DNA from: Nonomuraea sp. NEAU-A123
GTDB lineage: Bacteria; Actinomycetota; Actinomycetes; Streptosporangiales; Streptosporangiaceae
Assembly: GCF_018603905.1 (NCBI RefSeq)
Contig: NZ_JAHFZZ010000016.1
Span: 186,001 to 250,000, forward strand
Direction: 5' to 3'
Length of the DNA stretch: 64,000 bases
This document shows positions 1-64,000 of this stretch, piece after piece; position 1 is the stretch's first letter, and every line of letters starts with the position of its first letter. The translations under genes and the position numbers were made by a program. The notes beneath the pieces are model-generated. The model saw only the letters and a program-made list of their open reading frames with translations, did not search any database and was not told the origin of the DNA.

Positions 1-244
1 CGCCTTTCACGTTGGCGGCGCCCACGTTGCGTCCCTCGGGAATGCCCACGTTCGTCGGCAGTTCGACGGTCCGCACGCCGCCCGGCACCTGGTCCGGTGT
101 GCAGCCGTTGCCGACCACCACCACGTCCAGGTCGACGCCTTGCTGGGCGAGCAGGGAGTGCATCGCGACGGAGAACTCTTCGGGCCGGTCGTTCATGGTC
201 AGGACCACGACGCCGACCGTGGGGCGCGGGGTGCCAGTGCTCAC
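1..244 (-). CDS. Family 2 glycosyltransferase, N-terminal part
   Basis: Read on the minus strand from a GTG at 244, preceded by an AAGGAAG ribosome site. The first 80 or so residues show the GT2 (GT-A fold) opening: a hydrophobic strand (VGVVVLTMNDRP), then a helix, then DLDVVVVGNGC, where the nucleotide-sugar binding loop normally lies, then NVGIPEGRNVGA, a signature of rhamnosyl- and galactofuranosyl-type GT2 enzymes. It would transfer a sugar from a nucleotide donor to a glycan or lipid. The C-terminal part, with the metal-binding and acceptor regions, lies beyond the window start. Family call is firm; donor and acceptor unknown. Confidence 0.8.
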   Translation of the reverse strand, partial: MSTGTPRPTVGVVVLTMNDRPEEFSVAMHSLLAQQGVDLDVVVVGNGCTPDQVPGGVRTVELPTNVGIPEGRNVGAANVKG

Positions 245-472
245 TGGTCTTCCTTTGCTGCCTCAGGCGCGCTGGTACCAACGACGTCATATTCGTTCGG
301 CCACCGCTCACCGTGTCGCCATGACGTCGTCACACCACGGACGCCCCACCTTAATAGGCGGAGATGGTCGGCGGGGGCCGATCGGACCGCGCGTGGCAAG
401 ATGTCGATGCACCCAGGCACCACCTTCGACCATCGCGCCGGCGTGGAGACGTTCTAGCGAGAGGGAGGACGC

Positions 473-832
473 GTGACAGTGGCACGAGTACTGGTGGTCG
501 GCCTCGATCCCGCCGAGATCCAGGGCTGGGACCCGGAGCCGATCCAGGCGGCGATAGCACGCGGTCAGGCCCGTTTCGACGATCATGGCATCGAGGCCGA
601 CTGGTGCCTGCTGGCACTCGACAAGAACCCCGAAGGAGCGCTCGTAGAGGCGCTGACCCGCGAACCCTACGGCTGCGTGGTGATCGGGGGCGGCATCCGC
701 AAGCACGAGCCGCTACTCGAATTCTTCGAGAAGGCGGTCAACCTGGTCCGGCAGTACGCGCCCGACGCGGCCATCGCCTTCAACAGCAGCCCCGAGGACT
801 GCGCCGACGCGGCTCTACGGTGGCTGCGCTGA
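473..832 (+). CDS. Conserved hypothetical protein, 119 aa
   Basis: Starts at a GTG 7 bases after a strong GAGGGAGGA ribosome site. The sequence reads as a single small alpha/beta domain: an N-terminal strand ARVLVVGL, a long amphipathic helix (residues 20-35), a second strand, and GCVVIGGGIRKHE around residues 65-75, which looks like a glycine-rich turn after a strand. No signal peptide or membrane segment. It stands alone, divergent from the glycosyltransferase. I do not recognise a named family. Confidence 0.75.
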   Translation: MTVARVLVVGLDPAEIQGWDPEPIQAAIARGQARFDDHGIEADWCLLALDKNPEGALVEALTREPYGCVVIGGGIRKHEPLLEFFEKAVNLVRQYAPDAAIAFNSSPEDCADAALRWLR

Positions 833-833
833 C

Positions 834-921
834 CCAGCAGCTGTTCAAGGAGCACGTCGGCGTCCCGCCCAGCGTCTACCGCGACACGTTCGCCCGTACA
901 TCCCAGACAATTACCGCCTGA
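834..921 (+). pseudogene. C-terminal remnant of an AraC-family regulator
   Basis: Directly after the stop of the preceding gene, and in another frame, the bases encode QLFKEHVGVPPSVYRDTF and about ten more residues before a TGA at 919-921. F..H.G..P..YR..F is the hallmark of the second helix-turn-helix of AraC/GlxA regulators. The first helix-turn-helix and everything upstream are missing, so this is a gene tail left by a deletion. Confidence 0.6.
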
Positions 922-926
922 GGCTC

Positions 927-1316
927 TTAAGGCGTGTCGACGTAAACACTGATTTCGATGAGGTTGCGGTCGGGGTCGCGCACGTAGACGCTTTCGATCG
1001 ACCCCAGGGCGCCGGTACGGTGGACCGGCCCCTCCTCGATCTCCACATTGTGCCTTGCCAACTCGGCCATGACCTGCTCCAGCGGGACTCCGCTGATCAG
1101 GCAGAGATCAGCGCTGCCGGGCACGGCGTGGGCGGCCTTCGGCTCGAACTCGCTGCCTGCCTCGTGCAAATTGATCTTTGATTGGCCGAACGCGAGCGCC
1201 TTGCGCCCGTCGCCGAAAGTGACCGGCTCCATGCCGAGAACGCGGCTGTAGAAGTCAACCGTCGCCGCCACATCGGCGACGGTCAGCACCAGGTGGTCGA
1301 GGCGGTCGATACGCAT
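927..1316 (-). CDS. VOC-family (glyoxalase/bleomycin-resistance fold) protein
   Basis: 129 aa from an ATG at 1316 preceded by GAGGGGATCCCTG; in-frame ATGs upstream lack a ribosome site. It opens with RIDRLDHLVLTVADV, the first beta-alpha module with the metal-ligand His, then DFYSRVLGM, and ends with the second module YVRDPDRNLIEISVY, including the C-terminal metal-ligand Glu. This is a complete two-module VOC domain, likely a metal-dependent dioxygenase, isomerase or small-molecule binding protein. Substrate cannot be read from the sequence. Confidence 0.85.
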   Translation of the reverse strand: MRIDRLDHLVLTVADVAATVDFYSRVLGMEPVTFGDGRKALAFGQSKINLHEAGSEFEPKAAHAVPGSADLCLISGVPLEQVMAELARHNVEIEEGPVHRTGALGSIESVYVRDPDRNLIEISVYVDTP

Positions 1317-1388
1317 CAGGGATCCCCTCATCGCGGCAGGTGGCCATAGTGACACGCGCTTATGGCTTCTTTCCCATCGAAGCGGGGG

Positions 1389-2570
1389 TCAGTTCGACCG
1401 GCGGGCGACGGCCGGCATCAGGATGAAGGCGAACAGGGCGCACAGGATGCCCGTCGCGGCGCAGGCCCACCACAGCGCGTGGGCCTGGAACAGGACAGCG
1501 CCAGCGGCAGGCCCGGCGAAGCGGGCGATGGAGGTGGTCCAGCCGTACAGTGCCTGGTAGGTGCCGTGTGCGCCGCCGGGGGTGAGATCGGCGATCAGGG
1601 CCGCCTCGAAGCCCGCCATGCCGATCTCGCCGATCGACCACAGCACCACCGTGGCCACGTAGTGCCAGGGCCGACTGGCCACGCCGGTCAGCGCGAGGCC
1701 GACGCCCACCACGGTCATGGAGACGCCGAGGACCGGCAGGCGGGGCAGCCGGGACAGCCAGGTGATGAACAGCGGCTGGAAGATCACCACGATGGCGCCG
1801 TTGACGGTGATGAGCAGCCCGTAGAAGGAGGCCGGGAGCCCGTCGGCGGCCAGGGCCAGGGGCAGCGCGTACGAGGCCTGCGCGTACAGGATCAGGCCGA
1901 TCAGCAGGAAGATCAGCGCGGCCAGCAGCACCCGGTCGCGGGCCGCGATCGCGTACCCGTTGCGCGCGGGCTTGGGCGCGGCTTTGTCGTGGCCGCGCGG
2001 GATGCCGACGTACACGATCACGGCGAACGCGACGCTCGTGGTGACGTCCAGGATCACCAGGAGCCAGAACCCGTGGGCGAGCAGCAGGCCGGCGATGGCG
2101 CCGGCGGCGGCGGTGCCGACGTTGACCGCCCAGTGCATCAGCCCGAACGCCTTGGCCCGCAGGTGCGGCGGGGTGGTCTCGGCCACCAGCGCCGAGGCGG
2201 CGGGCCGGTAGACGTCGCCGGCCAGCCCCATGGCCAGGGCCGATGCCATGAGCCAGGCCAGGCTGCCGGCGACGCCGATGAGGATCAGGCAGGTCGCGGT
2301 GGCCAGCAGGCCGCCGATCAGCGTGAGACGGCGGCCGAACCGATCGGCCAGGTACCCGCCCAGTGGTTGCCCGCCCAGGCCACCCAGCCCGTACGCCGAG
2401 ACGACGGCGGCGATCTGCGCGGCCGCGTACCCTCGACCGGTCATGTAGAACACCAGGAACGGCAGCACGACCCCGCCGAACCGGTTGACCAACTGGCCGG
2501 AGAACAGTAACCAGAACACCTTGGGCAGCCCCTGGAACATGGTGGGGCGGGCCGGAGCCGTGATCGTCAT
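1389..2570 (-). CDS. MFS transporter (drug-efflux type)
   Basis: 393 aa from an ATG at 2570; the open frame continues upstream but there overlaps the regulator gene antisense. About 12 hydrophobic segments are visible. Between segments 2 and 3 it has GGYLADRFGRRLTLIGG, the classic MFS motif A (G...DR.GRR). The protein is probably a proton-driven efflux pump in the cytoplasmic membrane. The ArsR-type regulator lies 56 bases upstream on the same strand, so the two are likely co-transcribed and the pump controlled by that regulator. Confidence 0.88.
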   Translation of the reverse strand: MTITAPARPTMFQGLPKVFWLLFSGQLVNRFGGVVLPFLVFYMTGRGYAAAQIAAVVSAYGLGGLGGQPLGGYLADRFGRRLTLIGGLLATATCLILIGVAGSLAWLMASALAMGLAGDVYRPAASALVAETTPPHLRAKAFGLMHWAVNVGTAAAGAIAGLLLAHGFWLLVILDVTTSVAFAVIVYVGIPRGHDKAAPKPARNGYAIAARDRVLLAALIFLLIGLILYAQASYALPLALAADGLPASFYGLLITVNGAIVVIFQPLFITWLSRLPRLPVLGVSMTVVGVGLALTGVASRPWHYVATVVLWSIGEIGMAGFEAALIADLTPGGAHGTYQALYGWTTSIARFAGPAAGAVLFQAHALWWACAATGILCALFAFILMPAVARRSN

Positions 2571-2626
2571 GCCAGCATGGTGGGGGCGGCCCGCGGGGTG
2601 AGGCGACACATTCGGCCCCCGCCGAA

Positions 2627-3595
2627 TCAACTGTCCATCAGGGCGTGGGCGCGGGGAGTGCGCACGTAGAGCATGGCCCGGCCGACGCGATGCTTGGTGA
2701 CCAGGCCGGCCGACCGCAGCAGCGTGAGCTGCTCGGAGACGTTCGCGGGCGACAGGCCGGTACGGCGGGACAGGTCGGTGGTGGAGGCCGGTACATCCAG
2801 TTCGCTGAGCAGCAGGGCTCGGGAACGGCCGATGACGGCGGCCAGCGCGTCGGGCGCGGGCGCGGTGCCGCGCTCCCACAGGGTGGCGATGGCGCGTACC
2901 GGATAGGTGATGATCGGCTGGCCGGGTGAGTCGGTGCGGTAGAACAGGCCGGGCCAGACGAAGATGGACGCGGCCAGCAGCAGCCCCTCGCCGGCCAGCA
3001 CCCGGGACATCTCCTCGGGGCGCTGTTCCAGGTGCAGGTTGCGGCCTTCCCAGCGGATGGCCGGGTGCATGTCCGCGAACACGCCGGCGGGGCCGTGTTC
3101 GGCGTATTGCCTGGTGCGATAGAGCAGGTCGCCTTCGAGCAGGTTGCGCATGCGTGGCCAGTGCGGGGCGAAGGCGAGCTGCCAGTAGGTCTCGATGGCG
3201 AGCACCAGCCGTTCGAGGCCCACGGCCGGATCCTGGTGCAGCTCCGCGGCGCAGCCGGTCAGCGGGCCGAGCTCGCTCGCCATGCGGTCGAGGTCGGCGC
3301 GGATGACTTCGTGGGGGGTGGCGCGCAGCACCGCCAGCTCCCCCGCCAGGTCTGGCGTCGGACCGGTGGGGACGGGGCAGAGGAAGTCGGGGATGTAGCC
3401 GGAGCCGGTGATGAGGTCGAGCAGCGGCCCGAGCTCACTGCCGAGCTGCGGGCGTACCTGCTTGAACCAGGGCAGATGCAGGGCGCGCCGGGCGGGTGTA
3501 CGCAGCGCGTGGACGCTGGCGGCGACCTCCCGCAGCGGGGAGAAGGCGAACCTGAGAAAGGACAGGTCATAGGCGGAGAACGCCAGCGTGAGCAT
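2627..3595 (-). CDS. DUF5937 / ArsR-type winged-helix transcriptional regulator
   Basis: 322 aa from an ATG at 3595 with AAGGAG nine bases upstream. The N-terminal 220 residues match the DUF5937 layout (LTLAFSAYDLSFLRFAFSPL, then a conserved LHLPWFKQVRP). The C-terminus is an ArsR winged helix: LLSELDVPASTTDLSRRTGL, then SPANVSEQLTLLRSAGLV as the recognition helix. It probably senses a ligand through the large N-terminal domain and regulates the adjacent MFS exporter. No metal-binding CxC motif is visible, so it is not a metal sensor of the usual ArsR kind. Confidence 0.85.
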   Translation of the reverse strand: MLTLAFSAYDLSFLRFAFSPLREVAASVHALRTPARRALHLPWFKQVRPQLGSELGPLLDLITGSGYIPDFLCPVPTGPTPDLAGELAVLRATPHEVIRADLDRMASELGPLTGCAAELHQDPAVGLERLVLAIETYWQLAFAPHWPRMRNLLEGDLLYRTRQYAEHGPAGVFADMHPAIRWEGRNLHLEQRPEEMSRVLAGEGLLLAASIFVWPGLFYRTDSPGQPIITYPVRAIATLWERGTAPAPDALAAVIGRSRALLLSELDVPASTTDLSRRTGLSPANVSEQLTLLRSAGLVTKHRVGRAMLYVRTPRAHALMDS

Positions 3596-3844
3596 GTCCG
3601 GGGGCTCCTTGGATTCGGCTGCGGCCGAATGTATCGCAGAGGCCCGCGCCGCGTCATCGCCACCCAGGACGACGTCCTGCTGGGGCGCGGAACGTGCGAC
3701 TGCTGGGCCGGCCACTGGCCCACGTCGGACTTCCAGCCCTTCGCCGACTTCATCAAGGCGGTCGCGCCGATTCCGGCCAGGCTTTTGGGGACGGCCGGCC
3801 CTTGTGTCACGGGGTTGTCCACCTCCTCTTCTTGACAGGCGGTG

Positions 3845-5470
3845 TCACGGGCGGGCGCCCAGGGCGCGGAAGTAGTCGCTCACGGATGCGAAGTCGACGC
3901 TGTCGCCGCGGAAGCCGACGTACTTGTCCGGGCGGATCAGGTACAGGCTGGGGCGGCGCACGCCGTAGCGGTTGTGCGCCTCGCTGCGCAGGTCGGCGAA
4001 GACTCCGTTCATGGGGTCGTGCGGCAGATGGCCGCGGGTGATGACATGGACCTCGCCGTGCCCGGCCATCGCCTCGTGTGCGGAGGCCTGCCAGGCGGCC
4101 AGCGTGGCGGAGTCCGTCGTGTCCGCCGCGAACAGGACGAGGTGGTGGCCCGGCGTCCGGAGGATGTGGCGGAGCGCCACCGGCCCCTCACGGTTCTCAA
4201 CGTAGGCGTCCCGTACCAGCTCGCCGGCTTCCGGTCCGGTGCAGGCGACGTCACTCCACGCCCTGGCCTGTGACTCGTGCCAGCGTTCGAAGACGAGGTC
4301 ACTGTCGCGGTAGTGGACGAGATGTTCGCCGAAGGCGTTCGACAGCCGCTGCTGCACGGGATTGAGCCGGCCGAACAGGCGCAGCGCGTGCCGCCTGGCT
4401 CTGCGGGCGACCAGCGTGCTGCCGGTGGCGGCCTTCGTGGTGGCCGAGGTCGCCTCGACCACGGCCTTGACCACGGGCCACCGTTCGGCCTGATAGCTGT
4501 CCAGGAGGGACTCCTCGGCGCGCCCGGTGACGACGAGCGCGAGTTTCCAGCCCAGGTTGTAGGCGTCCTGCATGCCCGTGTTCATGCCCTGGCCGCCCAC
4601 CGGGCTGTGGCTGTGCGCGGCGTCGCCGGCCAGGAGGATCCGGCCCTCGCGAAGCCGGTCGGCCAGGCTCTCGCGGGCCACGAACGACGAACTCCACTGC
4701 AGATCGCGTACGCGAGAGTCCAGGGGCGTGCGTTCGGCGACGTAGGCGGCGAAGTCGTCCAGCCCTGGAGTCTGTGGCGGCCGGTCGTCCGGCGTGCTGG
4801 CCAGGATGCGCCAGTAGCCCCCGATCATGGGGAAGACGGCCACGAGGCCGGACTTGCCGAAGTAGACATGGAAGCGGTCGCGCGTGAGCGGCCAGTCCAC
4901 GGCGACGTCGCCCAGGATGAACCCCCGCTTCAGGTCGGCTCTCTCCCGGGTGATTCCCGCCGTCTCGCGCACGGTGCTGTGGGCGCCGTCGGCGCCGATC
5001 AGCCACCCGGTTTCGCACCGTTCGCCGCGTCCGTCCTCGTGGCCGAGTTCCACGCTGACGCTGTGCTCGCCGGTCTGCTGGCCGACCAGGCGGGTGCCCC
5101 ATTCGATGATGACTCCGAGTTCGGCGGCGCGCTCGCGCAGCAGCGCGACCGTCTGCCACTGCGGAATGCACAGGTCCAGCGGGAACGGGGAGTCCACGGC
5201 CGTCACGTCCATCTCGGCCAGGGCCGTCGTGCCCTGGTAGAAGTTCAGGGTGTGCAGCGGGACGCCTCGTTCGATGGCGGCTTGGGCCAGCCCGAGATCG
5301 TCCAGCATCTCCAGCGATCTCGCCACGATCGACACCGCTCGACTCTCCCGGTGGTCCGCGCGCCCGGCGTCGATGATCCGTGGGATCACTCCCCGCCGTG
5401 CCAGGTCGATGGCCAGCACCAGGCCGGTCGGCCCCGCGCCGACGATGAGAACGTCCGATTTTGTAGTCAC
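3845..5470 (-). CDS. FAD-dependent aromatic-ring monooxygenase (PheA/TfdB class)
   Basis: 541 aa from a GTG at 5470 with AGAGGGTGGG upstream. The N-terminal Rossmann motif is LIVGAGPTGLVLAIDLARRG; the second FAD motif RILLAGDAAHSHSPVGGQGM lies near residue 290. Residues 400-541 look like the thioredoxin-like C-terminal domain of phenol hydroxylase and PgaE-type enzymes. Expected reaction: NADPH- and O2-dependent hydroxylation of a phenolic or polyketide ring. The 5' region carries a TetR-type operator, and a TetR gene lies immediately upstream on the same strand, so induction by an aromatic ligand is likely. Confidence 0.88.
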   Translation of the reverse strand: MTTKSDVLIVGAGPTGLVLAIDLARRGVIPRIIDAGRADHRESRAVSIVARSLEMLDDLGLAQAAIERGVPLHTLNFYQGTTALAEMDVTAVDSPFPLDLCIPQWQTVALLRERAAELGVIIEWGTRLVGQQTGEHSVSVELGHEDGRGERCETGWLIGADGAHSTVRETAGITRERADLKRGFILGDVAVDWPLTRDRFHVYFGKSGLVAVFPMIGGYWRILASTPDDRPPQTPGLDDFAAYVAERTPLDSRVRDLQWSSSFVARESLADRLREGRILLAGDAAHSHSPVGGQGMNTGMQDAYNLGWKLALVVTGRAEESLLDSYQAERWPVVKAVVEATSATTKAATGSTLVARRARRHALRLFGRLNPVQQRLSNAFGEHLVHYRDSDLVFERWHESQARAWSDVACTGPEAGELVRDAYVENREGPVALRHILRTPGHHLVLFAADTTDSATLAAWQASAHEAMAGHGEVHVITRGHLPHDPMNGVFADLRSEAHNRYGVRRPSLYLIRPDKYVGFRGDSVDFASVSDYFRALGARP

Positions 5471-5484
5471 AAACCCACCCTCTT

Positions 5485-5502
5485 AGAACGAATGATCGTT
5501 CT
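5485..5502. promoter_or_regulatory. TetR-type operator upstream of the monooxygenase
   Basis: Perfect inverted repeat AGAACGA-atga-TCGTTCT, 7-bp arms with a 4-base spacer, 15 bases upstream of the monooxygenase start. Three related sites occur around the neighbouring TetR gene, which supports a shared operator. Confidence 0.75.
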
Positions 5503-5535
5503 TTTTAGAAGAGCACGGTTGAGCCGCGACCGTCA

Positions 5536-5553
5536 AGAGCGAATGTTCATTCT
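5536..5553. promoter_or_regulatory. Second TetR-type operator, just past the TetR gene stop
   Basis: AGAGCGAATGTTCATTCT matches the first site at 15 of 18 bases and sits between the TetR stop codon and the monooxygenase promoter. A tandem pair of sites 51 bases apart fits cooperative repression. Confidence 0.55.
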
Positions 5554-6162
5554 CTATTGGGCGGCTTGCGCAGGCGCCGACATCAGGGCTCGCATGCCGT
5601 TCCTGAAGGCCGCCGAATCCGCGTGACCGTACACCGCGCGGCGCACCAGGAACCCGTCGACCAGAGCCATCAGGACATCGGCCACGTGCTCGGCAGGGAC
5701 GTCGGCGGGAAGCAGCCCGCGCTGCTGATGCCGCGCCACGAGGCCACCGACCACGCCGCGGGCCTCCGCCATGACCTCCTTCAGTTTCGTGCACAGCGAC
5801 GGCGATCGCAGCGCCTCCGACCAGACCTGGACCAGCAGTTGGGCCGACTCCTGCGATCCGGACAGCGGCGGGCGCTCGACCCCCAGCACGAGATCGACGA
5901 TGTTGTCCAGATCCGGCGGCCGCGCGCCGTCGTCCGCCTCGAACGCCGACGCGACCTCGGCGAGAGCCTCGGCGGCGGTCGCCGCGATGATGTCGTCCTT
6001 GCTCTTGAAGTAGCGGTAGACGGCCCCGGCCGACAACTCGGCCTCAGTCAGCACGTCCTGCATGGACGTGGCATGGAAGCCGTTGCGGATGAAGCAGTGC
6101 CGGGCGGCGTCCAGGATCTGGCGGCGGCGGGCTTCGAGGTGCTCCTTGGGCATGCGTGCCAT
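5554..6162 (-). CDS. TetR-family transcriptional regulator
   Basis: 202 aa from an ATG at 6162 (MARMPKEHLEARRR); an ATG at 6153 is an alternative. Residues 10-55 form the TetR helix-turn-helix: RRRQILDAARHCFIRNGF, then TSMQDVLTEAELSAGAVY, RYFKSKDDII. The remainder is the all-helical ligand domain. It is flanked on both sides by copies of an AGAACGAA...TTCGTTCT motif, so it should repress itself, the downstream monooxygenase and the divergent DoxX gene. Confidence 0.9.
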   Translation of the reverse strand: MARMPKEHLEARRRQILDAARHCFIRNGFHATSMQDVLTEAELSAGAVYRYFKSKDDIIAATAAEALAEVASAFEADDGARPPDLDNIVDLVLGVERPPLSGSQESAQLLVQVWSEALRSPSLCTKLKEVMAEARGVVGGLVARHQQRGLLPADVPAEHVADVLMALVDGFLVRRAVYGHADSAAFRNGMRALMSAPAQAAQ

Positions 6163-6175
6163 GGGATCACAACGT

Positions 6176-6193
6176 AGAACGAACATTCGTACT
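6176..6193. promoter_or_regulatory. TetR-type operator at the TetR start
   Basis: AGAACGA-acat-TCGTACT, arms matching at 6 of 7 bases, 13 bases upstream of the TetR start codon. Same consensus as the site at 5485-5502; suggests autorepression. Confidence 0.65.
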
Positions 6194-6219
6194 TGACAAC
6201 TTTGCCGCCTCTCTCTTAA

Positions 6220-6237
6220 AAAAGGAATGTTCGTTCT
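6220..6237. promoter_or_regulatory. TetR-type operator upstream of the DoxX gene
   Basis: AAAAGGAATGTTCGTTCT: the right arm TCGTTCT is identical to the site at 5485-5502 and the left arm matches at 5 of 7 bases. It lies 22 bases before the DoxX start, placing that gene in the same small regulon. Confidence 0.55.
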
Positions 6238-6259
6238 CTCTTCTGCGAAAGGTCGTACC

Positions 6260-6628
6260 ATGGCGTTTGTCGCCAACGCACTGAGCGCTCTGGTCGCGCT
6301 CGTCTTCCTGCTCGCCGGCGCCCAGAAGGTCCTGCTACGGGATCCCGTGACGGCCAACCTGCTCAGGCTCGGCGTCGGCTCGACAATGACCCGAGCGATC
6401 GGCGCCCTGGAGATCGCCGGCGCGCTCGGGCTCGCGGCCGGCCTCTGGCTCAAACCGCTCGCCATCACGGCCGCAGCCGGTCTCACGCTGCTGTTGATCG
6501 GCGCAGTGGGATTCCACCTCCGCGCCCGCGACTTCACGCACCGGCGCCACCGCTCCCACGCCGTGGCGCCCGTGGTGCTGGCCGTGGTCACCGGAACAAC
6601 CATGGCCTTGTTGCTCGCGACTTCCTGA
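6260..6628 (+). CDS. DoxX-family small membrane protein
   Basis: 122 aa from an ATG at 6260; the open frame extends upstream into the operator, which argues against the earlier start. Four hydrophobic segments: residues 1-20 (ending LLAGAQKVL, typical of DoxX), 50-68, 70-90 and 105-122. The short interhelical AGALEIAGALGLAAGL pattern is standard for the family. Function in actinomycetes is unclear; DoxX-like proteins have been tied to redox and membrane stress. Divergent from the TetR gene and sharing its operator motif. Confidence 0.8.
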   Translation: MAFVANALSALVALVFLLAGAQKVLLRDPVTANLLRLGVGSTMTRAIGALEIAGALGLAAGLWLKPLAITAAAGLTLLLIGAVGFHLRARDFTHRRHRSHAVAPVVLAVVTGTTMALLLATS

Positions 6629-6888
6629 GCGAAGAGCGCAATGACAGCACACTTTGCGCCGCCCTTGAGCGTCTTCGCCCTCTCGCTTGGACATGGGCCT
6701 GCCGAGCCACGGTTTACGAGCTCTGCTCCAGCGGAAGTCGTGGGCTCCTCCGTCGCACTGTCCAACTCGATGGCGGACACCAAGTGCATGAGACACCGCC
6801 GATGTCGACCAACGACGCGTGGTCCCTCTGGGCCAACCTGCTGGATGGAGCCGTCCGCCAGGCCGCAGCGTCCTTCCGAAAGAGTTAA

Positions 6889-7089
6889 GGCGCCGCCCAC
6901 CCCTCGACCGTTCTGCGCGCTGTTGCCTGTCTCGGCACCCCGTATCCGATCTTGATCGGTTTCGTCAGGACGACTAACCTGATCGCCGTGCTGCCGGAGG
7001 GCGGGGCCGTGGCGATCGCGTCACGCGGGAAGAGCCCCGACCACGACGAGTTGCTCGACCACGCCGCCATGGAGTTTGGGACCGACTGA
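6889..7089 (+). pseudogene. Possible decayed coding segment upstream of the 105-aa protein
   Basis: An open frame of 66 codons ends in a TGA two bases before the ATG of the next gene. Its C-terminal half (LIAVLPEGGAVAIASRGKSP, then DHDELLDHAAMEFGTD) has protein-like composition and the close spacing suggests a former operon. No good start codon or ribosome site is visible (only a TTG at 6952), so it is either a very short gene or the 3' end of one whose front is gone. From 6629 to 6888 I see nothing convincing. Confidence 0.35.
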
Positions 7090-7091
7090 CG

Positions 7092-7409
7092 ATGAGCGCA
7101 GAAGAGGATTTCCATCAGGTCGGTGCCGAGCTGGCCGACCTGGGTGTACGGATCTCCAGGATGATGGGGAGTCCCGCGCTCAAGGATCAGGCGGGGAAGG
7201 TGTTCGCGAGCCTGCAGCGCGACGGCGCGATGGTGTTCCGGCTGGTCAGGGACACTCCCGAACACACGACCGCGCTCCAGCTGGCCGGGGCGTCCCTGTT
7301 CGACCCCTCGGGGCAGGGCAGGGCGATAAAGGACTGGGTGGTCGTGCCCCACTCCTCGGCCGAGAAATGGACGGATCTGGCCGAGGCCGCCCTCAGCCGC
7401 CCACGCTGA
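7092..7409 (+). CDS. Hypothetical protein, 105 aa
   Basis: Begins ATGAGCGCAGAAGAG two bases after the stop of the preceding frame. Predicted mostly alpha/beta with no signal peptide or membrane segment; an N-terminal helical half (residues 5-50) and the strand VVVPHSSAEKWTDLAEAAL near the end. Not a family I recognise. It converges on the FAD monooxygenase at 7450. Confidence 0.65.
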   Translation: MSAEEDFHQVGAELADLGVRISRMMGSPALKDQAGKVFASLQRDGAMVFRLVRDTPEHTTALQLAGASLFDPSGQGRAIKDWVVVPHSSAEKWTDLAEAALSRPR

Positions 7410-7449
7410 TCAGTAGGCCATTGACCAAGGCGCGTGCCAGCATGCAGGC

Positions 7450-8772
7450 TCAGCGCTCCCCGAACACCGCGCGGCCGAGGGGCGGGACGGCTCCGCAGGT
7501 TCGGAAGAACCATCGAGCCGCTGATCGCTTCAGCGTGCTTCTGGTGATCGCACCTTCGGTGTTGCGCACCACCTCGCGGACCGTCTCGAACCCGTAGCGC
7601 AGCATGTCCGCCTCGTACGCGCGCAACGCCCGCGGCAACGGTTCCTCGCCGCGGTCGGCCGAGGTGAGCGCGGCGCAGAGCCGGTGCGCGTCGCGCAGCG
7701 CCGTGTTGCCGCCGAGCCCGCCGACCGGGGGCATCTGGTGGACGGCGTCTCCGAGCCCGGTGACGTTGCCGGTCTCCCACTGGTCGAGCGGTTCGGCGGC
7801 GCTGAACCCGGTCTGGTACAGGGTGTCCGGGGTCGAGGCGGTGAGGAGCCTGCGCAGGTCGGGATGCCACCCGGCCGTCCGCTCGGCCAGTAACTCCCGC
7901 ACCGCGGCCGGATCGTCCTGAGCCTTCGACGCGAAGCTCGCCGGGAGGGAGTCGCGGTGCATGATGAACGCCCACAGGACATAGTCGTCGTCATGCGAGT
8001 CCGCCAGCAGGTGCTCCGGGTCGAGCCCGAGCGCGCGTACCCGGTCGCCGAGTCTGGCGATGATCGCCGCAGGGTCCTCGCGCCTGCGGAAGATCGCGGT
8101 GAACAGGAAGTCCCTGCGCGGCCAGAAGACGTTCCGGCCGGCCAGCAGCCGCTCCGGCAGCCACCGGCGGTTCTCCTCGGTGAGGAACAGCTTGCCGGCG
8201 ACCGCCATCGCCGGCAGTGCGGTGCGGTCCGCCGCCGGGTGGAGCTGCGCCCACACCCGGGAGTTGGCGCCGTCGGCCGCGACAAGCACGTCGGCGGTCG
8301 CGGTGGTGCCGTCGGCGAACTTCGCCGTGACCGTCCCGTCGTCCGCCCGGGAGAAGCTGGTGAACTCCTTGCCGAAGCGGACGACGTCGTCCAGGCCGGC
8401 CAGCAACAGCTTGCGCAGTGTGACGCGGCTGACCGCGTGCTCGCTGGTGGTGGGGTCGAGCGGGTCATGTTCTGGGCCGTTCTGCCCGATGAGGATGAGT
8501 GGCCGCATCCGCTCGTCGAGGAAGCCGATCCCGGGTCCTGGATCGCCCGCGGTGGCCACCAGCAGCTCCCATAGGGCGGGTGGCAGGCAGGCGTGCAGGG
8601 CGACGCTCCCGGTCGGCTCGATGTTCAGCCGGAAGCCCTGGAGTCGTGAGTCGGCCGTGCGGTCGCGTTCGTACACGGTGACGCGCACGCCGGCTTGCTT
8701 CAGGCCCTGCGCCAGGCAGAGCCCGCCGATGCCGCCGCCGATCACGGCGACGTTCAAGCGCCGAGACAACAT
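7450..8772 (-). CDS. FAD-dependent monooxygenase (UbiH/PHBH-like)
   Basis: 440 aa from an ATG at 8772. N-terminal FAD motif VAVIGGGIGGLCLAQGLKQ, an acidic end of strand 2 (VYERDR), and the distal motif TGLGDAVHQMPPVGGLGGN near residue 340. There is no thioredoxin-like extension, unlike the monooxygenase at 3845. Likely a single-component flavin hydroxylase or epoxidase. The PadR gene ends 7 bases upstream and contributes the ribosome site (GGAAAGTAGG), so the two are translationally coupled. Confidence 0.87.
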   Translation of the reverse strand: MLSRRLNVAVIGGGIGGLCLAQGLKQAGVRVTVYERDRTADSRLQGFRLNIEPTGSVALHACLPPALWELLVATAGDPGPGIGFLDERMRPLILIGQNGPEHDPLDPTTSEHAVSRVTLRKLLLAGLDDVVRFGKEFTSFSRADDGTVTAKFADGTTATADVLVAADGANSRVWAQLHPAADRTALPAMAVAGKLFLTEENRRWLPERLLAGRNVFWPRRDFLFTAIFRRREDPAAIIARLGDRVRALGLDPEHLLADSHDDDYVLWAFIMHRDSLPASFASKAQDDPAAVRELLAERTAGWHPDLRRLLTASTPDTLYQTGFSAAEPLDQWETGNVTGLGDAVHQMPPVGGLGGNTALRDAHRLCAALTSADRGEEPLPRALRAYEADMLRYGFETVREVVRNTEGAITRSTLKRSAARWFFRTCGAVPPLGRAVFGER

Positions 8773-8779
8773 GGTGTTC

Positions 8780-9367
8780 CTACTTTCCGGTAGGGGGCGC
8801 GCTGCCAGGCGAGCCCGTGCCGTCAGGTTCGCCGGCCATGTCCGCGAGCTCCGCCAGCAGGCGGTCGTGCCAGGTGACCTCCATCTCGAGCCGCATCAGG
8901 GTGTGGTCGAAGGCGATGGCTTCCAGCCTGGTGAGATAGGGCTTGGCCTCGATGCGCAGGTTGCGCCAGAAGTTGAGCTGCCCGGCGTACGAGTCGCGCC
9001 GCTGCTGGGCGGCCGTCCGCAACTCATCGGGGCCGATCTCGCTGACGTGCAGGAGCACCAACTGGATCGGATCCGGCCGGAGCCCGGTGTCGGCCAGGAC
9101 CGACCTGATCACCGAGACCAGCTCGGTCCGGCCCTTGTCGGTGATCCCGTACACCGTTCGGGCGGGGAGGTTGCCTTCCTGCTCGGTGCGGACCACTTCG
9201 ACGACGCCCTCGTCCGCCATCCGGCGCAGCGCGCCGTACAGCGATCCGGGCTTGATGTCCGCCCACAGCTCGACCCGGTCGAGTTGCGCTGCGGTTCGGA
9301 TCTTGTGCCCGTGCATGGGGCCGCCGTCGGCCAGGGCGCCGAGAATGAAGAGGCGGGTTGCTCGCAT
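8780..9367 (-). CDS. PadR-family transcriptional regulator (class I, with C-terminal helical domain)
   Basis: 195 aa from an ATG at 9367. Residues 1-80 form the PadR winged helix: FILGALADGGPMHGHKIR, then DIKPGSLYGALRRMADEGVV. Residues 95-180 form the helical dimer arm of Vir_act_alpha_C type. It leads an operon with the FAD monooxygenase, so it most likely represses that enzyme until an aromatic compound is bound. The stretch just upstream holds repeated ATGAGTA words. Confidence 0.88.
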   Translation of the reverse strand: MRATRLFILGALADGGPMHGHKIRTAAQLDRVELWADIKPGSLYGALRRMADEGVVEVVRTEQEGNLPARTVYGITDKGRTELVSVIRSVLADTGLRPDPIQLVLLHVSEIGPDELRTAAQQRRDSYAGQLNFWRNLRIEAKPYLTRLEAIAFDHTLMRLEMEVTWHDRLLAELADMAGEPDGTGSPGSAPPTGK

Positions 9368-9390
9368 ATGAGTACTAAAACATGAGTAGT
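9368..9390. promoter_or_regulatory. Probable PadR operator between divergent PadR genes
   Basis: Two direct repeats, ATGAGTACT and ATGAGTAGT, 14 bases apart, abut the start of the PadR gene. Position and repetition suggest an autoregulatory site, but the dyad is weak. Confidence 0.35.
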
Positions 9391-9453
9391 CGCGAGTGCA
9401 CAAGCATGGCGGCTGTCCGCGATTCGAGATCTTTCCCATATGCCGACTATCGG

Positions 9454-9459
9454 TATATA
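9454..9459 (+). promoter_or_regulatory. -10-like box giving a near-leaderless start
   Basis: TATATA lies nine bases before the GTG at 9468 of the second PadR gene and no purine-rich ribosome site is present. This spacing fits a leaderless or nearly leaderless transcript. Confidence 0.4.
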
Positions 9460-9467
9460 AAGATCCT

Positions 9468-9809
9468 GTGTCTAAGTTACGGTCCTTGCAGGAGCCTTCG
9501 TTCCTCATCCTGACCGCGCTGGCCGCCGAGCCTCAGCACGGTTACGGCATCATCACCGACATTGAGCGCATCTCCGAGGGCGAGGTCCGGTTGCGGGCCG
9601 GGACCCTGTACGCCGCCCTGGACCGGCTCCAGTCCGAGGGGCTGATCGGGGAGGACCGGGAGGAGATCGTCGGCGGCCGGTTGCGGCGCTACTACCGGCT
9701 CACCGACGAGGGCAGCGCCCGTCTGGCCGCCGAGGTCGAACGACTGCGGCGCAACACCCGGACCGCCGCCGCCCGGCTGCGCACGCGCCCGGCCGGAGGT
9801 GTCGCGTGA
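9468..9809 (+). CDS. PadR-family transcriptional regulator (short, class II)
   Basis: 113 aa from a GTG at 9468 (SKLRSLQEPSFLILTAL); an earlier in-frame ATG at 9396 would add residues unlike the family. HTH region: AEPQHGYGIITDIERIS, wing: RLRAGTLYAALDRLQSEGLI and GGRLRRYYRLTDEG. There is no C-terminal dimer domain beyond one helix, as in class II PadR proteins. Its last four bases overlap the GTG of the following broken gene, the usual arrangement of PadR with a membrane partner. Confidence 0.85.
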   Translation: MSKLRSLQEPSFLILTALAAEPQHGYGIITDIERISEGEVRLRAGTLYAALDRLQSEGLIGEDREEIVGGRLRRYYRLTDEGSARLAAEVERLRRNTRTAAARLRTRPAGGVA

Positions 9810-10232
9810 GCGACCTCGAACAGCGCTACCGCCGCCTTCTCCGACGTCCTGCAGAACCAAGCCCATATCCAGGCCGGTCGGGTGAGCATCAGCGGCACCC
9901 TCACCAAAGCGACGATCGACAAATACGCCCCGAGTGGCGTGAAGATCGGCGGCAACGGGGACCGGCTCACGGCCTCGGGAGAGGTGACGATCGGGGCGAA
10001 CAAGGTGAAGTTCAACGCCGAAGTGCGGGTCGAGGTCGCTGACGGGAAGATCAAGATCCAGGCCGACAAGATCCAGGGCGTACCCATACCGGACCAGGTC
10101 GCACAGCTGATCTCCTACCCGATCCCGTTCAAGGGGGATCTGCCCTCCGATGTGAAGCTGACCAGGGTCAGAAGCGTGCCGGAAGGACTGGAGTTCTCCG
10201 CCGAAGCGTTTGACGTGCCGATTCGTGGATGA
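9806..10232 (+). pseudogene. Hybrid remnant: PadR-partner N-terminus joined to a DUF2993 (LmeA-like) C-terminus
   Basis: The GTG at 9806 starts MSDLEQRYRRLL, the usual opening of the membrane protein encoded after class II PadR genes. Near 9840 the similarity switches to another frame, which runs FSDVLQNQAHIQAGRVSI and on to the stop at 10232. That frame has the repeating beta pattern of DUF2993 lipid-binding proteins (DRLTASGEVTIGANKV, then VPIPDQVAQLISYPIPF, PEGLEFSAEAFDVPI) but lacks the signal peptide and N-terminal half. A GTG at 9882 could start a short product, but I read this as a deletion joint of two genes. Confidence 0.6.
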
Positions 10233-10313
10233 GGTTGAACCACTCCGTACTCTGTCGGATCCAGCCGGTAAGGTCCTCGCGTCCGGAACGGAACGTCATC
10301 GGAGAAGTGAGCA

Positions 10314-11240
10314 ATGGCCCGTCATACTCCGTCTCGGCCGGTAGCTGTGGAGGCACTCTTTCCCGAGCTGAAGCCGCTCGGCAGAAACGCGCTCCGGCTG
10401 CATCCGCGGACGGGAATCCCGTCGTACGAGGACAGCTCCGTCGGGGGGCCGCTGAGGTGGCCGGCCGATGAACCCTGGCCGTTGTGCGCCGAGGAACACT
10501 ACAACGACGACGGCCTGGAGGACGCCACCCGCCACGAGGCCGTGGTGCCCATGGTGCCGGTCGTACAGCTCTACGCGGCGGACGCGCCTGGTGTGCCGTT
10601 CCCGCAGGGAAGCGATCTGCTCCAAGTGTTATGGTGCCCGTTCAACCACGGGGATGAGCCCTACGAGCGCTGCCCCTTGCCGCAGGTGCACTGGAGGAGT
10701 GCGGCAGATGTCCGCCATGTGCTCCTCACGCCTCCGGCACCCGCCGACACTCCCGAGGGTCACGTTCCCCTCCCCTGCGTGGTGCACCCAGAGCAGGTGA
10801 CGGAATACCCCGACTGGGACGACATACCGCAGGAACTACGCAACGAGATCGACCACCGGTTGCGCCGGTCCGAGGAGAGCACCGGGTGGGATTACTTCTA
10901 CCACCTGAGCACAGCCCCCGGAACCAAAGTCGGTGGTCATCCGCGCGGCTGGAACGGCTCGACGACCTCGTTCAGCTGCGAGAGGTGCGGACAGCCCATC
11001 CACCATCTTCTGACCGTGGCCTATGAGGAGTTCGATGGGAAGTCCTGGCAGACCTGGCTCCCGGTGGAGGACCGGCCCGACGACGACAGCGGGCCGGAGA
11101 TCTACCTTTCGGAGTCCGAACGGGCCGAGGCCGCGAAGAACCCGCCCGGCCTGATGGTGTCGGGCGGAGGCAGTGTGTACCTCTTCGAGTGTCGTTCCTG
11201 CCCCGATCGCCCCGTCGAGCACCTCTTCTATCTCAACTGA
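10314..11240 (+). CDS. DUF1963 (YwqG-like) protein
   Basis: 308 aa. The frame begins ATGGCCCGTCATACT after a short GTGAGCA purine stretch. Hallmarks of the DUF1963 fold are present: GGPLRWPADEPWPLC near residue 45, and KVGGHPRGW near residue 205, the family's central motif. A Cys pair (CERCG near 222, CRSCP near 295) may bind zinc. Cytosolic, function unknown; members often occur in polymorphic-toxin or immunity settings, but I see no toxin here. Confidence 0.78.
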   Translation: MARHTPSRPVAVEALFPELKPLGRNALRLHPRTGIPSYEDSSVGGPLRWPADEPWPLCAEEHYNDDGLEDATRHEAVVPMVPVVQLYAADAPGVPFPQGSDLLQVLWCPFNHGDEPYERCPLPQVHWRSAADVRHVLLTPPAPADTPEGHVPLPCVVHPEQVTEYPDWDDIPQELRNEIDHRLRRSEESTGWDYFYHLSTAPGTKVGGHPRGWNGSTTSFSCERCGQPIHHLLTVAYEEFDGKSWQTWLPVEDRPDDDSGPEIYLSESERAEAAKNPPGLMVSGGGSVYLFECRSCPDRPVEHLFYLN

Positions 11241-11329
11241 GCAAGACGAACGGGATTCCACCTTCCAGAAATGCCTCCAGGATTCCGGACATGGACGTAG
11301 ATGACCGATGATCCAGTTAAGGAGACCGG

Positions 11330-11872
11330 ATGGGAGTCGATCCCCATAGCCGGTTCGTGGAGATCTACGAATCTGCCTACGAGCCCATACTCGGCTATGT
11401 CCTACGCCGCTGCCCGCACCCGGAGGACGCCGCCGACGTGGTGGCCGAGACGTTCACCACGGCGTGGCGGCGCATCGAGGAGTTGCCCGAGGGCGACGAG
11501 GCAAGGTTGTGGCTGTACGGCGTGGCGCGCCGGGTGCTCGCCAACCACCGGCGCGGCGAGCGGCGCCACGAGCAGCGTACGGCGGCCCTGCGCGAGCGGC
11601 TCGCCGCCTTCCCCGCGCTGGCCCGCCCGCCGGAGGACGAGATCTCGCAGATGGGACGGGTCTTCCGCGACCTGACCGACGACGACAGGGAGTTACTCTC
11701 CCTGGTCGCCTGGGAGAGGCTCGATCATGGGCAGATCGCCCGCATGCTCGGCGTCTCCCGCAACGCAGTGCGGATCAGGCTGTATCGCGCCCGCAAGCGT
11801 TTCGCTCGGGGGCTGGCGAAAGCCGGGATCGACCATCCTCGTGCCGTCGCTCTGGAAGGGAGCTCACTGTGA
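11330..11872 (+). CDS. ECF-type RNA polymerase sigma factor
   Basis: 180 aa from an ATG with AAGGAG at the ideal distance. Region 2: FVEIYESAYEPILGYVLRR, then PEDAADVVAETFTTAWRR (the -10 recognition helix). Region 4: LSLVAWERLDHGQIARMLGV then SRNAVRIRLYRARKRFARGL (-35 recognition). Both regions are complete and no SnoaL extension exists. Its TGA overlaps the GTG of the CU044_5270 gene, a conserved pair in Streptosporangiales in which the partner is a membrane protein that may modulate the sigma factor. Confidence 0.92.
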   Translation: MGVDPHSRFVEIYESAYEPILGYVLRRCPHPEDAADVVAETFTTAWRRIEELPEGDEARLWLYGVARRVLANHRRGERRHEQRTAALRERLAAFPALARPPEDEISQMGRVFRDLTDDDRELLSLVAWERLDHGQIARMLGVSRNAVRIRLYRARKRFARGLAKAGIDHPRAVALEGSSL

Positions 11873-13029
11873 ACCTCACCGATCTCGCCCGCGTGCGCGA
11901 CAAGGACCTGGCCGGAGAGGCGTCCGTACCGGAGGCGCGGACGCTCATGCACGCGATCATGTCCGAGGAACGGGAACCGGTGGCCGCGGCGCGGCCGCGC
12001 CCGAAGGTACGGCGGCGGCTCGTGGTGAGCTTCGCCGCCGGGCTGAGCCTTGCCACGGCCGCCGCGGTAGCGGTCATCTCCCCCGCGATGCGGTCTGACA
12101 GCACGATCTCCGTCGCACCGTCGGTGTCCGCGACGGCCGAACCGACTGCCCGGCAGATCCTGCTCGCTGCTGCCGTCGCCATGGAGAAGGCCCCTGCGAG
12201 CGGCGACTACTGGCGCACCGCGACCGTCAACCAGTGGATGTTGACCGACCCCACCCGCAGCTATGTGCTCGAGGGCAGGCGGTCCCTTGAGACGTGGCTG
12301 GCGAAGCGGCCGGACCTGCAGTACTGGCGCATCTGGCAGGATCTCGGCGTCAAGCCCGCGACCCCGCAGGACGAGGCGGCCTGGCGGGCCGCGGGGGCGC
12401 CCACCAGTTGGCGATACCCCAAGAACATGAAGACGGAGAATCTGTTCTCCGTCCCGTCCAAGCCGCTGGAGGCGGCGGCAGGTGAGCGAACCGCCGAACG
12501 GCTTTACGGCAAGTGGAAGGGTTCGGCCGGGGACATGGCGGGGGACTCGATGACCTGGAAGGAGGTGCGCGCGATCCCGAGCGAGCCCGACAAGCTCCGG
12601 AACTACCTGGAAGAGCGCATCGGCCGGCTGGAGCTGGCCGGATCCGGGATGGACGTGGAGGAGGCGAGGGCGTCCATCCTTCTGCGAGATTGTGTGGGCA
12701 TCATCAGTGGCCTGCCGGCCTCGCCCGAGGTTCGTGCATCCGCATACCGGATTCTCGCGTCTCTGCCCGGCATACGGGCCGAGGGGGAGATGACAGACCC
12801 GCTGGGCCGGCGCGGGCAGACGCTCAGCTATCAGGAGGAAATAGAGCCGGGCCTGTTCGCCCAGGTTCAGCTCGTGGTCGATCCCAGCACCGGCCTGCTT
12901 CTTGCCGAGGTGAGGACGAACACCACCAAGCTCGCGAACGGGCGGCAGGCGGAGCTGCGTCTCTCCACCTCGTACCAGGCGATCGGCTGGACCGACGAAC
13001 GCCCAGAACTGCCCGCGCACCGGAACTGA
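11869..13029 (+). CDS. CU044_5270-family membrane-anchored protein
   Basis: 386 aa from a GTG overlapping the sigma-factor stop by four bases. An N-terminal cytosolic segment of about 45 residues (TDLARVRDKDLAG) precedes one membrane helix at roughly residues 48-68 (RLVVSFAAGLSLATAAAVAV), and the rest is extracellular. Motifs such as GDYWRT and SYQEEIEPGLFAQ, followed by QLVVDPSTGLLLAE, are standard for this family. It probably acts as an anti-sigma or signal-sensing partner; no zinc-binding anti-sigma motif (HxxxCxxC) is visible, so that role is inferred only from coupling. Confidence 0.85.
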   Translation: MNLTDLARVRDKDLAGEASVPEARTLMHAIMSEEREPVAAARPRPKVRRRLVVSFAAGLSLATAAAVAVISPAMRSDSTISVAPSVSATAEPTARQILLAAAVAMEKAPASGDYWRTATVNQWMLTDPTRSYVLEGRRSLETWLAKRPDLQYWRIWQDLGVKPATPQDEAAWRAAGAPTSWRYPKNMKTENLFSVPSKPLEAAAGERTAERLYGKWKGSAGDMAGDSMTWKEVRAIPSEPDKLRNYLEERIGRLELAGSGMDVEEARASILLRDCVGIISGLPASPEVRASAYRILASLPGIRAEGEMTDPLGRRGQTLSYQEEIEPGLFAQVQLVVDPSTGLLLAEVRTNTTKLANGRQAELRLSTSYQAIGWTDERPELPAHRN

Positions 13030-13079
13030 GCCGCTCACCAATCCGGGCGCGAGAGCCGGCGGAGGGGCCCGCCTGCTTA

Positions 13080-13973
13080 GAGGTCATAACAGAATGAGAT
13101 GACCCGCATCCCTACGGTGATGATTGTCGTTGGGTGGGGTGTGAGGAAAGGTGAGCAGCTGCCGTGGATCGTCTCGGACAGCTTGTGGGAGCGGGTCGAG
13201 CCGTTGTTGCCGAAGGTGCAGCGGCGAACGCACCATCCGGGGCGCAAGCGGCTGGACGACCGTAAGGCGTTGTGCGGGATCTTGTTCGTGCTCTACACCG
13301 CGATCCCGTGGGAGTTCCTGCCGCAGGAGCTGGGCTTCGGTTCTGGCATGACGTGCTGGCGGCGGTTGCGGGATTGGCATCAGGCCGGTGTCTGGGACAG
13401 GCTGCACCGGCTGCTGCTGGCCGAACTGCACGCCGCCGGCCAGCTGGATTGGTCCAAGGCGGTGATCGACAGCTCGCACGTGCGGGCGCTCAAGGGCGGC
13501 CCAAAACCGGGCCGAGCCCGGTCGACCGCGCCAAGCCGGGCTCGAAGCACCACGTCATCGCCGAAGGCAACGGCATCCCGCTCGCCTTATCCCTGACCGG
13601 CGGCAACCGCAACGACGTCACCCAACTTCTGCCGCTGATCAAGGCGATCCCGCCGGTCCGGGGCCGAGTAGGGCGGCCCCGTAAGCGTCCTGCCTGCTTA
13701 TACGCCGACCGCGGCTACGACCATGACGTCTACCGCCGCCGGGTCTGGCGCGTCGGCATTCGTCCGCACATCGCGCGGCGCGGTACCCCGCACGGCTCCG
13801 GCCTGGGCGTTCATCGCTGGGTCATCGAACGCACGATAGCGCTCTTGCACTGGTTCCGCCGCCTGCGCATCCGATGGGAAATCCGCGACGACATCCACGA
13901 AGCATTCATGACCCTCGCCGCCGCGATCATCTGCTGGCGACGCCTCGTCCGATAAGTCCTTTGTTAGGACCTC
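13080..13973 (+). mobile_element. IS5-family insertion sequence (IS427-like), 894 bp
   Basis: The terminal inverted repeats are GAGGTCATAACA at the left end (13080-13091) and TGTTAGGACCTC at the right end (13962-13973); reversed, the right end matches the left at 11 of 12 bases. The flanking triplets TTA (13077-13079 and 13974-13976) form a 3-bp target duplication. Size, ends and a two-frame DDE transposase with a slippery heptamer all fit IS5/IS427 elements. Both ends and both frames look intact, so the element may be active. Confidence 0.85.
13099..13955 (+). CDS. IS5-family transposase, made by programmed -1 frameshift
   Basis: Frame one (13099-13596) encodes the DUF4096/HTH half: WERVEPLLPKVQRRTHHPGR, CGILFVLYTAIPWEFLPQEL, and the first catalytic Asp in KAVIDSSHVRALKGG. 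Frame two (ending at 13955) encodes the rest: KHHVIAEGNGIPLALSLTGG, ADRGYDHDVYRR with the second Asp, and GVHRWVIERTIALLHWFRRL with the catalytic Glu. The frames meet at 13500-13506, CCCAAAA, a canonical X XXY YYZ slippery site read as CCA AAA before and CCC AAA after slippage. The joined protein is the full length expected. Confidence 0.85.
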
Positions 13974-13976
13974 TTA

Positions 13977-14376
13977 GTGATCACCCGCCGCCGACGCTTG
14001 CGGGGGCCGGCGGCGGCTCGACCAATTAGCGAAACACCAGGCCATGGCCATATCCGCCAGACTTTTCCCGAGTACTATGTCGACCCCGAATCCTGCGAGG
14101 CCGGGAAAGATTCCGTTGCCGCGTTGAATCCCTGTCCCAGGTTCCTGACCTGCCAATTTGATTGTCCTAATATCTCTGGACAATGCTTGGATGACTGGAC
14201 GTGGCAGATCGCTTGCCATTGTCGGGCATTGACGGTCAGAGTAGCGCCGTTCCCAGCGCCGGTGTTCGGCATCGGCGCCATCGACAGGCGTACAGATATT
14301 CGCTGAATCGCCGTACACGGTCGATCGGGGACTCCCGAGTCGGAAAGTGCAGAGGATTTCTTTGAAAGGAGATCCG
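13977..14376. other. Non-coding stretch between IS and secreted protein gene
   Basis: About 400 bases with lower GC than the surroundings. Open frames on both strands have no protein-like signature. The last 30 bases supply the promoter end and the AAAGGAG ribosome site for the gene at 14377. I see nothing else. Confidence 0.5.
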
Positions 14377-14901
14377 ATGATCGGACGAAAAGGGATTACC
14401 GGAGCGGCTCTCGTCGTCGGGCTGATGGCGACCACGCTTATGGCGGGGTCGTCCGCGTCGGCGCAGGCAGGCCTGGGCGTCACCGCCGTCTCGGACGGCT
14501 CGGCCGTCCTGGCGCCGGGCTGGTCGGCGAAGTCCTACCTGGGAATCAGCTACCACGACCGCTGCAAGGGCTGGCAGCGGATAAAGACCCCGTACAGGAC
14601 CGGCGCCTACATCACCACCAGCAGGCAGGTCCACTGCGAGAAGGGCGAGTGGGGCCGCCGGGCCGTGGTCAAGACGACCCTCCAGCAGTATCGCGGGCTC
14701 GGTTTCTGGCGGACGAAGGCCACCTCGGAGGTGAAGAAGGGAAGGGAGGCGTTCACCGTGACGACGACCCCTTCGTGGAAGTGCTCCGGCGGTAGCCAGC
14801 TCTACCGCAACCAGACGAAGGTGCATCTCTACTCCGTCCTGCGTGGCAGCGAAGTGGCCACCCTGTACAAGCGGACGCAGGAGCGCCGGATCAAGTGTTG
14901 A
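14377..14901 (+). CDS. Small secreted protein, 174 aa
   Basis: Starts at an ATG six bases after AAAGGAG. Residues 1-30 are a Sec signal peptide (GRKGITGAALVVGLMATTLM, then AGSSASAQA as the likely cleavage region). The mature part is basic, rich in Lys, Trp and Tyr, with four Cys (CKGW, HCEK, KCSGG and the final C) that could form two disulfides. I do not recognise the family. A strong terminator follows. Confidence 0.75.
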   Translation: MIGRKGITGAALVVGLMATTLMAGSSASAQAGLGVTAVSDGSAVLAPGWSAKSYLGISYHDRCKGWQRIKTPYRTGAYITTSRQVHCEKGEWGRRAVVKTTLQQYRGLGFWRTKATSEVKKGREAFTVTTTPSWKCSGGSQLYRNQTKVHLYSVLRGSEVATLYKRTQERRIKC

Positions 14902-14940
14902 TCCCGGGCTGGGACGGGGACGTAGCTCGGCCGGACTTCG

Positions 14941-14976
14941 GCCCTTGGCGCTCGCGAGAGCGCCAAGGGCGTTTTC
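14941..14976 (+). terminator. Rho-independent terminator after the secreted protein gene
   Basis: A perfect 13-bp stem, GCCCTTGGCGCTC paired with GAGCGCCAAGGGC around a gcga loop, followed by GTTTTCC. One of the clearest terminators in the window. Confidence 0.85.
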
Positions 14977-15009
14977 CTCCGAAGTTTCTTCCGAAGGAGT
15001 GAGCGGCGG

Positions 15010-15525
15010 ATGGGATCGCGTGAGAGAAGGCATGTCCCGGCGTGGCGCGTGATCGTCGGCGGGGTCGTGCCGGCCCTGGCCTTGGTGCTGTGGGCGACGG
15101 TCTCGGTGGCGGAGGAGCAACCGTACGAGGACGTAAAAAAGCAGTACATCGCCGCCGTGGACGCGGTGTGTGAAGCAGCGTCCCGGCAGTCGGATCTCCG
15201 CGAGGAGCCGCCCGCGAACCTGCGCGAGGAGGTGGACGAACTCCGCCGCGCATCGGAGTCGATGACCGGCACCATCGCCGCGATAGAAGCGATCGCGCCG
15301 CCCGGTGGTGACGTCCCGCGCGTGCGGACAAGGTTCTACGTGCCCGCCAGGGCGCTGGCCACGAGCCTGCGCGAACTCAGCGGAAGCGCGGAGGCGGCAA
15401 TGCGCGCAGGCAGGGAGGGCGAGGCGAAGAAGGCGGTGGAACAGTCCTTGGAACCGGACGAGAACGAGAAGGCGCTGCGATCCTTCGCGGCGGAGTACGG
15501 CTTCCGGGCATGCGCGGGTGAATGA
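15010..15525 (+). CDS. Membrane-anchored or secreted helical protein, 171 aa
   Basis: ATG preceded by GAAGGAGTGAGCGGCGG. One hydrophobic segment at residues 12-32 (WRVIVGGVVPALALVLWATV) follows a basic start, so it is a signal anchor or uncleaved signal peptide. The outer part is mostly alpha-helical with charged repeats (LREEVDELRRASESM), and two Cys (VCEAA near 58 and the final AC). Similar small proteins are common in actinomycetes; function unknown. Confidence 0.7.
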   Translation: MGSRERRHVPAWRVIVGGVVPALALVLWATVSVAEEQPYEDVKKQYIAAVDAVCEAASRQSDLREEPPANLREEVDELRRASESMTGTIAAIEAIAPPGGDVPRVRTRFYVPARALATSLRELSGSAEAAMRAGREGEAKKAVEQSLEPDENEKALRSFAAEYGFRACAGE

Positions 15526-15596
15526 CCAAGGCACCTGAGTAAACCTCAGAATTCCGGACTTATTCGGACAATCCAGGTAATCTCATTTGCTCTCAG

Positions 15597-16619
15597 GTGG
15601 CACAGGTCATGCCGGGCTCGTCGGCACGGCCGGATGACGGCTGCCGGACAGGGCAGGTGAAGATGCCGGAATTACCGGGGACATCAGGCTCGCAGGGGGA
15701 CGAGCCTGGCCCGCAGTGGACGGTCAGCGGAGCGCGGCCCGGACGAAAGCCGGTCCGGCCGGAACCGGCCGCGGGCCCGGTGGCGGCCCTCGCGTACCGG
15801 CTGTGGGAGCTCAAGGCGGAGGCGGGCGACCCGTCCTTCGCGGAGATGTCGACCCGTATGGGCGCGGCGGCCTCGAAGTCCTCGCTGGCGGCCGCCGCCC
15901 GAGGGCTGGTGCTGCCGACCTGGGAGACGACGTGGGAGTTCGTCCGGGTCCTCGCCGTCGACCGGCTGAGTCAGGACCCCGAGGAGGCCAGGCGCGAGTG
16001 GCGAACCCACTGGGAGCGGGCCGCGAGCGCCGCCGTATTTAGCGAGACCGCCGAGGTCCATGCGGACCCCATTCTCGACGAGACCCGCACCGGGCACATC
16101 GCGACAGGCGTCCGTATGGCGGAGCGCCCCGAACGCCGAGCCCGGCGCCTCTTTGCCAGGAGGGCGGCCATGATCGCGGCGGTCGTGACCGCCGCCGGTG
16201 CCGCCCTCTTCACCTGGCTCGCCCCGCTCTCCGGAAAGAACGAGCCCACCGCGCAGGCCACCCCGGCTCGGTCCGCCACCCCCTACGACGATTCCGCCTT
16301 CGAGCAGGACATCACCCATCCGGACGGCACGGTGGTGAAGAAGGGGACGGAGTTCACGAAGATCTGGCGGATCAGGAACACCGGAACCATCCCGTGGCGG
16401 GGACGCTATCTCACCCGGCTGAACGACACCCCGTGCCGCGCCCCCAAACGGGTCGAGATCCGCGCGGTCCAGCCGGGCGAGCCGGTCGACATCGCGGTAC
16501 GTGTCCGCGCATCGGACTCCCCCGGCAGATGCAAGATCTACTGGAAGATGACCGACGGGACCGGGACCCAACTACTGTCCACCAAGAGGCCGATCTTCCT
16601 GGACGTGGTCGTCGGCTGA
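15597..16619 (+). CDS. Membrane protein with cytosolic helical domain and external NBR1-Ig-like domain
   Basis: 340 aa from a GTG at 15597; ATGs at 15609 and 15663 are possible starts, the last with a modest purine stretch. Residues 60-120 resemble the HTH-like N-terminus of actinobacterial XRE-type proteins (ALAYRLWELKAEAG, SLAAAARGLVLPTWETTWEF). A membrane helix spans about 190-211. Residues 235-338 form an NBR1-type Ig domain: DGTVVKKGTEFTKIWRIRNT, GTIPWRGRYLTRL, VDIAVRVRASDSPG. In eukaryotes this domain binds autophagy cargo receptors; in bacteria it is an extracellular beta-sandwich of unknown role. Confidence 0.78.
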   Translation: MAQVMPGSSARPDDGCRTGQVKMPELPGTSGSQGDEPGPQWTVSGARPGRKPVRPEPAAGPVAALAYRLWELKAEAGDPSFAEMSTRMGAAASKSSLAAAARGLVLPTWETTWEFVRVLAVDRLSQDPEEARREWRTHWERAASAAVFSETAEVHADPILDETRTGHIATGVRMAERPERRARRLFARRAAMIAAVVTAAGAALFTWLAPLSGKNEPTAQATPARSATPYDDSAFEQDITHPDGTVVKKGTEFTKIWRIRNTGTIPWRGRYLTRLNDTPCRAPKRVEIRAVQPGEPVDIAVRVRASDSPGRCKIYWKMTDGTGTQLLSTKRPIFLDVVVG

Positions 16620-16770
16620 TCAGCTCTCCGAGCACGTCTTGGCCGGGTCGAAGGACCGGCAGCCGCAGGGGAAATGGCCAGCCTTGGTCAGCGTGGCATA
16701 GATGCCGCCCTGAACCTTGCGCTCGGTCGCGATAGGAGTGCCCTCACCAGGTCGCGTGAGTAGATCGCCT
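16620..16770 (-). pseudogene. Orphan C-terminal gene fragment
   Basis: Minus-strand reading ends GIYATLTKAGHFPCGCRSF plus DPAKTCSES before a TGA at 16620-16622. The upstream end is closed by an in-frame stop near 16770 and no start codon lies between, so this is a gene tail. The Cys-rich ending looks like real coding sequence but I do not recognise the family. Between 16771 and 17022 I see nothing else. Confidence 0.35.
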
Positions 16771-17022
16771 CATCGAGGCGGAGCAGCAGATCCCCGACAA
16801 AGCCAGTCCGGCTCCGGACCACGATCCCTGTAGAGAGGGGACGTCCGAGCACCGCGGCCGCCTCCTGGCCGACGCCCGTGGTGGTGATGCCGGTCAGCCC
16901 GCCGCGACGCCCGCATCCGAACACAAACCCGCATGCGGAGAGTGAATTATCAAATACACAACGTGTCTGATGCGACTACCGTTCCAGACGACGGATCACC
17001 CACCATCCATGGAGACCCCGCC

Positions 17023-17487
17023 GTGTGGACCAAACACGCCGCCGTCATCGCCACAGCAATAACCCTGGCCACCACACCAGCTAACTGCGGCAGCGGTAGC
17101 AGCACCACCCACCCCGCAGGCCGCCACGGCTGCGTCAACTCGTGGGGACAGCTCACCGTCGTCCGGGTCGGCACCGCCGAACCCCGTGTCCGAGCGAGCC
17201 TCCGCGTCAGGTGCGACCAGGAGGTGATCACCACGTTCATGGCCAGGATCGCCATCGACCACAAGGACGGTCGTTTCGCCGACTGGTACGAGGTCAACTA
17301 CGACTATTACAACGAACTGCCCGGACTCGCTTACTCCTACCCGTTGCTGTCGCGGCCGTGTCGGGATGGCTGGTACCGCGCCCGAGCGTCGATCTCCGGC
17401 ACATTTATCGACGGCAGCCCCTACAAGGTCACCGACGAGAGCAGCAGTACCAGCGTGGACTGCGACAACTCCGAGCCGCTCACATGA
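17023..17487 (+). CDS. Secreted hypothetical protein, 154 aa
   Basis: I chose the GTG at 17023 because GGAG stands nine bases upstream and the product then begins with a signal peptide (WTKHAAVIATAITLATTPA); an ATG at 16933 would bury it. The mature protein has the pattern of a beta-rich actinobacterial exoprotein, with paired Cys (HGCVNS, VRCDQ, RPCRDGWYRA, VDCDN). It overlaps the minus-strand gene at 17480 by eight bases. Confidence 0.7.
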   Translation: MWTKHAAVIATAITLATTPANCGSGSSTTHPAGRHGCVNSWGQLTVVRVGTAEPRVRASLRVRCDQEVITTFMARIAIDHKDGRFADWYEVNYDYYNELPGLAYSYPLLSRPCRDGWYRARASISGTFIDGSPYKVTDESSSTSVDCDNSEPLT

Positions 17488-17803
17488 AGGGCGCTGCCGG
17501 GTCACCCCGGTGCGAGCACGAGATGTGCAGGCGCGGGTGCGCGGGTACCACGCCCGCCGCCCAGCAGCAAGCCGCGTCCGAGTCGGCCTGCGGAATGTTC
17601 TCTGTCGTGTAGATGGGCTCGGCCGCCATCGGATCAGCGTCGGCCGGCCAGACGCCCCAGCCACCCTGCCACCAGGCGACCCGCCAGACCTGCTCGTCCC
17701 GTTCCGCCAGCGGGTCATCTGCGAACGCATGGATGGGCTGGTGCCAGAACCAGCGCCGTCGGCTCGGCCGGAAGTAGAAGCCCTGGCGTTTGTGACCGAA
17801 CAT
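17480..17803 (-). CDS. Hypothetical protein, 107 aa
   Basis: Starts ATGTTCGGTCACAAACGC. Unusually rich in Trp: FYFRPSRRRWFWHQPIHAF and QVWRVAWWQGGWGVWPADAD. No signal peptide or membrane segment. The amino-acid use is protein-like in this frame only, so I favour it as a real gene. Family unknown. Confidence 0.55.
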   Translation of the reverse strand: MFGHKRQGFYFRPSRRRWFWHQPIHAFADDPLAERDEQVWRVAWWQGGWGVWPADADPMAAEPIYTTENIPQADSDAACCWAAGVVPAHPRLHISCSHRGDPAAPFM

Positions 17804-18127
17804 GCACCTAGGGTCGCACGAGAACTGGCGGCGTGCAGTATCTGTCGAACAGCGGACGGTATGTCAGGCGCTGTCCAGGTGACGGCGCGGGATCTTCCAA
17901 GGCGCTCGTCCTCGACCAGCCGCAGACCCTTCTCAAGACGGCGGACACGGCCGCAGTCAGCACGGGCAGCACCGCAGCCAAGGAGTGAAATACTGCTCGA
18001 CGAACTGCGCGCCCAGGCCGCACGTGAGCTACATCGACGCCGGCGCGCTCCGGGCTGAACGAATGGCGCCCGGCGGCCAGGCATAGCTATGCCCCGGCTG
18101 CGTGCGATGCAGAGGCGGAACCGGGGC
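17804..18127. other. Mostly empty stretch with a possible micro-ORF
   Basis: On the plus strand a frame ends KALVLDQPQTLLKTADTA and AVSTGSTAAKE at a TGA near 17989, and a GTG there opens a 33-codon frame (KYCSTNCAPRPHVSYIDAG) to about 18087. Both look partly coding but have no clear ribosome site. I would not call a gene. Confidence 0.3.
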
Positions 18128-18190
18128 TTATGCCTCGACGGTACCAGGCTCGGGAGCGTCAGGGTCGTCGTAGTACTCGGTGCGGACCAC
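18128..18190 (-). CDS. Micro-protein, 20 aa, third in a coupled GntR operon
   Basis: The GTG directly follows the stop of the preceding 32-aa gene (TAAGTG), with GAGGAG six bases upstream of it. The product is acidic: it begins MVRTEYYDDPDAPEPG and ends TVEA. The tight coupling and good ribosome site are the only evidence that it is translated. Confidence 0.45.
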   Translation of the reverse strand: MVRTEYYDDPDAPEPGTVEA

Positions 18191-18289
18191 TTACCGCTCC
18201 TCGCCGGGGAGCCGAGACTGCTTCCACAGGCGATCACCCAGGCGCGGCAGCGGCTTGGATCTGCGCCTCGCAGGGCGTTCTACGCGCAC
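18191..18289 (-). CDS. Micro-protein, 32 aa, second in a coupled GntR operon
   Basis: Its GTG shares one base with the GntR stop (TAGTG). The product is strongly basic (ERPARRRSKPLPRLGDRLWK) and ends GEER at a TAA that abuts the next GTG. Likely made only by re-initiation after the GntR gene. Could be a small nucleic-acid-binding or antitoxin-like peptide, but nothing proves it. Confidence 0.45.
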   Translation of the reverse strand: MRVERPARRRSKPLPRLGDRLWKQSRLPGEER

Positions 18290-18543
18290 TAAGCGGTCTC
18301 CGATTCCCAGTATTCGCGGTCTGCGACCTTCGAGCCGATGCCCGGTTCTGTCCGGATCAAGCCGTCCGCGCGAAGCTGCCGGATGACCTTCTGTGCTGTG
18401 GCGTTCGCGATGCCGAACTCTGCCGTCAGGTCCACGAGCGACGGGACGCGTTCCCCGACTTCGATTTCTCCTGAGCGGATCCGTCCGCTGATCACCGCGT
18501 ACACCTGTCGCCAACGAGGCTGTTCGGTCTCGATCTGTGCCAC
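18289..18543 (-). CDS. Small GntR-family regulator, 84 aa
   Basis: From a GTG at 18543. It is almost only a winged helix: RWRQVYAVISGRIRSGEIEV, GERVPSLVDLTAEFGIANAT, AQKVIRQLRADGLIRTEPG. No effector domain follows, as in the short GntR proteins of actinomycete mobile and accessory regions. It is followed by two coupled micro-genes and is divergent from the gene pair at 18668. A dyad between the divergent starts is the probable operator. Confidence 0.82.
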   Translation of the reverse strand: MAQIETEQPRWRQVYAVISGRIRSGEIEVGERVPSLVDLTAEFGIANATAQKVIRQLRADGLIRTEPGIGSKVADREYWESETA

Positions 18544-18597
18544 GTGATCACGCTAGGGACATCTGCCTCACGTGGCGATAGCGGCGCACGTAGTACA

Positions 18598-18620
18598 CCT
18601 AGCGCACGTGGCGCACTAGG
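18598..18620. promoter_or_regulatory. Probable operator of the small GntR regulator
   Basis: CCTAGCGC and GCACTAGG form arms matching at 7 of 8 bases around ACGTGGC, in the intergenic region between divergent genes. CACGTGG/CACGTAG words recur several times from 18541 to 18612. The plus-strand TTGACA near 18629 may be the -35 of the pair downstream. Confidence 0.5.
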
Positions 18621-18667
18621 CATACTCTTGACACCACGACAAGAGCAGGTGAGCGAGGCGAGGCGTA

Positions 18668-18883
18668 ATGGATCAGCCCGAGTATGAAACCCAGACCTCG
18701 ATCGTCGGCTTCGAGGATGGCGGGACGTGGCGCGGTCGGCACACGGACAGCGGCCGGGAGATCAGCGCGGAACACTGGGAACTTCTCATCTGGAGAGCTC
18801 GCGAAACGGTCATGTTCGTAGCGATCACGAATGTTAATGATCTTCTCAAGCGAGTCACTCCAGACGCCGGCGAATCCAAATGA
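18668..18883 (+). CDS. Hypothetical protein, 71 aa
   Basis: ATG after GAGCGAGGCGTA. Contains SIVGFEDGGTWRGRHTDSGR and a central helix WELLIWRARETVMFVAI. Cytosolic, no known domain. Overlaps the next gene by four bases (ATGA), so the two form a unit divergent from the GntR micro-operon. Confidence 0.6.
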   Translation: MDQPEYETQTSIVGFEDGGTWRGRHTDSGREISAEHWELLIWRARETVMFVAITNVNDLLKRVTPDAGESK

Positions 18884-19116
18884 CCGCCGTTCACGTCGGC
18901 CTGGAGTGGACCCCGTACATCAAGCGCGTCGAGCGTTCCCGCGTGCTGGAGTTCGTCACGATGAGCGGAGTCGAGTATGAGCTGTGCGGCGAAGGCGGAC
19001 AGTGGGTCATCCGGCGCACCGACCGGACGAACGGCCGGACCGTCGTCACGGAGTCGAGCCGGGGGCGGCCGCGCGACGTTCAAGAGGTCTGGCGGACAGT
19101 CCAGCTCTGGGGCTGA
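18880..19116 (+). CDS. Hypothetical protein, 78 aa
   Basis: ATG overlaps the stop of the 71-aa gene. Reads as a small beta-sheet protein (SRVLEFVTMSGVEYELCGEG, QWVIRRTDRTNGRTV, VWRTVQLWG). Not a recognised family. Same transcription unit as the gene before it. Confidence 0.6.
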   Translation: MTAVHVGLEWTPYIKRVERSRVLEFVTMSGVEYELCGEGGQWVIRRTDRTNGRTVVTESSRGRPRDVQEVWRTVQLWG

Positions 19117-19416
19117 CTGCTCACGGCCGGTCGTGTCGCTTCGAGTCGCTCAGGTGCATCTTCTCGCGCACGCGCGGGCGCGCGCTCTTCCCGCATGCGT
19201 CCGAACGCCTCCGTCACCGGCCAGGTCGGCATTTTCTTGCCGGCGCATGCCTCGGCGAGCACCGCGTGCGAGCAGTAGACAGCCTTGTCTATGGCCCGGA
19301 AGGTCAGATCCGGGCTCACTTCGTCCTTCCGATCGCGCAGCCGCTGTGCGAACTCGCCAATGGGCCGCTTGTCGGCGATCGGGTTGTACCTGCGTCCCCT
19401 TGTGCCGCCCCCTCAC
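19080..19416 (-). pseudogene. Frameshifted N-terminal remnant of an HTH protein
   Basis: Minus-strand coding reads MRGRHKG in one frame from a GTG at 19416, then shifts near 19395 to a frame with YNPIADKRPIGEFAQRLRDR, VSPDLTFRAIDKAVYCSHAV and LAEACAGKKMPTWPVTEAF. These match the Xre-like N-terminus of actinobacterial signalling proteins. After MREERA the pattern degrades and ends in a stop at 19080. One frameshift plus loss of the C-terminal part. Confidence 0.5.
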
Positions 19417-19439
19417 GCCCAATTAGCGGCGGCAACGCC

Positions 19440-19766
19440 GTGTTTGACGGGCTGACCTTTACTGGCGACGCCGTATTTGGCGAGGCGACGTTCAGGGGCC
19501 GCGCCCAGTTCGGCGGGGCGGCCTTCACCGGAGACGTCTGGTTCCGCGGGGCGACTTTCATCGGCGACGCCTGGTTTGAGGGGGCGACGGGGCTGGAGGG
19601 CGCGGATGTGGGCGCTGTGCGGGTGGCCGCGGGGGTGCAGCGGCACTGGCCGCCCATCTGGCGGGAGGTGCCGGGCGAGGGCGGGTGGCGGAGGCTGCTG
19701 CGACTGGCCGCGGAGTTGGCGGCCGAGGAGGGGCACGATGCGAGTCGACGGAGTCGGGCAGGGTGA
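19440..19766 (+). pseudogene. Pentapeptide-repeat protein fragment
   Basis: From a possible GTG at 19440 the frame shows consecutive A(D/N)LxX-type pentapeptides: FTGDAVFGEATFRGRAQFGG, then AAFTGDVWFRGATFIGDAWF. After about 65 residues it becomes a short non-repeat tail and stops at 19766. Full pentapeptide proteins are usually longer with their own start context; here the front appears missing, so I treat it as a remnant that might still be expressed. Confidence 0.5.
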
Positions 19767-19872
19767 CATAAGGCTCCTTACCGGGCAGCACGACCTGGGA
19801 AAACCCCCACTTTGATCGTTATCGCGCGGGACTTATCCCCTCATGTTCGAGCCGTAACCTGCGGCCGCAGGA

Positions 19873-20040
19873 TCAGCTGTTCGCGATAGCTTCCTGCGCT
19901 TCCGCCAGCCGATTGACCGCTGAAGCCAGCGCCAGGATGGCCAAGACCTTAGCGTCCTCGGTCTTGTCGTCAGCCAGAGCGTTCAGCGCGGCGTTCTCGT
20001 GAGCACCAGGTCCGATCATGTTGTCGTCGCTCATCATCAT
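19873..20040 (-). CDS. Small acidic helical protein, 55 aa
   Basis: Begins with ATG ATG ATG AGC GAC (starts possible at 20040, 20037 or 20034) after GAGAGAG. The product reads MMMSDDNMIGPGAHENAALN, then ALADDKTEDAKVLAILALAS and AVNRLAEAQEAIANS before the stop at 19873. It is a single amphipathic helix with heptad-like Ala/Leu spacing. Codon use is typical of the host. Function unknown. Confidence 0.55.
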   Translation of the reverse strand: MMMSDDNMIGPGAHENAALNALADDKTEDAKVLAILALASAVNRLAEAQEAIANS

Positions 20041-20184
20041 CTCTCTCTGCGGGGATCGAGTTCAGGAGAACACGACCGCGGAGAACGAGTTGCCGAATTG
20101 GGGGTTCGTCCGGCGTGATCCAGCCGTGTTGGTGATGTCCGCGAGGTGGATTGTCCGGACATTGTCCCGGGTTGCGAACAGACA

Positions 20185-20217
20185 ACGGTCCTCCGCCGGA
20201 CAATGGCGGAGGACCGT
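20185..20217. other. Perfect 13-bp stem-loop in a gene-free stretch
   Basis: ACGGTCCTCCGCC and GGCGGAGGACCGT pair around the loop ggacaat. There is no T run on either side, so it is not a classic terminator. The region 20041-20316 otherwise shows only GTCCGGAC words. Confidence 0.55.
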
Positions 20218-20469
20218 CAACGTGGTGTCCCACTGCGCTCGTCCGGACCAACGAACTGACGCTTTGGGGGCTTTCACCAGGCACTTTGGTCTCGTATCGA
20301 GGGCCCGCGCTCTGGTGTGAGATCTGGGCCCTCCACTCAGGTTGGCGCGACGAGCCCTAAAGTAGAGGCGTTATCGCAGGGCGCAAGCGCTCTGATCACG
20401 GCTTGGGGCATTTGCCTCGGCAACAGCGGTACGGCGGGGTGGAATGGGTCATGGGCCTTCTCCCTCGCT

Positions 20470-21216
20470 CCCCGAAGCCGTCAGTCCGCCGGCGCGGCCG
20501 CCGGCGCCGACGTCGCGCCCAAGACCATCACCGCCTGGCTGGCCAGGGCGCAGGCCAAGCGCCTGCCTTTCCCGGCGCCGCATCGCATCCTGTACCGCCT
20601 GTACTGGCCGCTGTCGGCCGTAGAGGCCTGGCGCCGGGACTACAGCGGCCAGCAGCGCCAGGACGAGCCGGGTGCCTCGCCGAGCTCGGCGCGCGAGCAG
20701 CTGCTCCCGGCCGACACGCTTGAGCTCGGGCCCGAGCCCGGCGCGCCTGGCATCGGCCAGGCCGTCGCCGCCTCCACCGAGCGGGCGTCGGACGTCGAGC
20801 CCGCCTGCCACGCTCCAGCCGCCGCCCGCCCCGGTCGGCCAGCCGGTGCCCTGGACCAACGAGGCCGACCCGGTCAAGCGCCGCACCTGGTACACCGATG
20901 ACGAGCTCAACGCCGTCCAGGTCGTCAAGACCGACCGAGGCGACGGCAGCTACTCGTCGCCGGCGACCTGCTCGGCACGGTCGAGCCGCACCGCACCGCA
21001 CGCGGCGGCCGCTCCGGCTGGGAGGCCCGCCACCGCGGCGGCTCGGCGGCCTGGCACCTGAGCACCGGCGTGAAAGGCGCCGGCACCCGGCCCGCCACCC
21101 GTGACGCGGCGGTCATCGACTTGATCGCCGCCGTCCAGCACGCCTGGAAGCACTACCGCGAGCGGAAGAAGCGCGACGCCACCCTTCGCCATCTCGAAGA
21201 AGACGACCGCCCGTAG
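20470..21216 (+). pseudogene. Multi-frameshifted accessory-element protein
   Basis: Three coding-like blocks lie in order. Block 1 has KTITAWLARAQAKRLPFPAP and HRILYRLYWPLSAVEAWRRD. Block 2, one frame away, has KRRTWYTDDELNAVQVVKTD. Block 3, back in the first frame after about 20945, has QLLVAGDLLGTVEPHRTARG, STGVKGAGTRPATRDAAVID and AVQHAWKHYRERKKRD, ending at 21216. Two compensating frameshifts would be needed to join them. Block 1 may be a DNA-binding module. Not a family I can name. Confidence 0.45.
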
Positions 21217-21233
21217 CATCCACCGCGCGTCCC

Positions 21234-21272
21234 GGCCTGTCGTTAACGAGGCTGTCACGAAGTGCATTCGAG
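21234..21272 (+). repeat. Left 39-bp inverted repeat of the heat-shock cassette
   Basis: Begins GGCCTGTCGTTAACGAGGCT and ends CATTCGAG. It matches the reverse complement of 22516-22554 at 37 of 39 bases, and weak similarity (CGTTAGC) continues inward. No target duplication is evident. Confidence 0.85.
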
Positions 21273-21411
21273 GGTCGTTAGCCCTGGTCCGCACGCCTTT
21301 GGTGTGGCTGTTTCCGGATCTTTCGCGGTTTCCGATGCTGTGTCACACCTGCGAGCGACGAAACCCCCTGCCTCACCGTGACACCCCCTTCGACCGCGAC
21401 GAACGGCCATG

Positions 21412-21442
21412 TTGACATCTCGACTCGGAGAAAAGCTATAAT
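21412..21442 (+). promoter_or_regulatory. Promoter of the hsp20 gene
   Basis: TTGACA at 21412-21417 and TATAAT at 21437-21442, both perfect sigma-70 boxes but with a long 19-base spacer. The transcript would have a leader of about 70 bases. I see no clear HAIR (CTTGAGT-N7-ACTCAAG) site. The long spacer may call for MerR-type activation, since MerR proteins act on 19-base spacers. Confidence 0.7.
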
Positions 21443-21522
21443 CAGAGTTGTAGGTTTCCTCTTAGAGGGCAGGCCTCCTGAGTGACCAAGAGGCCCCCGG
21501 AGATCTTCGGAGGTGGAACACG

Positions 21523-21963
21523 ATGCTGCTCACGTCGATCGACCCGTTCGTCCAGGAGTTCGAGCGTCAATTCGACCGCCTGGCCCGCCAGGCCGCCGCC
21601 CAGGGCAGCGGAGCGGTCATGCCGATGGACGGGATCCGCCGCGCCGACGAGGTGGTCCTGCGCTTCGATCTGCCCGGCATCGACCCTGACTCCATCGAGG
21701 TCGCGGTCGACCGCGGCGTCCTGTCGGTGACCGCACAACGCGAGGAAGAGTTCGGCGAGGACGAGCGCGTCTTCGTCCGCGAGCGGGTGATGGGCTCCTT
21801 CACCCGGCGCGTCTACCTGTCAGAGCACCTCGACGCCGACGCCATCGAAGCCGCCTACAACAACGGCGTACTGGCCGTCCGCATCCCGGTGCTCGAGCGC
21901 GCCAAGCCGCGCAAGGTCGCCATCCAGCAGACCGGCGACACCTACAAAGCGATCAAGAGTTGA
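21523..21963 (+). CDS. Hsp20 / alpha-crystallin small heat-shock protein
   Basis: 146 aa, ATG after CGGAGGTGG. Residues 35-130 are an alpha-crystallin domain: GIRRADEVVLRFDLPGIDPD, SIEVAVDRGVLSVTAQREEE, then the L-edge strand ending AYNNGVLAVRIPV, with the usual NGVL. A C-terminal basic tail KPRKVAI supplies an I-x-I/V-like anchoring motif. It should be an ATP-independent chaperone holding unfolded proteins. A MerR gene follows on the same strand and may regulate it. Confidence 0.92.
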   Translation: MLLTSIDPFVQEFERQFDRLARQAAAQGSGAVMPMDGIRRADEVVLRFDLPGIDPDSIEVAVDRGVLSVTAQREEEFGEDERVFVRERVMGSFTRRVYLSEHLDADAIEAAYNNGVLAVRIPVLERAKPRKVAIQQTGDTYKAIKS

Positions 21964-22063
21964 CATCCTCGGGACGAGGCGGGCGCGGCCCCGTCGCGGT
22001 GAACGGCACCGCGACGGGGCCGCCCGTCATTGCCGCACCCCACCGGCGCCAGGAGACACGACC

Positions 22064-22399
22064 ATGAACCTGCCCTTCGACGACGAGCACGCGGCGCTGT
22101 TCACGGTGGGACAGGTCGCCTCGATGCTCCAAGTGCAGCAGGCGTTCCTGCGCCGCATCGACGACCACCAGGTGATCTCGCCCCAGCGCTCGGCAGGCAG
22201 GCAACGCCGATACAGCCGCCACGAGATCGGCCGCATCCAGCAGGTCGTGATCATGATGGACCAGGGAATGACACTCCCGGCCATTCGCCTCATCCTCGAC
22301 CTGCAGCACCAGCTCATCGAGGTCACGCGAGAGCGCGACGAACTGGCCCGCGAGCTGGCCGATCGGGAGGCCAAGCGCGACCGCCCAGCGCACCCCTGA
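22064..22399 (+). CDS. MerR-family regulator (HspR-like)
   Basis: 111 aa. ATG after AGGAGACACG. The helix-turn-helix reads LFTVGQVASMLQVQQAFLRR, then the wing SAGRQRRYSRHEIGRIQQVV with the RRYSR signature, followed by a helix and the dimer coiled coil (QHQLIEVTRERDELARELAD). No effector domain, as in HspR-type heat-shock regulators. It lies 100 bases after hsp20 in the same repeat-bounded cassette. Its paralogue at 23197 has nearly the same RRYSR and QL.E motifs. Confidence 0.87.
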   Translation: MNLPFDDEHAALFTVGQVASMLQVQQAFLRRIDDHQVISPQRSAGRQRRYSRHEIGRIQQVVIMMDQGMTLPAIRLILDLQHQLIEVTRERDELARELADREAKRDRPAHP

Positions 22400-22515
22400 C
22401 CCCGCATCGGCCGGCAGGCGAGTGACGCCCCGGCACAGGCCCGGGACGCATATGGCGCGCCCGAGCCCGTCAAACCTCGCCATGCTGCCGAAACAGCGCT
22501 GACCAGCTAACGCAG

Positions 22516-22554
22516 CTCGAATGCACTTCGTGACAGCTTCGTTGACGACAGGCC
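22516..22554 (-). repeat. Right 39-bp inverted repeat of the heat-shock cassette
   Basis: CTCGAATGCACTTCGTGACA at the inner side and GACAGGCC at the outer. Mirror copy of 21234-21272, with only two mismatches, so the two bound a 1.24-kb segment carrying hsp20 and merR. Confidence 0.85.
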
Positions 22555-22969
22555 CCAGCGGGTCAGCAGGTGGCAGTACCTGACCGGGATCACCGACGCC
22601 GAACGCGAGCAGATGCGCGCCGAACGCCTGGCCCGCAGCCTGCTCGACCGTGACATGCACGACCACATGCGCATCGACCCCGGTAAGCGACAGCAATCGC
22701 GCCGGCGTCGCCTGCAGGGCGGCCACGCGCACCTCACCACCGCGGTGAAGACAGCTTTGATGGCAGGCCAGCAGACTGCCCAACCCGCGGCTGTCCATGA
22801 ACCTCAACTCCGCCAGATCGAACACCACCTGATCGGCGGGCCCCTGGCGAACCTGCTCGAGGAAGTTCTCCAGCTCACTGTGGTTGGTCGTGTCCAGCTC
22901 ACCACCCACAGCGATCACCGTCACCCCGGGCAGGTGCTGATGGGTCAGCGTCAGCGGCATCATCATCAT
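22555..22969 (-). pseudogene. STAS-domain (anti-sigma factor antagonist) gene without its own stop
   Basis: Four consecutive ATG codons (22969-22958) follow GGAGGTGG. The first 100 or so residues are a STAS domain: GVTVIAVGGELDTTNHSELE, VVFDLAELRFMDSRGLGSLL with the phosphorylatable Ser, EVRVAALQATPARLLSLTGV. Near 22640 the similarity ends, and the frame runs on through the inverted repeat and antisense of the MerR gene to a stop at 21953. The natural end was probably lost when the repeat-bounded cassette arrived. The domain itself could still fold. Plus-strand 22556-22665 also looks weakly coding (YLTGITDAEREQMRAERLAR). Confidence 0.55.
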
Positions 22970-23196
22970 CACCACCTCCGCAGCCCGCATACCCCCAAAC
23001 AACGCAGCACGACCAGGGGTGGGACCATCCGGCTGAAATTGAACGCCAAGCCTCCCCCGCCAGACCGTGTGCTGTGCGTGGTGGCCAATGCCGTCGGCCG
23101 GGGAGGGCCGGCATCGGCGTCCCGGCGTTCAAAGCGTCGTTGGGCCTGGTCGGCGCTTTGCGGGACCAGGCCGCTGAGTCGAGGAGGTCGCCGGCG

Positions 23197-23655
23197 CTAG
23201 TGGTCGGCCGGGCGGTGGTGGGAGTTGTTGATGCGCAGCGCCTCGGCGAGCTGGTCTTCCAAGATGATGATCCGGCAGGCGGCTTCCAGGGCGGTGCCCT
23301 GGTCGACCAGCTCGCGGGCCCTGGCAGCCAGGCGGAGTTGGTAGCGGGAGTAGCGGCGGTGGCCGCCGTTGGAGCGTTGCGGCTCGATCAGTTTGGCGGC
23401 GCCCAGGCTGCGCAGGAAAGCCGCGCTAACGCCCAGGATCTCCGCGGCCCGGCCCATGCTGTAGGCGGGGTAGTCCTCATCGTCGAGTTTGGCCTCAGCG
23501 CTGGCATCCACCGCCGCATCGGAGGGTGGCTGGATGCGGGACTCGGCTTTGTCGCCGTAAGCGGCGCTTGATGCGAGCGTGGAAGTAGCGGCCGTGGCCC
23601 GGGGCTTGGGCTTGCTATCGGGCCCGGTGGCCAACGCTGTCGATGTTTGATCCAT
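23197..23655 (-). CDS. MerR-family regulator with long N-terminal tail
   Basis: 152 aa from an ATG at 23655 with GGGAGG five bases upstream. Residues 1-60 are a low-complexity Ala/Ser/Lys tail; residues 62-130 are the MerR helix-turn-helix (AYSMGRAAEILGVSAAFLRS, EPQRSNGGHRRYSRYQLRLA) and the end is a short dimer helix (CRIIILEDQLAEAL). Similar in plan to the MerR at 22064. A strong stem-loop lies in its 5' leader, 23 bases before the start. Confidence 0.85.
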   Translation of the reverse strand: MDQTSTALATGPDSKPKPRATAATSTLASSAAYGDKAESRIQPPSDAAVDASAEAKLDDEDYPAYSMGRAAEILGVSAAFLRSLGAAKLIEPQRSNGGHRRYSRYQLRLAARARELVDQGTALEAACRIIILEDQLAEALRINNSHHRPADH

Positions 23656-23677
23656 GTAACCTCCCGAACGCGGACGA

Positions 23678-23707
23678 GGGCCCCGGCGCCATGATGCGCC
23701 GGGGCCC
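23678..23707. terminator. Strong GC stem-loop in the leader of the MerR gene
   Basis: GGGCCCCGGCGC pairs perfectly with GCGCCGGGGCCC around a catgat loop. No T run follows on either strand. It may terminate transcription from the right, or attenuate the MerR transcript. Confidence 0.55.
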
Positions 23708-23940
23708 GCAACTAGGTTGTTCAACACCATCTACCGGCCAAGAGGCCGAATTGCCGTTTCCGCAACAGCCGCCCGCTGAGGGCGGGGATGCGGGGATCGC
23801 GTAAGCGTGACCGTAGACCACCTTCCCGTCTGTGGAGCTGCGGTACCCGTGCGGCGAAAACACACCGGCGACGGGCGATCCTGATGGCGTTCAACACTCC
23901 CTTCGCTATCTGTGAACCTTCTACAACCCATGTCATGGAA

Positions 23941-24143
23941 CGACCCGTATGGCCGCCCCGACAGCGCGTCCACGCGTCGGGCCCCTAACAACTGCTCGGC
24001 CCTGCACGTCCGACCTTCTGCCGATCACTTCCCACTGCAACTGCGGTACTGCTGCGACCCGTATGGCCGCTTTGGCAGCGCGTCCACGCGTCGGGCCCTT
24101 AACAACTGCTCGGCCCTGCACGTCCGACCTTCTGCCGATCACT
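23941..24143. repeat. Two-copy tandem repeat, 114-bp period
   Basis: 23941-24029 and 24055-24143 are near-identical 89-base copies (starting CGACCCGTATGGCCG, ending CTGCCGATCACT) separated by 25 bases. Differences are clustered at one short run (CCCCGACAG versus TTTGGCAG) and one base. The unit holds several short dyads such as CCACGCGTCGGG. The stretch 23708-24254 has no convincing gene. Confidence 0.85.
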
Positions 24144-24254
24144 CCTGCTATCCACGCTCGTCCGGGCGGCTCGTCGTGACGCCGGGTATCTCGTGCGCCG
24201 CCCTCGTGGATCCGTTCCTTGCGATGTGAGAAACACTAGCCACAACAGCCACGA

Positions 24255-24521
24255 ATGTCTACCTCAGCCACAACAGATTTTCGATCCCCGACGCAGGCAA
24301 CTCTGGCTGGATGGATCCGCGGCCCGACCGATCCCGCGCGGGTCGCTGAGCAACCGTCCCGAAAATGGCAGGTGTATGAGGACCTCGACGGCGGCGGCGC
24401 GCTCAGAGCCCGCCTGAGCGTCGTCGACAGGGCCACCATGGCGCTGGTCCGCGAAGTCGTCATGACCGTCCCGGACGACGGCTGGAGTAACTTCGAAGGC
24501 GGTGATGCCGTCTTGGCCTGA
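24255..24521 (+). CDS. Hypothetical protein, 88 aa
   Basis: ATG with no strong ribosome site. The C-terminal half has protein-like alternation: RKWQVYEDLDGGGALRARLS, VVDRATMALVREVVMTVPDD, GWSNFEGGDAVLA. No membrane or signal segment. Real coding is likely but not certain. Confidence 0.45.
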   Translation: MSTSATTDFRSPTQATLAGWIRGPTDPARVAEQPSRKWQVYEDLDGGGALRARLSVVDRATMALVREVVMTVPDDGWSNFEGGDAVLA

Positions 24522-24836
24522 CGCACCCCGGGCCGCAAACGCAGAAGGCTGCCTCTTGCCGGGGACGGCCATCGCGTAAGGGCCCATCTGAGGGGACCTC
24601 GATCGTCACGCTGCTGCCAGTGTCTCTGCACGCCTCAGCAGCGCCACAACCTGAGGAGATCTTAGCAACATGGCTGAAGGCCAGCATGGTTCCTGCCGTC
24701 ATGCCCACACCTGGCTGAATGTGAACCTGAGCCCCCTTCACCTCAGGCAGCCACTACAAGCGGCGCATGGGAAGTGAAGATCGCTATCTACCGCTGAAGT
24801 GCTGGACGAAGTCCAATCAGCTGAACGCCGGGGAGC

Positions 24837-24877
24837 GCGAGGGGCTGGCAAGCCCCTCGCCAGGGGGCGAAGCCCCC
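24837..24877. terminator. Two adjacent stem-loops in a gene-free stretch
   Basis: GCGAGGGGCT/AGCCCCTCGC around ggca (24837-24860), then GGGGGC/GCCCCC around gaa (24863-24877). Two more weak hairpins follow to about 24935. They lie just past the end of the TetR gene at 24997 (minus) and may terminate it. The region 24522-24996 otherwise holds nothing I can call. Confidence 0.5.
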
Positions 24878-24996
24878 GATAAGAGCGCCCGAGCGAAGCG
24901 AGGACCATGCCTTTGTGGGGGCATGGGGGGCGCAGCCTCCCATTAGACGCAGCCCGACCCCATAGCGCGAAGCGCCCTGTTGGAGGCCCTTGCTTG

Positions 24997-25617
24997 TCAG
25001 GGGTGGTAGCCGGCCTGCTGGAGGACGGCTGTGAGGTATGTCTTGACGTCGGCGGCGCTTGTTGAGTCGGGGTAGGCGCCGAGGTGGTGCAGTATTGCGC
25101 CGGCTAGCACCTGCTGGAGGATGTTCAGGTCCCTGTCTGGCGGCAGTTGGCCGTTGTCGCGGGCTCGGGTCAGGGTGGCGAGTTCGGCCGAGGCGCGGCG
25201 GGCGCTGTGGGAGCTGCGGTACGTCTGGAGCAGCTCGGGGTAGTCGTCCACGGCGCCGTACAGTCTGCGGAGCATGGAGCGGTTTCGGGGCATGCTCAGA
25301 TACGTCGCCCAGTCGGTGAGCATTCGGTCGATGTCCGGCCAGTCGAGGACCTCGGACTCGGGGGCCTGGTGGACCGACTCGATGGCCTGGATCAGTAGGG
25401 CGGTCTTGTCGGGGAACCGCCGGTAGACGGTGGCTCGGGTCACGCCGGCTCGCTGGGCGACCTGCTCGATGCTGGTCAGGACGGCGCCACGTTCGATCAG
25501 CAGGTCTAGCGCGGCGGCGAGGATGGCCGCGTCCACCTCCTGGCTGCGCGGGCGGCCGGCCGGGCGCTGGGACGGTCCGGGGTGTGCGGGGTGTGCGGGG
25601 TGTGCGGTGCCAGTCAT
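24997..25617 (-). CDS. TetR-family regulator next to the rifamycin phosphotransferase
   Basis: 206 aa from an ATG at 25617. Starts with a Pro/His-rich leader (GTAHPAHPAHPGPS), then the helix-turn-helix: DAAILAAALDLLIERGAVL, SIEQVAQRAGVTRATVYRRF, PDKTALLIQAI. The rest is the TetR_C-type ligand domain. It is divergent from rph, and a perfect palindrome upstream of rph is its likely operator. A good candidate for a rifamycin- or stress-responsive repressor. Confidence 0.88.
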   Translation of the reverse strand: MTGTAHPAHPAHPGPSQRPAGRPRSQEVDAAILAAALDLLIERGAVLTSIEQVAQRAGVTRATVYRRFPDKTALLIQAIESVHQAPESEVLDWPDIDRMLTDWATYLSMPRNRSMLRRLYGAVDDYPELLQTYRSSHSARRASAELATLTRARDNGQLPPDRDLNILQQVLAGAILHHLGAYPDSTSAADVKTYLTAVLQQAGYHP

Positions 25618-25844
25618 GTCGACCGCTCGGGGAGAGCCATGGTTATCCCCTCCGTGCTGACGGCATCGTGGACTGCACCGCCGACACCGCCCGCGACACC
25701 GTGCGCGATGCCGCCGACTGCACCGCCCATGGCACCACTGCCAGCGTCACTGCCGACGCCGAGAACGCCGATGACGCCATCGACGTCGATGGCGCTAACG
25801 AAGGTGCGAAACACGTCCGCATTGTAGTCATGCGGAGCCGGACC

Positions 25845-25985
25845 GGCCTGGGTGGCGGGCCTGGGTGGCGGGCCTGGGTGGCGGGCCCGGGTGGCGGGCC
25901 TGGGTGGCGGGCCTGGGTGGCGGGCCTGGGTGGCGGGCCTGGGTGGCGGGCCCGGGTGGCGGGCCCGGGTGGCGGGCCCGGGTGG
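25845..25985. repeat. 13-bp tandem repeat, 11 copies
   Basis: The unit GGGCCTGGGTGGC, with GGGCCC variants, repeats every 13 bases with GGGTGG at 25850, 25863 and on to 25980. It fills part of the 470-base gap between the TetR gene and rph. Because 13 is not divisible by 3, the frames cycle and any antisense collagen-like translation is incidental. Confidence 0.92.
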
Positions 25986-26019
25986 TGAAGAGGGATGGGT
26001 CTTCCGTAAATTCCATTGC

Positions 26020-26040
26020 AATACAGTACTGTACTGTATT
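26020..26040. promoter_or_regulatory. Perfect palindrome upstream of rph, probable TetR operator
   Basis: Arms AATACAGTAC and GTACTGTATT match perfectly around a single T, 47 bases before the rph start. The surrounding AT-rich bases stand out from the GC-rich repeat. Size and symmetry fit a TetR-type operator controlling rph. Confidence 0.7.
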
Positions 26041-26087
26041 TGAAGTAGCTTGAAGCTCTCCACACGAGAGGCAGATGGGATCCAGCG

Positions 26088-28721
26088 ATGAGCGCCTACG
26101 TACTCGGCTTCCACGAGATCGACAAAACCCAACTCCCCCTGGTCGGCGGAAAGGGCGCCAACCTCGGCGAGCTGTCCGCCATCGACGGCGTTCGCGTGCC
26201 GGACGGCTTCTGCGTCACCACCGCGGCCTACCGGGCAGTCGTGGAGGGAGACCCCACGGTCAGCGCGCTCATCGACGGGCTCGCCGGTCTGCGGGCCGAT
26301 GACCGCCCGGCCATCGCCGCCGCCGGCACCCGCCTTCGTACGGCGATCGAGGCGCTGGCCGTACCAGCGGAAATCGAGCGCGACATCGTCTCCCACCTGG
26401 CAGAGCTCGGCGACGTCCCCTGTGCCGTACGGTCGAGCGCCACCGCCGAGGACCTGCCGTCGAGCTCCTTCGCCGGGCAGCAGGACACCTACCTGAACGT
26501 CCGGGGGCCCGAGTCGGTCGTTCACAACGTCAGGCGGTGCTGGGCTTCGCTGTTCACCGACCGCGCTGTGGCGTACCGCATCAGGAGCGGCTTCGACCAC
26601 CGTGCGGTCCAGGTGTCGGTGGTCGTGCAGCGGATGGTCTTCCCCGAGGCGGCGGGCATCATGTTCACCGCCGACCCGGTCACCTCCAACCGCAGGGTGG
26701 TCTCGATCGACGCGGGCTATGGCCTGGGTGAGGCGCTGGTGTCCGGGCTGGTGAACGCCGACACCTACCGGGTCAGGGCGGGGCGGATCATCGACAAGGT
26801 GGTCTCCACGCAGACGATGGAGCTGCGCGCCTCGGCAGGCGGCGGCACGGAGGAACGGCGGGTGGAGGCCGCGCGGCAGAACGCGCAGACCCTGGCCGAC
26901 GAGCAGATCCTTCAGTTGGAGACGCTCGGGCGGCGGATCGAGGCACACTTCGGCCGGCCGCAGGACATCGAGTGGGCCATGGATGACGGCGTGTTCCACG
27001 TGCTGCAGAGCCGTCCCATCACCACGCTGTACCCCGTTCCCGTCCCGGACGACGGCAAGAACCACGTCTACATCTCCTACGGGCACCGGCAGATGATGAC
27101 CGACGCGTTCACCCCGCTCGGCCTGTCGTTCTTCCTCCTGCTGGACGAGTGGCTCGGCCGGCCGAAGATGGACGTGGCCGGGAACCGGTTCTACAAGGAC
27201 ATGTCCCACGAGCTCGCCTCGACGTGGGCCAGGCCGATCACGCTCAAGAGCCTCGGCCAGGTCGACGTGCTGATGGCCAACGCCCTGCGGACCGTGCTGA
27301 GCAGGAAGGACTTCATCCGGTCGCTCGCGCACGGCAAGACCTCGGTGCTGAACTTCGGCAAGGGCGGCCCACTGCCGATGGCCCGCCAGTACCTCAAGCT
27401 CTCCCGCGAGGACGATCCCCGCGTCGTCCCGGAGCTCATCGCGCAGAACGAGGCGTCGGTGGCGCGGCTCCGGGAGACGATCGCCGGGAAGTCCGGTGAC
27501 GAGGTGTTCGCGTTCATCATCGAGGACCACCGCGAGCTGACCGACATCATGTTCGAGCCGCGGAGCGTGGCCGCGGCGTTCCTCGGCATCCAGTCGGTGA
27601 ACTGGGTCAACAAGCACATGAACGCCTGGCTGGGCGTCAAGAACGCCGCCGACGCCGTCGGTCAATCGGCCGACCACAACGTCGTGGCGGCGATGGGACT
27701 CGACCTGCTGCACGTCTCCGACGTGGTCCGGCAGTACCCGGACGTCGTCGACCATCTCGGCGAAGGAGGAGCCGAGCGCGACACGTTCTTCAGCGGGCTG
27801 TCCGAACGCGACGGCGGCGATGCCGTCCGTCAGGCCATCGAGGAGTACCTGCACAAGTACGGCATGCACTGTCAGGGGGACATCGACCTCACCAGGACCC
27901 GATGGAGCGAGGACCCGACGCTGCTCGTCCCGCTCATCCTCGGCAACATCAAGAACTTCGCGCCCGGCGAGCGCGAACGCCGGATCGAGCAGGGCCGCGC
28001 GGAGGCCGAGCGCACGATGAACGACCTCCTGGCCAACCTGCGAAGCAGGAGCAAGCGCAAGGCGAAGAAGGCGGCGCGGCAGATGAGCCTGGTGCGCCAC
28101 TTCATCGGCTACCGGGAGTACTCCAAGCACGCGTGCCTGCAGCGGTACGGCCTGTACAAGCAGGCGCTCATGGGCGAGGCCAGGAAGCTGGTGGCCCAGG
28201 GAGTGATCAAGGACCCGGAGGACGCGTACTTCCTGTCCCTGGAGGAGTTCAGGGAGGTGGTCAACACCGGGCGGCTGGACTACGCCGTGATCACCGAGCG
28301 GCGGGAGGCGCACGAGTCGTACCAGAAGCTGACCCCGCCGCGGGTGATCACCTCGGAGGGTGAGGTGATCAACGGCGAGTACGACGCGGGCAGCCGTCCG
28401 GAGGGGGCGCTGGCGGGCATCCCGGTGTCGTCGGGTGTCGTGGAGGGCCGTGCGCGGGTCGTCCTGAGCATGGAGGACGCCGAGGTGGAAGAGGGCGACA
28501 TCCTGGTCACGGTGTTCACCGACCCGAGCTGGTCCGCGCTGTTCGTCTCGGTGAAGGGGGTCGTCATGGAGGTCGGCGGCGTGATGACGCACGGCGCGGT
28601 GATCGCGCGGGAGTACGGGCTGCCGGCGGTCGTCGGCGTGGAGGGCGCCACCGAGCGCATCCAGGACGGCCGGCTCATCCGGCTGAACGGAAGCGAGGGC
28701 TACGTGGAGCTACTGTCCTGA
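26088..28721 (+). CDS. rph: Rifamycin-inactivating phosphotransferase (PEP-synthase-like)
   Basis: 877 aa, close to the ~867 aa of known RPH enzymes. RPH uses ATP to phosphorylate rifamycins at the C21 hydroxyl, giving AMP and phosphate. Start: YVLGFHEIDKTQLPLVGGKG, then NLGELSAIDGVRVPDGFCVT, the ATP-grasp opening. Central ATP-binding motifs: PCAVRSSATAEDLPSSSFAG and GIMFTADPVTSNRRV. The middle region (about 330-760) is the rifamycin-binding part. The C-terminal swivelling domain has GGVMTHGAVIAREYGLPAVV with the phospho-carrier His at about residue 835. Convergent with BrkB, 18 bases apart. Codon use matches neighbours. Confidence 0.9.
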   Translation: MSAYVLGFHEIDKTQLPLVGGKGANLGELSAIDGVRVPDGFCVTTAAYRAVVEGDPTVSALIDGLAGLRADDRPAIAAAGTRLRTAIEALAVPAEIERDIVSHLAELGDVPCAVRSSATAEDLPSSSFAGQQDTYLNVRGPESVVHNVRRCWASLFTDRAVAYRIRSGFDHRAVQVSVVVQRMVFPEAAGIMFTADPVTSNRRVVSIDAGYGLGEALVSGLVNADTYRVRAGRIIDKVVSTQTMELRASAGGGTEERRVEAARQNAQTLADEQILQLETLGRRIEAHFGRPQDIEWAMDDGVFHVLQSRPITTLYPVPVPDDGKNHVYISYGHRQMMTDAFTPLGLSFFLLLDEWLGRPKMDVAGNRFYKDMSHELASTWARPITLKSLGQVDVLMANALRTVLSRKDFIRSLAHGKTSVLNFGKGGPLPMARQYLKLSREDDPRVVPELIAQNEASVARLRETIAGKSGDEVFAFIIEDHRELTDIMFEPRSVAAAFLGIQSVNWVNKHMNAWLGVKNAADAVGQSADHNVVAAMGLDLLHVSDVVRQYPDVVDHLGEGGAERDTFFSGLSERDGGDAVRQAIEEYLHKYGMHCQGDIDLTRTRWSEDPTLLVPLILGNIKNFAPGERERRIEQGRAEAERTMNDLLANLRSRSKRKAKKAARQMSLVRHFIGYREYSKHACLQRYGLYKQALMGEARKLVAQGVIKDPEDAYFLSLEEFREVVNTGRLDYAVITERREAHESYQKLTPPRVITSEGEVINGEYDAGSRPEGALAGIPVSSGVVEGRARVVLSMEDAEVEEGDILVTVFTDPSWSALFVSVKGVVMEVGGVMTHGAVIAREYGLPAVVGVEGATERIQDGRLIRLNGSEGYVELLS

Positions 28722-28765
28722 AAAAGCGAAAGCGAGGGCTACGTGGAGGTGCTGTCCTGAGAAAA
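28691..28765. repeat. 39-bp-period duplication of the rph 3' end
   Basis: AAGCGAGGGCTACGTGGAG...CTGTCCTGA occurs at 28691 and again at 28730. Copy 1 is the last codons and stop of rph; copy 2 lies after the stop and holds the final codons of the convergent BrkB gene on the other strand. Only a few bases differ (CTAC versus GTGC). Confidence 0.8.
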
Positions 28766-29719
28766 ACCGTCCTGATCGTCCGTCCGGTCCATCTTCCTGG
28801 TGTCACGCGGTTCGACGTACGGCTCCCGTTCGGGGGACTGGCCGGCCTCGATGGCGCGTTCGCGGGCCAGCTCGGCGTCGAACTCCACGCCGAGCAGCAC
28901 AGCGATGTTGGTGATCCACAGCCACACCAGGAAGACGATGACGCCGGCCAGCGCGGCGTAGGTCTTGCTGTACGACGCGAAGTGGGCCACGTAGAAGCCG
29001 AACACGACGGACGCGATGACCCACACCGCGACGGCCAGCAGACTGCCGGGGGTGATCCACCGGAACCCGGGATGCACGACGTTGGGCGCCGCCCAGTACA
29101 GCAGGGCCAGCACCAGCGTCACGACGACGACCAGGATCGGCCACTTGGCGATGCCCCACACGGTCAGGGCGGTCTGGCCGATGCCGAGGAACCGGCCCGC
29201 CTGGTCGGCGAGCCCGCCGGTGAACACGACGGCGACCGCGCCGACCGCCATCAGGAGCACCAGCACGGTGGTGATGGCCAGGCGCAGCGGCAAGGTCTTC
29301 CAGACGGGACGGCCTTCCGGCATCTCGTACACGACGTTCGAGGCCCGTATGAAGGCCCCGACGTAGCCGGAGGCCGACCACAGGGCGATGGCGATACCCA
29401 TGACGGTGGCGAAGCTCGCGGCGCTCCGGCCGTTCTGCAAGGACTGCAGGACGGTGTCGATGATCTGCCGCGCGGGCCCCGGAGCCATCGCGCCCAGGTT
29501 GTCCACCAGCGGCTGGGTCGCCGACTGGCCGAACACCCCGAGCAGTGAGACGACCACCAGCAGCGCCGGGAAGATCGACAGGACCGCGTAGTAGGTGAGC
29601 GCCGCCGCCCAGTCCATGAGATTGTCGTCGCCGAACTCCTTGACGGTCCGCTTGAGCACATCCCACCAGGAGCGCTTGGGCAGCTCCGTCGGTCCCTCGG
29701 CTACCTCGGCCTGTATCAC
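28739..29719 (-). CDS. YihY/BrkB-family inner-membrane protein
   Basis: 326 aa from a GTG at 29719 with no strong ribosome site. Six or seven membrane segments. Family motifs: DWAAALTYYAVLSIFPALLV near residue 35, IRASNVVYEMPEGRPVWKTL, and a late WITPGSLLAVAVWVIASVVF, then YAALAGVIVFLVWLWITNIA. The last eight residues (FSQDSTST) come from the duplicated rph-tail bases. Role uncertain: members were misnamed RNase BN and are proposed transporters or envelope factors. Confidence 0.85.
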   Translation of the reverse strand: MIQAEVAEGPTELPKRSWWDVLKRTVKEFGDDNLMDWAAALTYYAVLSIFPALLVVVSLLGVFGQSATQPLVDNLGAMAPGPARQIIDTVLQSLQNGRSAASFATVMGIAIALWSASGYVGAFIRASNVVYEMPEGRPVWKTLPLRLAITTVLVLLMAVGAVAVVFTGGLADQAGRFLGIGQTALTVWGIAKWPILVVVVTLVLALLYWAAPNVVHPGFRWITPGSLLAVAVWVIASVVFGFYVAHFASYSKTYAALAGVIVFLVWLWITNIAVLLGVEFDAELARERAIEAGQSPEREPYVEPRDTRKMDRTDDQDGFSQDSTST

Positions 29720-29754
29720 GGGGCTGCGGCTACCCGCGCCTTCCGCCCCTATGC

Positions 29755-29770
29755 CTATACGTACGTATAG
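29755..29770. promoter_or_regulatory. Palindromic operator between BrkB and the TetR gene
   Basis: CTATACGTACGTATAG, a perfect 16-base palindrome, with a further CTATAC half-site near 29795. It lies between the two divergent genes, 47 bases before the TetR start. Probable autoregulatory site of the TetR protein. Confidence 0.65.
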
Positions 29771-29816
29771 TAGACTTCCTGATCAAGTAGCTGGCTATAC
29801 AAATGGCGGTGACAGC

Positions 29817-30446
29817 GTGACGATCGGACCCGACCCCGAAGACCTCACCGCCCGCGCCCGGATCAGAGACGCGGCCCTGCGGCACTTCGGCGAGCACGGG
29901 TTCGAGCGGGCCACGATCCGGGGCATCGCCGAGACCGCCGGCGTCTCCTCCGGGCTGGTACGCCACCACTTCGGCTCCAAAGAGGCGCTGCGCGAGGCCT
30001 GCGACGACTACCTGGCCAAGCTGGTCCGCCGGATCAACGACCAGGTCCGGGCCGACACCCTACCGAGTGACGTCAACTATGTGGCCGTCTCCAGGGCCGC
30101 CTTGGGGCCGTACCAACGGTATGTGGCGCGGGCCCTGGCCGAGGGCCGGGCTGAGATCGTCTTCGACGAGCTCGTGCGGATGAGCGAGGAGTGGATCGAG
30201 GAGATCGACCGGGGGCGGCCCGACCCCTCTCCTGTGCCCCGCAAGGCCCGGGCCGCGGTGGGCACCGCGATGGCGCTGTCGGTCTCGGTCCTTCACCAGC
30301 ACCTGTCCCGGGCCATGGGCGTCGAGGTGTACAGCCCGGAGGGCGACCGCCTGCTCGCCCAGGCCCTGATCGACATCTACTCGCATCCCATGCTCAGCCT
30401 GGAGGACGCCGCGAAGTATCAGGAAGTCCTCGATCAGCAGGGCTGA
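29817..30446 (+). CDS. TetR-family regulator
   Basis: 209 aa from a GTG at 29817 (TIGPDPEDLTARARIRDAAL). The helix-turn-helix follows: HFGEHGFERATIRGIAETAG, VSSGLVRHHFGSKEALREAC. The larger C-terminal domain (PYQRYVARALAEGRAEIVFD) resembles the TetR_C_33 type. It is preceded by a perfect palindrome and divergent from BrkB; it converges on the M28 peptidase gene with a 13-base overlap of 3' ends. Confidence 0.88.
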   Translation: MTIGPDPEDLTARARIRDAALRHFGEHGFERATIRGIAETAGVSSGLVRHHFGSKEALREACDDYLAKLVRRINDQVRADTLPSDVNYVAVSRAALGPYQRYVARALAEGRAEIVFDELVRMSEEWIEEIDRGRPDPSPVPRKARAAVGTAMALSVSVLHQHLSRAMGVEVYSPEGDRLLAQALIDIYSHPMLSLEDAAKYQEVLDQQG

Positions 30447-31732
30447 GGCGACCACCCGGCGGTCCCGGCCACGATACGTATGGCCGCGCGGACCAGCGGC
30501 TCCAGCCCCGCCACGTCGATCTTGTCGAGGGTGTCGGCCGAGTCGAACAAGTACATCGGCGCCGACAGGAAGTGCACGAGCGGCACGCCTTCAGGATGGA
30601 AGAACGCCCCGTCGGTGGGCGGCATGGGCGAGAACGCGTCGGGCGGGAGCACGAAGGACCGGCGCAGGCCCTCCGTCTCCAGCGTCTCGGCGACCAGCTT
30701 CTCCAGTCGCGGCATCTGGCTGGTGAACCACCATCTGACCTCGGGGTCCGCGGTGGGGACGAGCTCACCGTCCACGGCGTCGCAGCGCAGCGCGGCGTGT
30801 TCGAGATGCATTTGGAGCACCACGTCGGCCAGCAGCGGGCGGTGGCGTTCGATGAACGCCCTCGTGCCCGCCGCATGCGCCATGTGCCCCGAGGTGAACA
30901 GGAACATCAGGTTGTGCGGCCGGGCCGAGACGGGCACCTGAGACCAGTAGCGCGCGGCGGCCAGGACCAGCGCGATGCCGGAGGCGTCCTCGACGGCCGA
31001 CGCCCACGGCCCGTCGTGGTGGGAGGCGACGATGACCGTGTGCGGCGAGTCGGCGGGCAGCGTGGCGACCACGTTGTACGTGGTCACGGTGTCGGTGACC
31101 GACTGGGCGACCAGCTCGCCCGTGCAGGGCAGCCGGTCCAGGAGCCGCCGGCCGTCGGCCCCCGACAGCCACAGACCGGGAATCGGCCGTTCGATCGCGT
31201 CATAGGGCACGTAGTAGTCGCGCGTCTCCCACGGCAGCCCGGTCAGCGCCCCGATGAAGCCGGCCGCGCCCGCCTCCAGCGCGGGCTCGACGACCTCCAT
31301 CATCCGGGGCCCGAACGGGATGGTCTGGACGAGCGTGTCGAAGACGCCCTCCGGGTCGTAGGCCGAGGTCGCCAGCGTGCTGACGTACGACTGCGGCAGC
31401 TCGGTGAAGGCCAGCTCGTCCACCGCGATGTCGCCGGGCCCCGCGTCGGCGAGCGGCACGATCCTGGCGCGCAGGCCATCGGTCGGCGCGGTGTGCGGGA
31501 GCGGGAACCCGGCCAGCTCCGTGCCGTCGTCGAGCCGCAGCACCCCGGTGCCGGGCTGCCAGCGGGGCACCTCCACCGGCTCCAGCGCGACCTCAAGCCC
31601 GAATTCGGTCAGCCGCTCGGCCAGCCACCGCTCGGTCCATATATCGGCCGGATAGCCGGGTCTGCGGATGCCCCGCGACACGACGGTCTCGATCCAGCCG
31701 AGCATCTCAGCGGCGGAAGGCACGTGCTTCAT
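30434..31732 (-). CDS. M28-family (aminopeptidase-like) zinc hydrolase
   Basis: 432 aa from an ATG at 31732. An earlier ATG at 31786 lies inside a putative operator. Metal-ligand region: HTVIVASHHDGPWASAVEDA and SGIALVLAAARYWSQVPV match the M28 catalytic region (H.D.....A.DNASG), with ED in place of the usual metal-binding D; then FLFTSGHMAHAAGTRAFIER, HLEHAAL. No signal peptide, so likely cytosolic unless exported by another route. It shares a 17-bp motif with the GntR promoter at 43011, suggesting co-regulation with the sugar operon. Confidence 0.75.
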   Translation of the reverse strand: MKHVPSAAEMLGWIETVVSRGIRRPGYPADIWTERWLAERLTEFGLEVALEPVEVPRWQPGTGVLRLDDGTELAGFPLPHTAPTDGLRARIVPLADAGPGDIAVDELAFTELPQSYVSTLATSAYDPEGVFDTLVQTIPFGPRMMEVVEPALEAGAAGFIGALTGLPWETRDYYVPYDAIERPIPGLWLSGADGRRLLDRLPCTGELVAQSVTDTVTTYNVVATLPADSPHTVIVASHHDGPWASAVEDASGIALVLAAARYWSQVPVSARPHNLMFLFTSGHMAHAAGTRAFIERHRPLLADVVLQMHLEHAALRCDAVDGELVPTADPEVRWWFTSQMPRLEKLVAETLETEGLRRSFVLPPDAFSPMPPTDGAFFHPEGVPLVHFLSAPMYLFDSADTLDKIDVAGLEPLVRAAIRIVAGTAGWSPQPC

Positions 31733-31780
31733 GAGCCTGATCCAACCATTGACAGCGGTCCTTTGTGAAGCGACAGTTTC

Positions 31781-31797
31781 GGTCATCCGTACAACTT
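31781..31797 (-). promoter_or_regulatory. GntR-regulon site between the M28 and cutinase-like genes
   Basis: Reversed, these bases read AAGTTGTACGGATGACC, identical at 16 of 17 positions to the site upstream of the GntR gene at 43011-43027. It sits 49 bases before the M28 start and 12 before the cutinase-like start. The ACGG-N4-CCG core forms a short dyad. Confidence 0.6.
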
Positions 31798-31808
31798 GTG
31801 GAGGCCGT

Positions 31809-32636
31809 ATGAAGCTTCTCGTGGCCGTCGTCGTGCTCATGTTAGGGGTTGTGGCCATACCGGCCCAGGCCGCGGACACCATCGAGGCGCACTACAAGGT
31901 CGCCGGTCCTTGGGCGGTCGCCACCGCCGACGCGCCGGGCTACAAGCTCTATTACCCGGCCGACCTCGGCGCCGGGGGTGTCAAGCATCCGATCATCACC
32001 TGGGGCAACGGCACGAACGCCGTGCCCACGCAGTATCCCGGGCTGCTCAACCAACTCGCCTCCTGGGGCTTCGCCGTGGTCGCCTCGACCGACACCACGA
32101 CCGGCACCGGATCCGAGATGATCGCCGCCGCCCAGTATCTGATCGACCGGAACACCGACAGCTCCAGCGTCTTCTACGGCAAGCTCGACGTGACGAAGGT
32201 CGGCGCGGTCGGCCACTCCCAGGGCGCCGGTGGCGCGGTGAACACCGCCACCAAGTCCGGCGGCCTCATCGACACCGTCATCCCCATCGCGCTGCCCGCG
32301 CCGATCTGGGTGAGTTCGGGAGACAAGTTCTACGTCGACCAGCTCACCTGCCCGGTGCTGTTCGTCAGCGGCGCCAACGACACCCTCATCTCTCCCAACT
32401 CGGCCCTCCAGACGTACTACGGCCAGGTCCCCGGCGCCGCGGCGAAGGCGCAGCTCAAGGGTGCCGACCACAACACGATCCAGGGCACCGGCGGCGGCTT
32501 CCTCGGTTACGTGACGGCCTGGCTGATGTACCAGCTCCAGGGCGACACCTACGCCAGGGGCGCCTTCGTCGGCACCGCTCCGGAGCTCAACACCAACGCC
32601 AACTGGCAGAACCAGGTGGAGAAGAACCTGCCCTAG
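31809..32636 (+). CDS. Secreted cutinase/lipase-like alpha/beta hydrolase
   Basis: 275 aa from an ATG with GTGGAGG five bases upstream. Signal peptide residues 1-21 (LLVAVVVLMLGVVAIPAQA). Catalytic triad visible: nucleophile in VGAVGHSQGAGGAVN, Asp in FVSGANDTLISP, His in KGADHNTIQG. Resembles polyester- and lipid-cleaving hydrolases of the dienelactone-hydrolase group. Its stop codon interlocks with the stop of the convergent phosphotriesterase-like gene. The upstream GntR-type motif suggests control by the sugar-operon regulator. Confidence 0.8.
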   Translation: MKLLVAVVVLMLGVVAIPAQAADTIEAHYKVAGPWAVATADAPGYKLYYPADLGAGGVKHPIITWGNGTNAVPTQYPGLLNQLASWGFAVVASTDTTTGTGSEMIAAAQYLIDRNTDSSSVFYGKLDVTKVGAVGHSQGAGGAVNTATKSGGLIDTVIPIALPAPIWVSSGDKFYVDQLTCPVLFVSGANDTLISPNSALQTYYGQVPGAAAKAQLKGADHNTIQGTGGGFLGYVTAWLMYQLQGDTYARGAFVGTAPELNTNANWQNQVEKNLP

Positions 32637-33577
32637 CGGCGCAGTGCGAAGGCGGCGCGCGGGTTCCCGGTCAGCGCCGCCTTGGCCACCTCACCCAGAC
32701 CCGCGGCCTCCAGCCGCGGCACGAACCGCTCCAAGAGGTACGGCAAGCCGGGGCCGCCACCCAGACTCGGCCAGTACGACCTGCGCGCCAGGTCCATCCC
32801 GAACAGCACCCGATCCCCCAGCCCGTGCCCGGCGAGCTCGGCGACGAGCGAGACGACGTCACTGTCCGGGCCGTACTTGATGCGTCCGGGCCGATCAAAG
32901 GCCAGATAAGCCCCTCTCTCCGCCAAGGAGATGAGATATCCGGCGTCGGGATTGTGGTCGATGTGCCCGAGCACGACCCGGTCGGCCGCCACCCCTTCGG
33001 CGGACAGCGCGTCGAGCAGTTCGTGCCCCATCGTGCCCTTGTCGCAGTGCGTGACGACCGGCACCCCGCTCCGACGCGCGGCGGCGGCCACCGCGCTGAT
33101 CAGCCGCGCCACCCCTCGCCCGAACGCGTGGTACCCAGTGGCGATCTTGATAGCCCCCGCGCGGGCCGACGACCGCCGCACCAGCGGCCCCACCAGCCCG
33201 TACTCGTCCATGCCCAGCTCGATCTCCGTCACGAGCAGTTCGGTGATCTCGTCGACCGAGTAGTGGTGCAGCCAGTGCGCGTCGCTGTAGTAACCGCTCT
33301 TGTGGAACCCGGTCACCGCGATCACGTGCAGCCCGGTCCGCTCCGCCAGCTTCTTCATCAGCGACGGGCTGCGGCCGAAGCCGAGCGGCGTCATCTCGAC
33401 CACCGCGGACAGGCCGAGCCGCTGCGCATCCGTCACCTCCACGACGGCGGCGTCGAGGGAGTCGAGCCGGTAGTCCGGCTCGTTGCGCACCGGCCAGTCA
33501 CCGGTCATGAACAGGTGCTCGTGCGCGTAAGTGATGCCGATCTCCTCGACATCTCCCAGCACGGTCCGGACCGTCAC
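32633..33577 (-). CDS. Phosphotriesterase-family metal hydrolase (probable lactonase)
   Basis: 314 aa from a GTG overlapping the FAD gene stop by four bases. A TIM-barrel amidohydrolase with all five metal-ligand positions: HxH in ITYAHEHLFMTGDW; bridging Lys in AGAIKIATGYHAF; His in VPVVTHCDKGTMG; His in VVLGHIDHNPDAG; Asp in VLFGMDLARRSYW. Family members cleave lactones, esters or phosphotriesters. As the last gene of the operon it could open a sugar lactone made by the oxidoreductases upstream. Confidence 0.87.
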   Translation of the reverse strand: MTVRTVLGDVEEIGITYAHEHLFMTGDWPVRNEPDYRLDSLDAAVVEVTDAQRLGLSAVVEMTPLGFGRSPSLMKKLAERTGLHVIAVTGFHKSGYYSDAHWLHHYSVDEITELLVTEIELGMDEYGLVGPLVRRSSARAGAIKIATGYHAFGRGVARLISAVAAAARRSGVPVVTHCDKGTMGHELLDALSAEGVAADRVVLGHIDHNPDAGYLISLAERGAYLAFDRPGRIKYGPDSDVVSLVAELAGHGLGDRVLFGMDLARRSYWPSLGGGPGLPYLLERFVPRLEAAGLGEVAKAALTGNPRAAFALRR

Positions 33578-34791
33578 AGCAGCGCTCCTCCTTCTCGCAG
33601 CCGCGTACGCAGCAGCTCTGTGTCCACCGCCGCGGGCTCCACCCCCGCCTGTACGGCCAGCGCCGCCGCCGTCCCCGCCGCCTGCCCCATCGCCATGCAC
33701 TGCCCCATGGACCGGGCGGAGGCGTGGGCGTCGTGCGTGGCCGACAGAGAGCGCCCGGCCACGATCAGCCCGCCGACCTCGACGGGGAGCAGGCACCGGT
33801 ACGGGATGCCGTAGGTGCCGAAATCGTGGACGTACTCCCAGCGGGTGGCGTCCCCCGAGTCGTGGTCCTCGATGGGCGCGCCGCACCGCGCGATCGTGTC
33901 GGGAAAATCCCTCCCGGCCAACACATCATCAGAAGTCAGGACATATCGTCCCACCAGGCGTCGTGACTCCCGTACGCCGATCCGTACGGACGTGCTCAGC
34001 AGCACGGCCGAGCCGTACCCCGGCACCTTCGCCCGCAGGAAGGCGACATAGTCGCGGACCTGCCGCCGCCCCACCCGCTCGGCCTCGGCCAACTGGACCG
34101 GATCGGTCGGATCGAGGCCGGTCACCCGCGTGAGGTTGGTGTGCACGATCCCGTCGTGCACGGTCCTGTGCACGGACCCCTCGCGCCTCGGCAGGTCGGT
34201 GTCGGCCATCAGCGCGTGCAGCTCCGCCGTGCTGGTGGCGGACAGATCGACCCCGCCGAGCCGGAAGGTGGCCGTCATCGGCTGGAGCCGCATCCCCGGG
34301 CGTTCGAGGGTGGCGCCGGCCCGCCAGGCCACCTCGGCGTCCCCGGTGGCGTCGATCACCACCTGGGCCTTGACCAGGAACCGGCCCGCCACGGTCTCCA
34401 CCACGACGCCGGTGCCGGGCACGAAGTCGCAGACCCTGGCGTGCAGCAGCGCGTCCGGGACCAGCGCGTCCCAGACCAGCTTGAGCTCCTCGGGCTCGTA
34501 GGTCACCCCGGTGCCCGCGCCATAGGTGTTGGGCCGCTCGAAGGCGGCTCCGGCCTCGAAGAGCCGCTCGCACACCTCCCAGCCGACGCCGCCGACGACC
34601 CGCCGCGAGACGGGGCCGGGGGCGTAGAAGCCGTAGAAGGTGTCGAGCACCGCGGCGCCCGTACCGCCGAGGAAGCCCGCCGACTCCACCAGCAGGCACG
34701 ACGCCCCGGAACGCACCGCGGCGACGGCGGCCGCGCACCCGGCGCTGCCTCCGCCCGCGACCACCACGTCGCCTTCCCACAGCACGTTCAT
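33574..34791 (-). CDS. FAD-dependent oxidoreductase (FAD_oxidored family)
   Basis: 405 aa; ATG overlaps the SDR stop by four bases. N-terminal Rossmann motif GDVVVAGGGSAGCAAAVAAV, then the family pattern SAGFLGGTGAAV. Strand-helix KAQVVIDATGDAEVAWRAGA and the C-terminal FAD motif PVEVGGLIVAGRSLSATHDA, then MAMGQAAGTAAALA complete the fold. No Fe-S Cys cluster. Likely oxidises a sugar or sugar acid alcohol, passing electrons to an unknown acceptor. Confidence 0.85.
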   Translation of the reverse strand: MNVLWEGDVVVAGGGSAGCAAAVAAVRSGASCLLVESAGFLGGTGAAVLDTFYGFYAPGPVSRRVVGGVGWEVCERLFEAGAAFERPNTYGAGTGVTYEPEELKLVWDALVPDALLHARVCDFVPGTGVVVETVAGRFLVKAQVVIDATGDAEVAWRAGATLERPGMRLQPMTATFRLGGVDLSATSTAELHALMADTDLPRREGSVHRTVHDGIVHTNLTRVTGLDPTDPVQLAEAERVGRRQVRDYVAFLRAKVPGYGSAVLLSTSVRIGVRESRRLVGRYVLTSDDVLAGRDFPDTIARCGAPIEDHDSGDATRWEYVHDFGTYGIPYRCLLPVEVGGLIVAGRSLSATHDAHASARSMGQCMAMGQAAGTAAALAVQAGVEPAAVDTELLRTRLREGGALL

Positions 34792-35480
34792 CGCAGGTGC
34801 CACCCTCCGTCGACGGGAATGACCGCGCCCGTGGTCCGCCCGGACGACGGCGACAGCAGCCAGAGCACGGCCTGCGCGACCTCCTCCGGCTGGCACGGCC
34901 CGGCGCCGAGCGGCATCAGGGAGGGCAGCTTGGCCTTGACGGACTCGGAGGTCTGGGCGCGGCGGCTCATCGGGGTGGCCACCAGCCCGGCCGAGATCAG
35001 GTTGACGCGTACGCCGTGCGGCGCCGCCTCGCGGGCCGCGGTCCTGATCAGCGGGATCAGCGCGCCCTTGGCGGAGGCGTAGGCCACGGTGCGGAAGTCG
35101 TCGTCGAGCGATGAGCCCAGCGCCGAGCCGATCACCACGATCGAGCCGCCCTCCCGCATCGCCGGGATCGCCGCGCGCAGCAGCCGGAACACCGACTCGT
35201 GGTTGACCCGGTGCACCTCGTGCCACGCCGTGTCGGTGCACTCGACCACGCCGCCGTCGCCGAGCGAGCGGCCCGACATGCCGACCGCGTGCACGACGCC
35301 GGAGATCTGCCCGTGTGCGGCCGTCGCCTGGGCCAGGGCCTTCTCCGCGTGCCCCGGGGCGGTGATGTCTATCCCGCCGGCCAGGTCCACGCCGAAGGCG
35401 GCCCCGCCGGTGGCCTCGACCGCCTCCAGGCAGGCGCGGCCGATGCCGCCGTCCGAGCCGGCCACCAGTACGGCGCTCAT
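34788..35480 (-). CDS. Short-chain dehydrogenase/reductase
   Basis: 230 aa from an ATG at 35480. Cofactor motif AVLVAGSDGGIGRACLEAVE (a TGxxxGIG variant), VVHAVG in place of NNAG, catalytic Ser in GGSIVVIGSALGSSLDD, and the YxxxK pair in TVAYASAKGALIPLIR. C-terminal PVDGGW. NAD(P)-dependent oxidation or reduction of a hydroxyl or keto group, here probably on the operon's sugar intermediate. Four-base overlaps on both sides. Confidence 0.88.
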   Translation of the reverse strand: MSAVLVAGSDGGIGRACLEAVEATGGAAFGVDLAGGIDITAPGHAEKALAQATAAHGQISGVVHAVGMSGRSLGDGGVVECTDTAWHEVHRVNHESVFRLLRAAIPAMREGGSIVVIGSALGSSLDDDFRTVAYASAKGALIPLIRTAAREAAPHGVRVNLISAGLVATPMSRRAQTSESVKAKLPSLMPLGAGPCQPEEVAQAVLWLLSPSSGRTTGAVIPVDGGWHLR

Positions 35481-36241
35481 GGTTTCCTGAGCACGTCGGC
35501 GGCGCGGCGGGCGTGCTCGAGGTAGGCGGCCTCGAACAGCTCCTCGGAGCGCGGGGCGCCGACGAGCTTGGCGCTGGAGATGACCGGTGGGATCCAGCCG
35601 CCCGCGACGAGCAGCTCGGCCGTACGGACCTTGATCTCGTTGACCACGGAGACCGCGGCCAGCGTGCTGCCCGGACCCACCGGCTCGGCCAGCCCGTCCA
35701 CGGAGCACAGCGCGTCACCGACCGGGGTGCACAGGTCGATCACCACGTCGGCGTGGTCGGCGAGCCGGGTCCCGCTGGGATGGCCGGGCTCGACGGCCGT
35801 GGTCTCCCGCATCGACGTCACGGCCACCACGCGCAGTCCCGCCTTGCGCAGTCCCATCGCCATCTCGATCGGCACGGCGTTCAGCCCGCTGACGCTGAAC
35901 ACGATGGCCGCGTCGGTCGGCCGCAGCTCGAAGTTGGCCAGGATGGCGTCGGCGAGCCCTTCGACCCGCTCGATGAACATCGCCTGCCGCATCCCGTTCG
36001 ACCCGGCCACCTGGGTGTAGAACGTCGTCGACAGATCCACGATGGGATGGAAACCGGGATAGGAGCCATAGCGGGGGAACATCTCCTCCACACCCATCCG
36101 CGAATGTCCGGTGCCGAAGGTGTGCACCACGCCCCCGCCGCCGATGGCCGCGGCAGCGATCCGGGCGGCCGCGGCAAGCGACTCCTCCTGTGTTCGCTCG
36201 ATCTCGCCGAGCAACTCCATCGCGCGCCGTATCCATTTCAT
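35477..36241 (-). CDS. SIS-domain protein (sugar isomerase/phosphosugar-binding)
   Basis: 254 aa. Begins KWIRRAMELLGEIERTQEES and carries a SIS (sugar isomerase) domain: GGGVVHTFGTGHSRMGVEEM, AAIVFSVSGLNAVPIEMAMG, LRVVAVTSMRETTAVEPGHP. Members of this UPF0309-like group sit in carbohydrate operons as isomerases or phosphosugar-binding enzymes. Placed between ROK kinase and SDR, it probably acts on the phosphorylated sugar. Overlaps ROK and SDR by four bases each. Confidence 0.87.
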   Translation of the reverse strand: MKWIRRAMELLGEIERTQEESLAAAARIAAAAIGGGGVVHTFGTGHSRMGVEEMFPRYGSYPGFHPIVDLSTTFYTQVAGSNGMRQAMFIERVEGLADAILANFELRPTDAAIVFSVSGLNAVPIEMAMGLRKAGLRVVAVTSMRETTAVEPGHPSGTRLADHADVVIDLCTPVGDALCSVDGLAEPVGPGSTLAAVSVVNEIKVRTAELLVAGGWIPPVISSAKLVGAPRSEELFEAAYLEHARRAADVLRKP

Positions 36242-37092
36242 TCAGATCTCCTCCCATAGAGCGCGGCGCCGATCGCCCCTGCCATCGGGCCGAGTACGGC
36301 AGGTAGCACCGCGATGTCCCCAATAAGCGGACGTCGCCGCTCAAGTTCCGTGTTCAGGGCGGATCGCATGAGATCGAGCGCGCCGGCGACCCCGCCGCCC
36401 ACGACCACCGTGCCGACGCCGAAGAACGCCGCCGCGTCGCCCAGCGCGATGCCGAGCGCCCAGCCGGCTCTGGAGAGCACGCCCTGTGCCCGCCCGTCAC
36501 CCGCCCTGGCGGCCTCGGCGACGGCCTCGGGCGGGCCGGAGCCGAAGGCCCGCACGATGCCGGACGCGCCGGTGAACGTCTCCACGCAACCCCGGTTGCC
36601 GCAGCAGCACACCGGCCCCCAGGGGGCGACCGTGACGTGCCCGATCTCGCCGAGATTGTCGCGAGGGCCGACGAGGATCCCGCCGCGCAGCGCCACCGCT
36701 CCGCCCACCCCGGTCCCGAGCACCGCGAACAGCACGTCGGGCAGCCCGCGAGCCGCCCCCAGGAGCAGCTCCGCGAGCCCGAACGCGCGGGCGTCGTTGA
36801 CCACGCTCACCGGTGTCCCGGTCAGGGCGCCCAGCCGCGAGCCGACCGGATAGCCGTCCCAGTCCCCGGGCGGGTTCGGCACGAACAGCGCGGTCCCGGT
36901 CGCCCTGTCCACGTGGCCGGGCAGCCCGATCCCGATGCTCTCCACGCGCCGGGCGGCCAGCGAGGCCACGAACGTCATCGTCTCGTCAGGGCTCGGCGGC
37001 GTCGGGACGGTGCCCATACTGACCACCTCGTCCTCTTCGAGCAGCACCCATTTGATGTACGTTCCGCCGACGTCGATCCCGAGCCGCGTCAC
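36238..37092 (-). CDS. ROK-family sugar kinase
   Basis: 284 aa from a GTG at 37092 overlapping the GH gene stop. ATP motif 1: RLGIDVGGTYIKWVLLEED. Catalytic Asp region VSVVNDARAFGLAELLLGAA. Motif 2: VLGTGVGGAVALRGGILVG. Zinc-binding ROK signature GHVTVAPWGPVCCCGNRGCV then ETFTGASGI. No N-terminal HTH, so a kinase rather than a repressor. Likely phosphorylates the hexose or amino sugar released by the upstream glycosidase. Confidence 0.9.
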   Translation of the reverse strand: MTRLGIDVGGTYIKWVLLEEDEVVSMGTVPTPPSPDETMTFVASLAARRVESIGIGLPGHVDRATGTALFVPNPPGDWDGYPVGSRLGALTGTPVSVVNDARAFGLAELLLGAARGLPDVLFAVLGTGVGGAVALRGGILVGPRDNLGEIGHVTVAPWGPVCCCGNRGCVETFTGASGIVRAFGSGPPEAVAEAARAGDGRAQGVLSRAGWALGIALGDAAAFFGVGTVVVGGGVAGALDLMRSALNTELERRRPLIGDIAVLPAVLGPMAGAIGAALYGRRSE

Positions 37093-39161
37093 AGCCCGAT
37101 CCTCAGGACCCGCGACTCGAACCCGGCGTCGTCGGGCGCCTTGGCCGGGCGGAACGGCTCGACGCCGAGCAGCCGCAGGTAGGCCAGCAACGGCTGGGAG
37201 TGGCTGTGCAGGTTGGCGACGGGGTACGCCTGCATGGCGACGCCGACTTCCGCCAGGTCCCACGTACGGCCCGGCCGCTCGGTCTCGGGTGCCAGGTAGG
37301 CGTCGGGGCCGGACAGCGTGCCCTCCCATACGTCCGGATAGGCAGCCGTATGGGCGGCCAGGGACATCCGGCGCCACCACTTCCAGCCCAGCTCGGGGAC
37401 GTGCTCGGCGGCGGCCCAGATCAGCGTCATGTTGATCGCGTACCAGATCGTGCCGATCCCGCCGGGACCGTAACCGCCCCGGTCGGGCCAGCGCAGCCGG
37501 GCGCCCAGCGGCGAGTCGGCGGCGGAGGTCCGCTCGATCGTGTGCAACAGCTCCACAGCCCGCTCGGGTGACGCGGCACCGCTCAGAATTGCCCAAGGCT
37601 GCACTTCCAGCCACAGGTCGGACTCTCCGACGACCGCTCCCGGGCCGTACGCGCGGCGGTACCACCGCCCGTTCCACTCGCCCGCCACCAGGTCGCGCAG
37701 CTCCTCGCCGAGCTTGCGGGCCTCGGCCGCGGTCGCGTGGTCGCCGAGCCGCTCGGCCAGGATCGCGTAGCGCGGCAGGACCCAGGCGGCCATGGCCGAG
37801 TTCAGGACCGATTCGCCGTGCGAGATCATCACGTCGCGGGCCACGCCGCTCTCGGTGATGGCCATGTCGTTCCAGTCAGCGTTCAGTATCCGCAGGTGGC
37901 CGTGCTCTCCCCGGCCCACCACGTCGGTGAGGAACCTGAACTGCCGGCGCAGGTTCTCGCCGAGCGGCACCGGCTCGGCCCCGTGGACCGGGTGGTACGG
38001 CACGGCGTCGGCGAAGGCCGCCACGTCGCCCGTCGCGCTCAGGTATTCGGCCGCCAGCCACAGGGCCCACAGGTTCTGGTCCGAGGGGCGGAACAGGTCG
38101 GTCCATGGCTGCTTGTCCGGTCTGAGCGCATAAGGCAGGTCGCCGTCGGGGCCGCCCCAGGCGCAGGTGTTGCGCAGCACGGACAGCGCCAGGTCCGGCT
38201 CGATGTACACCAGCGGCAGCGCGTGCTGGAGCGGGTCGCGCGCGGCGCCGTTGAAGCCGTGCCGGAAGGAGTAGCACGAGCCCTGGTCGAGGGTGTGCCC
38301 GCCGAGCACGCCGTCGGCACAGGCCGCGCCGGTCAGCAGCGCCGCGTGCCACGGGACCTCCCGCTCGGCCTCGGGCGCCCGCGCCGCGACCGCCTTCGGC
38401 AGCCGGTCGCGCAGCGCGGCGATGCTGCCGTCGAACGCCCCCGCCGCCTCGCCCGCCCGGCCGCTCGCCTCGCCGTCCGTCCAGTAGCCGGACGCCGGGA
38501 CTCCGCCGTGCGTCCCGCCGCTGGACGACGGGGCTGCGGTCCCGCCGTCCAGCAGGCCATATCTCAGCTCCAGAAACCGCTCTTCGCCCGCCGCCAGATC
38601 CAGGGGTACGGTCAAGCGGCCGGACCCGGTCCTGGTCCCGCCGATGAGTTCGAGCTCCAGCCCGGGATCCTCGGTCGGCCGCGCACCGGTGATGAGCTCG
38701 ACCCGGGCGGCTCCGGGCGTCCACTCCTCGGTCAGCTCCAGCCGTACCGGCTCGTCGAGCAGGTTGCGCACGCGCAGCCGGATCAGCACCCACGGCCACT
38801 CGCCCTCGGGGCACAGCACCGTACGCTCCAGCGTCATCCGGTCATCGGCGACCCGGACGATCGCGAACGTCGGCCCGAAAATCCGCTCTGATCCCGAAAT
38901 ATCGGTGGAAAGGGTCCCGGCGCGGGTGACGCCCGTGCCCCGGGTGAGCCACAGCAGCCCGGTGTGCTCGTCGAAGAGGTCGCTGAGCCCGTAGTTGTCC
39001 GTGACCAGCGTGATACGCCGGTTCCCGACATGGAGGAAATGCCGGCGGGTGAGCGGATCCAGGACCGGATCCCATTCGGCGCGTGGGTCGCGCTCCTGGT
39101 CCATCGTGTACGAGAAGGCAGGCAGCCCGTACGCCGTGGTCCATTCCCCGAACGCGCTCAT
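37089..39161 (-). CDS. GH94-like glycoside hydrolase/phosphorylase
   Basis: 690 aa from an ATG at 39161. Residues 1-260 are a beta-sandwich (GEWTTAYGLPAFSYTMDQER, GTGVTRAGTLSTDISGSERI) and 290-650 an (alpha/alpha)6 barrel (GAACADGVLGGHTLDQGSCY, SFRHGFNGAARDPLQHALPL). The motif HLRILNADWNDMAITESG resembles the GGDWNDGMN acid catalyst of cellobiose and chitobiose phosphorylases. No signal peptide, so it acts in the cytosol on the imported oligosaccharide. Whether hydrolase or phosphorylase cannot be told; the family link is by layout and the WND motif. Confidence 0.75.
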   Translation of the reverse strand: MSAFGEWTTAYGLPAFSYTMDQERDPRAEWDPVLDPLTRRHFLHVGNRRITLVTDNYGLSDLFDEHTGLLWLTRGTGVTRAGTLSTDISGSERIFGPTFAIVRVADDRMTLERTVLCPEGEWPWVLIRLRVRNLLDEPVRLELTEEWTPGAARVELITGARPTEDPGLELELIGGTRTGSGRLTVPLDLAAGEERFLELRYGLLDGGTAAPSSSGGTHGGVPASGYWTDGEASGRAGEAAGAFDGSIAALRDRLPKAVAARAPEAEREVPWHAALLTGAACADGVLGGHTLDQGSCYSFRHGFNGAARDPLQHALPLVYIEPDLALSVLRNTCAWGGPDGDLPYALRPDKQPWTDLFRPSDQNLWALWLAAEYLSATGDVAAFADAVPYHPVHGAEPVPLGENLRRQFRFLTDVVGRGEHGHLRILNADWNDMAITESGVARDVMISHGESVLNSAMAAWVLPRYAILAERLGDHATAAEARKLGEELRDLVAGEWNGRWYRRAYGPGAVVGESDLWLEVQPWAILSGAASPERAVELLHTIERTSAADSPLGARLRWPDRGGYGPGGIGTIWYAINMTLIWAAAEHVPELGWKWWRRMSLAAHTAAYPDVWEGTLSGPDAYLAPETERPGRTWDLAEVGVAMQAYPVANLHSHSQPLLAYLRLLGVEPFRPAKAPDDAGFESRVLRIGL

Positions 39162-39958
39162 TTCCGTACCCCTCCCAGGGTCAGCCCCGCGACGTAGTAG
39201 CGCTGCAGCAGGAACATCAGCACCAGCGGCGGCACCGCCGTGATCAGGGCCGCGGTGCTGACCAGGCCGATGCTGAAGTCGTACTCCGTCTGGATCTGCG
39301 CGAGCCCCACGGGCAGCGGCCAGAGGCCGGGATCGTTGGCCACGATGAGCGGCCACAGCAGGTTGTCCCACTGCGCGAGGAACTGCAGCAGGAAGAGCGT
39401 GAGCAGCGCGGGCCGCAACAGCGGCGCGGCTATGCGGACGAAGATCCGGAACTCGCTCGCGCCGTCCACCCGCGCCGACAGCAGCAGCTCATGCGGGATG
39501 GCCAGAGCGAACTGACGGACCAGGAACACCCCGAACGCGCTCATCATGAACGGCACGATCATGCCCTGGTAGGAGTTGATCCAGCCCAGCTCCTTGACGA
39601 TGAGGTACATCGGCACCAGCACCACGATCGGCGACAGCGAGAGCGTCCCCACGATGAGCGCGAACAGCACCCCGCTGCCGGGGAATCGGAGCTGCGCGAG
39701 CGCGTACCCGGCGGCCGAGGAGAAGATCACTTCGAGGACGCCGATGCCGAGCGCGAGGATCAGGCTGTTGCGCAGATAGACGGGGAAGTCACCCTGGTTG
39801 AACAGCTGGGAGACGTGCTCGCCCAGTTGGGACACGTCGAAGGCGAACCCGCCAAGATCGGTCGCGTCCGACGCGGACGAGACCGCGAACATCGCGTACA
39901 CCGGCAGCAGCAGGACGGCCACGACCAGCGTCAGCAGCGTGCCACGGACCACCTTCAC
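39158..39958 (-). CDS. Sugar ABC transporter permease (MalG type)
   Basis: 266 aa from a GTG at 39958. Six membrane segments and the EAA loop with the conserved G in LLSARVDGASEFRIFVRIAA, PLLRPALLTLFL. First segment is a typical MalG start (TLLTLVVAVLLLPVYAMFA). Partner of the permease upstream; overlaps both neighbours by four bases. No ATPase gene is in the operon, so a shared MsiK-type ATPase encoded elsewhere is expected. Confidence 0.92.
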   Translation of the reverse strand: MKVVRGTLLTLVVAVLLLPVYAMFAVSSASDATDLGGFAFDVSQLGEHVSQLFNQGDFPVYLRNSLILALGIGVLEVIFSSAAGYALAQLRFPGSGVLFALIVGTLSLSPIVVLVPMYLIVKELGWINSYQGMIVPFMMSAFGVFLVRQFALAIPHELLLSARVDGASEFRIFVRIAAPLLRPALLTLFLLQFLAQWDNLLWPLIVANDPGLWPLPVGLAQIQTEYDFSIGLVSTAALITAVPPLVLMFLLQRYYVAGLTLGGVRK

Positions 39959-40872
39959 CCTTCCTCGCCTCCCCTGAGCACCCTGAACTGCACCAGCGAG
40001 AGCAGCAGCATGGCCACCAGCAGGACCATCGCGATCGCCGAGGCGTAGCCCATGCGCTCGAACCCGAAGCCGGTCGCCCACAGGTAGAGCGGCAGCACCT
40101 CGGTGGCGCCCGCCGGTCCGCCCTTGGTCAGCAGGAAGGCGGGCACGAACGACTGCATCGCCCCGACCACCGCGATGACCAGCACGAACAGCAGCGTGCG
40201 GCGCAGCAGCGGAAGCGTGATGCGGTAGAAGATCCGCACCGGACCGGCGCCGTCGAGCTCGGCCGCCTCGAACACGCTCAGCGGCAGCCCCTGCAACCCC
40301 GCGGTCAGGATGATCACGAACAGTCCGAGGTGCTTCCACGTGGTCATGATCACCAGAGCCCAGAGCGCGAGCCCCTCGTCGGTCAGCCACGGCTTCGGCG
40401 CGGCCCCGACCAGCCCGATCAGCGCGTTCGCCAGGCCCTTCTCGGCGAAGATCACCGACCACACCATCGAGGTGGCCACCAGCGGCATCGCCGCCGGGAT
40501 CATGACCAGGCCGCGGAGGAAGGCGTTGTACCTGCCCGGCTTGCTCAGCGGCACCGCGATCGCCAGGCCGAGCACGATCGACGGGACCACCGACCCGACC
40601 GTGTAGGCGGCGGTGACGCGGGCCGAGTTCCAGAAGCCGGGGTCGCCGAGCATCCTGCGGTAGTTGTCCAGGCCGGTCCATTCGGGCGTCCCGGCCAGGT
40701 CGTAGCTGGTGAAGCTGAGATACACGGCCACGACGAACGGCACGAGCCAGAAGACCAGGAAGTAGACCGCCGCCGGCAGGGCCAGCAGCCCGCCGGTTCG
40801 GGCCTCCGCCCATCGCTGGCCCTTGCCCGAGACCCGGGCGACGGGCGGCACCAGCCGTAAGGACACCGTCAC
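39955..40872 (-). CDS. Sugar ABC transporter permease (MalF type)
   Basis: 305 aa from a GTG at 40872. Hydrophobic segments at residues 28-50, then TVGSVVPSIVLGLAIAVPLS, and so on; EAA loop EAAELDGAGPVRIFYRITLP. MalF/UgpA-like features include SLSFTSYDLAG-type periplasmic start and WTGLDNYRRMLGD. Works with the MalG-type permease and the lipoprotein upstream as an importer. Confidence 0.92.
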   Translation of the reverse strand: MTVSLRLVPPVARVSGKGQRWAEARTGGLLALPAAVYFLVFWLVPFVVAVYLSFTSYDLAGTPEWTGLDNYRRMLGDPGFWNSARVTAAYTVGSVVPSIVLGLAIAVPLSKPGRYNAFLRGLVMIPAAMPLVATSMVWSVIFAEKGLANALIGLVGAAPKPWLTDEGLALWALVIMTTWKHLGLFVIILTAGLQGLPLSVFEAAELDGAGPVRIFYRITLPLLRRTLLFVLVIAVVGAMQSFVPAFLLTKGGPAGATEVLPLYLWATGFGFERMGYASAIAMVLLVAMLLLSLVQFRVLRGGEEG

Positions 40873-42155
40873 AGCGTGATCCGCATCGCCTGGTCGAAGT
40901 CCGCGGCCGCCTGCTCGGGCGTCTTCTTGCCGAAGGCGACCGCGTCGGCGGCGTCGGTCAGCGACTTGGCCATCTCGTTCCACACCGGCGTCTGCGGGCC
41001 GAAGTCGGCGTGCGGGGCGGCGGCCGCCATGATGTCCAGCGCCTTCTGGTCGGCGCCCGTCAGCTTCTCCCAGCCCTTGACCGGCGTGAGCAGGCTGGCG
41101 TCCTTGAGCTGCTTGGCCGCGACGTCCTCGCGCTGGAGGTAGTCGACGAAGTGCCAGGCGGTGTACGGCAGCTTCGACTGCTTGGCCACCGCCCAGCCCC
41201 AGGTGTAGGCGGGGGCGACGGGCTGCCCCCCGTCCCAGCGCGGCAGCGGGGCGATGTCGAAGGCCTTGCCGAACGTCAGCTTGGGGTTCAGCGTGGGGAA
41301 CAGGTCCATCGCGAACAGCCCGGAGACCAGCATGGCCGCCTCCCCGGTGGCGAACAGCCCGAAGCCGGACAGCGGGTTCGACAGCTTCGCGTTGCCCAGG
41401 CTCCCGTAGTAACGCAGCGCCTCGACACCCGCGTCAGTGGCCAGCGTCGCCTTGGCCGCGTCGGCACTGAGTATCCCGCCGCCCTTCCCCTTGACCAGGG
41501 CGAGCAACTGCATCAGCGTCCACTGCGGGTTGCCCAGGATCCACTGCAGGCCCACCTTCTTGCCGTCGGCCGAGGTCAGCCTCTTGCTGTACTCGGCGAC
41601 CTCTTCCCAGGTCGTGGGCGGCTTGTCCGGGTCGAGCCCGGCTTCTATGAACCTGTCCCGGCGGTAGTAGAGGTAGCAGATCGTGTAGTCGATGGGGACG
41701 CCGTAGACCTTGCCCTCGTACGACAGCGAGCCGATCGCGTGCGGGTCGTAGTCCTGGATCAGCGCCTTCTCGTCGGCCACCCCCATGGCCTTGGGGATGA
41801 TCGGGGCGAGCCGGCCCTTGCGCGCGTGGCCGGGGATGGTCCAGCCGCCGATCTTGAACAGGTCGGGCGGCACGTCACCGGCGAAGGCGGTCAGCAGCTT
41901 GGCGTCGAGCTGGGCCACGGGCACGTAGAGCGGGGTGATGTCGACACCGCCGAACTCCTGCATGTATTTGCGCAACAGCGGGGTGAAGACCGCGTCGTAC
42001 GACTTGGTCTGGTGCAGCCAGACGGAGATCTTTCCCCGCGGCACCCCGTCGGCGGGCACGGTGGCCACCGGATCCGCGCCGCAGGCGGCGAGCACGCCGG
42101 ACGCCGTGGCCAGCGCGGCGGTTCTGAGCAGGTTGCGCCGGGTCAACATGGTCAT
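40869..42155 (-). CDS. Sugar-binding lipoprotein of the ABC importer
   Basis: 428 aa from an ATG with CCGGAGG six bases upstream. Twin-arginine-like signal MTMLTRRNLLRTAALATAS ending in a lipobox before Cys25 (VLAAC). Mature part follows cluster D/B binding proteins: ISVWLHQTKSYDAVFTPLLR, FKIGGWTIPGHARKG, WEEVAEYSKRLTSADGK, PAYTWGWAVAKQSKL. First gene of the nine-gene unit, probably exported folded through Tat. The ligand is unknown, likely an oligosaccharide. Confidence 0.92.
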   Translation of the reverse strand: MTMLTRRNLLRTAALATASGVLAACGADPVATVPADGVPRGKISVWLHQTKSYDAVFTPLLRKYMQEFGGVDITPLYVPVAQLDAKLLTAFAGDVPPDLFKIGGWTIPGHARKGRLAPIIPKAMGVADEKALIQDYDPHAIGSLSYEGKVYGVPIDYTICYLYYRRDRFIEAGLDPDKPPTTWEEVAEYSKRLTSADGKKVGLQWILGNPQWTLMQLLALVKGKGGGILSADAAKATLATDAGVEALRYYGSLGNAKLSNPLSGFGLFATGEAAMLVSGLFAMDLFPTLNPKLTFGKAFDIAPLPRWDGGQPVAPAYTWGWAVAKQSKLPYTAWHFVDYLQREDVAAKQLKDASLLTPVKGWEKLTGADQKALDIMAAAAPHADFGPQTPVWNEMAKSLTDAADAVAFGKKTPEQAAADFDQAMRITL

Positions 42156-42229
42156 GCTCAACCTCCGGAAGGCAGGGCTCCGCCACCGACCGCTAGGTGG
42201 CGAGGTGTTGGGGGGTGGTGATGGGCTGG

Positions 42230-42997
42230 TTACTGGCCCATCAGGGCGTTCTTGGCGTCGTTGAGCTCCACGGAGAACACGGCGAAGTCGCCGCGCGCGT
42301 GGCGGATGGTGTATTCGAGCGCGACGCCGCTCTCGGTGCACGTGTTGCGGGCGGTCGCCAGCAGGGCGGCGGCGAGGGGAACCTGCAGCAGCTCGGCGAG
42401 CCGGTAGTCGGCGTTGACCGCCCCGATGGTCTCCCTGCCGCTCGCGGGAGTCAGTCCGTACTTCATGCGCAGCAGGTCGTACAGCGAGCCGGTCAGGTCC
42501 TCGTCGAGGATGCCGGGCAGCAGCTCGGCGGGCAGGTGGGCGCTCTCCAGCATGCAGGGCGCGCCTTCGATCAGCCGCAGCCGCTCGACGAAGACGACCT
42601 GCTGCGCCTCCCGCAGGCCGAGCGCCACGGCGACGTCGGCGCCCGCCGGCTGCAGATGGGCCTTGAGCACCCGCGTCGTCGGCTTGCGGCCGAGCCGCGC
42701 CATCGTCTCGGTGAAGCCGACCGGGCGCGCCCCCAGCTCGGGGGCCACGGCCAGCGGCGCCGTGTAGGTGCCGCTGCCCTGCCTGGCCACCAGCAGGCCC
42801 TCCTGCACCAGGTCGCCGATCGCCCGGCGGGCCGTCGCCCGGCTCACGCCCGCGTAGACCATGAGGTCCTTCTCGGCGGGGATCAGCGTGTCGGGCTCGC
42901 AGTCGCGTATGACCGCCCGCAGGCGCTCGCGTAGCTGGTAGTAGAGCGGCACAGCGGCTGACGGGTCGAGACCCAGCCGACGTTCCCAGTCGGTCAT
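42230..42997 (-). CDS. GntR-family regulator, HutC subfamily
   Basis: 255 aa from an ATG at 42997. DNA-binding part: SAAVPLYYQLRERLRAVIRD, IPAEKDLMVYAGVSRATARR, AIGDLVQEGLLVARQGSGTY. Ligand part (UTRA, residues 90-245): RKPTTRVLKAHLQPAGADVA and YDLLRMKYGLTPASGRETIG, typical for binding sugar phosphates or amino sugars. It is followed after 75 bases by the binding-protein gene. It should regulate the nine-gene operon and, from the shared motif, the M28 and cutinase-like genes. Confidence 0.9.
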   Translation of the reverse strand: MTDWERRLGLDPSAAVPLYYQLRERLRAVIRDCEPDTLIPAEKDLMVYAGVSRATARRAIGDLVQEGLLVARQGSGTYTAPLAVAPELGARPVGFTETMARLGRKPTTRVLKAHLQPAGADVAVALGLREAQQVVFVERLRLIEGAPCMLESAHLPAELLPGILDEDLTGSLYDLLRMKYGLTPASGRETIGAVNADYRLAELLQVPLAAALLATARNTCTESGVALEYTIRHARGDFAVFSVELNDAKNALMGQ

Positions 42998-43010
42998 ACG
43001 CTCACGTCCT

Positions 43011-43027
43011 AAGTTGTACGGACGACC
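43011..43027 (+). promoter_or_regulatory. GntR-regulon site upstream of the GntR gene
   Basis: AAGTTGTACGGACGACC, 14 bases upstream of the GntR start. The core ACGG-acga-CCGT (43018-43029) is a dyad. The same sequence, one base different, occurs at 31781-31797 on the other strand. Confidence 0.65.
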
Positions 43028-43106
43028 GTATCTTTTCTGTTCGACCTGGATGGTGTCAACCACTCGTTGTGTATCGTGCTGAGATCGAGGGCCAGGTGGA
43101 GGATCT

Positions 43107-44498
43107 GTGTGGGGTGTCGCGAGTGCGGTGATCTGCGCGTCCCTCGTGCTGGCGCCGCACGGAGAGCACGCCGCCAGAGCCGCCACCACCGTCGACTTCA
43201 ACGGCGACGGCTTCGAGGACTACGCGATCTCGGCCCCCGCGGGCACGGTCGGCCACACCCTTAAGGCCGGATATATCGCCATCTTGTATGGCGCGGCCAG
43301 TGGGGTCGATCCCGCCCGGCGCCGGATCCTCCACCTCGACAGCGCCAACGTGCCGAACGACCCCGTGGCCGCGGACGCGTTCGGGGCCCGCACGGCCGCC
43401 GGCGACTTCAACGCCGACGGCTACACCGATCTGGCCGTCGGCTCGTACAACCCCTTCGATCTGGACCGGCGGTTCGTCACCCTGTTATGGGGCGGCAAGG
43501 ACGGGCTGGCGCTGGGCACCCCGCTGATCGACCCCCCGCGCGCCGGGGTCCCGCCGGACCTGGTCGACCGGGCCGAGGGCCGGGAACTGGCCGCCGGGGA
43601 CTTCGACGGCGACGGCAGTGACGACCTGGCCGCCACCGGCGAGAGGGGGACGGTGAACATCTTTCACGGCCCGTTCCAGCGTGACGGCCGCCCCGCCCGC
43701 AAGGTCACCCTGGGCGGGTCCTACGAGCAGCCGACCAGGCTGGTCGCGGGCGACCTGACCGGCGACGGCAAAGACGACCTGGTCACCACGCACGCCTGGG
43801 AGGAGACGGCCGAGCCGTCCCTGTTCTGGAAGGGCGGCCCGCAGGGCCTCGCCGGGCGGCCGGAGCGGCTGGACGCGGCCACCACCGCCACGGTGGGCGA
43901 CATCGACGGCGACCACTACGGCGACCTGGTGATGCGCGTCATCCCCGGCGGCTTCGTCGACACGCTCAAGAGCGACAAGGGCACCATCAAGGTCCTGTAC
44001 GGGTCGGCGGACGGCCCCGGCCGTCGCACTCGTACCCTCACCCAGGACAGCCCCGGCGTGCCGGGGACGGGAGAGCGAGGCGATCAGCTCGGCTTCGATC
44101 TGGCCGCCGGGGACGTGAACGGCGACGGGTACGCCGACCTCGCCGCCGGGCTGCCCGGCAAGGCCGGTGGCGGTGCCGTGCTGCTGTTCAGCGGTGGCAG
44201 GGACGGCCCGGCCGGGGCGCGGCTGTTCACGCAGGCCAGTCCGGGCGTGCCCGGGACCGCCGAGGACGGGGACCGGTTCGGCGCCTCCGTCAGCCTGCGC
44301 GACCTCAACGGCGACGGCAAGGCCGATCTCGGCGTCGGTGCCCCAGGAGAGAGCGGCACGGCCGCCGGCACCGGCGCGGCCTGGGTGCTGCCCGGCTCAA
44401 CCGGCGGTCTGACCACCGATGGCGCCCGCTCGTTCGACCCGGCCGCTCTCCAGGCGTCCGACACGGGCTCCCACCTGGGAATGTGGTCCGCCAAGTAG
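43107..44498 (+). CDS. Secreted FG-GAP repeat (integrin-like beta-propeller) protein
   Basis: 463 aa from a GTG after GGTGGAGG. Signal peptide residues 1-26 (VASAVICASLVLAPHGEHAA). About seven calcium-binding repeats carry DxNGDG-type loops: VDFNGDGFEDYAISAPAG, AGDFNADGYTDLAVGSY, AGDFDGDGSDDLAATGE, AGDLTGDGKDDLVTT, GDIDGDHYGDLVMRV, AGDVNGDGYADLAAGLP, RDLNGDGKADLGVGAPG. Extracellular, binding role unknown; common in Streptomyces relatives. Divergent from the GntR gene, with the operator between. Confidence 0.9.
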   Translation: MWGVASAVICASLVLAPHGEHAARAATTVDFNGDGFEDYAISAPAGTVGHTLKAGYIAILYGAASGVDPARRRILHLDSANVPNDPVAADAFGARTAAGDFNADGYTDLAVGSYNPFDLDRRFVTLLWGGKDGLALGTPLIDPPRAGVPPDLVDRAEGRELAAGDFDGDGSDDLAATGERGTVNIFHGPFQRDGRPARKVTLGGSYEQPTRLVAGDLTGDGKDDLVTTHAWEETAEPSLFWKGGPQGLAGRPERLDAATTATVGDIDGDHYGDLVMRVIPGGFVDTLKSDKGTIKVLYGSADGPGRRTRTLTQDSPGVPGTGERGDQLGFDLAAGDVNGDGYADLAAGLPGKAGGGAVLLFSGGRDGPAGARLFTQASPGVPGTAEDGDRFGASVSLRDLNGDGKADLGVGAPGESGTAAGTGAAWVLPGSTGGLTTDGARSFDPAALQASDTGSHLGMWSAK

Positions 44499-44613
44499 GT
44501 CCGCGGACGGGATCGTCCGGCGGGTGCGCGGGCCGAAAGGTCGTTATCGGCTGAACCGACTCCCAAAGCTACGCGTACCTACTCACGTCCGGACACGTGC
44601 CCCAGGAGGTGTC

Positions 44614-45777
44614 GTGGAGCTCAGCCTTTTGCGAGCGCAGGCGCACAGCCCTTCGTACTTCTCACTGCTGCGCGGCTCATCGGGACAGCGTGCCCCGGTG
44701 GACTTCTGCATCCCGTGTAACCCTTACTTCCCGACCCCGGAAATATTCGAGCATCTCGGGAGGAACCTGGAGACGATCCTTAAGTTCTATCCGAGCGACG
44801 CGGGCACGATCACCGCGGAGCTCTGCTCCACGCTGGGGCTTCATCCCCAGACGGTCGCCATGGGCAACGGATCCACCGAGCTGATCACCTGGATCGACCA
44901 CCTGCTGGTGAAGGAGAGCCTGGCGGTGCCGATCCCCACCTTCGGCCGCTGGACCGACCAGCCGATGGAGACCGGGAAGCGGGTCGACATGTACCCGCTG
45001 ATGGAGAGCCGCAACTTCGCCCTCGACGTCAATGACTACGTCCGGTTCATCCGCATGCGCGGCTCCCGCGTGGCGGTGATCTGCAACCCCAACAACCCCG
45101 ACGGGGGCTACCTGCCCAAACACGAGGTCCTGCGGCTGCTCGACCAGCTCATCGACCTTGACCTGGTGATCGTCGACGAGTCGTTCGGCGACTTCGTGGA
45201 CGCCGAGCCGTATCCGGGCATAGCCGCCGAGGCCGCGGTCCGGCCCAACGTGATCGTGCTCCGCAGCCTGGGCAAGAACTTCGGGCTGCACGGCATCCGG
45301 TTCGGCTACATGGTCGCCAACCCGGCGCTGGCCGGGAAGGTACGCGACGCGCTGCCCAAGTGGAACCTCAACTCGTTCGCCGAGGTCGTGGTGTTCATGA
45401 TGAAGCAGTGCGTGCCCGAGTACCAGGAGAGCCTCAGGCGGCTCACCCAGGACAGGAGGGCGATGTACCACCAGCTCAGCGCGATGCCGGAGCTCACCGT
45501 CTACGCCTCGCAGGGCAACTTCCTGCTGGTGAAGCTGCCACCTGGGCACGACGGGGTGCCGCTGCGCGACCACCTGCTCTCCGAGCACGGCGTGTACGTA
45601 CGCGAGTGCGGCAACAAGCTGGGCACGACGAGCCAGTTCCTCCGGCTGGTGGTCCGCCCTCAGGAGGACGTACGGCGATTACTGGTCGGCATGACCCAGT
45701 ATCTGTACTCCGGCAGCCTGCACGAGATCCCCGTCACCGGCCTGCACCATCGAGCGGTGAACCCGTTGTCGGCTTGA
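44614..45777 (+). CDS. PLP-dependent class I/II aminotransferase (HisC/CobD-like)
   Basis: 387 aa from a GTG four bases after CCAGGAGGTGTC. PLP features: MGNGSTELITWIDHLL (phosphate loop near 85), CNPNNPDGGYLP (Asn anchoring the cofactor, NPNNP at 158-162), VDESFGDF with the Asp at 188, and the Schiff-base Lys at about 221 in LRSLGKNFGLHGIRFGYMVA. Similar to histidinol-phosphate and threonine-phosphate enzymes. No pathway partners adjacent, so the substrate is unknown. Followed by a strong terminator. Confidence 0.88.
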   Translation: MELSLLRAQAHSPSYFSLLRGSSGQRAPVDFCIPCNPYFPTPEIFEHLGRNLETILKFYPSDAGTITAELCSTLGLHPQTVAMGNGSTELITWIDHLLVKESLAVPIPTFGRWTDQPMETGKRVDMYPLMESRNFALDVNDYVRFIRMRGSRVAVICNPNNPDGGYLPKHEVLRLLDQLIDLDLVIVDESFGDFVDAEPYPGIAAEAAVRPNVIVLRSLGKNFGLHGIRFGYMVANPALAGKVRDALPKWNLNSFAEVVVFMMKQCVPEYQESLRRLTQDRRAMYHQLSAMPELTVYASQGNFLLVKLPPGHDGVPLRDHLLSEHGVYVRECGNKLGTTSQFLRLVVRPQEDVRRLLVGMTQYLYSGSLHEIPVTGLHHRAVNPLSA

Positions 45778-45780
45778 TCC

Positions 45781-45861
45781 GGCCCCCGCCGCTGCTTCCG
45801 TGGTGCCGCGCTCGTCCACCCGGGCGCGGCACCACAGAAACAGCGGCGGCTCTCGGGGGCC
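45781..45861 (+). terminator. Long nested stem-loop after the aminotransferase
   Basis: Inner stem GTGGTGCCGCGC/GCGCGGCACCAC, middle CCGCCGCTG/CAGCGGCGG, outer GGCCCCC/GGGGGCC, separated by small internal bulges. The whole folds into a stem of about 80 bases. No T run, but strong enough to stop transcription or block read-through. Confidence 0.7.
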
Positions 45862-45897
45862 GAATCGATCTACTAGCCATCATAGTAAAGGCTCAGA

Positions 45898-46491
45898 ATG
45901 CGCATCAACCGCACGGCCTCGTACACCGCCGCCGCGGGCGCGCTCGCCCTGCTCACCGCGTGCGGGGGCGCCGGCATGACCGGCCACGACGGCATGTCGA
46001 GCGCCGCGCCCGTCGCCGCGACGGCGGCCAGGGCGCCGGCGGCCAACGACGCCGACGTCATGTTCACGCAGATGATGGTCCCGCATCACGAGCAGGCGGT
46101 GGAGATGGCCGGCCTGGCGGCGACCCGCGTGCGGGACGTCCAGATCAAGGAACTCGCGGCGAAGATCAAGACCGACCAGGAACGAGAGATCGGCACCATG
46201 AAGGGCTGGCTGGCCGCATGGGGCAAGACCGAGATGTCCGGCCACATGGGCCATGAGATGCCGGGCCTCTTGTCCGAGAAGGTGATGAAGCAGCTCGAGT
46301 CGGCCAAGGGCCAGGAGTTCGACAAGCTGTTCGTCCAGGGGATGATCGCGCATCACAACGGCGCGGTCGAGATGGCCCGTACCGAGCAGACCGATGGGGC
46401 CGACCCCGAGGTCAAGAAGATGGCCGCGCACATGGTGATCCACCAGCGGGGCGAGGTCGCGCTCCTCCAAGAGATCGGCCAGCGGCTCTGA
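45898..46491 (+). CDS. DUF305-family lipoprotein
   Basis: 197 aa. Lipoprotein signal: NRTASYTAAAGALALLTAC with the lipobox Cys near residue 22. Two DUF305 halves: FTQMMVPHHEQAVEMAGLAA and VQGMIAHHNGAVEMARTEQT, each with the His-His-Met pattern thought to bind copper or other metals. Common in actinobacterial copper-responsive or oxidative loci. Its stop is 18 bases from the convergent TetR gene. Confidence 0.9.
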   Translation: MRINRTASYTAAAGALALLTACGGAGMTGHDGMSSAAPVAATAARAPAANDADVMFTQMMVPHHEQAVEMAGLAATRVRDVQIKELAAKIKTDQEREIGTMKGWLAAWGKTEMSGHMGHEMPGLLSEKVMKQLESAKGQEFDKLFVQGMIAHHNGAVEMARTEQTDGADPEVKKMAAHMVIHQRGEVALLQEIGQRL

Positions 46492-46509
46492 GACCGGCCG
46501 CCCGAGGCG

Positions 46510-47112
46510 TCACGCGGTCACCCTGGGGCACAGCAGCGAGAGCATGGTCGTGACGAGCACCCGCTCGACGTCCGCTCGCTCCAGCCGTCCGGCCTCCACC
46601 TCCTGGGCGGCGCTGTGCAGAACGCCGAAGAACGTGGTCACCAGCCACGACAACGGCAGGTCGATACGGAAGTCGCCGTCGTCCCGCCCCCGGGCGATCA
46701 GGCGCTCGATCCGCCGCAGGGGAACGTCGTGGTGCTCGCGGATCCGCTCCATGGGCAGCACCCGGTCGGCGGCCACGAACAGCCGCCGATGCCGGTCGAG
46801 CACCTCCCAGGAAGATCGCAGCAGCGCCGCCACGGCCTCGGGCGCCGGCGGCCCGTCGATGTCGACGCCCCCCAGCGCCAGGTCGGCGATGCTGATCGCG
46901 TGATCGAGCACGGCGTCGACCAGGGCCTCCCGAGACGGGAAGTGACCGTAGAGCGTCACCCTGCCCACCCCCGCGGCCTTGGCGACGTCGGCGACGCTGG
47001 CGGCCGGGTCGGTGCTGAGCAGTCGCATGCCCGCGTCGAGGATCGCGGCGATGTTGCGCTCGGCGTCGGCGCGACGCGCTGGAACGGGTTGCCGGGCCGC
47101 GCTCTTCACCAT
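46510..47112 (-). CDS. TetR-family regulator
   Basis: 200 aa from an ATG at 47112. N-terminal basic tail, then ADAERNIAAILDAGMRLLST, SVADVAKAAGVGRVTLYGHF, PSREALVDAVLDHAISIAD. The C-terminal helical part ends TMLSLLCPRVTA. It lies 68 bases downstream of the phosphatase gene on the same strand. The AT-rich spacer CTATCTTAAATAG just upstream may be its operator. Confidence 0.87.
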   Translation of the reverse strand: MVKSAARQPVPARRADAERNIAAILDAGMRLLSTDPAASVADVAKAAGVGRVTLYGHFPSREALVDAVLDHAISIADLALGGVDIDGPPAPEAVAALLRSSWEVLDRHRRLFVAADRVLPMERIREHHDVPLRRIERLIARGRDDGDFRIDLPLSWLVTTFFGVLHSAAQEVEAGRLERADVERVLVTTMLSLLCPRVTA

Positions 47113-47180
47113 GCCGTCCAGCCTACCGACGGGCCCGGCAAAGCCGACTCGCTACTATCTTAAATAGGCGTCAACACCGC

Positions 47181-47624
47181 TCAACCCACTGGGAAGCGGG
47201 TGACCCAGCCGCGTTGCCACGGGGTCTCGACCGACCGCCGATGGTGGTTCTGCCGCGCCCAGGTGATCGCCTCGGCCGGGGACAGGCCGGAGAGCACGGC
47301 CAGGCAGGCGAGGACGGTGCCGGTGCGGCCGACCCCATGGCCGCAGGCCACCTCGACCCGCTGACCGGCGCGCGCCTGCTCGTACAGCGCGTGGATCCGC
47401 CGGACGGCGTCGTCACGATCGCGGGGCAAGAGGAAGTCCGGCCAGTCGATCCAGTGGTGCGGCCAGGACAGCCCGGCCGCACCGCGCCGCCGTAACCCCG
47501 ACGAACCCAGGTAGAGGCCGTAATCGGGAGCGGGCCCCGTAGGGGGCGTGTTCAGCAGGCCGCGGCCGCGGACCCAGGTCCCATCGGGGAGAGAGATCGC
47601 ACCCGTCAACTGTGTATCGGTCAT
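47181..47624 (-). CDS. Protein-tyrosine phosphatase-like protein
   Basis: 147 aa. The signature loop EVACGHGVGRTGT has the nucleophile Cys at about 94 and the phosphate-binding Arg at about 100 (CX5R), followed by VLACLAVLSGLSPAEAITWA. A general acid Asp lies in HHWIDWPDFLL. Compact form of the dual-specificity type. Substrate unknown; dephosphorylates Tyr proteins or phosphoinositide-like molecules. Confidence 0.85.
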   Translation of the reverse strand: MTDTQLTGAISLPDGTWVRGRGLLNTPPTGPAPDYGLYLGSSGLRRRGAAGLSWPHHWIDWPDFLLPRDRDDAVRRIHALYEQARAGQRVEVACGHGVGRTGTVLACLAVLSGLSPAEAITWARQNHHRRSVETPWQRGWVTRFPVG

Positions 47625-47640
47625 GTCCCCATTCTGGCGC

Positions 47641-47964
47641 TCAGTTGGCCATGAGGCTGATGCCCAGCATGCGCGCTCCCGTCTCGGTCCGCGGCTGGTG
47701 ACGGCTGCCCGCCGCGAACACCACGTAGGTCCCCGCTGCGTACCGCGTCTCGCCCTCGATCACCTCACCGCTGAGCACGTAGTAGCGCTCCTCCTTCTCG
47801 TGTACGTCGACCTCGGGCCACTGCGTGCCGGGGGCGAAGTCTATGAGCCAGCCCCGAGCCCCCTCGGTCGCGATGAGGCGCCTCCTGACGATGCCGAGCG
47901 CCACCTCGACCGGTTCGATGTCATCGATGTGCACTGCCTGCGCTTCTGATTCCATGTCCGCCAT
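47641..47964 (-). CDS. Cupin-fold protein
   Basis: 107 aa from an ATG at 47964 (or 47955). Cupin motifs: WPEVDVHEKEERYYVLSGEV (motif 1, metal ligands His and Glu) and GTYVVFAAGSRHQPRTETGA (motif 2, His). The single domain resembles ChrR-like or ectoine-synthase-like small cupins. Divergent from the GlxA regulator at 48010, which may control it. Confidence 0.82.
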   Translation of the reverse strand: MADMESEAQAVHIDDIEPVEVALGIVRRRLIATEGARGWLIDFAPGTQWPEVDVHEKEERYYVLSGEVIEGETRYAAGTYVVFAAGSRHQPRTETGARMLGISLMAN

Positions 47965-48009
47965 CCTGGCGAGCCCGACCGGCACCCACCCAGTGCCAGA
48001 AAAGACGTC

Positions 48010-49026
48010 ATGGAGTACTTTTCTGCCATGTCCTCAGAGCACCGTGTCGTCGCGCTGGCCAGCCCGCCGCTGGCGACGTTCGAGCTGAGCTGCGCCGCCG
48101 AGGTGTTCGCCACCGTACGGCCGGGGCTCGCCCGCCACTACGACTTCCGCGTCTGCGCCGAGACACCGGGACCGGTGCCCACCCTGGCCGGTTACTCGAT
48201 CACGGTCACCGAGGGCCTGACCGCGCTGGAGAACGCCGACACGGTTGTCATCCCGGGCTGGCAGACCCGCACGGCCCCGGCGGCCGTGCTGTCCGCGCTC
48301 CGCCGGGCGTACACGCGTGGCGCGCGGATCGCCGCCATCTGCTCGGGCTCGTTCGTCCTGGCGCAGGCCGGGCTGCTCGATGGACGGCGGGCCACCACCC
48401 ACTGGCGGCTGGCGGCCGAGCTCGCCGAACGCTTCCCCGCCGTCACCGTCGATTCCGACGTGCTGTACGTGGACCACGGCGACGTGGCCACCAGCGCCGG
48501 CACCAGCGCGGGGATCGACCTGTGTCTGCATCTCGTCCGGGCCGACCACGGCGCCGCGTACGCCGCGAAGGTGGCCCGCCACATGGTCATGCCGCCGCAC
48601 CGGGAGGGCGGGCAGCTCCAGTACGCCATCGCGCCATCGCGGGCCCGGGTGTCCGACTCCCTCGCCCCCTTGCTGGGCTGGGCCGCGGAGCGGCTCGGCG
48701 AACCGCTGACCGTCGACGACCTGGCCGCCCACGCCGGTGTGTCGGCCCGGACGCTGGCCCGGATGTTCGCCGCCCAGCTCGGCACCAGTCCCGGTCAGTG
48801 GGTGCTCGCGCAGCGAATCGCCGGGGCGCGAGCGCTGCTGGAGGAGACGGACCTGTCCGTGGACGCGATCGCCGCCCGGGTGGGCCTCTCCTCGGCCACG
48901 AACCTCCGCCGCCGCTTCCACGACGTCCTGCGCACCACCCCCGCCGCCTACCGGCGCGCCTTCCGTCTGCGCACGCGTACCGAGTCTGAGACCATTCCGC
49001 TGTCCGACCGGGGAGACCGAACCTGA
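48010..49026 (+). CDS. GlxA-family AraC regulator with DJ-1/PfpI domain
   Basis: 338 aa from an ATG at 48010 (a second ATG at 48028). Residues 10-175 are a DJ-1/PfpI domain, with the elbow Cys in IAAICSGSFVLAQAGLLDGR and TTHWRLAAELAERFP. Residues 220-320 are the double HTH: PLTVDDLAAHAGVSARTLAR, QRIAGARALLEETDLSVDAI, and TTPAAYRRAFRLR. A complete version of the type of which the bases at 834-921 are a relic. Divergent from the cupin gene. Confidence 0.9.
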   Translation: MEYFSAMSSEHRVVALASPPLATFELSCAAEVFATVRPGLARHYDFRVCAETPGPVPTLAGYSITVTEGLTALENADTVVIPGWQTRTAPAAVLSALRRAYTRGARIAAICSGSFVLAQAGLLDGRRATTHWRLAAELAERFPAVTVDSDVLYVDHGDVATSAGTSAGIDLCLHLVRADHGAAYAAKVARHMVMPPHREGGQLQYAIAPSRARVSDSLAPLLGWAAERLGEPLTVDDLAAHAGVSARTLARMFAAQLGTSPGQWVLAQRIAGARALLEETDLSVDAIAARVGLSSATNLRRRFHDVLRTTPAAYRRAFRLRTRTESETIPLSDRGDRT

Positions 49027-49055
49027 GCCCCTATACCGGACGAGATCCGCTCGCG

Positions 49056-49943
49056 TCACGAAGGGTGCGGATGACCCTGGCCGCGTCCACGGGGGCACCG
49101 GCGGATTTTCCGACCCCAGCCGTGCCCGAGATCACCAGGACGACCGGAGCGGTTGGCAGCCGTGGGGGGGCTTCGCGTCAAGTAGGCGGGCGACGGCGAA
49201 GAAGGCAGGTCCAGGGCCGGATCCTGTCTCAGCACAGCGATCTCCAGCTCCCGCAGCGGCTGACTGGGATCGATGCCCAGCTCGTCCGCCAGGGTACGGC
49301 GCAGCCGTTGGTACACGGCCAGAGCCTCGCACTGCCGGCCGGCCCGGTACAGCGCGAGCATCAGCTGCGCGTGAACCTGTTCGTGCAGCGGGTGCTGCCT
49401 GCTCAGATCTGACAGCTCGGGGACGAGCTGGAGATGCTGTCCGAGAGCCATCCGGGCGTCGATGAGCGCGTGCCGTGCCTGCAACAGCAGTTGCTCCAGC
49501 CGCTGGGCCTGCTCGTCGAACCAGGCCAGCCCGGTCAGTTCCGCCAGCGGCGCCCCCCGCCACAACGCCACCGCGGCCTGCAGCCGGCTAGCCCGCGCGT
49601 CCGCCGCGGCAGACTCCATCCCCTGCCGGATGAGGCGCTCGGCGGCCTGGACGTCCGTGGGCTCTCGCTCGTCGAGGTCCAGCAGATAGCCGGGCCTGCG
49701 GGCCGTGATCGCCTCCCGGCGGTTCAGCACGCCGCGTAGGTACGAGACATGGGACTGCACCGTTGTGGCGGCCGAGGCCGGTGCGGCCGTACCCCAGACC
49801 GCCTCGACCAGCCGGTCGACACTGACCACCGCGCCGGGCCGGAGCGCCAGCGCGGCGAGCACGGCCGTGCGGCGAAGTCCCCGCACCGGTCGCGGGATGT
49901 CGTCGATCAGCACATCGACCGGCCCCAGCAGCCTCACCCGCAT
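49056..49943 (-). CDS. SARP/BTAD transcriptional activator, C-terminally truncated
   Basis: 295 aa from an ATG at 49943 with GAGAGGGG six bases upstream. Residues 1-90 are the OmpR-type DNA-binding domain (GPVDVLIDDIPRPVRGLRRT, VSVDRLVEAVWGTAAPASAA). Residues 95-245 are the BTAD helical repeat (RLEQLLLQARHALIDARMAL, YRAGRQCEALAVYQRLRRTL). After residue 250 an NB-ARC start with Walker A GTAGVGKSA is visible only in another frame, so a frameshift has replaced the ATPase. The SARP-BTAD part may still activate the facing repeat-protein gene. Confidence 0.82.
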   Translation of the reverse strand: MRVRLLGPVDVLIDDIPRPVRGLRRTAVLAALALRPGAVVSVDRLVEAVWGTAAPASAATTVQSHVSYLRGVLNRREAITARRPGYLLDLDEREPTDVQAAERLIRQGMESAAADARASRLQAAVALWRGAPLAELTGLAWFDEQAQRLEQLLLQARHALIDARMALGQHLQLVPELSDLSRQHPLHEQVHAQLMLALYRAGRQCEALAVYQRLRRTLADELGIDPSQPLRELEIAVLRQDPALDLPSSPSPAYLTRSPPTAANRSGRPGDLGHGWGRKIRRCPRGRGQGHPHPS

Positions 49944-50015
49944 TCCGATCCCCTCTCCAGCACCAACCCCGTCGGCCTTCTCGCGCTACGTCATCGGTGT
50001 CATAACGCGTTCCAG

Positions 50016-50072
50016 CCTGGTTGGAGCCCCGTTACAGCCCGTGATGCCAACCTGACGGAGTTTCCAACCAGG
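50016..50072. promoter_or_regulatory. 10-bp inverted repeat facing the SARP and repeat-protein genes
   Basis: CCTGGTTGGA (50016-50025) and TCCAACCAGG (50063-50072) are perfect mirror arms 37 bases apart. They lie just upstream of the start at 50083 and 70 bases from the SARP start. Could hold a SARP or other dimer site; or act as a 5' hairpin. Confidence 0.45.
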
Positions 50073-50082
50073 AAGGATCAGC

Positions 50083-50985
50083 ATGAGCGTGACATTCAAC
50101 CCCGGTCCAGCTTCGGGCAAGACACGCACTATCCGGACATTTGCCGGGCTCTTTGCCTTGGTCATGGCCATGGTGGGACTGGTGGCGACGCCGGCCGCCG
50201 CCGTCACCAACACCATCTGCGCGCTGGCTCCAGGCGGCACGTCCGTGTGGCGTTACAACGGCTACGGCACCAGCTGGACCCAGATCGGCGGCCCGGCTGG
50301 GACGCTGTACGGCGGAGGCATCGGCCTGTTCGCCACGTCGCCCAACGGCAGCAGCATCCACCGCTACCTCTCGCCCTTCAACTGGCAACACATAGGCGGC
50401 CCCGGCGCTACGTGGGCGGTCACCAACCAGGCCATCTACGGCCTCTCACCCAACCGCAGCGCCATCTATAGATGGACCGGAGTCGGCACCAACTGGACCC
50501 AGATCGGCGGCCCGGCCAACTGGCTGTACGGGGGAGGCTTCGGGGTATTCGCCACCTCGCCCAACGGCAGCAGCATCCGTGCCTACCTCAACTCGCCCTT
50601 CAACTGGCAACACATAGGCGGCCCCGGCGCTACGTGGGCGGTCACCAACCAGGCCATCTACGGCCTCTCACCCAACCGCAACGCCGTCTACAGATGGACC
50701 GGAGTCGGCACCAACTGGACCCAGATCGGCGGCCCGGCCAACTGGCTGTACGGGGGAGGCTTCGGGGTATTCGCCACCTCGCCCAACGGCAGCAGCATCT
50801 GGGCCTACCTCAACTCGCCCTTCAACTGGCAGCACATAGGCGGCCCCGGTTATAGCTGGGCGGTCAGCAACAACGCCATCTACGGCCTGTCACCCAATCG
50901 CAACGCCGTCTACAAGTGGACCGGAGTCGGCACCAACTGGACCCAGATCGGCGGTCCCGCCGACCAGATCGTGCCGTGCCCGTAA
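50083..50985 (+). CDS. Secreted tectonin-like repeat protein
   Basis: 300 aa; ATG after AGGAAGGATC. Signal peptide residues 1-40 (FAGLFALVMAMVGLVATPAA). Then about 3.5 copies of a 74-residue unit with WTGVGTNWTQIGGPANWLYG, GVFATSPNGSSIRAYLNSPF, NWQHIGGPGATWAVTNQAIY and GLSPNRNAVYR. The pattern W...W..IGGPA is like tectonin/beta-propeller lectins, which bind sugars. Extracellular. A terminator-like hairpin follows at 51004. Confidence 0.85.
   Translation: MSVTFNPGPASGKTRTIRTFAGLFALVMAMVGLVATPAAAVTNTICALAPGGTSVWRYNGYGTSWTQIGGPAGTLYGGGIGLFATSPNGSSIHRYLSPFNWQHIGGPGATWAVTNQAIYGLSPNRSAIYRWTGVGTNWTQIGGPANWLYGGGFGVFATSPNGSSIRAYLNSPFNWQHIGGPGATWAVTNQAIYGLSPNRNAVYRWTGVGTNWTQIGGPANWLYGGGFGVFATSPNGSSIWAYLNSPFNWQHIGGPGYSWAVSNNAIYGLSPNRNAVYKWTGVGTNWTQIGGPADQIVPCP
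50251..50960 (+). repeat. 222-bp tandem coding repeat
   Basis: Equivalent Trp codons fall at 50251, 50473, 50695 and 50917. Copies two and three are almost identical at DNA level, whereas copy one is more diverged. Sign of recent duplication or gene conversion. Confidence 0.85.
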
Positions 50986-51003
50986 CGGAGTGCCGCATGC
51001 AAA

Positions 51004-51034
51004 AGGGAGCATGGGCCAAGGGCCCGTGCTCCCT
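51004..51034. terminator. Bidirectional terminator between the repeat-protein and ArsR genes
   Basis: AGGGAGCATGGGCC pairs with GGCCCGTGCTCCCT (one G-U) around aag. On the minus strand it is followed by TTTTGC, a proper T run ending the ArsR transcript. Confidence 0.7.
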
Positions 51035-51052
51035 GCCCCCTGTCCAAGCGCC

Positions 51053-51391
51053 TCACCAGTCGCCGCCCAGCGCCTCCTTGGCCGCCGCGATGCGCCCCTC
51101 GTCCCGCTGGTAGAACACCCACTGTTTGATCTTCTTGCCGCGCACCAGCCCCGCCGCGCTGAGCACCTTCAGATGCCCGCCGCAGGTCGGCTGGCTCACA
51201 CCGAGCTTCTCCGCGATGAACAGCGAGCAGACCCCGTCACTGACCAGGTCACCGTCACGCTGCGGCGGAAAGTGCCGCTCCGGCTCACGCAGCCATTCGA
51301 GGATCAGCAGCCGCTTGTCGTTGGCCAGCGCTTTGACCAGATCCACATCCACCACGAAGGCATTGTGGCAATTAGCTAACTGCCTGTCCAT
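51053..51391 (-). CDS. ArsR-family regulator
   Basis: 112 aa from an ATG at 51391. Winged helix: LVKALANDKRLLILEWLREP, then DGVCSLFIAEKLGVSQPTCG and GHLKVLSAAGLVRGKKIKQW. Cys residues at the start (ANCHNAF), in DGVC and in PTCGG could bind a metal or sense redox, but no classical CVC motif exists. AT-rich GGCAATTAGCTAACTGCC-like bases near the start may be its operator. Its target may be the NmrA-like gene upstream. Confidence 0.85.
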   Translation of the reverse strand: MDRQLANCHNAFVVDVDLVKALANDKRLLILEWLREPERHFPPQRDGDLVSDGVCSLFIAEKLGVSQPTCGGHLKVLSAAGLVRGKKIKQWVFYQRDEGRIAAAKEALGGDW

Positions 51392-51496
51392 GGTGGTCCG
51401 GCTTTTACGACCTGGCGCGTGACCAGACCCGCGCCAGCAGGACGACGCTCCCGCGAACACGGCCACCACGGCCGTGACGTACTCCTTCGAAGGGTG

Positions 51497-52351
51497 TCAG
51501 TCGCGGAAGGCGGCGGCGTGGTCGGTGACCCATTCCGCCCAGGTGCGCGCGGGACGGCCGAGGGCCTTGTCCACCTCGTCGGTGACGGGTGCGGGCTGGC
51601 CGGCGCCACGGGCATACCTGGCGAGCAGGGCCACCACGAACGCCTCGTTCATCCCCATCCCGACCATGCCCTGCCTGACGGCCTCCGGCGGCACCTCCTG
51701 GAACCGCAGCGGCCTGCCGAGCACCTCACCGATGGTGGCGACCAGTTCCTCGTGGGTCAGGGACTGCGGTCCGGTCAGCTCGAGCTTCCTGCCCACCAGG
51801 TCATCGGACAGCAGCGCGCGGACGCCGACCTCGGCCAGATCCCGCTCGTGGATGGGCGCTTCGGAGAAGTTCGCGTACGGCCCCCGGACGACGTCACCGG
51901 CGCGGATCTGACCGCCCCACGCCAGGAGAGTGTTGATCGCGAAGGCACTGGCCCGCAGGCTCACCCATTCCAAGCCACTGGCGACGGCGGCGGCCTCGAC
52001 CTCCTTGTTCCTGTCCCCGTTGAACCGGGACGGCTGGTGATCGAGGTCTTCGTCGACGTTGACCGCGGACAGCACCGCCACCCGGGTCACCCCGTGGTCC
52101 TTGGCGAGTGCCAGTAGTTCGGGGGCGGCGAGTCCCGCGGCGCGCGGGTTGAGGAAAAGACCGGTGACGCCTTCCAGGCAGGCGGCCAGCGTGCTGGGCC
52201 GTGCCGGGTCGGCCGCCACGACTTCGACCCCGTCGGGCAGGCCGGCCGCCTGCGGATCACGGGTGACCGCGCGGACCTTGGCGCCCTGGCTGACGAGCAG
52301 TTCAATGAGGGGGCGTCCGACGATGCCCGTGGCTCCGGTTACGAGGAACAT
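51497..52351 (-). CDS. NmrA-like NAD(P)-binding protein
   Basis: 284 aa from an ATG at 52351 (AAAGGC upstream; an ATG at 52366 is also possible). Cofactor motif MFLVTGATGIVGRPLIELLV, then RAVTRDPQAAGLPDGVEVVA, and later FSEAPIHERDLAEVGVRALL. No catalytic YxxxK, as usual in NmrA-type redox sensors and atypical SDRs. A reductase or redox-sensing role is likely. Confidence 0.87.
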   Translation of the reverse strand: MFLVTGATGIVGRPLIELLVSQGAKVRAVTRDPQAAGLPDGVEVVAADPARPSTLAACLEGVTGLFLNPRAAGLAAPELLALAKDHGVTRVAVLSAVNVDEDLDHQPSRFNGDRNKEVEAAAVASGLEWVSLRASAFAINTLLAWGGQIRAGDVVRGPYANFSEAPIHERDLAEVGVRALLSDDLVGRKLELTGPQSLTHEELVATIGEVLGRPLRFQEVPPEAVRQGMVGMGMNEAFVVALLARYARGAGQPAPVTDEVDKALGRPARTWAEWVTDHAAAFRD

Positions 52352-52446
52352 TGCACGGCCTTTCATTGGGAGCTATCTATGTGCGATCACCCCCATAGAG
52401 CCGGGTGGGCATGCCAGGTGTGACATCCGCCCCGCAATGACATTCC

Positions 52447-53946
52447 TCAGCCTGACCGGTTGAGCGGGCGGCCCCGCAGCTCGGCCTTCTGGAGCTTGCC
52501 CGAACCGGTCCGGGGCAGGCCGTCCACCAGGTCGAAGTAGCGCGGGATCTTGTACCTGGCCAGCCGCCCGGCGAGGAACTCCCGCAGCTCCTCGCCGGTG
52601 ACGGCCGCCCGGCAGACCACGAACGCCCGCCCGACCTCGCCCCAGGTGGCGTCCGGCACCCCCACGACGGCGGCCTCCGCCACGGCCGGGTGCTCGAAGA
52701 GCACGCCTTCGACCTCCGCCGGATAGACGTTCTCGCCGCCCGAGATGTACATGTCCTTGACCCGGTCCACGAGGTACAGGTGCCCCTCGCCGTCGAACGC
52801 GCCGATGTCGCCCGTACGGAGCCAGCGCCCCGCCACGAACGCCGCGGCGGTCGCCTCGGGATTCCGCCAGTAGCCGGGGGTCACGTTCGGCCCCTGGACC
52901 AGCACCTCGCCCGGCTCGCCGACGGCCGTGCCGGAGAGGTCGGGCCGGACCACGCGTACGTTGGTGAAGAACACGGGGACCCCGGCCGAGCCCACCTTGC
53001 GCACGCTCTGCCCGGCCTCCAGGAAGGTCGCGCCCGGCGCCGTCTCGGTGAGCCCGTAGCCCTGGCAGAACACCAGGCCCCGTTCCTGGTAGGTGCGGAT
53101 GAGCGCGGCCGGGATCGGCGCGCCGCCCGACATCAGGTTGCGCAGCGACGACAGGTCGGCCGTGGCCCACCTCGGCGACCGGGCGAACGCGGCGAACATC
53201 GTGGTGACGCCGAACATCCAGGTGATGCGGTGCTTCTCGATGAGGTCGTAGCAGCCGTCCACGTCCCAGGACGGCATGATCACCGAGCAGCCGCCCTTGG
53301 CGAACGTCGGCAGCAGCGTCTGGTTCAGCGCCGCGACGTGGAAGAGCGGCGCGCTGATCAGCGTCATCTCGTCGCTCGCCACGTCGACGCCGATCAGCAT
53401 GTTGAAGGTGTTCCACACCAGGTTGCCATGGCTGAGCAGGGCGCCTTTGGGCCGCCCGGTGGTGCCGGAGGTGTAGAGGATGAGCGCGGGGTCGGCCAGC
53501 CCGACCCGTACGTCGATCGGCCCGGAATCACCCTCGGCCAGCCAGCTCTCGTAGTCCGGCTCCAGCGGCACGAGCAGGGCGGAGGTGCCGGTGAGAGCCC
53601 GGACCACCTCGGCGCACTCGGGCGCGTAGATCAGGACGGCCGGGCCGCAGTCGTCCAGCATGTAGCCGATCTCGGGCGCGGTCAGCCGGAAGTTCAGCGG
53701 CACGAAGATCCCGCCGAGCAGGTGCGTGGCGAACATGGTCTCGGCGAGAGCGGTGTGGTTCGGGCCGAGGTAGGCGACCCGGTCTCCGGCTCCCACCCCG
53801 GCCGCACGCAGGCACGCGGCCAGCTTCGTCGTCCGCGTGTGCACCTCGGCGTAGGTGACCGCCCGGCCGTCGAAGACGAACGCCGCACGGTCCGGCGTCA
53901 TCTGGGCCCGGCGAGCCGGCCACCCTCCCACTCCCGCGTTCTCCAT
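52447..53946 (-). CDS. AMP-dependent acyl-CoA synthetase/ligase
   Basis: 499 aa from an ATG at 53946. AMP-binding P-loop LILYTSGTTGRPKGALLSHG, then VFCQGYGLTETAPGATFLEA, GRWLRTGDIGAFDGEGHLYL and the C-terminal catalytic Lys in GLPRTGSGKLQKAEL. Long- or medium-chain fatty-acid-type enzyme; activates a carboxylic acid with ATP and CoA. Divergent from a PaaX-family repressor that may sense the acyl-CoA product. Confidence 0.92.
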   Translation of the reverse strand: MENAGVGGWPARRAQMTPDRAAFVFDGRAVTYAEVHTRTTKLAACLRAAGVGAGDRVAYLGPNHTALAETMFATHLLGGIFVPLNFRLTAPEIGYMLDDCGPAVLIYAPECAEVVRALTGTSALLVPLEPDYESWLAEGDSGPIDVRVGLADPALILYTSGTTGRPKGALLSHGNLVWNTFNMLIGVDVASDEMTLISAPLFHVAALNQTLLPTFAKGGCSVIMPSWDVDGCYDLIEKHRITWMFGVTTMFAAFARSPRWATADLSSLRNLMSGGAPIPAALIRTYQERGLVFCQGYGLTETAPGATFLEAGQSVRKVGSAGVPVFFTNVRVVRPDLSGTAVGEPGEVLVQGPNVTPGYWRNPEATAAAFVAGRWLRTGDIGAFDGEGHLYLVDRVKDMYISGGENVYPAEVEGVLFEHPAVAEAAVVGVPDATWGEVGRAFVVCRAAVTGEELREFLAGRLARYKIPRYFDLVDGLPRTGSGKLQKAELRGRPLNRSG

Positions 53947-54064
53947 GGGCGTACGGCCTCTCGCATCGGTCAGTCCGATACCTACCCCATTCACATGAGG
54001 CAGTTTCTCAACCTGAGTCAGAGTTTTGCCGACCGTGACGGATCCGTCTACCCTCTGTGCTGTG

Positions 54065-54901
54065 ATGCTCGGCGATGGAGACGCTCTGACGGCCCGTCCG
54101 CAGTCCCTGATGTTCAGCTTTCTCGGCGTCTACGTGCTGGGGCGCGGCACCGCCGTCTATTCGGGCAGCGTCATCGACGTCTTCGCCCGGCTCGGCGTCA
54201 CCGAGGAGGCGGTGCGCTCCACGCTCACCCGCATGGTCAAGCGGGGTCTGCTGGCCCGGCACCGTCAGGGGCGCAGGATGTACTTCGGGCTCACCGAGCA
54301 CGCGGTGGAGGTGCTCGACGACGGGCGCCGCCGGGTCTGGGAGACCGGCGCGGTCAACCGCGACTGGGACGGCGCCTGGACCCTGGTGGGCTTCTCGATC
54401 CCCGACGGCCTGCGCAGCACCCGGCACGACCTCCGCTCGCAGCTCGTCTGGGCCGGGTTCGGCCTGCTGCAGAGCGGGCTGTGGATCGCGCCGGGCGTCA
54501 AGGACGTCGCGGGCATCCTCGCCCCGCTCGAACTCGGCGATCACGTCACCGTGATGACGGCCCGGGCGTTCAAGCCGACCGAGTCGGCCGACCTGGTGCG
54601 GAAGGCGTTCAGCACCGAGCGGATCGCCGCGCGCTACCGGGCGTTCCTCGACCGCTGGGACACCCCGAACCCGCTCCCCTCGGCGGCCGACGACCTGGCC
54701 CGGCAGCTTCTCCTGCACACCGACTGGCTGCAGCTGGTCCGCCAGGACCCGCACCTGCCGGCCGAACACCTGCCGGCGGACTGGCCGGCGATCCGGGCCG
54801 AGCAGGTGTTCCGCACCCTGGCCCGCGACTACGCGCCGAGCGCCAGGGTGCTGGCCGACACCGTCCTGGACGAACTGACCGTCACTTCACCGGCCGGCTG
54901 A
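54065..54901 (+). CDS. PaaX-family transcriptional regulator
   Basis: 278 aa from an ATG at 54065; GTG at 54062 and a TTG at 54026 are alternatives, and TACCCT about 17 bases upstream may be a -10 giving a leaderless start. N-terminal winged helix: RPQSLMFSFLGVYVLGRGTA, VIDVFARLGVTEEAVRSTLT, RMVKRGLLARHRQGR. Middle and C-terminal PaaX domains include WDGAWTLVGFSIPDGLRSTR and LPADWPAIRAEQVFRTLA. Members respond to phenylacetyl-CoA or other acyl-CoAs. Likely controls the divergent acyl-CoA synthetase. Confidence 0.88.
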   Translation: MLGDGDALTARPQSLMFSFLGVYVLGRGTAVYSGSVIDVFARLGVTEEAVRSTLTRMVKRGLLARHRQGRRMYFGLTEHAVEVLDDGRRRVWETGAVNRDWDGAWTLVGFSIPDGLRSTRHDLRSQLVWAGFGLLQSGLWIAPGVKDVAGILAPLELGDHVTVMTARAFKPTESADLVRKAFSTERIAARYRAFLDRWDTPNPLPSAADDLARQLLLHTDWLQLVRQDPHLPAEHLPADWPAIRAEQVFRTLARDYAPSARVLADTVLDELTVTSPAG

Positions 54902-54956
54902 CCGCGCGGCCCGCCTCGCCGTCGGCCGAGCCGATCAGCGAGCGCCGCCCGCCCGA

Positions 54957-56216
54957 TCAGCGGGCGCTGGTGGCCGCGCGGCGCTTGGTCCACACGTCGA
55001 AGGCCACAGCGGCGAGCAGGACGGCGCCCTTGACGAACATGACCCGCTCGCTCGGCGCGCCGATCAGCGACATGCCGTTGTTGATGACGCCCATGATCAG
55101 ACCGCCGGTGACCGCCCCGACCACCTTGCCGACGCCGCCCTGTACGGCCGCACCGCCGATGAACGCAGCGGCGATCGCGTCCAGCTCGAAGGAGTTGCCC
55201 GCCGTGGGCCCGGCCTGGTTGAGCCGCCCGGCGAAGATGACCCCGGCGAGCGCGGACAGGACGCCCATGTTCACGAAGATCCAGAAGACGACCGACTTGA
55301 CCTTGATGCCGGACAGCAGCGCCGCCTGCAGGTTGCCGCCGATGGCGTAGATCCGCCGGCCGAACACGGCCCGGTTGGTCACCAGTGAGTAGGCCAGCAC
55401 CAGCAGCGCGAGCAGGACCAGCACCCAGGGCAGGTTCTTGAACCTGGCCAACTGCACCACCACCGCGAGGATGACCGCGGCGGCCGCGGCGATGCGCAGC
55501 AGGAAGATCGGCAGCGGGTCGACGCTCTGGCGGTAGCCCAGCCGCGCCATCCGGCTCCGCCACTGGGTGGCGGCCATACCGGCCACCGCCACCAGGCCGA
55601 GCAGCAGGCTGAACAGATCGGCGCCGCCCAGCGGGCCGAGCCCGATGTTGCCGAGATAGCTGTCGGTGAAGCCGTTGGACAGCGTACGGACGGCGTCAGG
55701 GAACGGGCCGATGCCCTGGTTGCCCAGCACGGTCAGCGTGAGCGCGCGGAACAGCAGCATGCCGGCCAGCGTCACGATGAACGCCGGGATGCCGTAGTAG
55801 GCGATCCAGAACCCCTGCCACGCGCCGATGAGCGCGCCCGCGATCAGCGTGATGACCAGCGCCAGCGGCCACGGCACGCCGTAGTTCACCATGAGCACGG
55901 CGGCGATGGCCCCGGTGACGGCCACGACCGACCCCACGGACAGGTCGATGTGCCCGGCGATGATGATCAGGATCATCCCGATGGCCAGGATCAGGATGTA
56001 GGAGTTCTGGACGATGATGTTGGAGATGTTCTGCGGCTGGAGCAGCGCCCCCTTGGTGAGGAACGCGAACAGCACGACGATCAGCGCGAACGCGACATAG
56101 ATGCCGCTCTGCCGTACGTTGAACGACAGCCACGACGACCTGCCCTGTCCCCGTGGCGGGGGCGGTTCCTGGCCGGCGGGCGCCAGCCCGGCGTCGGTGG
56201 ATGAGGTGCTGCTCAT
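54957..56216 (-). CDS. mmsB: Multiple-monosaccharide ABC transporter permease
   Basis: 419 aa. About ten membrane segments of the RbsC/XylH type: [38 protein letters not shown] and [35 protein letters not shown]. The length and central insert match the XylH/GguB group. It overlaps the ATPase gene by four bases and completes a three-gene importer with chvE and mmsA. Confidence 0.92.
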
Positions 56217-57751
56217 CGGATCTCGTCCAGTCCTTTCGTCATGTACTGCATGAGGCCCTCCTGCGTGGCCTCCTCGCGCGGGACCTCGCCGGTGATCCGG
56301 CCGGCCGACAACGCGTAGATCCGGTCGCACAGGCCCAGGAGTTCCGGCAGCTCCGAAGAGATGACCAGGATGGCCTTGCCCTCGTCGGCGAGCCGGTTGA
56401 TGATCGAGTAGATCTCGTACTTGGCCCCGACGTCGATGCCCCGGGTCGGCTCGTCAAGGATGAGGACGTCGGGGTCCGTGAAGATCCACTTCGACAGGAC
56501 GACCTTCTGCTGGTTGCCACCGCTGAGCTTGCCGGTGACGCTCAGCACGCTGGGCGCCTTGATGTTCATGCTCTCGCGGAACTCGTCGGCGACCCGGTAT
56601 TCCTCGTTGTCGTTGACCCAGCCGCGGCGGGCCAGCTTCGGCAGCGCGGCGGCGGAGACGTTCCGCTTGATGTCCTCGATCAGGTTGAGGCCGTACTTCT
56701 TGCGGTCCTCGGTGGCGTACGCGATGCCGTGGCGGATCGCGTCCTGCACCGACCGGATCTCTATCTGCCGGCCCTCTTTGTAGATGCGACCGGAGATGTC
56801 GGTGCCGTAGACGCGGCCGAAGACGCTCATGGCCAGCTCGGTACGCCCGGCCCCCATGAGCCCCGCGAGGCCGACGATCTCGCCCTTGCGCAGGGTGAGG
56901 TTGGCGTTGGAGACCACGACCCGGCCGCGATGGGCCGGGCTGTGCACCGTCCAGTCCTCGATGCGCAGCACCTCCTCGCCGATGTTCGGCTCGTGCGGCG
57001 GGAAGCGGTTCTCCAGGTCGCGGCCGACCATGCCGGAGATGATGCGGCCCTCCGTGACGTGGTCGTCGACCATGTCGAGCCGCTCGATCGTCCGGCCGTC
57101 GCGCAGGATGGTGATCGAGTCGGCGATGTCGATGACCTCGTTGAGCTTGTGCGAGATGATCACACAGGTGATGCCCTCGTCACGCAGGCCGCGCAGCAGG
57201 TCGAGCAGGTGCGCCGAGTCCTCGTCGTTGAGCGCGGCCGTCGGCTCGTCGAGGATGAGCAGGCGCACCCGCTTGGACAGCGCCTTGGCGATCTCCACGA
57301 GCTGCTGCTTGCCCACCCCGATGTCGGAGATGAGCGTCACCGGGTTCTCCCGCAGCCCGACCCGGTTCAGCAGCTCGGCCGCCTCGTGGTTGGTCCGGTT
57401 CCAGTCGATCAGGCCACGGGTGGCCTGCTCGTTGCCGAGGAAGATGTTCTCGGCGATCGACAGTTGCTGGCACAGGGCCAGCTCCTGGTGGATGATGACG
57501 ATCCCGCGGTGCTCGCTGTCACGGATGTCGGCGAACCGGCACGGCTCTCCCTCGAACAAGATCTCGCCCTCGTAGGAGCCGTGCGCGTAGACGCCCGACA
57601 GCACCTTCATGAGCGTGGACTTGCCGGCACCGTTCTCGCCGCAGATCGCGTGGATCTCGCCCTGTCGTACGGACAGGTTGACGTCTTGCAGCGCCTTGAC
57701 TCCGGGGAAGGTCTTGGTGATCCCGCGCATCCGCAGGATGTCATCAGTCAT
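56213..57751 (-). CDS. mmsA: Multiple-monosaccharide ABC transporter ATPase (double cassette)
   Basis: 512 aa with two ABC cassettes. First: [21 protein letters not shown]-loop, signature [19 protein letters not shown] and Walker [15 protein letters not shown]. Second, degenerate Walker [21 protein letters not shown], signature [14 protein letters not shown], Walker [14 protein letters not shown]. This RbsA/XylG/GguA plan is standard. Placed between permease and binding protein. Confidence 0.93.
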
Positions 57752-57755
57752 GACG

Positions 57756-58892
57756 TCAGCCCAGCTGGGACTTGGAGTAGTAGCCGGTGGTGACGAGTTC
57801 CTTCTCGTAGTTCGTCTTGTCGACGATCAGCGGCTGGAGCAGGTACGACGGCACGACCTTGTTGCCGTTGTCGTAGTCCTTGGTGTTGTTGACCTCGGGC
57901 TTGCCACCCTTGAGGACGGTGTCGGCGATCTTGACCGTCACCTCGGCGAGCTGCCGGGTGTCCTTGTAGATGGTGGAGTACTGCTCACCCGCGATGATCG
58001 ACTTCACCGACGCCAGCTCGGCGTCCTGGCCGGTCACGATCGGGTACGGCTGGCCGGAGGTCCCGTAGCCGTTGCTCTTGAGCGCCGACAGGATGCCGAT
58101 CGACAGGCCGTCGTAGGGCGACAGGACGCCGTCGACCTTGGTGCCGCCGCTGTAGGTCTTGGTCAGCAGGTCTTCCATGCGCTTCTGCGCGGTGGCCGGG
58201 TCCCAGCGCAGGATGGCGACCGTCTTGAAGTCCGTCTGGCCGCTCTTGACGGCGAGCGTGCCCTTGTCGATGAACGGCTTGAGCACCGACATCGCGCCGT
58301 TGAAGAAGAACGTCGCGTTGTTGTCGTCGGGCGAACCGGCGAACAGCTCGACGTTGAACGGGCCCTTGGCACTGCCCGCGGAGCCGTCGGCGTTCAGCAG
58401 CTTCAGCCCGACCAGCAGCGACGTGGCCTGCTGCACGCCGACCTTGAAGTTGTCGAACGTGGCGTAGTAGTCGACGTTCGGGCTGTTGCGGATCAGCCGG
58501 TCGTAGGCGACGACCGGGATCTTCTTGTCAGCGGCCTCTTGGAGCTGCGTGGTGATGGCCGTGCCGTCGATCGAGGCGATGATCAGGAGCTTGGCGCCCT
58601 TGGTGATCTGGTTCTCGATCTGGTTGACCTGGGTCGGGATGTCGTTCTCCGCGTACTGCAGGTCCACCTTGTACCCGAGCTTCTCCAGCCCGGCCTTGAC
58701 GTTGTCGCCGTCGTGGATCCAGCGCTCCGATGACTTGGTCGGCATGGTGACGCCCACCAGCGCGCCGGCGTTGCCTGCGGAGGCGCTGGAGGCGGCCTGC
58801 TGGTCAACCGTCTTCTCGGTCGAGCCACATGCGGTCGCGACCGTGGCTAGCGCCAGGACGGAGACCACGGCCGCGAATCGTGGAAATCTCAT
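57756..58892 (-). CDS. chvE: Multiple-monosaccharide-binding lipoprotein (ChvE-like)
   Basis: 378 aa from an ATG at 58892 with an excellent AAGGAG. Lipoprotein signal [20 protein letters not shown] followed by Cys22. Binding-protein motifs: [60 protein letters not shown] and [20 protein letters not shown]. First gene of the importer; binds glucose, galactose, xylose or arabinose in relatives. A LacI-type operator lies 61 bases upstream. Confidence 0.93.
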
Positions 58893-58952
58893 ATTTCTCC
58901 TTGCGGAAATGGGGGGCTGCCCGCGCGTGCGGGAGACAGCCGATCCCGCGAG

Positions 58953-58966
58953 TGTTATCGCTAACA
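58953..58966. promoter_or_regulatory. LacI-type operator upstream of chvE
   Basis: TGTTATCGCTAACA, arms TGTTA/TAACA around tcgc, a typical actinobacterial LacI/ROK-repressor site. No LacI gene lies in the window, so the regulator is elsewhere. Confidence 0.65.
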
Positions 58967-59011
58967 TTTCCGGTGTCAAGCGGAGGGGATAACGTAGACG
59001 TAACACAAGCT

Positions 59012-59980
59012 TCACAGTTGAAGTGGCCCGGGACCTGCGGCGCGGGCTAGACGTGAGGCTACCTCGCGCAGATGGCTGGTCAGCTCGGCGGGCTTGTGCA
59101 CGTCGAAGTCACAAGCCAGCAACGTCAGCCGGAAGGCCAGCCACTCCAGGGTGTCGGCGTGGCAGCGCAGCCGGCAAGTTCCTTCGTCGATCGGCGTGAG
59201 CTCCCCCACCCCGGCGCCCAGCCGCGGGGCCACCTCCGCCACCGGGGCGTGCAGGGTGACCACCGCCTCGTAGGTGGGGAGCAGCGAGTAGAGCCGGTCG
59301 GCGACGTATGCCGCCGCGTCCTTGGCGGGCAGATCGCGTGGCGTGACGCGGGCGCCTGTCGCCGTCAGGCGGGAGACGCGGTCGATGCGGAAGATGCGCC
59401 AGTCGTCTCGGTCGTTGTCGTAGCCCAGGAGATACCAGCGGCGACCGGCGGGAACGAGCCGGTGCGGGTCGACGAGCCGCGGGCCGTCGGCCCCGTCGGC
59501 GGACCGGTAGCCGAACCGCACCCGCTCGCGGTTGGCGATCGCCGCGGCCAGCGTGGTCAGGTGCTCCGGGTCGAGGTCGGGGCCGTCGGCGGACGGCATG
59601 GGCACGGTCGCGGAGTTGAGCGAGCTCACCCGGTATCTCAGCCGGGCGGGCAGCACCTGCTCCAGCTTGGCCAGCGCGCGCACCGACGCCTCCGCGATGC
59701 CGCGCACCGGGTTTCTGGCGGCCGTGGTCAGTCCGACCGCGATGGCCACGGTCTCCTCGTCGTCCAGCAGCAGCGGCGGCATGGCCGTACCCGCGACCAG
59801 CCGATATCCGCCGTCGGCGCCCATCGTGGCGGCCACCGGGTAGCCGAGGTCACGGAGCCGGTCGATGTCGCGGCGGATCGTGCGGCGGCTGACGCCGAGC
59901 CGCTCGGCCAGCTCACCGCCCGGCCATTCGCGCGGGATCTGCAGCAGCGACAGCAGGTCGAGCAGCCGTGCGGACGTCAT
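59012..59980 (-). CDS. WYL-domain transcriptional regulator (YafY type)
   Basis: 322 aa from an ATG at 59980. N-terminal DeoR-type [43 protein letters not shown]. Then the WYL domain at about 140-215: [40 protein letters not shown], and the C-terminal WCX part. WYL domains bind nucleic acids or other ligands. Divergent from the VOC gene at 60067, which it may regulate. Confidence 0.9.
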
Positions 59981-60066
59981 GGATCCAGCATGCCCTCCCA
60001 TGTGGGACAGGAACCGACCTACATGGCCTCTAGCGTGCGGAGCAACCGATCACAAGGAGGAGCATC

Positions 60067-60540
60067 ATGGCTGTCCCCGAGGGCTACACCACCGTGACGC
60101 CGTTCGTCATCTGCCGCGACACGGCCCGGCTCATCGAGTACGTCAAGGAGGCGTTCGGCGCCGAGGAGCTCGGCCGGGTGACGACCGACGAGGAGGGGCA
60201 CATCGGTCACGCGGAGGTCCGGATCGGCGACGCGGTGGTGATGATGCTCGACGCGCCGCCGGACTGGCCGCCGACGCCCGCGTTCTTGCGCCTGTACGTG
60301 GACGACGCCGACGCCGTGCACCGGCGGGCCGTCGCGGCGGGCGGCACCTCGGTGACCGAGATCACCCACGTGCCCTGGGGCGACAGAGCGGGACGCGTGC
60401 GCGACCCGCTCGGCAACCTGTGGTGGATCCACACCCGCGTCGAAGAGGTCAGCCCCGAGGAGCTGGAGGCGCGCTTCGGTGACCCGGTGTTCGTCAAGGC
60501 GATGGAGTACATGCAGAGCGCCGACTTCTTCCCGCGCTGA
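60067..60540 (+). CDS. VOC-family protein (PhnB-like)
   Basis: 157 aa; ATG after AAGGAGG. TTVTPFVICRDTARLIEYVK, then EVRIGDAVVMMLDAPPDW, and GGTSVTEITHVPWGDRAGRV with RDPLGNLWWIHTRVE. Complete PhnB/YdhR-type VOC domain with a short C-terminal extension. Small-molecule binding or isomerase role. Unit with the CPBP gene 35 bases downstream is possible. Confidence 0.88.
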   Translation: MAVPEGYTTVTPFVICRDTARLIEYVKEAFGAEELGRVTTDEEGHIGHAEVRIGDAVVMMLDAPPDWPPTPAFLRLYVDDADAVHRRAVAAGGTSVTEITHVPWGDRAGRVRDPLGNLWWIHTRVEEVSPEELEARFGDPVFVKAMEYMQSADFFPR

Positions 60541-60575
60541 GGCTCCTTTTACCGGCTACGGGCTACTCTGCGGCC

Positions 60576-61358
60576 ATGACCACGCAGTCCCCCGCCGTGC
60601 CGCCCCTGACCCTCGGACCGAGGCTGATCCGGGCCGAGATCCTCGTGGTGTTCTCCGTCTCGCTGGGGGCCAGCGCCCTCGTGGCGCTCGTCCGGCTGAT
60701 CGGCGCGCTCACGGCGCCCCGGGAACTGAAGGGGCAGCAGGCCGTACTCGTCGGATCACTGGCTCCCGGACGGCCCTGGCTGGACCTGACGTTGCAGCTC
60801 GTCGGCATCGCGATCAACGTGGCCCCGGTCGGGCTCGTCGCCTACCTGCTGGTCCGTTCCGGCGAGTCGATGCGGTCCATCGGCGTCGATCTCCGTGAGC
60901 CACGGCGCGACCTGGTGCGCGGCGCCCTGCTCGCGGCCGCGATCGGCGGGACGGGGCTGGCCTTCTACCTGGCCGTGTACGCCGCCGGGATCAACCTCAA
61001 CGTCGTGGCCGGCGGGCTGCCCGAGGTGTGGTGGCGGATCCCGGTCCTGCTGCTGGCCGCCGCGCAGAACGGCGTGCTCGAAGAGGTGCTCGTCAGCGGC
61101 TACCTGCTGCGCCGGCTGGAGCAGGCGGGATGGGCGCCCTGGCGCTCGGTGGTGGTGGCGGCGCTGCTGCGCGGCTCGTACCACCTCTACCAGGGGTTCG
61201 GCGGCTTCGTCGGCAACGTGGTGATGGGGCTGGTGTTCGGCCGCCTGTACCAGCGCTGGGGCCGGGCCATGCCGCTCGTCATCGCGCACACGCTCATCGA
61301 CGCCGTCGCCTTCGCCGGTTACGCCGCCCTGCACGGCCGGGTGAGCTGGCTTCCCTGA
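60576..61358 (+). CDS. CPBP-family intramembrane metalloprotease
   Basis: 260 aa, six to eight membrane segments. Catalytic motifs: AQNGVLEEVLVSGYLLRRL (EExxxxxxLxxR), LLRGSYHLYQGFGGFVGN (the His metal ligand) and PLVIAHTLIDAVAFAGY (second His). Resembles Rce1/CAAX-protease-type proteins found near bacteriocin or immunity loci. Here it stands beside a CAP protein and no peptide precursor is visible. Confidence 0.87.
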   Translation: MTTQSPAVPPLTLGPRLIRAEILVVFSVSLGASALVALVRLIGALTAPRELKGQQAVLVGSLAPGRPWLDLTLQLVGIAINVAPVGLVAYLLVRSGESMRSIGVDLREPRRDLVRGALLAAAIGGTGLAFYLAVYAAGINLNVVAGGLPEVWWRIPVLLLAAAQNGVLEEVLVSGYLLRRLEQAGWAPWRSVVVAALLRGSYHLYQGFGGFVGNVVMGLVFGRLYQRWGRAMPLVIAHTLIDAVAFAGYAALHGRVSWLP

Positions 61359-61440
61359 GTACGGCTTACTCATGCGGTCCGCGCCCACGGATCGCACAGT
61401 CGGGATGACGAGAAGTCCCGATATGAGGAGAGAAACGACC

Positions 61441-62097
61441 ATGGGCATGCAGAGGCTCGCCGCCGCGGCGGCCGCGTCGTCACTACTGTCGCTGGGCCTG
61501 CTGATCACGGCCACGGCACCCGCCTCGGCGGGATCGGCGGCGGCCGCGTGCGGCGGCGCGGACGACACAGTCAGGACGCCCCAGTGGTACCGGCAGCAGT
61601 ATCCGGACTGGACCGACAGCCGGATCAAGGCCGCGGTCACGCTCAACGAGGGGTTCGCCTCCGCCAGCATCCGCTGCCTGGTGAACGCCGAGCGGACGAA
61701 GGCCGGGCTCGCCCCGGTGGAGGACACCCTGCGTCTGTACAACGCGGCCGACGCTCACGTGAAGGCGGCCATCCAGCAGAAGTGGTGGGTGGACGGCGCC
61801 AACTGGCACGTCAACCCGAGCACCGGGTCCACCGTGGCCAGCAGGATACGCGCGGCGGGCTACTGCCCCTCGGGCACGTGGCAGGCGCTGGAGAACGTCT
61901 ACGCCGGCTGGGGCACCGCGTACGCGACGCCCCGGGCGGCGGTGCGCTGGTGGATGAGCAGCGCCTCCCACCGGCAGAACATCCTCAACCCGCAGATGAA
62001 GCAGACCGGCATCTCGGTACGCAACGGGAGCGCGCGCCCGGGTGTCACCTCCACCATCACCCTGGTGACGACGGAGGTGTTCGGCTTCTGCCGATGA
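61441..62097 (+). CDS. Secreted CAP/SCP-domain protein
   Basis: 218 aa from an ATG with GAGGAGAGAAACG upstream. Signal peptide to about residue 30 (LGLLITATAPASAGSAAA). CAP domain: CLVNAERTKAGLAPVEDTLR, DAHVKAAIQQKWWVDGANWH, WQALENVYAGWGTAYATPRA, WWMSSASHRQNILNPQMKQT. Catalytic-site-like His and Glu are present. Extracellular; sterol- or lipid-binding or protease-like roles are known for CAP proteins. Confidence 0.9.
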   Translation: MGMQRLAAAAAASSLLSLGLLITATAPASAGSAAAACGGADDTVRTPQWYRQQYPDWTDSRIKAAVTLNEGFASASIRCLVNAERTKAGLAPVEDTLRLYNAADAHVKAAIQQKWWVDGANWHVNPSTGSTVASRIRAAGYCPSGTWQALENVYAGWGTAYATPRAAVRWWMSSASHRQNILNPQMKQTGISVRNGSARPGVTSTITLVTTEVFGFCR

Positions 62098-62366
62098 AAA
62101 CCCCGTCGTCGGCATCGCCGGCTTCGTGTTCAAGATGCTCGCCGTCCCTTACCCGGACGGCGATCCGGCCAAGGCCCGCCAGGCCGCCGCCGCCTGGGCG
62201 CGGCTCGCGGACCCGCGGCTGCTGTCGAAACTGCTCGAGCACAACATCGCCAGGATCCTGCTGAGCAAGCTCACCGAATACAGCATCGGCAGCGCTTTCT
62301 TCGCCGTCGGAGATGTGAGCGTGGTGGCCGGGGTGAAAGCGCTGCGCAGCGACGACACGGGTGACG
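62098..62366 (+). pseudogene. Decayed WXG/ESX-type partner of the LysM protein
   Basis: After the CAP stop a frame reads NPVVGIAGFVFKMLAVPYPD, GDPAKARQAAAAWARLADPR, typical of the N-terminus of large actinobacterial WXG-like proteins, then jumps to SKLTEYSIGSAFFAVGDVSV, VAGVKALRSDDTGD, which looks like a C-terminus. The frame then runs into the LysM gene without a proper stop, so the central part was deleted and a frameshift exists. Confidence 0.5.
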
Positions 62367-62367
62367 C

Positions 62368-62922
62368 ATGGCTCCTGACCCTGACCCGAAACCGCCGGAA
62401 ACGGTTACCGTCACTCCTCAGGGCGGCCCGTACGATTCGCTCTGGGACATCGCCGAGCAGCTCTTCGAGAATGGCGCCCTCTGGGGCGGCATTTACCAGG
62501 CGAACCGCGATCTCCTCGACGATCCCGGCGCACTACGTCCGGGAATGCGGCTGCGCCTGCCGATGGAGATCTATCCGGGCCATATCAGGTCCGCCGCCGG
62601 CGGGTTCGACACCGAGAAACACGACCTCGGCGAATTCGTCAACGCGGTGGCGGCGGAACTGAACGCCATCGGGAATTTCTGGGGCGGCGGCAAGGAAGGG
62701 ACGATGTTCTTCAAAGGTGAAGGCGGCGGCATGGGATACGAGGCCGTGACCAGCCAGATCATCGAGGGCGTCGACGTCCTTCAGGACGCCCATCACGCGA
62801 TCCCCAAGCGCCTGCGGCTCATGGCCGACCGGGTCCAGGTCGCCGACTGGGACAACGTGACCACCGTGCTGTCCGCACTCCCCGCCCCGGATCCCGACAA
62901 GCGGATCTGGGGCGCGGGCTGA
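62368..62922 (+). CDS. LysM-domain protein
   Basis: 184 aa. ATG GCT CCT GAC with only a weak site, GGGTGACGC, upstream. Residues 10-65 form a LysM fold: PYDSLWDIAEQLFENGALWG, GIYQANRDLLDDPGALRPGM and RLRLPM. The rest is helical and mixed (NAVAAELNAIGNFWGGGKEG). No signal peptide; probably secreted by a WXG-type route with its now-broken partner. Convergent with the ArsC-like gene, which ends at 62927. Confidence 0.82.
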   Translation: MAPDPDPKPPETVTVTPQGGPYDSLWDIAEQLFENGALWGGIYQANRDLLDDPGALRPGMRLRLPMEIYPGHIRSAAGGFDTEKHDLGEFVNAVAAELNAIGNFWGGGKEGTMFFKGEGGGMGYEAVTSQIIEGVDVLQDAHHAIPKRLRLMADRVQVADWDNVTTVLSALPAPDPDKRIWGAG

Positions 62923-62926
62923 GCCG

Positions 62927-63292
62927 CTAGGAGGAGCGGGAAAGCACGGAGCGGACGGCCTCCGTCGTACGGCCGACCACGGCCGCGCCGTCTCCGGCGG
63001 TGATGATCGGGCGCTGGATGAGGATCGGGTGGCTGGCCAGCGCCTTGATCCAGCGATTGCGGTTCGCGGCGTCGCGGGGCCAGTCGGCGATGCCGAGGTC
63101 GGCGGCCGTGGTCTCGCCGAAGCGGGTGATGTCCCAGGGCTCGAGGCGGAGCCTGGTGAGCACCTCGCGGAGTTCGAGCTCATTGGGCGGATCATCGAGG
63201 TAGCGGCGAATGGTGTATTCGGCGTTCTCGGTGTCCAGGAGTTGCAGCGCGGAGTGGCACTTGGAGCAGTCGGGGTTGATCCAGATCTCCAT
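62927..63292 (-). CDS. ArsC-family reductase-like protein
   Basis: 121 aa from an ATG with AAAGGAAGTCAGC upstream. Thioredoxin-like ArsC fold: EIWINPDCSKCHSALQLLDT with the redox Cys at 9 and 12 (CxxC), then YTIRRYLDDPPNELELREVL and HPILIQRPIITAGDGAAVVG with the arsenate-binding Arg. Probably a glutaredoxin-dependent arsenate reductase or Spx-like protein. No ars genes nearby, so arsenate is not proven as substrate. Confidence 0.85.
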   Translation of the reverse strand: MEIWINPDCSKCHSALQLLDTENAEYTIRRYLDDPPNELELREVLTRLRLEPWDITRFGETTAADLGIADWPRDAANRNRWIKALASHPILIQRPIITAGDGAAVVGRTTEAVRSVLSRSS

Positions 63293-63799
63293 GCTGACTT
63301 CCTTTGGGGATGCGAGGAGCGCGGAGCCGTCCGGCAAGGCGTCCCATGGAGAAACAGGAGGCGCACTGAACGTGACCTGCCCCCTATTTCACTAGCAAGT
63401 GTTAGCCATACGGATTACCACGTCAAGCGCCGCTAAATAGCCATCCGGCGCTCGAATGGCCCCGTGACCAGGGGCGAGGCGGCTGAGAGAACCGCCGCCA
63501 TCTCCCCCGAGCTTGATCCGCCCCGGGGCCCGATCCTGCCCTGTCGAGCCGTTACGCAGGCCACGGCACAGAGCAGTCCGGTTACCGAGCGTGATCGCGC
63601 GGCCGTTTCCGTGAAAAAAATGCCGGACCCGGATTCCGGCCGGAAAGGCCAGTGTCAGCAGGGGTTCCCGACGCCTCTGGGATCACTTTGGTTTACCCAC
63701 ATCACAGATTGATGTCCGAAATTTCATGACAGAGGGCACCTGGCACCGACAGAATGCGGAACGCCCACCCGCCGTCCACTCCATACGGAGGACACCCAT
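63293..63799. other. Gene-free stretch of about 500 bases
   Basis: Holds the promoter end of the ArsC gene (CACTAGCAAGTGTTAGCC near 63390 may be an operator), then lower-GC sequence without convincing coding. The last 20 bases give GGAGGACACCC, the ribosome site of the next gene. Confidence 0.5.
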
Positions 63800-64000
63800 A
63801 TGCGTAGACGCCTAGGGGTACTCGCTGGCTTCGTGAGCCTGGCAGCCCTCGGTGCGCCGATCGCCACGGCCGACGCCGCAACGGTGCCGCGAACCGCATG
63901 TCGCGTGACCGTGGCCAAGCCGCAGGTCACCACCGCCGGCAAGATCCAGGCTTCCGCCACCCGGCAGGGCTGCGAAGGCACCGCCCTGGTCCGCGTCCGC
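63800..64000 (+). CDS. Secreted protein, N-terminal part only
   Basis: ATG at 63800, then RRRLGVLAGFVSLAALGAPI, ATADAATV: a Sec signal peptide with cleavage near residue 27. The mature start has TACRVTVAKPQVTTAGKIQA, beta-rich with a Cys pair (CRVT, GCEG). The gene runs off the end of the window. Family unknown. Confidence 0.75.
   Translation, partial: MRRRLGVLAGFVSLAALGAPIATADAATVPRTACRVTVAKPQVTTAGKIQASATRQGCEGTALVRVR

Follow-up and report, generated by a model that had tools for sequence, protein, structure and literature searches.

Entner-Doudoroff-type oxidative pathways employ a dehydrogenase, a lactonase, a dehydratase and a KDPG aldolase. The reactions that we propose for a sugar gene cluster of Nonomuraea sp. 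NEAU-A123 are of similar types, and an Eda gene lies in cis in two other loci carrying the same module (L052 and L053). However, the protein families are different (SIS, PTE and a PF12831 flavoprotein), dehydration probably precedes opening of the lactone, and the Nonomuraea unit is without an aldolase. Individual members of the cluster have better described relatives in the GH94 phosphorylases acting on cellobiose and chitobiose, the phospho-furanose lactonases of the PTE family, and NagS (SCO4393), the GlcNAc-6P dehydratase of Streptomycetaceae. NagS is related to MurQ, bona fide NagS is confined to Streptomycetaceae, and alanine mutants of its residues H53, R64, E94 and D179 are dead, according to PMC12680351, which among the literature matches, judged from their listings, is the only one bearing on the locus.

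Organization and regulation of the locus

The window, that is, the whole 64,000-nucleotide stretch of DNA that was analysed, carries on the minus strand at 32633-42155 nine genes whose eight joints are each a four-base overlap: GTGA between the binding lipoprotein and permease 1, the two permeases, the GH94-like and ROK genes, and the FAD and PTE genes, and ATGA between permease 2 and the GH94-like gene, ROK and SIS, SIS and SDR, and SDR and FAD (Table 1). A first-pass annotation of this DNA had listed the same nine reading frames and joints, all of them exact by ORF coordinates. Its family names were right by Pfam (SBP_bac_1, BPD_transp_1 twice, Glyco_hydro_94, ROK, SIS_2, adh_short_C2, FAD_oxidored and PTE), and its description of a catabolic unit for a sugar, arranged like an operon, is supported. 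The nine genes stand, but the extent was drawn too narrowly, leaving out the first gene (GntR), the operator, and a convergent esterase gene with the same operator.

Four-base overlaps are ordinary inside actinomycete operons, and we reject them as proof, by themselves, of a single transcript; what is notable is how many there are and how conserved they are. Ten named Nonomuraea loci were examined, and across the nine that could be tested the overlap was kept at 59 of 67 joints, a count that leaves out L108, L109 and L113. The locus L028 has lost most genes and has no testable joint, and L029 has lost the ROK to PTE genes and contributes three. The overlap was absent between the permeases in 4/9 relatives, between SDR and FAD in 2/8, and between ROK and SIS and between FAD and PTE in 1/8 each. 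In surrounding Nonomuraea DNA, our ORF picker gave a four-base overlap for 9 of 66 co-directional pairs, which is an underestimate, because inside the cluster the same picker saw just five pairs and two overlaps. The ten-gene unit may be transcribed as a single message.

Table 1. Features of the Nonomuraea locus, in window positions.
Feature	Position	Strand	Basis or remark
TTGACA ahead of operator 2	31749-31754	+	
Operator 2, TTCGGTCATCCGTACAA, precedes esterase gene	31778..31794	+	2 mismatches to operator 1
Secreted alpha/beta hydrolase, PETase/cutinase/lipase family	31809..32636	+	PF12740 5.6e-17; lipase 2fx5 1.5e-40
Phosphotriesterase-family hydrolase	32633..33577	-	PTE 1e-50; best solved relatives 3msr, 3pnz
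FAD-dependent oxidoreductase (PF12831)	33574..34791	-	Fold close to those of geranylgeranyl-reductase, fumarate-reductase and other flavoproteins
Short-chain dehydrogenase/reductase (SDR), 230 aa	34788..35480	-	adh_short_C2 1.4e-47
SIS-domain protein, PRK02947/UPF0309 family	35477..36241	-	NF002805 261.3 bits, cut-off 135; NagS 9eol 2.3e-32
ROK-family sugar kinase	36238..37092	-	ROK 9.1e-49, residues 4-278 of 284
GH94-like protein, 690 aa	37089..39161	-	GH94 fold, catalytic-acid Asp D432
ABC permease 2	39158..39958	-	BPD_transp_1 7.7e-17
ABC permease 1	39955..40872	-	BPD_transp_1 6.6e-17
Extracellular solute-binding lipoprotein, CUT1 type	40869..42155	-	SBP_bac_1 9.8e-34; twin-arginine and lipobox-like start by eye
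GntR/UTRA transcriptional regulator, first gene of unit	42230..42997	-	UTRA 1.1e-35, GntR 2.2e-12
Operator 1, TACGGTCGTCCGTACAA, inverted repeat TACGG-TCGT-CCGTA	43014..43030	-	First base shared with -10-like hexamer
-35-like TTGACA, operon promoter	43054..43059	-	18 bases upstream of AAAGAT -10-like hexamer at 43030-43035

The start of the GntR gene was placed by a conserved ATG-ACC-GAC region, and the ATG was then confirmed. Its product is probably an autoregulated repressor that would bind a pair of operators, one before its own gene and one before the esterase gene. All 13 Nonomuraea loci have the pair, with 0-1 mismatch at operator 1 and 1-2 mismatches at operator 2; among 18 matches in the genome, operator 1 is the best and the sole perfect one, and operator 2 is joint second-best. 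The TTGACA of the operon promoter is conserved in the window and 10 relatives, and the spacing from TTGACA to operator is 17-18 bases at all 26 sites in the window and 12 relatives. A promoter consensus scan of 31500-43300 found none (0.6 expected), leaving the operon TTGACA likewise unlisted, and terminator-like sites in the same interval numbered 2 versus 1.9 expected. Rfam at gathering scores gave no matches in 28000-46000.

The esterase gene is convergent with the operon, the two 3' ends sharing four bases, and sits behind operator 2. Its product is in the same family as lipase 2fx5 and the PETases (PF12740), but differs in sharing an operator with a sugar operon. The gene was found in all 13 Nonomuraea loci and in none of the 15 other module loci examined. 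Through the common operator, an esterase of the PETase family is linked with a defined sugar operon, which provides a route to the natural substrate of the esterase.

Predicted functions of the encoded proteins

Alignment places H46, R57, E91 and D176 of the SIS protein at the four essential residues of NagS, and all four are kept in the window protein and in six other module SIS proteins aligned. Since the protein is a member of the NagS dehydratase family and keeps these residues, elimination of water is likelier than plain isomerisation, and the SIS protein is probably a phosphosugar dehydratase. The isomerisation step of the first-pass annotation is corrected on these grounds (PMC12680351). 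The protein is not NagS itself, an identification that we rejected because two features fail. The NagS substrate contacts S91 and N228 are replaced by M88 and K225, and the marks of orthology are missing: identity is 33%, as against at least 58.7% for NagS orthologs, and the neighbours are ROK and SDR genes, in a kinase-SDR-FAD-PTE operon instead of a dmdR1 neighbourhood. In PMC12680351, three NagS homologues with identities of 25.7-35.7% dehydrated GlcNAc-6P negligibly or not at all. The weak activity of these distant homologues, the low identity of the window protein and the loss of S91 and N228 count against the explanation that we favour.

The GH94 fold covers the whole length of the GH94-like protein, and its catalytic Asp, which is Asp490 in CgCBP, is invariant in 49 sequences. 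These features are held in common with the GH94 phosphorylases, from which the protein differs in its length and in that the phosphate ligands of CgCBP (R351, H666, T731 and G732) are, judged by sequence, apparently not kept. In a profile alignment the position of H666 is Ala575; in a second alignment no Arg is aligned with R351, and gaps open at the phosphate-ligand places; N650-L651 stand just ahead of the last helix (652-664), the region where T731-G732 lie in CgCBP. Because the phosphate ligands seem to be absent, the protein is probably a hydrolase rather than a phosphorylase. On this point the first-pass annotation, which had the GH94-like enzyme cleave the imported oligosaccharide, is corrected.

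The closest solved relatives of the PTE-family protein are phospho-furanose lactonases, with which it has in common the binuclear-metal ligands (HxH, Lys, His, His and Asp, with AHEHL in the window protein) and a K/R/Y phosphate triad, which we take to be K244, R275 and Y278 of 3pnz. It differs from them in scoring 187.1 bits against NF045706, whose cut-off is 630. The Lys, His, His and Asp metal columns are found in 14 of 14 module PTE proteins. The triad is full in six, including the window protein, and incomplete in eight, with two residues gone in L055 and L056; the E. coli homologue 4lef has just the Arg. The conserved residues are those expected of a phospho-lactonase, in agreement with the lactonase-type function first suggested, and the protein is probably a phospho-1,4-lactonase. 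No substrate follows from the fold matches of the FAD protein, since the Foldseek and VIA lists are broad and many flavoproteins score alike; nor does the absence of a family from these lists speak against it. The model comes near to C=C reductases too, and the protein might therefore carry out a reduction instead of an oxidation. The ROK kinase gave no match to an N-terminal DNA-binding domain or HTH in a Pfam search of its 284 residues.

Distribution of the core module

Beyond Nonomuraea, the kinase-SIS-SDR-FAD-PTE core forms a module in further Actinomycetota, in Deinococcus and in Bacteroidota, where in most cases no GH94-like gene accompanies it. Among the Nonomuraea loci with a GH94-like gene, 11 of 13 carry all five core genes, as do 11 of the 15 other module loci (Actinomycetota, Deinococcus, Persicobacter and Spirosoma), the other four (L038, L053, L057 and L058) missing a core gene within the fetched DNA. 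An aldolase gene lies beside the core in five of these 15 (Eda in L052 and L053, DeoC in L055-L057), and the core stands with RbsB/A/C importers in three loci. One of the 15, L036, has a GH94-type gene; the other 14 have none within 12 kb of SIS, and a GH94-like gene is found without the module in L033, L034, L035 and L107, so that constant association of the GH94-like gene with the core was rejected. In N. basaltis the GH94-like operon has lost ROK to PTE, and a second locus has the order ROK-SIS-SDR-PTE-FAD, while N. dietziae has kept the GntR, GH94-like, SIS and esterase genes and has no FAD homologue at 1e-20.

The SIS protein matched 42 plasmid records, and of six regions read, three have the module, two (L039 and L041) are without it, and the unannotated L040 has SIS as the sole core gene seen. 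A nagA gene lies beside the PRK02947-family SIS gene in L041. The FAD protein matched 134 records, from which four regions were read, two with the module and two without (L074 and L075). A further 27 genomes had a FAD match at 1e-20; 19 were sampled. Five of the places fetched (L054-L058) have the SIS, FAD and kinase genes at least, and the other 15 (L059-L073) are without the module. The survey of 33 loci left out L040, L059-L073, L074 and L075, as well as L113, which is inside the 13-locus Nonomuraea counts; L093 is a duplicate of L032 and was kept out of the counts.

Because the core recurs in Actinomycetota, Deinococcota and Bacteroidota, one series of assays could assign a function to several families that are now annotated mainly by fold, namely UPF0309 SIS proteins, PF12831 flavoproteins, PTE-like lactonases and GH94-like proteins. 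The distant NagS homologues tested in PMC12680351 had no role found for them, and the module offers one.

Proposed pathway and alternatives

The sequence gives the gene order and overlaps, the protein families, predicted folds and aligned active-site residues, the two operators, and the presence of the core in several phyla; from these we infer a substrate, an order of steps, a division of labour between the oxidoreductases and a final acid. A single GntR/UTRA regulator would govern the locus as a regulon of two transcripts, serving an ester-bearing oligosaccharide or glycoside. The secreted PETase/cutinase-family esterase would take off acyl groups outside the cell, and the sugar would enter by the CUT1 ABC importer, powered by an ATPase encoded elsewhere, to be split by the GH94-like protein, probably with water. 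After 6-phosphorylation by the ROK kinase, the SIS protein would remove water across C2-C3 by NagS/MurQ-type chemistry, giving a 3-deoxy furanose or enol that the FAD enzyme and/or the SDR could oxidise to a 1,4-lactone phosphate. Opening of the lactone by the PTE-like protein would yield a 2-keto-3-deoxy-type phospho-acid for cleavage by a KDPG- or DeoC-type aldolase, acting in trans in Nonomuraea. We put the complete route forward tentatively, at somewhat under an even chance. Besides the points raised for the SIS protein, it has against it the resemblance of the FAD model to reductases, the incomplete triad of eight module PTE proteins, the lack of an aldolase or ATPase in cis, the loci in which the core, the GH94-like gene and the esterase occur apart, and N. 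dietziae with its missing FAD homologue. A bolder and rather doubtful generalization is that at least three phyla possess a new Entner-Doudoroff-like pathway. In it, SIS dehydration of a sugar 6-phosphate would come first and PF12831 oxidation of the 3-deoxy furanose to a phospho-butenolide or lactone next, and PTE opening would then supply Eda or DeoC with a 2-keto-3-deoxy phospho-acid. Nonomuraea would have wired this pathway to a secreted PETase-family esterase, with an acylated sugar as the natural food.

It is conceivable, although unlikely, that the SIS protein acts as a simple aldose-ketose isomerase, as was first suggested for this DNA, so that the phosphorylated monomer is isomerised and oxidised to a lactone, which the PTE protein opens. 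This explains the same gene set, the NCBIfam name of the SIS family is sugar isomerase domain-containing, and other SIS-fold proteins are isomerases. Some SIS-fold isomerases are named in PMC12680351, but the closest characterised member found is the dehydratase described there, whose four essential residues are all kept. On chemical grounds, a ketose phosphate would not directly yield a 1,4-lactone, and the KDPG- and DeoC-type aldolases, present in 5/15 other module loci, hint that the product is a deoxy compound.

The unit might instead degrade a plant or microbial metabolite in the form of an acylated glycoside, with the FAD and SDR proteins working on the aglycone, or on a sugar that is unusual in being deoxy or branched, and not on a common hexose phosphate. 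This would fit the secreted esterase behind the same operator and the resemblance of the FAD fold to C=C reductases and hydroxylases. We regard it as improbable, as the RbsB/A/C importers and the aldolases beside the core elsewhere point to sugar-phosphate chemistry and the window PTE protein keeps its phosphate ligands. It is quite improbable that the SIS protein is an etherase like MurQ, taking an O-3 substituent off a 6-phospho amino sugar, in a unit for amino-sugar or cell-wall-derived disaccharides. The relationship of NagS to MurQ reported in PMC12680351, matches of ROK to N-acetylmannosamine kinase models, below their cut-offs, and the chitobiose phosphorylases among GH94 relatives speak for it; however, the ten-gene unit contains no NagA- or NagB-type gene, and the FAD and PTE steps stay unexplained.

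The first-pass annotation knew of no named pathway with this gene set, and we found none in the literature (mostly without subscription papers), nor any assignment of the cluster to a known sugar. Its remark that an ATPase and an aldolase are lacking holds for the unit, since Pfam finds neither among the ten genes, but not more widely, given the Eda and DeoC genes beside the core in other loci and ATPase candidates elsewhere in the genome. The NF008653 profile matched 139 rows in the genome, of which two were over the cut-off; these are UgpC-family ATPases and candidate partners of the importer. Two Eda-like proteins are likewise encoded elsewhere in the genome.

Organization and proposed control of the operon

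The first-pass annotation had described nine genes joined at eight consecutive 4-base overlaps. Recomputing from the sequence confirmed these nine minus-strand ORFs and all eight joints, at which the upstream stop and the next start have 4 bases in common (ATGA at four, GTGA at four), and Pfam backed the family first named for each gene. The overlap is conserved at 59/67 joints in the nine testable of ten named Nonomuraea loci; a rough local baseline, from a method that under-counts, gave 4-base overlaps in 9/66 co-directional pairs. The block was nevertheless incomplete as described, in that it left out a GntR/UTRA gene, a pair of operators and an esterase gene.

Coordinates of the features discussed (in the window unless a locus is named)
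Feature	Position	Strand	Remark
Nine-gene block	32633-42155	-	
GntR/UTRA gene	42230-42997	-	74 bases ahead of binding-protein gene
Operator 2	31778		
M28-family peptidase gene	30434-31732	-	432 aa
Second packed cluster	52447-60001	-	
Caulobacteraceae GH94-like homologue	L035:123-2441		
Persicobacter plasmid GH94 and GH94-like proteins near core	L036:30423-32591; L036:26187-28580		
Creatininase-family protein	L053:19628-20317		Cluster without PTE

Across the whole set of eleven aligned upstream regions conservation was poor; the exceptions were TTGACA and AAAGATACGGTCGTCCGTACAA, which lie immediately ahead of the GntR gene. We searched the 12.7-Mb genome for the 17-base operator with up to 3 mismatches, using the reversed operator as a control, and obtained 18 matches versus 14 for the control. 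The sole perfect match is the site before the GntR gene (operator 1). Two further matches carry 2 mismatches, and one of these sits 11 kb from operator 1, within the window, directly preceding a secreted alpha/beta hydrolase gene that converges on the operon's last gene. This hydrolase belongs to PF12740 (PETase), with lipase 2fx5 as its closest PDB entry. The operator pair occupies the same two positions in all 13 GH94-like Nonomuraea loci examined (L023-L032, L108, L109 and L113), even in those with a reduced operon (L028, L029) or with the esterase gene about 2.5 kb off (L109), and TTGACA stands 17 or 18 bases ahead of a -10-like hexamer at all measured sites (n = 26 + 2). An M28-family peptidase gene diverges from the esterase gene across operator 2; it is found in 10/13 Nonomuraea loci and, because of this position and its adjoining the esterase gene in 9 of them, may share control with it in the same regulon.

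Distribution of the GH94-like gene and the core

The source genome is Nonomuraea or very close to it. The GH94-like gene query matched ten named Nonomuraea records, together with three divergent proteins from MAGs; the gene was present in 10/59 genomes (own counted), every one of the same genus. At 1e-60 it occurred in 3/394 genomes of the class, namely our own, one congener and a genome of a different genus, whose GH94-like locus is without the core.

The kinase-SIS-SDR-FAD-PTE core is a portable module. We tabulated 33 loci with a common query set: 12 Nonomuraea GH94-like loci, 15 other loci that carry the module and 6 that do not. All five core genes were present in 10 of the 12 (L113, added afterwards, being the eleventh) and in 11 of the 15, with FGGY replacing ROK in three of the latter (L052, L090, L092). 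The four incomplete loci were L038 (no kinase), L053 (creatininase replacing PTE), L057 and L058. Genes for RbsB/A/C-type importers occur in L054, L056 and L057. A FAD match at 1e-20 was found in 28/296 sampled Actinomycetota genomes (own counted); among 19 others fetched, five matches at 49-71% identity adjoin SIS and kinase genes and the remainder do not. SIS at 1e-50 occurred in 9/394 genomes of the class (own counted), seven in a single other genus.

Against plasmids, the SIS query matched Persicobacter, Spirosoma and Haliscomenobacter at 47-53% identity. Gene orders were GntR-SDR-ROK-SIS-FAD-PTE (L036), GntR, SDR-ROK-SIS-[TIM]-FAD-PTE (L037) and SDR-SIS-FAD-PTE (L038), near polysaccharide-utilisation genes, and in Persicobacter (L036) a true GH94 and a GH94-like gene follow SIS at distances of about 6 and 10 kb; the second, GH94-like protein also appears to lack the phosphate site. 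Deinococcus aetherius carries a CUT1 importer with FGGY kinase-SDR-FAD-PTE-Eda-SIS, the PTE being annotated as hypothetical. A second Persicobacter cluster reads GntR-SIS-SDR-FAD-ROK-creatininase-Eda, and the creatininase-family protein of L053 is possibly a non-homologous lactonase.

Natural deletions bear on how closely operon and core are linked. N. basaltis (L029) has the GntR, importer, GH94-like and esterase genes and lacks the ROK-PTE block, but carries elsewhere a second block, ROK-SIS-SDR-PTE-FAD (SIS 66% identical). This case links the core with the GH94-like operon. The N. dietziae locus (L028) retains only GntR, GH94-like, SIS and esterase genes, and its genome gave no FAD match at 1e-20; this loss counts against strict dependence.

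Proteins and proposed route

The AlphaFold model of the GH94-like protein (pLDDT 87.5) matches cellobiose phosphorylases over its full length. Catalytic Asp432 is invariant in 49 sequences, as are W430, R308 and D309 (equivalent to Trp488, Arg367 and Asp368), and the phosphate ligands, judged by alignment to the reference residues of PMC5501786, are apparently missing. A Caulobacteraceae homologue (43%) appears by eye to have a signal peptide, so some of these proteins may be secreted or periplasmic.

The window SIS scores well above the cut-off for NCBIfam PRK02947, and among solved chains it is closest to the GlcNAc-6P dehydratase NagS. According to PMC12680351, the NagS product is 6P-chromogen I, a furanose, and four residues do not tolerate replacement by Ala. 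All four are kept in the window SIS and six other aligned module proteins, and the S91 and N228 positions are changed in the window SIS. Because three homologues with 25.7-35.7% identity are described in PMC12680351 as having negligible or no GlcNAc-6P activity, we expect a different substrate. Contigs C21 and C17 of the same genome encode three more such SIS proteins (28-34% identical); in one of the matches the aligned frame contains a stop.

The closest solved relatives of the window PTE are 3msr and 3pnz, and the Lys, His, His and Asp metal columns are conserved in 14/14 module proteins. K244/R275/Y278 (3pnz numbering), which we take to be the phosphate triad of such lactonases, is complete in 6/14: the window, L030, L032, L054, Spirosoma and Deinococcus. 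Fold matches of the FAD protein, closest to geranylgeranyl-reductase-like and other flavoproteins, are too broad to indicate a substrate.

In the simplest route in which all the genes take part, a sugar would be deacylated outside the cell, imported, hydrolysed and 6-phosphorylated; SIS would dehydrate it, C1 would be oxidised in the furanose form by the FAD protein and/or the SDR, PTE would open the lactone, and the 2-keto-3-deoxy phospho-acid would be cleaved. An aldolase lies in cis in 5/15 other module loci (Eda in L052 and L053; DeoC in L055-L057, that of L056 scoring 214 bits, cut-off 117), which fits the route because Eda and DeoC both yield glyceraldehyde 3-phosphate from a deoxy compound. 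MsiK is a shared ATPase in Streptomyces, and by analogy one would be expected here; two UgpC-family genes elsewhere in the genome are above the cut-off. Our literature search, which covered few subscription papers and hence is no proof, found no description of this gene set, whose proposed chemistry is of a known kind, oxidative sugar-phosphate catabolism.

The window also holds a second tightly packed cluster, encoding a WYL-domain regulator, a Peripla_BP_4 binding protein, an ABC_tran ATPase, a BPD_transp_2 permease and an AMP-binding enzyme; taking longest-ORF starts, the regulator and binding-protein ORFs share 4 bases.
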